Part shown: positions 1 to 25,795 of the stretch, one piece after another
How positions within the stretch are numbered: position 1 is the first letter of the stretch
Layout of the letters: every line of letters starts with the position of its first letter
IMG/VR virus record: IMGVR_UViG_3300032053_000457
Span: 1 to 25,795 of that record
Length of the DNA stretch: 25,795 bases
Direction: 5' to 3' (one strand)
From: a virus
Made by a program: the position numbers and the translations under genes
The notes under the pieces: model-generated
The model's database searches: none
What the model saw: only the letters and a program-made list of their open reading frames with translations
What the model was told of the DNA's origin: nothing

Positions 1-1438
1 CCGTGGAACCGTGACCGACGATATTGATTGTAAGTTGTGGACCCGGAGTCGGCGCGGGCGTCACGGTAGGTCCGGTCGTGGGCGTCGGGGTGACCGTCGG
101 GGTAGGCGTTATCGTCGGCGTGGCCGTTACGGTTGGAGTGGGGGTCCGCGTAGGCGTAGGGGTTGGCGTCCTCGTCGGAGTCGGAGTAGCCACGATGAAC
201 GTCGCAGTCGTATCCGTAGCGGAGGCCGGCATTACGAAGGAGCAGTTGCCGCCGCCGCTGCACTGGGTACCAGACCACGCGCTGAACGCCCAGCCGGGCT
301 GCCCCGTCGGCGTCAGGGATACCGTCGTGCCGTTAGGCACGCTGTAGTTGCAGAGCGTGGAGGGGTAGTCGCAGCCACCAACGCCGACGCCGCCTAGGGT
401 GACGCCTACCGAGCCGTAGCCGGCGATGTTCAAGGTGAAGACCGGAAGGGGCAGGGGCGTCGGAGTGATGGTCCGGGTCGCGGTCGCCGTCGGGGTGACC
501 GTTGGCGTGAGAGTGGGGGTTCGCGTCGGGGTGGGCGTCTGCTGCAAGAACACCGCGTTGACGCCCGTAGCGGCAGAGGGCATCGCGAAGGAGCAGACTG
601 GGTTGGAGCCGGAGCAAACGCCCCCGCCCCCCCAGTACGAGAACCCGTATCCCTGCGCCGGGCTCGCCGTGAGGATCACCGCGACCCCGCTGCTGATCGA
701 GTAGTAGCAGGGCGTCGTGGTCTGGTCGCACTGGCCGATGTTCGACCCGCCAGCGTTGACGTTAACCGAACCCGAGGAGGCGATCACGACGGTGAGTCGT
801 GGTAGCGGCGTTGGCGTGACGGTCGCGGTCGGGGTTGGCGTCTTCGTCACCGTGGGGGTAGGGGTCGGAGTAACCGCCGCGCTGTAGCTCACCGTGATCG
901 TAACGACGTCAACGGAGCCGGTCACCATCTGGCTCTCGGAGATCATCTCCGCAGTCAGGGCTACACCGAAATTCGAGGCATTCACGTCAGCAGGGGTTAA
1001 AGTCAGGCCCCAAAGATCGGTACCGCTGCCGTATGCCTTGGCTGCTAGTACGAGCGGCCAGGTCCCCGCCGCGTAATTGTTGCCCGATACTGTTCCCCCT
1101 TTGATTAGTCTGACGGCGCTATCTGCGACGAGTGATGGCGTCGTTTTACTAGCTTTACGAAGAACAGAGACCGTGACGCCGTTGATCGTCGAGCCTGAGG
1201 GGATCGAGAAACCGAATCCAGTCAACGTTAGCTGCCCAGTGAAAACGTCGTCCGTAAAGGGGCTGGTCGCTACGGTAAACACGCCATCTTGCGCCTGGGC
1301 ATTGGCCGGGTTGACCCAGGGCTTTGTTCCCCCGATGCTCGAGGCTGCAGTAGCGGTATTCGGCCCGGCGTCCGTCGCTAGGCCTCGCCCGGTAAAGCAG
1401 AGGCCGATCAGTAGCGCGAGGGCGAGGACCTTCCTCAT
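1..1438 (-). CDS. Secreted-type phage adhesin with Thr-Pro linkers and InlB-like repeats (partial)
   Basis: The frame opens at ATG 1438 and stays open for 479 codons to the window edge, so the C-terminus is missing. Residues 1-21 (MRKVLALALLIGLCFTGRGLA) look like a Sec signal peptide. Residues 22-188 form a beta-rich domain with motifs FGFSIPSGSTINGVTVSV and DLWGLTLTPADVNASNFGVAL, which I recognise from phage and environmental adhesin-like proteins. Three Thr-Pro linkers (about residues 189-213, 300-332 and 417-467) alternate with copies of a Cys-containing domain resembling divergent InlB B-repeats (SVNVN...C...C.Y.I..G..V.LTA.P..G..F..W.G..C.G....C.F.MP). Two copies are complete and a third begins at residue 468. 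The start overlaps the fibre stop as ATGA, so translation is probably coupled. The role is inferred as virion-tip or host-surface binding. The alternative is a secreted lysogenic-conversion protein. Confidence 0.8.
   Translation of the reverse strand, partial: MRKVLALALLIGLCFTGRGLATDAGPNTATAASSIGGTKPWVNPANAQAQDGVFTVATSPFTDDVFTGQLTLTGFGFSIPSGSTINGVTVSVLRKASKTTPSLVADSAVRLIKGGTVSGNNYAAGTWPLVLAAKAYGSGTDLWGLTLTPADVNASNFGVALTAEMISESQMVTGSVDVVTITVSYSAAVTPTPTPTVTKTPTPTATVTPTPLPRLTVVIASSGSVNVNAGGSNIGQCDQTTTPCYYSISSGVAVILTASPAQGYGFSYWGGGGVCSGSNPVCSFAMPSAATGVNAVFLQQTPTPTRTPTLTPTVTPTATATRTITPTPLPLPVFTLNIAGYGSVGVTLGGVGVGGCDYPSTLCNYSVPNGTTVSLTPTGQPGWAFSAWSGTQCSGGGNCSFVMPASATDTTATFIVATPTPTRTPTPTPTRTPTPTVTATPTITPTPTVTPTPTTGPTVTPAPTPGPQLTINIVGHGST
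40..190 (-). repeat. Thr-Pro linker 3 of the adhesin
   Basis: About 50 codons alternate Pro with Thr, Val, Ala, Arg or Ile (TPTPTRTPTPTPT pattern). On the plus strand the same DNA reads as a spurious Val-Gly repeat. The segment joins the second and third InlB-like domains. Its codons vary (ACG/ACC/ACT with CCG/CCC/CCA/CCT), so it is a protein-level repeat and not a simple DNA satellite. Confidence 0.85.
444..540 (-). repeat. Thr-Pro linker 2 of the adhesin
   Basis: About 32 codons of TP-rich sequence (QTPTPTRTPTLTPTVTPT pattern, ending TPTPLPLP) separate the first and second InlB-like domains. Such linkers are typical extended spacers in surface proteins. Confidence 0.85.
801..873 (-). repeat. 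Thr-Pro linker 1 of the adhesin
   Basis: About 25 codons (TPTPTPTVTKTPTPTATVT pattern, ending TPTPLPR) join the N-terminal beta domain to the first InlB-like domain. Linkers 1 and 2 both end in TPTPLP, which suggests that linker plus domain was duplicated as a unit. Confidence 0.85.
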
Positions 1439-4400
1439 GGCGACTTCTCACCGTAGTCGACGCTCGGTTCGAACTCGAAGGCCGTTAGGGAGAGCGCGTG
1501 GCCAACGGCTCGAATCTGCTGCCCCGCACTCGGGTTGAATGTAGCAACTGGCAGGATGTTCCCGGCAGTCGTGTAGTCAACGAAGTAGAGCGAGCCGACC
1601 GTGAGGGACCAACCCGAGACCTCGAGGATGCCTCTGGTGAGGATCACTCCGGTCGAGCCACTCCCGATGCCGGCGGGGCAGATGCCGAGCTTTACCGGCC
1701 CGCTGGTGGCCGCGGCATCGGATTTTGCCTTGTACCACTTAGCGTCCGCAGCAAGGTAGGCGACATCCTTCTGGCTCAGCGCCTCGCCTGCCGTCTGGCC
1801 GGTCATCATCTCGCCCCAGTAGTTGCCACTTCCGGGCGAAGCAGTCACCTTCCAGGTGTTCCCGACGAAGCCGCCCGCCGTTATCGTTCCACTGATGTTA
1901 AGGTTGCCAGTCTGCGCCGTGCCTGGAGTGCTCGACTGGAGCGCGACGGCACCGCCAGAATTGGTGGGCGTTACCGCCAACGAGTTCGTCAGCACGCCAG
2001 CTACGAGGCTCAGAGTGAGTGGAGCAGTCCCGCTTGCGGAGTTCACCCCATTGGTCGCGGTGGTCGCATTCCCGGCGAGGCTCGCGGTAATGGTACCTGC
2101 AGAGAAGTTACCGATAGCATCGCGGCGTACTACCGAACTGGCGACGTTGCTATTCGTCGCCGTGTTTGCGATCAGTTCAGCCCCATGTATATTGGCGGCC
2201 GTAGAACCCCCAACCGTAATTACCGTGGGAGCCGTGTAGGTACCCCCAAGATTACCGGTCAGTTGTACGATTCCAGGCTCGCTCACCGTAGCAGCTGGCA
2301 GCTCTGCGGGAGTGATCGCTCCAACCGTCATGGGATCTCCCACGCCAAGCTGCTTGACGAATTGGCCAGTCCCTCCGGTTGAGCCGAGATCTGCACCGGT
2401 CCCGCCTTGCGCAAGTATTAACTGTCCGCTGATAAGCTCCGATGCGTCGTGGTTGTGAACGCCGGGGGCATAGTCTGTCCCGGTCGTGGCGATCGAGATT
2501 ATGCCGGTCGTCTCCTCGACCTTAAGAATTCCACCATAACCCAAATCGGAGAGCGCTTGCGAATTGATGAGAGCCGCATCTGGTACTTGGGTAATGTAGG
2601 TAGCCGTTAGGTCACCGCTATTGGGTGGTTGACTCGCGGGCACTGCCCACGTCCCCGCTGCTGTCAAGTATTTTCCTGCCGCCGTGTCACCAGCACCAGG
2701 AGCAGGTACCGCGCCCTGAGTTCCCCCTGCCCCTCCATCCCCGACCATCACTGGGTAATCACCCGCAGAGAGCAGCGCCACGGTCACGGAATCGCCCAAG
2801 TTGATTTGTTGGAGGAAGCCCGGCCCGGTAGCTGACAGGTCTGAACCCGTACCGCCGACGACCAAGGAGAACGATCCAGTAGTGATCTTCGCGGCGTCAA
2901 GGTCCGGGACATCCGCAGCTACGAGGGTATGCCAGGCCGGGGCCGCGGAGTTCGCGCCGTCGCCCGTCTGCGTCAGGAACTGCATGTCCGTCGTGGTGTT
3001 GCCCGCGAGCGCCGTCCCCGTCCCGGACGCCCCACCGTAGAGTAGGTCCCCAAGCGCAGCGAACGGCGAGAGCGCGTCAAAGGCATCTGCCTTCGCGGTC
3101 TGGCCCGTGCCGCCGTTCGCGATCGGAAGGACTCCCGTTACGGCACTGGCCTCGGAGAGCGTCAGGGCTCCCCAGGTCGGGCTAGCTACGCCCCCCGTGA
3201 GTACCTGGAACTCCGTACCCTTCGCTAGGCGCGCGAACGTGGAGGCCGAATCGGCTACTAGGAGGTCCCCGACGACGGCGCTGCCGGATAGGTCGGTCCC
3301 CATGCCTCCGTCCACTACCCCGACGGGAGTCGTTAATGAAAGCGTCACGTCGCTAGTGAGGGCCCCACCCCCCGTGAGTCCGCTTCCGGCGATTACCTGG
3401 CGCGAAGTGTAGACCCCGTTCGTGACCGTGCCGGCGTTCCCCGTGGCGTTCCCGGTAAGGTTCCCGGTCACGTTGCCCGTGAGGTCCCCGACCACGTTCC
3501 CCGTGAGGTCCGCCGTGACCGTACCGGCAGCGAGGTCCCCGCTCGCGTCCCGCTTCACGATCGCGCTTGGAGTGTTTAGGGCCGTCGCCGTGTTCGCCGC
3601 CACGGTCCCCGCGTAAACCTCCGCCGCAGTAGACCCACCGACGGTCTCCACCACGGTCGCAGACTGAGTGCCCGTCACGTCCCCGACGAGCGGCCCACTG
3701 AAGTCCGTCACGGAGCCGATCAAGTCGGCCGTGATAGTGCCTGCGGAGAAGTCTCCTGAGGAATCACGCTTCACGATGGCGTCGGGCGTATTGGCATCGG
3801 TCGCCGCATTGGCCGTGATCTCGGCAGCATTGACTAGGGCCGCCGTCGAGCCACCAATCGTTAATACGGTAACGCTGGTCGCCGCTCCGCCCAAGTCACC
3901 CGAGAGCTGCACCGTCCCGAGCGTCGAAGCCGTCGCGTCGTTCACCGAACCGGTGAGTCCATTCGCCGAGAAGGCGAGCACCAGGGGGGCAGTACCGGAG
4001 GCCGACTGAACGCCCTCCGCTGCCGGCGCGGCCCCGACCTCCGAGGGCAGCGCGCCCGTGGGATTGATCTTCGACCAGAGGATGCCCGCAGAGGCGTCCA
4101 CGTCGACGTTCGAGACGAGCTTCGCATTCGCGTCCTGAGCTCCGGCGCTGATATGCACGAAGCCGGTCCCCGCAGGAGGTGAGTAGGTACCGCTGATCAG
4201 CGTCCAACTAGTAGCGCCAGCGCCGTTCGCGGTTAGGACGGAGCTGTTCGCGGCCCCCCCAGATCCGAGTTCGGCGGCATCGCTGCCTGACTTCGAGATC
4301 TGCACCCACGCCGCTACGCCCGAGATATCGGTAAACGCCGGTTGCAGGCAATTGGCGTTACCGTTGGCCGCGATTCCCGTGCTGAAGTAGTTTGTCCCAC

Positions 4401-6051
4401 ACTGGGTAGGGGCGATCGCCAGAGCCGAGGCGGTCGTGGCGTTTGCCGCGATTGTCCCGGTGATCTTCGACCCGTCCAGTGAGATAATCCAGGATGGATC
4501 TGAATAGCCAACGTTCACGTAGACGCCATTAGTTACGGTCCCCGCATTCCCGGCGATGTCCCCGATGATCTTGTTGCCAGCAAGCGACGTGAGCCATGAG
4601 GGATCGGGGTAGGACCCGGTTGTGTAGACCCCATTGGTGACGGTCGAGGCGTTGCCGGTCAGATTACCGGTGATATCACCGACGAATCCCCCGGCCCTGA
4701 CCGTCCCGGAGACATTTACGTTACCAGTCTGCTGCGTCCCTGGAGTCGTACCCTGCAGGGCCACGGCGCCCCCGTCGTTGGCCGCAGTGATCGCGATGCT
4801 TCCGGTTAGGGCCTTGGCCGCCAGGTTAAGGGCCAGGGGTGCGGTACCCCCGGCGCTTGTCAGACCGTCTCCGGAGGTCGTGGCATTCCCCGTAACGTCG
4901 CCAACTAGGTTGCCCACAAAGGTAGCCGCTCGAGCCGTTCCCGAGAGGTTCAGATTACCAGTCTGCTGAGTACCCGGCGTGGAAGCCTGGAGAGCCACCG
5001 CCCCCCCGCTGTTGGTTGGGGTGACGGCTACACTACCAGTTAATGCCTTCGCGCCCAAGGAAAGTACCAAGGGGGCCGTTCCTATGGCACTCGAGAGCCC
5101 GTCGTCAGAACTCGGGACGCTGCCCGTGAGCTTGGAGGCGGCCAGGCTAGTAATCCAGCCGGGGTCGGAGTAACTCCCAGTCGAATATAGGCCGTTGGTG
5201 ACGGTCCCTGCGTTCCCGGTGACACTCCCCGTCACCGCCCCCGTCAGACCCCCGACGAAGGTCCCGGTCACGGTCCCAGTAAAGGTAGGACCAGCGATAG
5301 GCGCTAGGAGGGCTAGGCTGGCGCTCAGAGCCGAGATATCCGTGATCCCTAGGGACCGCTCGGAGGCGGCCGTAAGACGCCCCTGAGTGTCAACAGTGAA
5401 GCCTGCGGCCTTGCCTAGCCCTAGACCGTAGGTCGCCGGGACGACCGCAGTGCTGGCAAGGTTGAGGGTCAGAGCCCCACCACTCCCGCCACCAGACAAT
5501 CCCGTACCGGCTAGGACATCCGTAACCGTTCCGGTTCCGGGAGGATTGTACCAGGCGAACCCACCAGAACCGTTAGCGGAGAGGACCTGGTGGAGAGTCG
5601 CCGCCCCGCTTCCGAGCTGGGCGACATCGCCCCCCACGAGCATATAAGACGGGCTGATCGTCGGTTGTGCTCCTGCGGAGTAGATCTCCTGGAGGCTGAT
5701 CGTCCCACTGGCCTCGGGGACCCCCGCCTGGAACGTCCAGACGAGCCTGTCGACCGCCGAGACCGTCTGGTAGACCTGGAATCGGTAGGTCGCCGGGCTG
5801 ACGATCGTGCAGGCCCCTGCGCAGGTGAGGTTTCCCGAGACGATCGGATAGGTTGCGGTCGTCAGCTGGGCGAGGCCTCCGCCCGTGACGTCCGTCGGCA
5901 CCCTCCCCTGGGGCGTAATTACCACACTGCCAGCCGTTACCGCCGTGCCGTCCGGGGTAATGATCCTGCCAGTGAGCGGACGAACTGTCAGTGCTCCGGC
6001 TGGACTCGCCAATAAGCAGGCTAGGATTAGCGCTAGAACCATCTTTCTCAT
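1435..6051 (-). CDS. Large modular tail fibre with N-terminal signal peptide
   Basis: The product has 1538 residues. I chose ATG 6051 because it gives a signal-peptide-like N-terminus (MRKMVLALILACLLASPAGA), has a GGGGGA ribosome binding site and starts one base after the upstream stop. Residues 21-125 resemble the N-terminal beta domain of phage fibres (GRIITPDGTAVTAGSVVITP). Residues 280-1400 are a chain of Gly/Thr/Asn/Ala-rich fibre repeats: a 57-residue GTAPL...TGNLN.SGT unit, a GGSTAA...VKRD.SGDF unit, an NAGTVTNGVY.TGSYSDPSW unit, and GGTG motifs such as LPIANGGTGQT, common in trimeric tail fibres. Residues 1400-1538 (AGEALSQKDVAYLAADAKWYKA...) resemble a DUF2190-like decoration domain. 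It lies downstream of the tail hub, as expected of a receptor-binding fibre. The signal peptide is unexpected for a virion protein assembled in the cytoplasm. Confidence 0.88.
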   Translation of the reverse strand: MRKMVLALILACLLASPAGALTVRPLTGRIITPDGTAVTAGSVVITPQGRVPTDVTGGGLAQLTTATYPIVSGNLTCAGACTIVSPATYRFQVYQTVSAVDRLVWTFQAGVPEASGTISLQEIYSAGAQPTISPSYMLVGGDVAQLGSGAATLHQVLSANGSGGFAWYNPPGTGTVTDVLAGTGLSGGGSGGALTLNLASTAVVPATYGLGLGKAAGFTVDTQGRLTAASERSLGITDISALSASLALLAPIAGPTFTGTVTGTFVGGLTGAVTGSVTGNAGTVTNGLYSTGSYSDPGWITSLAASKLTGSVPSSDDGLSSAIGTAPLVLSLGAKALTGSVAVTPTNSGGAVALQASTPGTQQTGNLNLSGTARAATFVGNLVGDVTGNATTSGDGLTSAGGTAPLALNLAAKALTGSIAITAANDGGAVALQGTTPGTQQTGNVNVSGTVRAGGFVGDITGNLTGNASTVTNGVYTTGSYPDPSWLTSLAGNKIIGDIAGNAGTVTNGVYVNVGYSDPSWIISLDGSKITGTIAANATTASALAIAPTQCGTNYFSTGIAANGNANCLQPAFTDISGVAAWVQISKSGSDAAELGSGGAANSSVLTANGAGATSWTLISGTYSPPAGTGFVHISAGAQDANAKLVSNVDVDASAGILWSKINPTGALPSEVGAAPAAEGVQSASGTAPLVLAFSANGLTGSVNDATASTLGTVQLSGDLGGAATSVTVLTIGGSTAALVNAAEITANAATDANTPDAIVKRDSSGDFSAGTITADLIGSVTDFSGPLVGDVTGTQSATVVETVGGSTAAEVYAGTVAANTATALNTPSAIVKRDASGDLAAGTVTADLTGNVVGDLTGNVTGNLTGNATGNAGTVTNGVYTSRQVIAGSGLTGGGALTSDVTLSLTTPVGVVDGGMGTDLSGSAVVGDLLVADSASTFARLAKGTEFQVLTGGVASPTWGALTLSEASAVTGVLPIANGGTGQTAKADAFDALSPFAALGDLLYGGASGTGTALAGNTTTDMQFLTQTGDGANSAAPAWHTLVAADVPDLDAAKITTGSFSLVVGGTGSDLSATGPGFLQQINLGDSVTVALLSAGDYPVMVGDGGAGGTQGAVPAPGAGDTAAGKYLTAAGTWAVPASQPPNSGDLTATYITQVPDAALINSQALSDLGYGGILKVEETTGIISIATTGTDYAPGVHNHDASELISGQLILAQGGTGADLGSTGGTGQFVKQLGVGDPMTVGAITPAELPAATVSEPGIVQLTGNLGGTYTAPTVITVGGSTAANIHGAELIANTATNSNVASSVVRRDAIGNFSAGTITASLAGNATTATNGVNSASGTAPLTLSLVAGVLTNSLAVTPTNSGGAVALQSSTPGTAQTGNLNISGTITAGGFVGNTWKVTASPGSGNYWGEMMTGQTAGEALSQKDVAYLAADAKWYKAKSDAAATSGPVKLGICPAGIGSGSTGVILTRGILEVSGWSLTVGSLYFVDYTTAGNILPVATFNPSAGQQIRAVGHALSLTAFEFEPSVDYGEKSP
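1861..5082 (-). repeat. Fibre repeat family A (57-residue GTAPL units)
   Basis: Three full copies lie at 4912-5082, 4678-4848 and 1861-2031 (fibre residues 324-380, 402-458 and 1341-1397), with a truncated copy near residue 686. They share GTAPL.L, LTGS.A.T..N.GGAVALQ, STPGTQQTGN and SGT...FVG. The third copy lies almost 950 residues from the first two, as expected from module duplication and shuffling. Confidence 0.8.
2077..3918 (-). repeat. Fibre repeat family B (GGSTAA...VKRD units)
   Basis: Copies lie at 3721-3918, 3502-3663 (lacking the leading strand) and 2077-2274 (fibre residues 712-777, 797-850 and 1260-1325). Shared motifs are VQL.G.LGG, T.GGSTAA, ANTAT..N, VKRD.SGDFSAGT and TADLTGN. 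These are typical of repeated shaft segments in phage fibres. Confidence 0.78.
3403..5214 (-). repeat. Fibre repeat family C (NAGTVTNGVY...SDPSW units)
   Basis: Copies lie at 5116-5214, 4555-4653 and 4450-4548 (fibre residues 280-312, 467-499 and 502-534), with a short copy at 3403-3438. The pattern is NAGTVTNGVY, then GSYSDPSW and TSLAGSKITG. They alternate with family A units in the first third of the shaft. Confidence 0.78.
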
Positions 6052-6052
6052 G

Positions 6053-6268
6053 CTATCCCCCAAACCAATCGCTCCATTGCTCGGGGTCAACCCTATGGAG
6101 CATGTGCTGAATCACAAAACCTTGCAGGACATGGACGGCCGTCGTCATTTCACTGAGATTCGCCCTTAGACCCCACAACTGGACCTTTTGTACGATCATG
6201 GCCAACGCGTCCATTACCTGCTGCTCTTCTATCTCAAGTCGTAATCCAGAAGGAATTGTTCCGCTCAT
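6053..6268 (-). CDS. Small protein of the tail module, function unknown
   Basis: The product has 71 residues and I do not recognise its family. The sequence looks mostly helical (LEIEEQQVMDALAMIVQKVQLWGLRANLSEM), without a signal peptide or a clear membrane segment, and ends in an acidic and aromatic tail (DPEQWSDWFGG). The ATG has a good GGGGGA site, and the gene sits 8 bases after the tail hub stop and 1 base before the fibre start. Its position between hub and fibre would suit a fibre chaperone or small baseplate protein, but this is inference from position only. Confidence 0.75.
   Translation of the reverse strand: MSGTIPSGLRLEIEEQQVMDALAMIVQKVQLWGLRANLSEMTTAVHVLQGFVIQHMLHRVDPEQWSDWFGG
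6056..6061 (-). promoter_or_regulatory. Ribosome binding site fixing the fibre start at 6051
   Basis: GGGGGA lies 4 bases before ATG 6051 and inside the last codons of the preceding small gene. The in-frame TTG at 6090 would add 13 residues ahead of the signal peptide and overlap the upstream gene, so it is disfavoured. Confidence 0.6.
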
Positions 6269-6276
6269 GCTTCCCC

Positions 6277-8658
6277 CTAGGTAAAGCTATACGCCACCGA
6301 CGGGATCGATACCCGCCCGTCGATCAGGACCGCCTCGTACTCTATCAGCCACGGCGAACCCCCGGGGACGATCGACAGGTCGAGCGCGCTGATCGCGTCC
6401 TGGAACACGCCGCCGCCTACGATCGTGAGCAGGCCGCCTACGCCGACGAAGAAGTTGGGGTTCTCCGGCCTCGCGGCGATCCCGGTTACGAGGCTACCGG
6501 AGCCGCCCCACAGCCTACGGTTGAACCCGAGGAGTTGGGTGATCGGGAAGGGCCAGGAGAAGGTGACGGTGTGCGGCGCCGCTCCGCTGCCGGTTACGCC
6601 GGTAACGACCGGCGGCTCCGGGATCGCCGAGGCGTCGATCTCCGCGTAGTCGGTCGGCGTGTAGTAGACCCCCGTCGCGTTAATGAGGTCGAGGTCAACG
6701 CTCTCGACTGGCTCTCGGAGCTCCCTCGACAGCTTCACTACCCACCACTCATCGGCGGCAGCTAGCCGAACCCGCCCGAGCAGCTGAAGTCCGACGACGG
6801 ACTCTCCCTTCACCTTAACCGTAGTCCGCGCCCGGCGCTTGCCGAAGTAGGTCCAGAGCCTGTCGACGACCTGGTTCAGCCAGGCGTACGTGTCCATGAA
6901 GTCGGACGTGACCTCGAGCGTCGCCCCGCCCTGGCGCGGCGACCCGCGCTGCACCTGCGTGCCGTTGACTCCGCCCACCTTGATGTACGGGTAGAAGAAC
7001 TCCCAGGCCATCGAATCCTGACGCTCGAGGATCTTCGACGTGCCGTCCGGCATCGCGGTCGAGAGGTCGTAGAGCGAGCCGAGGCCGAGGTCGCGGCGCT
7101 GGAAGCAGTAGGTTACCAGGGGGGCACCCGGCGCGCCGGAGAACGTGCAGAACAGGGCGCAGTTACTCACCACGGCGAGCATAGAGAGCGCGTCAGCCAC
7201 GCTCTTCCCGCCGAAGTCCGCGTAGTGTACGACGTTGTCGGAGAAGGCGAGCGCGTTTACGGACGAGGTGAGCGCCCCGCCACATGCGGCGGCGAAGAGC
7301 AGCGTGGCTAGCTGGCTGATCGTCTTGTCGCGGTAGTACGGCGTGGCGAGCACTACGCCGTCCGTCGCGAGCAGGTCAGCCTCGAGGTCGTCCATCAGCC
7401 AGAGCATGTGGTCGGTCAGGTCGGGCGCTGGCGGGGCCGTGTGCGGCCCGGCGAATTGGATCTCCACGACCTGGGTCTGCGCGGCCGTCGTGGCAAACGC
7501 GGTCATCAGCGTCGTATACGAGCCGGTGTTCGCGCTCGTGAGGGTGAGCTTGTCGCCCTCCTGCGCCGAGGTCTTGCCGGTTAGGCCGAGGATCGTAATG
7601 CTCGGACCCATCGACTCGAGGAGCCGCTTTAAGTTCGACTTGCGGATCGAGTAGGTCGGCGCGTTGATGATCGTCCCCGGCCAGGTGTGCGGCGTGATAT
7701 CCGGACCGGCCGGGTAGCCGCCCTGCTTTAGTACGACGTACTTGTTGATGAAGCCCCCGGCGCCTACGATCGTATCGGTGATCTGCCAGAAGACCCCGGC
7801 CGAGTCCTCCAGCCAGTACCCGGTCCAGCACCCGACGTTATAGAGGTTCTTCCCGGTATCCTGGAGGTACTGATGAGTCCCGTCGACCGATCCGACGCTG
7901 AGCGTCCCGCTGTCGCTCTGCCAGTCGTAGCGCGTGGCGAAGATCATCGGCCGGATGGTAAACGAGCCGGTCGGCGGAGGCACCACGACCGGCTGAGTGT
8001 AGGCGCGGCCGGGCGCACGGTGGGGGTTCGTGATCCTCAGCTTGTCGGTCCCTCCGACCCCGACGCCGTAGACGCTGACGATCGTCCAGATGATCTCGTT
8101 CTTGTCGATTAGGCAGTTGTTCGCGACCACCGTCCCCGTCAGCCAGAAGTTACTCGTCTGAACCCAGTAGTCGCTCCCGCCGAGCGAGCCGACCGAGAGG
8201 ATCGTCCCGGCGGTCGAGAGTGCCGGGATCGTCCGCCTCACCGTCTCCGCCGTCCACTGCTCCAGCCGGTGGGGCGGGCCGAGCACCGTGAAGCTTACGG
8301 TTCTCTGCTTGCGGTCGAAGGTTACGGTCTTGAGGTCGACGTCGCCCTGGAACACGAGCGCGCCGTCCTGGTAGATCGAGACGTAGTGGCAGAGCGGGTA
8401 GCGCGCGGTAGGGTCCAGGTTCGCACTCGTGAAGCCGAACAGGTCCCACGCCCCGTCGTCGTTCCTGGCCGTCAGGGTGACGTCCCCGCAGGAGAACTCG
8501 GAGAGGTTCTGCTCGACCTCGGAGAACAGGCTCGGGATGCTCGCGGCGATCACGTCGTAGAAGTGGTACGCACTGATCGACGTCGAGTCGAAGATCGTGT
8601 ACGTCAGCGTCAGGCGCGACGTGAAGTTAGGGACCGCGATGTCGATGCGGAGGCTCAT
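6277..8658 (-). CDS. Tail hub / tail-associated (Tal-like) protein
   Basis: The product has 793 residues. The N-terminal 140 residues (CGDVTLTARNDDGAWDLFG, then LVFQGDVDLKTVTFDRKQRT) resemble hub domains of siphophage tail-tip proteins, in which a measuring frame is followed by a re-derived source-code block. A beta-rich middle is followed by a segment like the closing hub domain (GLQLLGRVRLAAADEWWVVKL). The C-terminal 130 residues look Fn3-like (PPVVTGVTGSGAAPHTVTFSW). I saw no peptidase or lysin motif. It starts 1 base after the preceding stop. Its place after tape measure and distal-tail candidate, and before fibres, fits the central hub at the tail tip. The functional class is secure by context, but the exact family is not assigned. 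Confidence 0.72.
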   Translation of the reverse strand: MSLRIDIAVPNFTSRLTLTYTIFDSTSISAYHFYDVIAASIPSLFSEVEQNLSEFSCGDVTLTARNDDGAWDLFGFTSANLDPTARYPLCHYVSIYQDGALVFQGDVDLKTVTFDRKQRTVSFTVLGPPHRLEQWTAETVRRTIPALSTAGTILSVGSLGGSDYWVQTSNFWLTGTVVANNCLIDKNEIIWTIVSVYGVGVGGTDKLRITNPHRAPGRAYTQPVVVPPPTGSFTIRPMIFATRYDWQSDSGTLSVGSVDGTHQYLQDTGKNLYNVGCWTGYWLEDSAGVFWQITDTIVGAGGFINKYVVLKQGGYPAGPDITPHTWPGTIINAPTYSIRKSNLKRLLESMGPSITILGLTGKTSAQEGDKLTLTSANTGSYTTLMTAFATTAAQTQVVEIQFAGPHTAPPAPDLTDHMLWLMDDLEADLLATDGVVLATPYYRDKTISQLATLLFAAACGGALTSSVNALAFSDNVVHYADFGGKSVADALSMLAVVSNCALFCTFSGAPGAPLVTYCFQRRDLGLGSLYDLSTAMPDGTSKILERQDSMAWEFFYPYIKVGGVNGTQVQRGSPRQGGATLEVTSDFMDTYAWLNQVVDRLWTYFGKRRARTTVKVKGESVVGLQLLGRVRLAAADEWWVVKLSRELREPVESVDLDLINATGVYYTPTDYAEIDASAIPEPPVVTGVTGSGAAPHTVTFSWPFPITQLLGFNRRLWGGSGSLVTGIAARPENPNFFVGVGGLLTIVGGGVFQDAISALDLSIVPGGSPWLIEYEAVLIDGRVSIPSVAYSFT

Positions 8659-8659
8659 G

Positions 8660-9172
8660 TTACCAGTCCGCCGACGCGACGCCCCCGACTACCTGGCGTA
8701 TCGCCTTCTGAGCGAAGGTTACTTCAAGGCCGACCGAGACGTTCTTCCCCGTTACGGAGACGAAGTTGACCTCCGAGTCGACGTAGCAGATCCTGAAGCT
8801 AGAGCCGCCGTTGACCGAGACCTCCAGGTAGTTGCCGACCGTGAATAGGTCGGAGAGTAAGGCGCCGAGCGAGGTCACGTTGACCCCGCCGCCCCCGAGC
8901 ACGCGGCTAGCCGAGCCTCGGACGTACTCCTTGCGCTCCTCCCAGGCTACTGGTAGCCGGTAGCGCACCCCGACCAGGAGTGGGTCCTCGCTATAGTCTA
9001 GGCCAGGCCGCTCGAGCTGCTTCTTCTCCCCGGGGCTGATCGGACCGCAGCGCACCGGCTGGATGGGCGGCATCTCGCCCGGGGCACCGTAGGCGAAGAA
9101 GTAGTGCAGCGGGGTTCCGGACGAATTTTTTGTTCTAAGGCATAAATCGTAGCTCCAGACGAAGATGCTCAT
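8660..9172 (-). CDS. Distal tail (Dit-like) protein candidate
   Basis: The product has 170 residues and no motif I can name securely. It is mixed beta with a Gly/Val-rich C-terminal half (GVNVTSLGALLSDLFTVGNYLEVSVNGG) and an N-terminal half with several Pro and Cys residues. The ATG overlaps the stop of the homing endonuclease as ATGA, and its stop is 1 base from the hub start. In siphophages the gene between tape measure and Tal usually encodes the distal tail protein linking tube to tip. The length is short for a classical Dit with a carbohydrate-binding domain. The assignment rests mainly on gene order. Confidence 0.6.
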   Translation of the reverse strand: MSIFVWSYDLCLRTKNSSGTPLHYFFAYGAPGEMPPIQPVRCGPISPGEKKQLERPGLDYSEDPLLVGVRYRLPVAWEERKEYVRGSASRVLGGGGVNVTSLGALLSDLFTVGNYLEVSVNGGSSFRICYVDSEVNFVSVTGKNVSVGLEVTFAQKAIRQVVGGVASADW

Positions 9173-9993
9173 GGTCGCACCCCGAAAGGAGTGGCAATAA
9201 CTAGCCTTTCGCGTGCAAAGTAAGCACGCCTGGCTTCGGACATTTTCGCGCGCGTCTGCGGTGAACGCTTCTTGCCGAGGTTTGCCGCAGTAGTCTTGGC
9301 ATGTGCTGCTGCCCTATAAGGGCTATTGCGGAGACCCTCGGAGATCTTCGCGCGGTGCTCAGCAGTTAGGGTTTTGCCGCGCTGGGCCTTCGAGATGTTC
9401 GCATAATGCTCAGCCGTAAAGGGTGGTCGCTTTCTTCCCTTCCAGGCCGCGGAGAGTTTTGCTCGATGCTCGGCGCTAAGGATTATCCCGCGATGTCCGG
9501 CGGCAATCTTCGCCCGCGTCTCCGGGCTGCGCGCTCCCCTCCGCCGGTTTGACTCTCCGATCCGTGCGCACCACTCGGCATTGCGAGGAATACGGCTCAT
9601 AAATGCACTAATTCTTCCTCGCGCTTCTGCGCTCCACATCCTTCGACGATTAGCACCCGCTACGGCAGCGCCTGCCGCCGGGCTTACACCATCGCCACCA
9701 TCCGTCCCGTTTACAAGCCGATAATTTCGGGCGCGGAAATTCGCAATAAGCGCGATCTCACACCGCTTCGCTTCCTTGGTTGATTCGAGAATCGCCACGG
9801 TCCGTATTATAGGGCGCAAGGAATCAGCAAGGATACTGCGCAGCCAGTGAAGTTTACGGGTACCTCCACTATAACGCGCCTCATAGAGGTGACTCTTGAG
9901 CCGCTCCTTTGCTGTCTTCGATGTCCACCCAACGTATCGGACTTCTCCAGTTCGCGGATCAGCTAGGGTATAGAGGCTAATGATCACATTCAC
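9169..9993 (-). CDS. GIY-YIG homing endonuclease with NUMOD3 repeats
   Basis: The product has 274 residues. Residues 1-100 form a GIY-YIG nuclease domain: the first half-motif appears as SLYTL (6-10), the second as YVG (20-22), then R31 in RLKSHLYEAR and E79 in CEIALIANF as the likely metal-binding Glu. Residues 121-257 carry six NUMOD3-like DNA-binding units of the form SAEHRAKLSAAWKG (about 121, 156, 173, 193, 210 and 244). This is a free-standing phage homing endonuclease that presumably cuts tail-region DNA of relatives lacking it. It sits between tape measure and distal-tail genes with a 4-base ATGA overlap on both sides. Hand-counted lines inside it are 52-62% GC, against 68% in a tape-measure line, which supports separate ancestry. 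Confidence 0.92.
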   Translation of the reverse strand: MNVIISLYTLADPRTGEVRYVGWTSKTAKERLKSHLYEARYSGGTRKLHWLRSILADSLRPIIRTVAILESTKEAKRCEIALIANFRARNYRLVNGTDGGDGVSPAAGAAVAGANRRRMWSAEARGRISAFMSRIPRNAEWCARIGESNRRRGARSPETRAKIAAGHRGIILSAEHRAKLSAAWKGRKRPPFTAEHYANISKAQRGKTLTAEHRAKISEGLRNSPYRAAAHAKTTAANLGKKRSPQTRAKMSEARRAYFARERLVIATPFGVRP

Positions 9994-11888
9994 TGGCCGC
10001 CTCCCCCTATTGTCGTAGCCTTGCGGTTCACGATCCCGCGGTCGTAGGAGCGCGACCCAGGACGTAGGATCCGCTGGAACTGCCTGGCGGTCTGCACCGC
10101 GCCGTCGCCCGTGAGCGTGTTGATCGTAATGTTGCTCGGCTGGTTAACCGTGCTCTGTACGCTAGTCGTCGAGACCGGGCTGGGCGCGGTCGGCGCCCCG
10201 GTGTAGACCATCGGTGGCATGGTAGCGGAAGCGGCCCCCGCGCTGGCACCCCCGGCGATGCCCGGCTCCGTCTGTGTAATCTGCTTAACCTGCATCAGGC
10301 CGGCCGCGATGACCGCCGCAGCGGCGATGAACGAGAAGGGGGGCGGGTAGGCAGAGAGCGCCTTCGTTGCGCCTTCATAGGTATTGATGAGCGCCTGCGC
10401 GACGGCTACTCCCTTGACGTTTCCGAACTGGCTAAGGGCGAACTTCGTCGCGTCGAGCATGCTCGCCTGATCGAGCTTGGCCTTCGCGTTGACGAGGTCC
10501 GCCTCGATCCGCTCCTGCGTCTGGGCGGACGTCATCTCCGTGGCCTCGATCTCGCGAAGCTCGTCGATCTTCGCTTGAAGCTCGGCCATCGTCCAGTTCT
10601 TGTACTTGCTAGCTAGCTCCTTGTGGATCTTGTCGACCTTCTCGGCGTTCTTGCGCCACTCCTCCACCTGACGGGCGAGGGCTTCCTTGACCATCTTCTC
10701 TTCGACCTTGAAGGGCATCCCGGTTAGCGGGTCGATAGCGTCGACGTCCGTGATCGGTCTGGCTTTCGGGAGTGTTTGTAGTTTCTCCTCCGGCTTCTTC
10801 ATCTTCTCGCGGATGATGGCGATATCCTTCGCGAGCTGCTCCTGGCCGGTCTTTACGTGGGTGTTGCTCTTGTCCCAGGCATCGTTCACGTCCTTCGTCA
10901 TCTTCTGGACGTGGGCCTGGGCCTTCTCTAGGTCCGCGATGATCGTATCGCCGAACCCAGCAATTTCCCACTTCGCCTTTTTAAAGTTACCGGTGAGGTA
11001 ATCCTTGATGGCGAGGCCTAACGTCTTGACGTGCGTGATGAATGAGACGACCAGCGTGGTCGTGTAGACTAAGCCGCCCGCGATGAATACGAGGCCCTTC
11101 GAGAATGCCTTCAGTAGGGAGCCCTCGCCCGTTACCCCCGTGTCCATTACGATGCCGCCGATCGCGTCCTTGGTCTCTTGCCACGCGACCTTCGCGCGGG
11201 CCATCTTCATGGCGGCCGTCTCGACTGCGGCTCCGGCGTCCCCGTAGTCCTTGTAGAGGATCACCGTCGCCGCCCCTAAGTCTCCAGTCGTCTTGATGAG
11301 GTCGCGGAGGAGGTTCTGGAACGGCCCCACCCCTCGGATCGTTCCCGTCGCAATCGCCCTCGAGAGCGCGGTGACGTTGCCCTCGAACTCTCCGATGCCC
11401 CGCGCCGCCGCCCCAGCGGAGATTTCGACGAGCCTCTGCGCGGAACTAACGTCCCTCGTCACGGCCATCGTCTGAGTTAGGGCCGGAATGAGCACGTTCT
11501 TATCGAGGCCGGCGGCCTTCTGCATCTCGAAGACCCACGCGCGCGTGCTGATGACCTGCGCGTCGGTCGCGTGGCCTAAGAGCCTCGTATTCGCCGCGAG
11601 CTGCGTGAGGAGCTTGTCTTCCTCGACCGCGCCCTTAAACGAGTCCCAAACTAGCCTAACTACCGCCGCGAACCCGACGAATTGGGCGATGAGGCTGACG
11701 ACCTTCCCCTTCAGGCCGTCCAATGCGCCACCATGCTGCTCGGTAGCGGTCTTCGCCTGGGCTTGCTGCTGAATGTGCTGCGCGGTCGTCGCGTTCAGCT
11801 TCTCGAGTTGAGCGCCAACGTCCTTAAGCTTAGCGTCATCGCTCGTCCAGCCGATCTTCGTCGCGATCTCGTAGTTCTGGTCGGCCAT
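9990..11888 (-). CDS. Tail tape measure protein
   Basis: The product has 632 residues, short for this family. It sets tail length and is packed in the tail lumen. The N-terminus is helical with a Gln-rich coil (QHIQQQAQAKTATEQHGG), followed by a hydrophobic stretch at about 63-80. Residues 92-200 show a conserved tape-measure pattern (LGHATDAQVISTRAWVFEMQKAAGL, with NVTALSRAIATGT). A second hydrophobic stretch lies at about 265-288, followed by a long charged coiled-coil region and a C-terminal QPSNITINTLTGDG beta motif. By the usual proportionality of about 1.5 angstrom per residue, a tail of very roughly 95 nm is expected. It starts inside the preceding stop (TGATG) and ends in ATGA with the endonuclease gene. 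Confidence 0.92.
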   Translation of the reverse strand: MADQNYEIATKIGWTSDDAKLKDVGAQLEKLNATTAQHIQQQAQAKTATEQHGGALDGLKGKVVSLIAQFVGFAAVVRLVWDSFKGAVEEDKLLTQLAANTRLLGHATDAQVISTRAWVFEMQKAAGLDKNVLIPALTQTMAVTRDVSSAQRLVEISAGAAARGIGEFEGNVTALSRAIATGTIRGVGPFQNLLRDLIKTTGDLGAATVILYKDYGDAGAAVETAAMKMARAKVAWQETKDAIGGIVMDTGVTGEGSLLKAFSKGLVFIAGGLVYTTTLVVSFITHVKTLGLAIKDYLTGNFKKAKWEIAGFGDTIIADLEKAQAHVQKMTKDVNDAWDKSNTHVKTGQEQLAKDIAIIREKMKKPEEKLQTLPKARPITDVDAIDPLTGMPFKVEEKMVKEALARQVEEWRKNAEKVDKIHKELASKYKNWTMAELQAKIDELREIEATEMTSAQTQERIEADLVNAKAKLDQASMLDATKFALSQFGNVKGVAVAQALINTYEGATKALSAYPPPFSFIAAAAVIAAGLMQVKQITQTEPGIAGGASAGAASATMPPMVYTGAPTAPSPVSTTSVQSTVNQPSNITINTLTGDGAVQTARQFQRILRPGSRSYDRGIVNRKATTIGGGGQ

Positions 11889-12457
11889 CAGTTCACCCTG
11901 AACCCGACGCTAGCGAACAGGTCCCGGTCGTCCTTATCGAGCGGCGCCGCCTCGGGCTCCGTCTCCCCGGTGAGGGCCTCCGCCGTCGCTAGGAACTCCT
12001 GCATCGGTTTGAGCAGCCAGTCCCTAGGGTCCATCTTGAAACGGTCTCCTAGGTTGACCGCCATGACCGTGATGCTAACCCCCTTCTCTCCCGGCTTCGG
12101 CGTCATCGCGTCGAAGATGTAGGGCCAGTCGTTGACCCTCTGTGACGCCAGGAAGACCTCGACTGCCTGCTCCGGCGTGATCCTGTCGAGGTGCCCCCGC
12201 TTGACCCTAGGCTCGACGAGCAGGGGTACCATCGGGGCGATCGCCGCCGTCGGGAAGCGGGCGATCAGCCCGGCGATACCCTCGTCGGTACTGGGCATCG
12301 CCTTGCTAATCTTCCCGATCACCGGCAGGAGCTGCTGGACGGCCAGGACCGAGAGCGGGACCGCGGCGTACCAGCCGCCTCCCACCCTGAGTGGTCCAAG
12401 CCTCCGGCCGCCTATCCTGACCGGCTCCCAGGTGCGGAGGAAGTGCCGGTCGGCCAC
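11888..12457 (-). CDS. Tail assembly chaperone candidate
   Basis: The product has 189 residues and the start is GTG. It lies between tail tube and tape-measure genes, where siphophages encode the gpG/gpGT-type tail assembly chaperones. Residues 91-190 (ITPEQAVEVFLASQ, MAVNLGDRFKMDPRDWLL) resemble a helical tail-adaptor fold. The N-terminal 90 residues are hydrophobic and Pro-rich, and I do not recognise them. No second overlapping frame is available because the tape measure starts at the stop codon (TGATG), so the usual programmed frameshift product seems absent. No clear ribosome binding site precedes the GTG, so coupling to the tube gene is likely. Confidence 0.6.
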   Translation of the reverse strand: MADRHFLRTWEPVRIGGRRLGPLRVGGGWYAAVPLSVLAVQQLLPVIGKISKAMPSTDEGIAGLIARFPTAAIAPMVPLLVEPRVKRGHLDRITPEQAVEVFLASQRVNDWPYIFDAMTPKPGEKGVSITVMAVNLGDRFKMDPRDWLLKPMQEFLATAEALTGETEPEAAPLDKDDRDLFASVGFRVN

Positions 12458-12459
12458 GG

Positions 12460-13032
12460 CTACACGGTGTCTGCGATCTTGCCGATCTGGTCCTGGGTCA
12501 CGCTCGCCGTGACGGTCGTGTCGAGGAGGGCGTGGAACGTGAACTTGTAGACCGTCTCGTCGCCCCTGACGAGCTTCATATTCAGCGCTGGCTCCTGGAC
12601 GCAGCGCCAGATCGTATGCGTCCGCGTGTGGTAGGTGTCCGATCCGGGCTTCATCCCGCCGACGTTAGGCGCGCTGATCCGGAGCTGCCAGTAGTTGCCC
12701 CCGGTCGGCTGCCCCCACGGGAAGATCGCGCTCGTGGCACCCGTGACCTGGACCTTGGCGACGAGTTCCCCGAGGGCGTTCGCCAGCTTCTTGAGGTCGG
12801 CCTGGAGCACCTCGAACGTGATCGTAGCCTCCGCCTTCGTCGGGTAGGCGTCTAGCGGGTAGAGGCTGTTGTCGGCCTCTAGCTGCTTGAACGTCTGCTT
12901 GATGTCGACGGCGAGCCCACGGACGGCCCCCAGGTCGAGGAACGATCCGGCACCGCCCGCCGTCACCCAGGGCGAGAGCTCTACCTGGGCAAGGACGCCA
13001 CGCTGTAGGTCAAGGCTGTTCAGGGTTAGCAT
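12460..13032 (-). CDS. Major tail tube protein
   Basis: The product has 190 residues. The ATG follows GGAGGAG at 7-base spacing and sits right after the stop of the small acidic gene. The sequence is beta-strand rich with one central helix (VLQADLKKLANALGE), and strands such as YWQLRISAP and VYKFTFHALLD fit the conserved tail tube fold. Its position upstream of the chaperone candidate and tape measure supports this. No sheath gene is adjacent, which points to a non-contractile tail. The family was assigned by fold pattern and gene order, without a database match. Confidence 0.78.
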   Translation of the reverse strand: MLTLNSLDLQRGVLAQVELSPWVTAGGAGSFLDLGAVRGLAVDIKQTFKQLEADNSLYPLDAYPTKAEATITFEVLQADLKKLANALGELVAKVQVTGATSAIFPWGQPTGGNYWQLRISAPNVGGMKPGSDTYHTRTHTIWRCVQEPALNMKLVRGDETVYKFTFHALLDTTVTASVTQDQIGKIADTV

Positions 13033-13036
13033 CGTC

Positions 13037-13246
13037 TTACTCCTCCTCGCTCGCGACGAGCACTCCGCGCTCGACGAGCTGGTCGATGTTGCGCTTGGTC
13101 TGCGGGGGGGCGGCCTCGTACTGCTCCTCCGAGATCACGTCGTGCGGCGAGAACGGGGTCTCGAACCCTTCTGTGAGCTCCAGATACCACCGGAGCGGAG
13201 CCACCGCCGCGGGCCCCTCGAACTTCCAAACCTTCTTTACTTCCAT
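13037..13246 (-). CDS. Small acidic protein upstream of the tail tube gene
   Basis: The product has 69 residues. I chose ATG 13246 because GGAGAG lies just upstream. A longer reading from 13312 adds only basic residues overlapping the tail terminator gene. The protein begins MEVKKVWKFEGP, holds a WYLELTEGFETPFSPHDVISEEQYE segment and ends in a helix (TKRNIDQLVERGVLVASEEE). This looks like a short adaptor with a small C-terminal domain that recurs in phage genomes near tail genes. The function is unknown. Confidence 0.75.
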   Translation of the reverse strand: MEVKKVWKFEGPAAVAPLRWYLELTEGFETPFSPHDVISEEQYEAAPPQTKRNIDQLVERGVLVASEEE

Positions 13247-13250
13247 GACG

Positions 13251-13260
13251 CTCTCCTTTC
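13251..13260 (-). promoter_or_regulatory. Ribosome binding site deciding the start at 13246
   Basis: GAAAGGAGAG precedes ATG 13246 by 4 bases and spans the stop region of the preceding gene. It argues against the upstream in-frame start at 13312. Confidence 0.65.
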
Positions 13261-13262
13261 CC

Positions 13263-13715
13263 TTAGCCGAGCGCGGTCTCCCGCGCGAACCTGACCCTGA
13301 TCGGGTACTCAAGTTGTCCCTCTCCCCTCAGGCCCGGATGGCCGGAGCGAACGCCGTCCTCGAGCAGGGCGTAGCTCACTCCGGCGATCCCGAGGCTGAT
13401 GTCGAAGAGCAGGTCGAGGACCGCCTCGACCTCGTTCAACTGATCTTGCACAAGGCCCTGGTTCTCGGTGCTCGAGCGCGTCGCTACGAGCAGCGTCGCG
13501 TGGACCTCCACCTTCATGTAGACGCCGGATTCGACGTCAACGAGCCTGCTACCCTGCTCCTCGATCCAGCACGCGGGAGTCGACTCCGGCATGATCCCCG
13601 AAGGATCGACTTCGAGGTCGCGCTGCGCCTTCGACCCCTGGCCGAACGCCTGCTGGAGGAGGTCCTGGTACCTCCGCGTTAGGTCCTGCATCACCACGTT
13701 GCGCCTACAGGGCAT
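13263..13715 (-). CDS. Tail terminator / tail completion protein candidate
   Basis: The product has 150 residues. The N-terminal helix (MQDLTRRYQDLLQQAFGQG) is followed by a beta sheet with YMKVEVHATLLVATRS and a second helix (QLNEVEAVLDLLFDIS). This order resembles the gpU-like or minor tail terminator fold that caps the tube. It lies between the gp10-like gene and the tail tube gene, the standard place. It overlaps the upstream gene by 11 bases. GGGGGA lies 9 bases before the ATG at 13715, and the internal ATG at 13691 has no comparable site. Function is assigned by position and secondary-structure impression. Confidence 0.65.
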   Translation of the reverse strand: MPCRRNVVMQDLTRRYQDLLQQAFGQGSKAQRDLEVDPSGIMPESTPACWIEEQGSRLVDVESGVYMKVEVHATLLVATRSSTENQGLVQDQLNEVEAVLDLLFDISLGIAGVSYALLEDGVRSGHPGLRGEGQLEYPIRVRFARETALG

Positions 13716-14343
13716 CTGGATTAGTCCCCCGAAGGAAGGCGGGCACGACCTTCATCGCGTGCTCCCCGATCCTGTTTCCCGCGAACTTCCAGCCGCTCGA
13801 CCACCAGTGCCGCGCCCTCAGCGTTACCTCCCGCCTGAGGACGTACCAGGCCTCGAAGTGCCGGTTCTTCCCCTCTCCCCTAGTGATTCCTACGACCTCC
13901 TTACCCTTCGGCCGGAAGAACGGGCTACCGTCCGGGGCGAGCGCGCCCCTAATGCTCTCTGCCCGCTCTCCGGAAGGTCCGAAGAGGTCCCGAGCCGCCC
14001 CCGCCTTCGTCCTGGCCGGCGGCAGCGGGATGATGAGCGACTGGGCCCGGGTAGGCCGGATCGTAGCGCCGGTCTCCTGGACCCTCCCGATGACCGCCCC
14101 GAGCTGGCCCCTAGGCAGCCCGACGGTCAGGCTGGTCGGCGTCTCCTCGACCGCCTTCAGGCTCATCGCGACGTAGCGCGCGAAGCCCCCCGTCCGGCGC
14201 ATGAGCAGGTCGTCGTTCAGGTTCGTCAGGACCTGCCTGGTACCGTCCGCGACGACCCTCCTTGCCAGCGCCTTGCCCAGCTTCGGGGCGTCCAGCCCGA
14301 GCTTCTGGTAGATCACGATGGCCTCGGCGATGGAGATCTGCAC
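13705..14343 (-). CDS. HK97 gp10-like head-tail joining / tail component protein
   Basis: The product has 212 residues. The start is GTG, sharing its G with the TAG of the connector gene (TAGTG). The N-terminus is helical (LGLDAPKLGKALARRVVADG), then comes a basic, Pro-rich middle (ATIRPTRAQSLIIPLPPAR) and a C-terminal RHWWSSGWKFAGN segment near the end. The length, basic character and place between connector and tail terminator suit the HK97 gp10 / neck-protein family, which helps join head and tail. The homology is not certain. Confidence 0.62.
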   Translation of the reverse strand: MQISIAEAIVIYQKLGLDAPKLGKALARRVVADGTRQVLTNLNDDLLMRRTGGFARYVAMSLKAVEETPTSLTVGLPRGQLGAVIGRVQETGATIRPTRAQSLIIPLPPARTKAGAARDLFGPSGERAESIRGALAPDGSPFFRPKGKEVVGITRGEGKNRHFEAWYVLRREVTLRARHWWSSGWKFAGNRIGEHAMKVVPAFLRGTNPDAL

Positions 14344-14930
14344 TAGAAGACCCGCCCGTAGTAGTCGATCGTCGTCTGCATGAAGTGGTAATCCTTCGAG
14401 TTCCTTGCCAGCTGGCCGATCCTCTCAGCCCCCAGCGTGCTCGACGTGATCCCGAGCCTATTCGTCTCCTCGAGGAGCAGCCACGTCAGCATGGCGACGA
14501 CCTGTTGAACGTCCTCCGGGATCGGCGAGAAGCCGACCGTCGCGACTAGCTGGACGTTGCCGACGCCTAAGGGCCACGGGCGCCCGATCGCTAGAAGATA
14601 ACGCTGCGAGGGGTGGATGATGTAGTCCTGCGCGGCGTACTGCGCCCCGAAGGCGAGTTGGGCCCAGGCCTCGTTCTCGACGAGGACCGAGGCGACCGCC
14701 GCAATCGGCCAGTCGCCGAGGAGCGAGAGGACCTTGTTGCCCCTCCCGGAGAGCAGGTAGTTCTTCGCCGCTGACGTGATATCCCGCCCGACCGCGTTCG
14801 TGAACCACTGAGAGGCCGCATTCAGGCACGCCGTAGCCCTCGCTAGCAGGCTATCGTTGTCCTCGAACTTCCCGCCCTGAGACGGGGGCCTAACCTTCTC
14901 GACCCTCGCGATGGTGGTTAACGCCGCCAC
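14343..14930 (-). CDS. Head-tail connector (gp6-like adaptor)
   Basis: The product has 195 residues with a GTG start and a GGAG site 8 bases upstream. It is mainly alpha-helical: an N-terminal helix (ATACLNAASQWFTNAVGRDI), a beta hairpin (KNYLLSGRGNKVLSLLGDWP) and C-terminal helices (VQQVVAMLTWLLLEETNR). This order, with a hydrophobic two-strand segment between helices, matches gp6/gp15-type adaptors that bind beneath the portal ring. It is the first gene after the major capsid gene and its hairpin, which supports the role. Confidence 0.72.
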   Translation of the reverse strand: MAALTTIARVEKVRPPSQGGKFEDNDSLLARATACLNAASQWFTNAVGRDITSAAKNYLLSGRGNKVLSLLGDWPIAAVASVLVENEAWAQLAFGAQYAAQDYIIHPSQRYLLAIGRPWPLGVGNVQLVATVGFSPIPEDVQQVVAMLTWLLLEETNRLGITSSTLGAERIGQLARNSKDYHFMQTTIDYYGRVF

Positions 14931-14948
14931 GCTCTAGACTCCGTACTT

Positions 14949-14983
14949 GAGGCGGGGCCAGCGATCGACGCCGACCCCGTCTC
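14949..14983 (-). other. Strong stem-loop directly after the major capsid gene
   Basis: On the minus strand, 15 bases starting GAGACGGGG can pair with 15 bases ending CCCCGCCTC around a TCGAT loop. Twelve pairs are Watson-Crick, two are G-U and one position mismatches. It begins 10 bases after the capsid stop, in the only real gap of the operon. No U tract follows, so it is not a typical intrinsic terminator. An mRNA-stabilising 3' hairpin or partial terminator limiting readthrough from capsid to connector is more likely. Confidence 0.6.
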
Positions 14984-14993
14984 GGGTTCACTG

Positions 14994-16583
14994 CTAGCCT
15001 CGGAACATGTTGTACCCCAAGCCGCAGGCGATCGGGACGTAGACGATGGGCGCGCCGTAGCAGCGGTTCTCGTAGTCCTTCCGGGGTGCGGTCTGGGCGT
15101 ACTCGAAGTTGATCCACTCGTCCAGCATGACGCTGAGGATCGGGTTCTCGATATTGGTGTCGGGGTACGGCATCGTATTCGGCAGGATCAAGAACATACC
15201 CTGCGGGATGTTGGGGTCGGTCTCGCACGGGATCGCCCTGCCGGTGCATGGGTGGATGTACCCGTCGACGAAGATCCCCGCCCGCAGGGAGGCCTGCCCG
15301 ATGCCGGCCGGTAGGTTGATCCGCAGCGTGGTAGAGGTGGCGCCGGCGCCGTAGGCCCGGTTGACGTTCGCTCGATCGGCCGGCGAGAAGAGTAGTGTTA
15401 CGTCGTCCGACTGGTAGAGCGCGTAGTAGCACCGGGTCAGGAGGTCGTTGATCTCGGGGATCCCGTCGCCCTGCGAGGCGGAGAGCTTCCCATTGACGTT
15501 GAGGAGCTGGGCGGGGTAGGTCGGCGTGCCGCCGGAGGCGACCAGGCCGAAGAGCTGCGAGACGATGCCGGGATACGCCCTCGTATCACCTGAGTTCTCT
15601 AGGCCGGTGTTCTTGCTCTGCGCGGTGCCGTCGCCGTCGTAGTACGCCTGGGTCGCCGACGCCTTGGTCCCGGTGAACACGAGGTCCTTGATGACCACGC
15701 TGTTCTGCCCGACCATGCCGACGAACGCCGCGTCGACGATCGTCGGGGCTCCCGCGCTGTGCGCGACGTGGGCGATGAAGATCCCGTAGGCGACCGCCCC
15801 CGGGATGACGCTCCATTCGAGGGTGCAGGATGAGTCAGTCGCGGGCGCGGCCAGTGCTGAGGAGATAGTAGAGGGGGTAGAGTACCCGTCGAGCAGGCTG
15901 ACGCCGGCCCCGATCGCGCTGAAGCTCTTGTCGGTCGGATCCGGGAGGGCCTGCCCGTTCGGGATCGTAGTGAGCGCGTCCTGGGCCGCCGAGGCGGTCA
16001 TCGCGCGCACGAATGCGTAGTAGTCGTAGCCGGTATTGAGCGCCACGTTGTTCGACTTGACGCTCGTGTTCTCGGTGAACGCCGTGATGGTGGGTGTCCC
16101 GAGGTAGTACGGGTTCCCGCCGAACTTCGCGGCCGCCTCGTTGCGCAGCCCGAGCTTCATGGCCAGCATCGTCGCCCGGTTAAGGGCGTTATCCCAGCTC
16201 CCCGCCGCGGCGATCGCTTCGCGGCTTACCTGGAAGACGCCCGAGGAGACGGTCTTCGGGCTGAAGCTGTACGGCGTGAGGGTAATCGAGGCGGAGTTCC
16301 CGCGCACGCCCTCGGCCGCGAACTTCGACCCGGGGAGCTTGACCCCGGTGATGATCTTGAACTCGCGCGCCAGGGCGCTGCCCTTCGCGCGCGGGATGCG
16401 GTAGAAGTACCCCTGGAGCGTCGCCAACAGGAGCTTGGCGGGTGCCTCCAGGTCGTAACCAGTAAGGCCCAACGTAGTGATGATGTTTGCGGCCTTCTGG
16501 AGCTTCCCGGCCTTCGAGTCGCCGAGCATGATGATGGCCTTCTCGACGGCCTGGTCCAGCTGGGCTGTAAGTTCTGGGTTCAT
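14994..16583 (-). CDS. Major capsid protein with Ig/Fn3-like insertion
   Basis: The product has 529 residues, longer than a usual HK97-type capsid protein. Residues 1-60 are helical. Residues 61-220 and 335-529 carry the capsid core pattern: E-loop-like YRIPRAKGSALAREFKIITG, spine-helix-like NALNRATMLAMKLGLRNEAAA, and a C-terminal ENPILSVMLDEWINFEYAQ beta segment. Residues about 223-316 look like an inserted Ig/Fn3 domain (TLEWSVIPGAVAYGIFIAH, TIVDAAFVG, NSVVIKDLVFTG). The gene directly follows the protease/scaffold gene, with AAGGG upstream of the ATG. High expression is expected, consistent with the hairpin after it. Cys-rich C-terminal segments are present. Confidence 0.85.
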   Translation of the reverse strand: MNPELTAQLDQAVEKAIIMLGDSKAGKLQKAANIITTLGLTGYDLEAPAKLLLATLQGYFYRIPRAKGSALAREFKIITGVKLPGSKFAAEGVRGNSASITLTPYSFSPKTVSSGVFQVSREAIAAAGSWDNALNRATMLAMKLGLRNEAAAKFGGNPYYLGTPTITAFTENTSVKSNNVALNTGYDYYAFVRAMTASAAQDALTTIPNGQALPDPTDKSFSAIGAGVSLLDGYSTPSTISSALAAPATDSSCTLEWSVIPGAVAYGIFIAHVAHSAGAPTIVDAAFVGMVGQNSVVIKDLVFTGTKASATQAYYDGDGTAQSKNTGLENSGDTRAYPGIVSQLFGLVASGGTPTYPAQLLNVNGKLSASQGDGIPEINDLLTRCYYALYQSDDVTLLFSPADRANVNRAYGAGATSTTLRINLPAGIGQASLRAGIFVDGYIHPCTGRAIPCETDPNIPQGMFLILPNTMPYPDTNIENPILSVMLDEWINFEYAQTAPRKDYENRCYGAPIVYVPIACGLGYNMFRG

Positions 16584-16617
16584 TGCAGTGCCCTTCGTGT
16601 TCGTCCCCTTGATGCGC

Positions 16618-18750
16618 TCACTGCTTGGAGGCTGCGTAGACCCGTTCCGCGACCTTCTCCCCGAGCTTCTGGATCATCTCCGGGGTGAGGCTGTCGCCGA
16701 ACTGCTTCTTCAGTTCGTCGACCGCGGCCTTCATCAGGCTACCTGGGTCTGCGCCCTCCGCCTTCTCGGTTCCCTCGACGGGCTCTCCGCCCTTCTTCGC
16801 GATGACGGCTTCCCCATCCTTCTCGACGATGCGCCTGTTGAAACGCTCGACGCTAGCCTTCAGCGTGTCGACCTGCTTCTGCAGCGCCGACTCCCGCTCT
16901 ACGCCGGCCGTACGTTCAGCCTCGCGCTCCGTCTTGATCTTCTCCAACTGACCGTTGATCTCGGCCAGTACCTTTGCCAGCTCCGGCTCTTCTACCTTCA
17001 GAGGTACCACGATAGGGATAACTGGGACTGCCGGTTCGACTACTTTCTCCAGCCCCTCCCCCTCGACTGCCGCCTCCTTAGAACACTTCGCGGCGTGCTC
17101 CTTGACCGTATGATCGTGAACCTCCTGGGCGTTGGCCTTCGTGATGTGGGCCTTAATCCGATCCGAGAGCGACTTCTCGATCGGCTCCCACTTGCCGTCC
17201 GTGACGGTCCAAGCTGCCAGAACCGGCTCGGGGGCTTCACCAGCCGCCCATTCGACGAAGACCTGGCCAGCGGTGACTTTCATCAACTCGCCTGCGACCT
17301 CGGCCATCGCCATCGGCGCCATGCCGACGACCGAAGCGCCGGCGCCTGAGCCACCCGGCTCGTCCTCCTCGGCGAGTTCGGAGGTGATGAACGCCTCCAC
17401 CTGCTCCTTTGCTCCCTCGAGCGCGGCCACCTGGTCCGGGTACCCGCCCTCGTGCTCCTCACCCTCGAACGCCTCACTCGTCACGAGCTCCTCGAGCAGG
17501 GCGAGGATGTAGAGCGCCCGTGCCGCCTGCCTCGTCTTCAGGCTCCCGAGCCAGTCGAGCGCCCCGAGGCTCTCCTTGCGGACCTCCTCCGGGATCTCGA
17601 CCTTGCGCTCGTCCGCTAGCTTGACGAACCTCTCCCCAACTGCCTTCTGCATTTCTGGTGTCATGGCCTTCTCCTCGCGGTCCTTGGCCGCATAGAGGGC
17701 GGCCAGTTGCTTCTTCGCATCGGCTTCGTTGTCGTGCGTCCCGTAGACGTGGCCGTCGGAGTCGACGACCTTGTACTCGTTACCCTCGTGCTTGATCGAG
17801 GGCTTGTGGATCTTGTCGAAGTCCGAGACCCCGAGCTTCTCGGCGCTCGGCGGCCCATCCTTGTCGATCTTCGCCTTCCACGCCGAGACGATCCTCGCCT
17901 TGATGGACTTGGCGTCCTCCGCGCTGTACTTCCCGGCGTTCTTCGGCTTGTTGATGTAGTTCCAAGCCGACCGGATGTGGGCCTCGGTGTCGATCGGGTA
18001 CTTCTTGTTCTTCTCGTCCGCGAACTTGACGTCCCCGTACTTACCCTTGCCCTCCTCGGGCTTGACGTCCTCGCGGGCCTTGACCTTCTCGAGCTCCGCG
18101 CCCAGGGCCTTGGCGAGGCACTCCGCAGCCTCGGCCTTCGTCGCGTGGTGGCCCTCCTCGCAGGAGCGCCCGCAGGTCCATACCTGCTCGAGCTCCGAGG
18201 GAACGAACTTCCGAAGTTCCGTCGCCCCGTTGGCCTTGAGGACCGTGAACGTCGCCCCGTACATGCAGGGGCGGTCGACCAGCGAGACCTCGGTGAGCTC
18301 AGGGACGTAGCGGGTAACGCCCGGCTCATCCGGGTCCGGCCAGCGCTCGGCGTAGCTCCCGGCGATAGAGAAGCCGGTGTTGACGCCCTTCAGGCACTTC
18401 TGCCACTCGTTGTCGTCGACGACCTCGGTCCCGATCTCGACGTGCTTGGCCTCGTCCACCTGGTTGAGGGCGATGACCTTGCCGGCTGCGACCTTGCCGT
18501 GCATCGCGCGGACGTTCCCGAGCGAGAGCCCGTCGAGGTTATCCCCGTGGATGGCCTTGGTCGCGGCGAGGACGTCGTCCGACCACTTCTGGACCTTGAC
18601 CTTGGACCTCCCATAGTCGAACTTCTCCCTAGCCCGGTCCGTCCGCTCCTCGGCCATTACGCCCCACACCTGACGCTTCGCCTCGTCGATCTTCGAGATC
18701 GGGACGAAGATCAGGAGCTTCCCGCCCACGCTGCTAGCTACGGTCGACAT
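16618..18750 (-). CDS. XkdF-like prohead maturation protease fused to scaffold
   Basis: The product has 710 residues. Residues 1-172 match the XkdF/S78-like phage serine protease: LGNVRAMHGKVAAGKV with likely catalytic His84, then GVNTGFSIAGSY and ELTEVSLVDRPCMYGA with likely Ser156. Residues 190-216 carry a CGRSC...GHHATKAEAAEC motif that may bind metal. Residues 248-300 resemble DUF6582 (KYPIDTEAHIRSAWNYI). Residues 320-360 form a small YKVVDSDGHVYGTHDNEADA unit. Residues 380-580 are acidic and unassigned. Residues 585-710 are a charged coiled coil as in scaffolds. It should guide shell assembly, then cleave scaffold and capsid. ATG 18750 has GGAGGG 5 bases upstream. Confidence 0.85.
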   Translation of the reverse strand: MSTVASSVGGKLLIFVPISKIDEAKRQVWGVMAEERTDRAREKFDYGRSKVKVQKWSDDVLAATKAIHGDNLDGLSLGNVRAMHGKVAAGKVIALNQVDEAKHVEIGTEVVDDNEWQKCLKGVNTGFSIAGSYAERWPDPDEPGVTRYVPELTEVSLVDRPCMYGATFTVLKANGATELRKFVPSELEQVWTCGRSCEEGHHATKAEAAECLAKALGAELEKVKAREDVKPEEGKGKYGDVKFADEKNKKYPIDTEAHIRSAWNYINKPKNAGKYSAEDAKSIKARIVSAWKAKIDKDGPPSAEKLGVSDFDKIHKPSIKHEGNEYKVVDSDGHVYGTHDNEADAKKQLAALYAAKDREEKAMTPEMQKAVGERFVKLADERKVEIPEEVRKESLGALDWLGSLKTRQAARALYILALLEELVTSEAFEGEEHEGGYPDQVAALEGAKEQVEAFITSELAEEDEPGGSGAGASVVGMAPMAMAEVAGELMKVTAGQVFVEWAAGEAPEPVLAAWTVTDGKWEPIEKSLSDRIKAHITKANAQEVHDHTVKEHAAKCSKEAAVEGEGLEKVVEPAVPVIPIVVPLKVEEPELAKVLAEINGQLEKIKTEREAERTAGVERESALQKQVDTLKASVERFNRRIVEKDGEAVIAKKGGEPVEGTEKAEGADPGSLMKAAVDELKKQFGDSLTPEMIQKLGEKVAERVYAASKQ

Positions 18751-18763
18751 CTCGGCCCTCCGC

Positions 18764-19012
18764 TTATCGCTCCCACTTCGGGTCCGGCAGGGTGATTACA
18801 CCACCGTCGATCAGCTCCTGCACGCCGGTTACGAACTTCGCCTGCTGTTCCTTCGTTAGTTCCCTCGGGAGGCGCAGGACGCAGCGAATCTCGCCCGGGC
18901 CCAGGGGCTTTAGTACCTCCCGCCTCTCGGCCTTCGCCTCGCGCGCCCTCTTCAGGTTCTCGCTCCGCATCTTGGCGACGGCCTGCCTGTTTGCCTCCGA
19001 ACTCGCGTTCAT
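18764..19012 (-). CDS. Small basic coiled-coil protein, function unknown
   Basis: The product has 82 residues. The N-terminal half is a charged helix (SENLKRAREAKAERREVLKP) and the C-terminal half contains a winged-looking IRCVLRLPRELTKEQQAKFV...ELIDGGVITL segment. The ATG overlaps the preceding stop as ATGA and an AAGGA site lies upstream. It lies just before the protease/scaffold gene. I do not recognise the family. Confidence 0.75.
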   Translation of the reverse strand: MNASSEANRQAVAKMRSENLKRAREAKAERREVLKPLGPGEIRCVLRLPRELTKEQQAKFVTGVQELIDGGVITLPDPKWER

Positions 19013-19359
19013 GGCTGTTCCTTCCCATCGAGGCCAAACACCCGATAGAGGCCGTAGTTATCGGCGTTGACTCCACCCTGCTGGTCGACCCTCCCGAGGG
19101 CGTGGACGACGATCTCCCGCTCCCTCGTCGAGAACTCGAACGGCATGACGAAGTTCTGCTTCCACTGCGTCCTCTCGACGTCTACGAACTCGGCCCTCCC
19201 CTGCTCGTGCTCGGACAGGGCGAGCCTGTCCCTCAGTGCCGCGATGATCTTGTAGTCCGCGAGGCTACCGCTCTCGGTCATCAGGACCCCAAGGAGCACG
19301 AGCCTGTCCTTAACGCTCAGTACGATGCCGCCCTGCGCCGCTGCCGCCTGATCTTCCAT
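19009..19359 (-). CDS. Hypothetical head-module protein
   Basis: The product has 116 residues. The N-terminus is helical (LSVKDRLVLLGVLMTESG, DYKIIAALRDRLALSEHEQG) and the C-terminal half has FSTREREIVVHALGRVDQQGG. The arrangement of helices, with a short ERTQWKQNF link, recalls a recurrent small phage protein of the head region, but I cannot name it. The ATG follows a strong AGGAGG at 6-base spacing, and the stop overlaps the next start (ATGA). Confidence 0.75.
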   Translation of the reverse strand: MEDQAAAAQGGIVLSVKDRLVLLGVLMTESGSLADYKIIAALRDRLALSEHEQGRAEFVDVERTQWKQNFVMPFEFSTREREIVVHALGRVDQQGGVNADNYGLYRVFGLDGKEQP

Positions 19360-19369
19360 CGTCGCCCTC

Positions 19370-19498
19370 CTAGATGTCGCGCCTCAGGTTCGCCTCGTGG
19401 ACGTCACCCGCCGGAACCTCCACGGGGGTGACGGCCGGGACCTCCTCGGGTTCCGGCTCGGGCCTCTCGACGACTTCGACTTCGTTCTCTTCCGGCAT
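19370..19498 (-). CDS. Short acidic Pro/Glu-rich protein
   Basis: The product has 42 residues, beginning MPEENEVEVVERPEPEPEEV and ending GDVHEANLRRDI. AGGAGG lies 5 bases before the ATG, and the stop precedes the next gene's AGGAGG site. Its strong ribosome binding site and exact fit between two genes support real translation. It is disordered and acidic, and no function can be assigned. Confidence 0.7.
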   Translation of the reverse strand: MPEENEVEVVERPEPEPEEVPAVTPVEVPAGDVHEANLRRDI

Positions 19499-19507
19499 GC
19501 TGTCCTC

Positions 19508-20266
19508 CTAGCTCGAGAAGATCGTCAGGTAGCCGGTCGCGTATGCGCCGCCACCGATCTTGTACTGCACCTTGATCGACGCCGCGCGCGTTCCACCCCC
19601 GGCTCCAGTCACCGTTAGGAAGCTGCCGCCCTGCTCGCAGGTGTCGAACAGGAAGAGGCTATCGGCACCCTTACTCCCGCCGTAGATGTGGAAGACCGCG
19701 TCGTGCGTGATCGTGTTCCCGTTCATGGTCACGTCGATCATGTACGAGGTGCTCGGCTTCACGGTGGCACCGTCGTCGACCCAGAGCGAGGACGTGACGT
19801 TCGGGTTGGCCGCCGCGTTGCGCGTCTTGCAGTACAGCGCGCAGCAGGCGAGGCTCGTAGTGATCGCGTACGCCCCCGTGTCCATGTAGAACTGTCCGCC
19901 GATCAACTGGCCGGCGTTGGCGACGTTCGCCGAGACCGAGACGTTGAGCCCGACTACCTTCGCCCCGGCGTAGTTGCTCCTGACCCGCAGGCCCAGCCCG
20001 TACAGTACCGAGCTGTCTACCGCGGGGTTCGAGAACATGAGCTTCGCACCGAACGACCCGCCGCCGGCGATCGACAGCCAGGTACAGTCGAGGATGTTAC
20101 CGTAGTTGCCCGGCGCCGCTGGGACGGTTACGCCGTCGAAGTTCAGCCTCGTCATGACTTTGAAGTTCGGCCGAACCCCGTTACTGATGCGGAAAATCTC
20201 GACCTCCCCCCTTCCTGGCTGGTTCGAGACCAGCGACTCGTAAGCGCTTCTCTGATACCAGTTCAT
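19508..20266 (-). CDS. Beta-rich head-module protein, possible decoration or head fibre
   Basis: The product has 252 residues and a GGAGG site 5 bases before the ATG. The sequence is almost entirely beta, with LRVRSNYAGAKVVGLNVSVSANV, SYMIDVTMNGNTITHDAVFHIYG and ASIKVQYKIGGGAYATGYLTIFS strands. It has several Cys residues (CTW, CCALYC, DTCEQG), but no signal peptide. The first 50 residues (MNWYQRSAYESLVSNQPGRGEVEIFRI) look like an attachment segment. Jelly-roll-like content and location among head genes suggest a capsid decoration or head fibre protein. This is inference only. Confidence 0.7.
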   Translation of the reverse strand: MNWYQRSAYESLVSNQPGRGEVEIFRISNGVRPNFKVMTRLNFDGVTVPAAPGNYGNILDCTWLSIAGGGSFGAKLMFSNPAVDSSVLYGLGLRVRSNYAGAKVVGLNVSVSANVANAGQLIGGQFYMDTGAYAITTSLACCALYCKTRNAAANPNVTSSLWVDDGATVKPSTSYMIDVTMNGNTITHDAVFHIYGGSKGADSLFLFDTCEQGGSFLTVTGAGGGTRAASIKVQYKIGGGAYATGYLTIFSS

Positions 20267-20311
20267 TTTAGCCTCCGTGCCCCTAGGGGCTGCTCACCTC
20301 TGTCCGCTCCG

Positions 20312-20827
20312 TTACCGCACCAGCAGAGCCGTCACGCTCACGCGCTGGCCGCTTCCCATGCCGGTGCTGACCCTCGCCCGCAGGTACTGAACGGGCGCCC
20401 CGGCCTGTACTAGCGTCTTCGTATAGACTCCCGCCACGGTGATCGCGCTCCCGAACGGCGCCCAGGTCCCCGCGAAGTTCGGATCGTCAGAGACTTCGAT
20501 CTGGACCGCCCCGGCCGGAGTCGGCGTCGCGGTACGGGTAGGCGTGGTAGTCGGGGTGGGCGTCGCCGTCGAGGCCCCCGTCGGGGTAGCCGTAGCGGTT
20601 GGCCAGGCCCCCCAGGTGATCACCAGCGTGACATACCGCGGCTGTACCCGGTTGTTCCAGCAGTGTAGGACCGGGCCGGTCCCGGACGTCGCGTCCGAGA
20701 GCAGCGTGAACGGGCCGAGGTTCCCTTCGCCCGGCTCGAAGATGAACGGCTGCGCCGCGATCGAACCGATCAGCGCTGCGACGACCATGACGACCAGTAT
20801 TCCGAACGCCCTCGCAAACGGTCTCAT
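20312..20827 (-). CDS. Signal-peptide beta protein with internal Thr-Pro insertion
   Basis: The product has 171 residues. Residues 1-25 (RPFARAFGILVVMVVAALIG core) look like a signal peptide or signal anchor. Residues 36-75 and 105-171 together resemble a small beta-sandwich phage decoration domain (ATSGTGP, YVTLVITWGA, then AVQIEVSDDPNFAGTWAPFG, VQYLRARVSTG, SVTALLV). Residues 76-104 are a Thr-Pro run placed in the turn between two strands of that domain. ATG 20827 overlaps the upstream stop as ATGA. It may be a surface-exposed decoration or secreted binding protein. Confidence 0.72.
   Translation of the reverse strand: MRPFARAFGILVVMVVAALIGSIAAQPFIFEPGEGNLGPFTLLSDATSGTGPVLHCWNNRVQPRYVTLVITWGAWPTATATPTGASTATPTPTTTPTRTATPTPAGAVQIEVSDDPNFAGTWAPFGSAITVAGVYTKTLVQAGAPVQYLRARVSTGMGSGQRVSVTALLVR
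20516..20602 (-). repeat. Thr-Pro insertion inside a beta domain
   Basis: About 29 codons (residues 76-104) of Thr/Pro/Ala, with TPTPTTTPTRTATPTP at the end, interrupt what is otherwise a continuous beta domain. The composition matches the linkers of the adhesin at the left edge of the window. Confidence 0.8.
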
Positions 20828-21066
20828 GCCTCACTCTCCCTGGGTTGCCCCATCTGCTTGATCTTGATTTCAGCCGCGTGTATGAGTTTAACGACCTTCC
20901 TCGGCCCCAACTTCCGCGCCGCTTCCTCTGCCAGCAACTTCGCTACGAGCTTCTCGGCACCCGCCTCGATCCGAGCCTTCCGCGTCGCCTCGTTGCAGCG
21001 GCCGATATGGATTAGCAGCCAGCCGTTAAGGGCGAGGGACGCGCAGAGCCAGACCCAGTCAGCCAT
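20824..21066 (-). CDS. Small membrane protein with basic coiled tail
   Basis: The product has 80 residues. Residues 3-21 (DWVWLCASLALNGWLLIHIG) form one membrane segment, followed by a charged helix (TRKARIEAGAEKLVAKLLAEEAARKLG). The start codon overlaps the stop of the 40-residue gene (TAATG), and the stop overlaps the next start (ATGA). A single membrane helix with a cytoplasmic coil resembles some phage lysis accessory or envelope-associated proteins. The function is not established. Confidence 0.68.
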   Translation of the reverse strand: MADWVWLCASLALNGWLLIHIGRCNEATRKARIEAGAEKLVAKLLAEEAARKLGPRKVVKLIHAAEIKIKQMGQPRESEA

Positions 21067-21188
21067 TACAGCAGCCCCAGCCAGAGCAGGAACATCAGCA
21101 CGAGGAAGGCGACCGGGAGGAGCTTAACGAGCCAGCCTAGGCCGCGCTGAGTTTGGAAGGTCGGAGTCCACGGGTCCTTTACGTTCAT
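21066..21188 (-). CDS. Tiny hydrophobic membrane protein
   Basis: The product has 40 residues: a polar start (MNVKDPWTPTFQTQRG) and one C-terminal membrane helix (WLVKLLPVAFLVLMFLLWLG). ATG 21188 overlaps the portal stop as ATGA, a GGGGGAGGG site lies upstream, and the TAA overlaps the next start (TAATG). The double coupling supports translation. Together with the next gene it forms a pair of small membrane proteins inside the head module. A holin-like role is possible but untested. Confidence 0.68.
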   Translation of the reverse strand: MNVKDPWTPTFQTQRGLGWLVKLLPVAFLVLMFLLWLGLL

Positions 21189-24100
21189 TCACCCTCCCCC
21201 TCGCCCATCAATACCGGGGCGGCGGCTATGGTGCAGTTGGGATGTCGGTCTGCCGAGATCGCCAGGAACTCGTCGATCGAGACGACGTCCCCGTTCTCCT
21301 CGTCGCAGATATCACCTAGGCCGGAGCCGTCCATGATCTCGACGTCCTCGACGTCCATCGAACGGAAGTTCTCGGCGGCCCCGTTATTGTACGCCTCGCG
21401 GGTCTCCGTCCTAGCGATCATCGAAGCCCGGGACGGGATGTCCGAGCCGAACAGCTCGTCGAGTGCATCGCGGAAGCCCGCCGTATCCTCCCCGCGCTCG
21501 ATAGCCGCCGCGAGCTTGTCCTGCACCTGCTGCCGCACGGTGTCCGAGATGACGTAGCGCTGGTCGGGGTTAGTGATCCACTCCCCGAGCTCGGGGTCCC
21601 ACCGCTTTCCGATGAGCTGAGCCGCCCGGCTCCGCGCGTAGGACGCGGCACTCACCCGGCCGCCGCCGACGATCTCTACCGAGTCTGCCACGCCGGCCTC
21701 GTACATGCCCTCGAGGATCGTAACTAGCTCGCCGTACTCCGACGGGGTGAAGTCGGGATCGGTCCAGTCGCCGTTAGTCTGCTTGAGGAGCAGTAGCATC
21801 GCGGCGTTCAGCTCACCCGCATCGTACATTCCCTTAGCTACCTTGCGGACGTGTTCGAGTCTCGCGACGGCGATCTCGCCGAAGTGGTCCGCGAACCGCT
21901 TGAGCCGCGGCTCCCACCAAAGGGCCATCTTCGTCCTATGGTAGGCCGTCCGCTCGGAGGTCGCCGCGGTCTTGACGTGGGCCCGCGAGCTCCGGAAGGC
22001 CTTGGCAAGGTCGCCCTCTATTAGGCACTTCTCGACCCAGTAGCGGGTACCGGCTCCGATCACCTCGGAGACGAATGGGCGAGCCTTCCTGCCGGCCTTG
22101 AGGTCGGCCTTCGCCTTCCTCTGCCACTTCCGGAGGTCCCCCCGGAGGTCGACTTTCGCCGGCGCCTGCCGCCTAGCGACGAGTTCCTTGACGTTCGCCC
22201 GCCTGTGCGCCTCCTCGTACTCCATCCCCTCGGCCATCAGCGCCCGCTCGGTTAACTCGTGGAGGACGACGAACTCCCACTCGTCCGGGGGCGTCGCGTC
22301 GTCGATCCAGACCTCACCGGCCGGAACGATACCTAGGCCGGACGGCGCGAACTCGTTCGTCCCCTCCGTGAAGTCGATGTTAAGGTCTCGACGAACTAGG
22401 TCCCCATCCACCAGCCAGATGACGACCTCGGCGTCGGCGCCCTCGAGCCGGCGCAGCTTATACTTACTCAGATCGGGATCGGCCTTGACGGCCTTCGAGG
22501 CTCCCTGCGCTGCCCTAGCCGAGGCGGCGAGCTGGGGCGGCACCTTGCCCTTCGGGGGGGCCTTGGCAGCTGCCGCTGGCGGTCCACCGGGTCCCCCGCC
22601 GTCCCCCTCCGGCGGGACAGGGGGTGCGCCGCCGCCCTCGGGGGGTAGCGCCGCGGCCTTAGCGTCTGCCGCAGCCTTAGCCTTCTCCTCTTCCTTGGCC
22701 TGCTGCTCCTCGGGGGATAGGATCTCGATGGACCTGAGCGGCACCCAACCTGTCAGGAGCTTAAACATCGGCTCGTCTGCCGCCGGGAACTCCTTCGGGT
22801 CGAGCATCTCCTGCCCGTACTCCTTCCGGACGTCGTTGACCGTCCGGACGGCATTGGCCTGCAGGTCGTTGTTCTCCGTGAGCTTGAGCTGCTTGTTCTC
22901 CTCGCGCTCCTCGGTGAAGCCGTACTCATACTCCTTCAGGCCGAAGCCGCGGGGAAACTCCTCGCCGTCGACGGTAATCCCGGTCTCCTCGTCCCAGATC
23001 GTCTTGTCGAAGAGCCGCTTCATGTACTTGCTGATCGGGCGGATGCCCGCGGCCAGCGCCTCCTTCATGAGGCCTTCGGAGCCCTTGCCGATGGACTCCT
23101 GCTTGATGATCGGGCCGGCGGAGACTCCGACCCGCCAGGCGAACACCCGCATGATGTACTCGTCGAACGTGTAGTCCCAGTCGGGCATCTGCTTCGCCTG
23201 TTGGTACTTAGACTCCCCGGGCATATACCGGACGTGGTAGCGCTCTGCTTGCTCGCCCTCGAACCTGGCCGCCATCTCGTCAGCGAAGTCAAGGATGTTC
23301 TTCGGCGTCCAGTCCTTCGGCATCGTGATCCAGCCGGGGGGCAGGTCCGACTTGTCGTAGGTGTTGACGTAGTAGAGCGACCGGTAGATCTGTACCAGGA
23401 CGTAGGCGATCGTCGATTCGACCGGCCCGAAGCCGTAGGGCGTCCAGGTCCTAGCCTCCATCGGCTTGTAGATGAGTTCGTCCGTCGTGTAGGCGACGTA
23501 CGGTAGCGAGTAGGCCGAGAACGAGTAGGCCCTCGCGGGGGGCTTGGGCTGGGTCCCCCGGCTCGTGACGTAGGGGGCGACCAGCGCGGCGTCGATCGGG
23601 CGGAGGCCGGCGAACTCCCCCCCGTAGTTGTGCATCCGCCAGATCGCCGGGGCGCCGATGACCAGGAGGTCCTCGAGGACTTGCATCTCCCACTGCTGCA
23701 AGTCGAGGTCCTGGTCGGGATCCGGGCACGCTAGGAACTCGCGAAGCTTCTCCCGGTCCTTGCTAGTCTCGGCCGCCTCGCCCTTCGCGTCCCGCGGCAG
23801 GATGTCCTTCTCCAGGCCGATGAACTCACGCTTGAGCTGCTCGATGACTACCCGGATGCCGGCGCAGCTGTCGGCGAACCTCCGAAGCTTCGAGTTGGCA
23901 ATCCCGATCTTCTTATCGGGCGAGTAGGTTACGTTGTAGCCGGCCTGGGGTGCCCACCGGATGCCCCCGCCCCCCTCGGTAATCGGCTGGAGGGGGATCC
24001 CGGGGTCGAACGGCCAGAGGTTCGGGTTGATCTGCTGGAGCGCCAGCATCGGGGAGAGGTCCGCCCTGGGCGTCGCCCCCCTAGGGGTCGCCCGGTTGAT

Positions 24101-24217
24101 CCTCAGCGTCGGCCCTTCGAACGGGGCGATCGCGGTCGAGAGGTTCCCCTGAAGGTCATACTGCGCCTTCTCGATCGGCCTGTTCGTGGCGTCGTAGAGC
24201 AGCGGGCGGTCGGCCAT
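21185..24217 (-). CDS. Portal fused to HELTE-motif domain and Mu gpF-like domain
   Basis: The product has 1010 residues. Residues 60-500 are a portal core (PFDPGIPLQPI, LRRFADSCAGIRVVIEQLKREFIGL, IDAALVAPYVTSRG, SLYYVNTYDKSDLPPGWI, FAWRVGVSAGPII). Residues 500-580 are an Ala/Pro/Gly-rich linker. Residues 585-680 hold VDGDLVRRDLNIDFTEGTNEF, then EVWIDDATPPDEWEFVVLHELTERALM with His653, Glu654 and Glu657, and His671 in a later AH pair. This resembles a conserved phage domain with a zincin-like motif. Residues 740-1010 are Mu gpF-like: ARTETREAYNNG (935-946), Cys971 and HPNC (992-995). One gene would thus supply the DNA gate and the minor head protein. The start shares a base with the terminase stop (TGATG). 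Confidence 0.85.
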   Translation of the reverse strand: MADRPLLYDATNRPIEKAQYDLQGNLSTAIAPFEGPTLRINRATPRGATPRADLSPMLALQQINPNLWPFDPGIPLQPITEGGGGIRWAPQAGYNVTYSPDKKIGIANSKLRRFADSCAGIRVVIEQLKREFIGLEKDILPRDAKGEAAETSKDREKLREFLACPDPDQDLDLQQWEMQVLEDLLVIGAPAIWRMHNYGGEFAGLRPIDAALVAPYVTSRGTQPKPPARAYSFSAYSLPYVAYTTDELIYKPMEARTWTPYGFGPVESTIAYVLVQIYRSLYYVNTYDKSDLPPGWITMPKDWTPKNILDFADEMAARFEGEQAERYHVRYMPGESKYQQAKQMPDWDYTFDEYIMRVFAWRVGVSAGPIIKQESIGKGSEGLMKEALAAGIRPISKYMKRLFDKTIWDEETGITVDGEEFPRGFGLKEYEYGFTEEREENKQLKLTENNDLQANAVRTVNDVRKEYGQEMLDPKEFPAADEPMFKLLTGWVPLRSIEILSPEEQQAKEEEKAKAAADAKAAALPPEGGGAPPVPPEGDGGGPGGPPAAAAKAPPKGKVPPQLAASARAAQGASKAVKADPDLSKYKLRRLEGADAEVVIWLVDGDLVRRDLNIDFTEGTNEFAPSGLGIVPAGEVWIDDATPPDEWEFVVLHELTERALMAEGMEYEEAHRRANVKELVARRQAPAKVDLRGDLRKWQRKAKADLKAGRKARPFVSEVIGAGTRYWVEKCLIEGDLAKAFRSSRAHVKTAATSERTAYHRTKMALWWEPRLKRFADHFGEIAVARLEHVRKVAKGMYDAGELNAAMLLLLKQTNGDWTDPDFTPSEYGELVTILEGMYEAGVADSVEIVGGGRVSAASYARSRAAQLIGKRWDPELGEWITNPDQRYVISDTVRQQVQDKLAAAIERGEDTAGFRDALDELFGSDIPSRASMIARTETREAYNNGAAENFRSMDVEDVEIMDGSGLGDICDEENGDVVSIDEFLAISADRHPNCTIAAAPVLMGEGEGE

Positions 24218-25680
24218 CAGGTCGGCCTCCCGTACTTGTTAACGATCGCTACCCAGCCCGGAACCGGGTCGCCGCCACCCAAGCCGTCGAGGTAGCCCGC
24301 GAGGTACCGGCTAGCGTCGAGGCCGTGGTTATCCTTGTCGACCGGCTCCTCCTTGTTCGGCTTGCCGTCCGAGGACTTAGCCCAGACGTACCCGTCGTAC
24401 TCCTGCTCGGTGCAGAACGGGAGGCCGGCCGTAACGAGCGCCTGGTCGGACTCTACGAGGGCCCCGGAGAGGTACCGGAGCCGCGGCTTGCCGTCGCCCG
24501 CCGGCCGTAACCTAGCCTCGATAAGCTGGATGCCCGCCTTGACTGAGCCCTTCGCCTTGTAGGCGGCAACCGTCGGGATGCCGGCCTTCTCGAGCGTCGC
24601 TCGGCCCTCGGCATCCTCCGGGTCGCAGACCGTCGTCTCGATCTTCTCCGGGGTACCGTCAGGGTAGACGGACAACCGGTTAATGTCCTTGGCGTGGTCC
24701 TCGACAAGCCTCTGCGTCCTGTAGAGTTCCCGATATCGGATCGCCCTTCCGTCGGGGTCGATCGCCCACCACTGGCAGACGAACGGGTTCGTATAGCCGA
24801 AGTCGACCACCCGTATCCTGCGCCATTCGTTTGGGATAGCGTCTAGGCCGATCGTCTCCCGGAGGGTCCTGACGTGGACGCTCCGGTCCCAGGTCTCGTA
24901 GACGGCCCCCTCGGTAGCCGACCAGAGTCCGAGTAGGAATCGCTCGCGCCTAACGCCGGTCAGCTTCTCGAGCCGGCCTAGCACGTAGTCCCGGCCCTCC
25001 GCCGTCCACTCGCCCTTGTGCCGATCCCAGAGCCTTGGGTTGTCCTGGTGCTTGCTCTCCAACATGGGGGTCTGGCCCTTGGTAGCCCGGGCGCGCAGCC
25101 AGTGAGTCGGCCGGTCCGGGTTGCAGTCGCCGATGATCTGCTGGTACGCCAACTTGGCGTTCCTGCACCGGATCGCTAGGATCTCCCAGTCGTTCTCCGC
25201 AAACTCCTCAGCCTGCTGGACGTAGATTAAGTCGAAGTCCGAGGAGAGGACCTTCCCGGGCTTGTCCATGCCCCCAATGGTGATCTCCGAGCCGTTCGGG
25301 TAGACGTAGCTCTGCCGGTTCCTCCGCTGGGGGCCGTCCCGAACCATCCAGTGGCCGTGGCCGAGTACCTGCTCCTCGAACGTCACGAGCCCCGTCGTTG
25401 TAAGGCTCTCCCTGGTCTTCCGGAGGATCAGCCCGCGGAAGCCCGGCGTGGAGCTCGCGAGGTTGTGGAGCTTGCAGAGGCAGGCGTAACTCTTACCGGT
25501 CCCCGCCGGCCCCGAGATGACGAGTTCCGGCAGCCGCGAGTCGAGGACTTCCCGGGCCGCCCCGTAGAACCTGGGCCCGGACTCCCCCGCCTGTCGACGC
25601 CGGCGGCGCTCGAGCTCTACCGCTACGAGCAGTACGCCGGGGTTAGTCGGTGGCCGTCTTGAGCTTTGCGTAGAGGGCAC
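24217..25680 (-). CDS. terL: Terminase large subunit
   Basis: The product has 487 residues and pumps DNA into the prohead. Residues 57-64 are the Walker A motif GPAGTGKS, residues 149-159 (FDLIYVQQAEE) the Walker B region, and IGDCNPD (183-189) a coupling motif. The nuclease domain shows VVDFGYTNPF with Asp293, CDPEDAEG with Asp353, and NHGLDASRY with Asp455. The length is normal for this family. I chose GTG 25680 because GAGGAG lies 4 bases upstream and no ATG occurs before the ATPase. The start overlaps the preceding gene by 38 bases. The stop shares a base with the portal start. Confidence 0.95.
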   Translation of the reverse strand: MPSTQSSRRPPTNPGVLLVAVELERRRRRQAGESGPRFYGAAREVLDSRLPELVISGPAGTGKSYACLCKLHNLASSTPGFRGLILRKTRESLTTTGLVTFEEQVLGHGHWMVRDGPQRRNRQSYVYPNGSEITIGGMDKPGKVLSSDFDLIYVQQAEEFAENDWEILAIRCRNAKLAYQQIIGDCNPDRPTHWLRARATKGQTPMLESKHQDNPRLWDRHKGEWTAEGRDYVLGRLEKLTGVRRERFLLGLWSATEGAVYETWDRSVHVRTLRETIGLDAIPNEWRRIRVVDFGYTNPFVCQWWAIDPDGRAIRYRELYRTQRLVEDHAKDINRLSVYPDGTPEKIETTVCDPEDAEGRATLEKAGIPTVAAYKAKGSVKAGIQLIEARLRPAGDGKPRLRYLSGALVESDQALVTAGLPFCTEQEYDGYVWAKSSDGKPNKEEPVDKDNHGLDASRYLAGYLDGLGGGDPVPGWVAIVNKYGRPT

Positions 25681-25795
25681 TTAGCTCCTCGTCCGACATC
25701 CGCTCGAGGTCCTCGGGGGTCACGTTTAGGTTGAGCAGTACGTTCCCCCTACCGTCCTCGATCCCCAGGGCCTTCCGTTCGATCTCCGTTCCGAA
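25643..25795 (-). CDS. Terminase small subunit candidate (C-terminal end, partial)
   Basis: The frame is open from the window edge to TAA at 25643-25645 and supplies the last 50 residues. The visible sequence ends in a short helix (TPEDLERMSDEELSALYAKL), a tail common among small terminase subunits. Its position just before the large subunit supports that role. The N-terminal DNA-binding domain is outside the window, so the call rests on context. Confidence 0.6.
   Translation of the reverse strand, partial: FGTEIERKALGIEDGRGNVLLNLNVTPEDLERMSDEELSALYAKLKTATD
25685..25690 (-). promoter_or_regulatory. Ribosome binding site for the terminase GTG start
   Basis: GAGGAG lies 4 bases before GTG 25680, inside the C-terminal codons of the preceding gene. 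It supports the GTG start and translational coupling of the two terminase genes. Confidence 0.55.

Follow-up and report, generated by a model that had tools for sequence, protein, structure and literature searches.

Fibres of tailed phages are taken to fold and to attach to the particle in the cytoplasm. The fibre gene of the virus record IMGVR_UViG_3300032053_000457 nevertheless appears to open with a Sec signal peptide, which raises the question of whether this fibre leaves the cell and where it would act. The window, that is, the whole stretch of DNA analysed here (25,795 nucleotides, a linear virus record of 25.8 kb), carries, on its minus strand, what reads as a tailed phage's virion-gene module. 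It is a fragment whose end truncates the last gene (2-1438). Along the minus strand lie the large terminase (24217-25680; phrog_2, Terminase_3), a 1,010-aa fusion of portal and Mu F-like head-morphogenesis domain (21185-24217), neck genes (13705-14930), the tape measure protein (9990-11888; phrog_3336, E 7e-6), a tail gene (8660-9172), and a 793-aa tail protein placed after the tape measure (6277-8658), which had no relative in viral contigs or phage records. A GIY-YIG/NUMOD3 homing-endonuclease-like gene (9169-9993, minus strand) separates the tape measure from a tail gene. Relatives of the terminase belong to Thermobifida and Streptomyces phages and to genomes of our Chloroflexota draw, all at roughly 40-55% identity. 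Between the 793-aa tail protein and the fibre, a 71-aa ORF read from the sequence (6053-6268, minus strand; no Pfam match) ends 1 nt before the fibre ATG.

The gene in question (1435-6051, minus strand) encodes 1,538 aa in an open frame. The sequence-only reading had called it a tail fibre, and this identification was borne out by its position after the portal, tape measure and tail genes and by repeats that match fibre proteins of other phage contigs. Its repeat module NGGTGQTAKADAFDALSP (approximately residues 970-1042; 2926-3144, minus strand) was searched in viral contigs, where 365 stretches were confirmed as related. The fibre N-terminus retrieved no relative from viral contigs or phage records, and the C-terminal region of about 148 aa (1435-1881, minus strand) matched nothing among viral contigs, phage records or solved structures. 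No solved structure resembled the fibre by sequence, no Pfam match to a peptidase S74 domain was obtained, and no surface anchor was identified in it.

A Shine-Dalgarno-like GGGGGA (6056-6061, minus strand) lies 4 nt from the ATG at 6051-6049, and an alternative TTG start at 6090 lacks a well-spaced Shine-Dalgarno sequence. The N-terminus reads MRKMVLALILACLLASPAGALTVRPLTGRIITPDG, and residues 1-20, MRKMVLALILACLLASPAGA (5992-6051, minus strand), form the predicted Sec signal peptide, with the predicted cut after residue 20, between MRKMVLALILACLLASPAGA and LTV. As in preproteins handled by Sec and signal peptidase I, a positive n-region (R2/K3) precedes an uncharged 12-residue core with a mean Kyte-Doolittle value of 3.1, and small residues occupy positions -3 and -1 (A-G-A before the cut). 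The cysteine at position 12 sits within the hydrophobic core, too early for a usual lipobox. Signals were scored with a home-made tool that rates n-, h- and c-regions by hand-set weights. On this scale the fibre reached 8.95, compared with 6.9-9.3 for a reference of four E. coli signal sequences. The apparent signal with its own ribosome binding site, as first noticed from the letters of the DNA, thus stood up to this closer look.

How readily could such an N-terminus arise by chance? Across its six frames the window offers 898 possible starts. Among all of these, a score of at least 6.9 together with a Shine-Dalgarno sequence occurred only at the fibre gene, at its neighbour 2-1438 and at 20312-20827; the fibre gene contributes two such starts, the ATG at 6051 and an alternative start just upstream, and the other starts scoring at least 6.9 had no Shine-Dalgarno sequence. 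Shuffling the first 45 fibre residues reached the fibre score in 128 of 20,000 trials (0.6%). These scan and shuffle figures are rough, given the home-made scoring and the fact that hydrophobic runs are favoured by composition alone. The third site, 20312-20827 (minus strand), combines a Sec-like N-terminus (MRPFARAFGILVVMVVAALIGSIAA, score 9.49) with a T/P-rich linker; it is located in the head-gene part and overlaps an 80-aa ORF (20824-21066) bearing one hydrophobic segment. About 1-2% of phage genes score as high as the fibre, and this base rate, together with the shuffles, leaves some room for a wrong start codon or a hydrophobic stretch that arose by chance and has no function. We nevertheless disfavour that explanation as very unlikely: the ATG is led by a Shine-Dalgarno sequence, two overlapping genes both carry a signal, a relative has the same layout, and signals are enriched on related fibres, as described below. 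The fibre N-terminus is very probably a genuine Sec-type signal.

The related fibres were assembled through the repeat module. From the best 80 of the 365 stretches, 60 non-redundant viral genes that share the module and have an intact 5' end were obtained. A Sec-type signal was found on 6 of these 60 genes (L206, L209, L215, L221, L227 and L233; L numbers denote the loci compared) against 6 of 667 other genes of the same loci (Fisher p = 1.5e-4), the same stretch of starts being allowed for both groups. Under a stricter start limit the counts were 4/60 and 6/667 (p = 0.006). Half of the six non-fibre genes that scored are antisense calls made on a single sequence, and the other three share their locus with a signal-bearing fibre. 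The nearest relative found, L209, shows the strongest similarity (61% over fibre residues 759-846), and its own N-terminal domain likewise stands directly behind a signal. Used as a query, the L209 N-terminus matched its own record alone. L227 is the clean case, in which terminase, portal, capsid, tape measure and tail genes are followed by the signal-bearing fibre, and signal-bearing fibres recur at this same position after the tail genes. Conservation of the signal in fibre homologues, which had been suggested as a check, is therefore partial: L209 and five others have it, and 54 of the 60 begin without it. Since the signal recurs on about a tenth of related environmental phage fibres, our data suggest that certain phages export fibres across the host membrane and do not confine them to particle assembly inside the cell.

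The segment directly behind the signal (approximately residues 21-125; 5677-5991, minus strand) had been described as a normal fibre N-terminal domain. What stood of this is a predicted beta-rich domain with a weak likeness to L209 at the same place (one comparison, 29% identity across 104 aa, E 9e-4). The AF2 model comes out all-beta, but at a pLDDT of 48.7 it could not support a fold search.

The next gene provides a second exported candidate. Its start is led by a Shine-Dalgarno sequence and overlaps the fibre stop, and the encoded protein (2-1438, minus strand, cut by the contig end), unrelated to the fibre in sequence, consists of a predicted signal peptide, MRKVLALALLIGLCFTGRGLA (1376-1438, minus strand; score 8.02), a MAM/CBM-like jelly-roll domain (869-1372, minus strand), T/P linkers and InlB-like repeats with a Pfam match to Flg_new_2. 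The jelly roll itself gave no Pfam match in the window protein and was recognised from alignments, a confident model (pLDDT 95) and fold matches. In fold comparisons it came closest to MAM domains and carbohydrate-binding modules (Z up to 10.7 over 134 residues, 3.7 A), with many other jelly rolls scoring nearly equally; phage tail proteins are among the matches in a viral library. Surface-type proteins with the same jelly roll are widespread among Bacteroidota, Chloroflexota, Pseudomonadota and Patescibacteria. In bacterial contigs (L113-L192) a signal precedes it in 57 of 80 rows, whereas 22 rows from viral records lack a signal and 2 have one. These bacterial surface proteins resemble the neighbour in that a signal is followed by the same domain, and differ from the phage locus in lacking the fibre module and in standing on bacterial contigs.

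In bacterial surface proteins a signal thus usually stands ahead of this jelly roll, which supports export. The same observation could also be read as capture of a host surface-protein gene as cargo, serving a lysogen or persisting as a remnant, which would have come to lie in the fibre locus because of shared repeats of fibre type. This reading can also point to L302, a bacterial contig of the Acidobacteriota draw, which encodes a 2,616-aa fibre-like protein with a related repeat (2365-10215). The N-terminus of that protein looks signal-like by eye, though the home-made scorer did not call it, and the gene adjoins a malate-dehydrogenase-like ORF. The repeat module, however, is common in viral contigs and was found in 1/296 and 0/297 sampled genomes of two bacterial phyla (the 0/297 search was run without a positive control), the tree of the jelly roll resolved neither viral versus bacterial origin nor the direction of transfer, and signal-bearing fibres keep the same position after tail genes. 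We consider host-gene capture improbable.

The jelly-roll domain led to further loci, L017, L026, L028 and L031, in which runs of signal-bearing genes occupy the fibre locus; the fibre locus of L007 also has such a run, partly judged by eye. Within 5 kb of the jelly-roll domain, 16 of 222 genes carry signals, compared with 18 of 1019 elsewhere (p = 7e-5), a comparison that is not an independent test because the group was chosen through the jelly-roll domain and includes the window. Runs of three to four consecutive signal-bearing genes, some with lipoboxes, were seen at L026:5122-9609, L028:13213-15871 and L031:5625-9399, and these runs stand just after a large signal-less jelly-roll protein.

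These loci bear on whether the N-terminal hydrophobe serves export or something else. Across L026, L028 and L031, the first signal-bearing fibre keeps the domain SSYxTKxTPVxxDKVLIxDS while the sequence of the signal ahead of it differs, and in L031 that signal ends in a lipobox, as in a lipoprotein signal. The reverse is seen in the next gene of L028 and L031, where the signal is kept and the bodies behind it are unrelated; over the 21 codons of this signal, 11 are identical, 7 differ by synonymous and 3 by non-synonymous changes. The domain behind the signal in L017 is found elsewhere at the very start of annotated phage tail fibres and spikes, where no signal precedes it; Xanthomonas phage PBR31 is an example. 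The alternative offered at the outset, a hydrophobic N-terminal anchor by which a non-exported fibre docks in the tail tip, fits the general knowledge that fibres normally join the tail through their N-terminus, yet it fared badly here. Relatives with the same repeats lack the segment, a neighbour of unrelated sequence also carries a signal, and the signals vary in sequence with the n/h/c layout kept, one of them becoming a lipoprotein signal ahead of a conserved domain. A docking hydrophobe is unlikely to become a lipoprotein signal; the property kept appears, from these sequences, to be export. We therefore disfavour the docking anchor, which we regard as very unlikely.

Taken together, the anatomy of the signal, its rarity by chance, its recurrence, and its persistence through changes in its own sequence or in the body that follows argue that the fibre is probably exported during infection. 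Counted against export and surface action are the home-made scorer, the 54 of 60 module-sharing fibres that begin without a signal, the weak N-terminal homology to L209 and the failure to identify a surface anchor in this fibre. The export proposed from the sequence alone has gained from the enrichment on related fibres, from the signals on L209 and on the next gene, and from the variation among L026, L028 and L031. The steps that would follow are inferred. The fibre, a protein of tail-fibre type, would be a substrate of the host Sec system; cleavage after residue 20 would leave a mature fibre of about 1,518 residues, which would form trimers and most likely reach the surface of the infected (or lysogenic) cell, either staying on display or being released. 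At that site it would bind surface structures together with the exported jelly-roll/InlB-repeat neighbour protein, and receptor masking or superinfection exclusion would be the most natural benefit. The whole chain, a Sec-exported phage fibre acting outside the cytoplasm, most likely at the surface of the infected cell, is put forward tentatively.

The main rival to surface action accepts export and holds that the fibre folds in the periplasm or outside the cell and attaches to tails at lysis, as a real adsorption fibre. It is consistent with the fact that no other large, signal-less fibre-like protein stands out around L209, L233 or L227 or in the window, and with the L017 domain, which behind its signal is the one that opens annotated virion tail spikes. 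The records compared are fragments, however, and a signal-less fibre may lie beyond the end of the window, since the record ends inside the neighbouring gene. In L026 and L028, moreover, a large jelly-roll protein that lacks a signal lies immediately upstream of the exported genes. We know of no tailed phage that attaches its fibres after Sec export. Our literature search, of limited coverage and thus weak evidence of absence, found no paper describing such assembly or Sec signals on tailed-phage fibres, and papers on phiCbK and on archaeal viruses held nothing on Sec signals of fibres. We consider assembly after export rather unlikely overall. Given export, we lean slightly towards the fibre acting on the cell surface over its joining virions. 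Receptor masking, adhesion and virion joining are all candidate functions, as are the host coating, superinfection block and membrane-guided assembly proposed from the sequence alone.

Several known systems share parts of this arrangement. The closest in layout are the MAT fibres of Bdellovibrio bacteriovorus, tail-fibre-like proteins with exchangeable tips whose surface display was shown with antibody and in which the signal peptide is followed directly by some 130 aa of beta-rich domain and then a long fibre body (PMC10769870). As exported tail-fibre-like proteins on a bacterial surface they support the export of our fibre, which likewise has a predicted signal peptide; the segment behind it is of fitting size and is modelled, at low confidence, as all-beta. 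The comparison is one of described layout. Unlike our fibre, which lies in a phage virion-gene module, MAT fibres are encoded by the bacterium for prey recognition. Thirteen of the 21 MAT fibres end in a peptidase S74 domain, and non-S74 tips are also allowed (PMC10769870). Further support comes from Llp of phage T5, an exported product that is encoded next to the receptor-binding gene and blocks the receptor, and for which Cor relatives are named in T1-like phages (PMC9586334). Like the fibre proposed here, Llp is a phage product sent to the host envelope from beside a receptor-binding gene. It is, however, a small lipoprotein of about 60-70 residues that acts on FhuA from the periplasm, and the 1,538-aa fibre is no small lipoprotein with a lipobox. 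G3p of M13 is a phage adhesion protein with a Sec signal that ends in particles, but M13 is filamentous rather than tailed, and its particles are put together at the membrane and extruded (PMC8310372). The ordinary tail fibres with GGTGQT-type repeats (L194, L193, L196-L274) share the module and the place of our fibre, and differ from it in that 54 of 60 lack the signal. Our fibre is filed under neither MAT nor Llp/Cor, nor under any other system compared.

It is possible, although we hold this with less than even confidence, that a widespread group of tailed phages routes its fibres through the Sec system of the host, to be shown on the cell or captured by virions after lysis. If the recurring exported fibre genes are what they appear to be, some phages would put fibres on the infected cell or complete their virions outside it, and a link would be drawn between phage fibres and surface fibres of bacteria, MAT among them. 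More cases could be sought by a simple genomic mark, the presence of a signal peptide within the fibre locus. Host-range prediction would be affected as well, because such 'receptor-binding proteins' may be absent from the virion.
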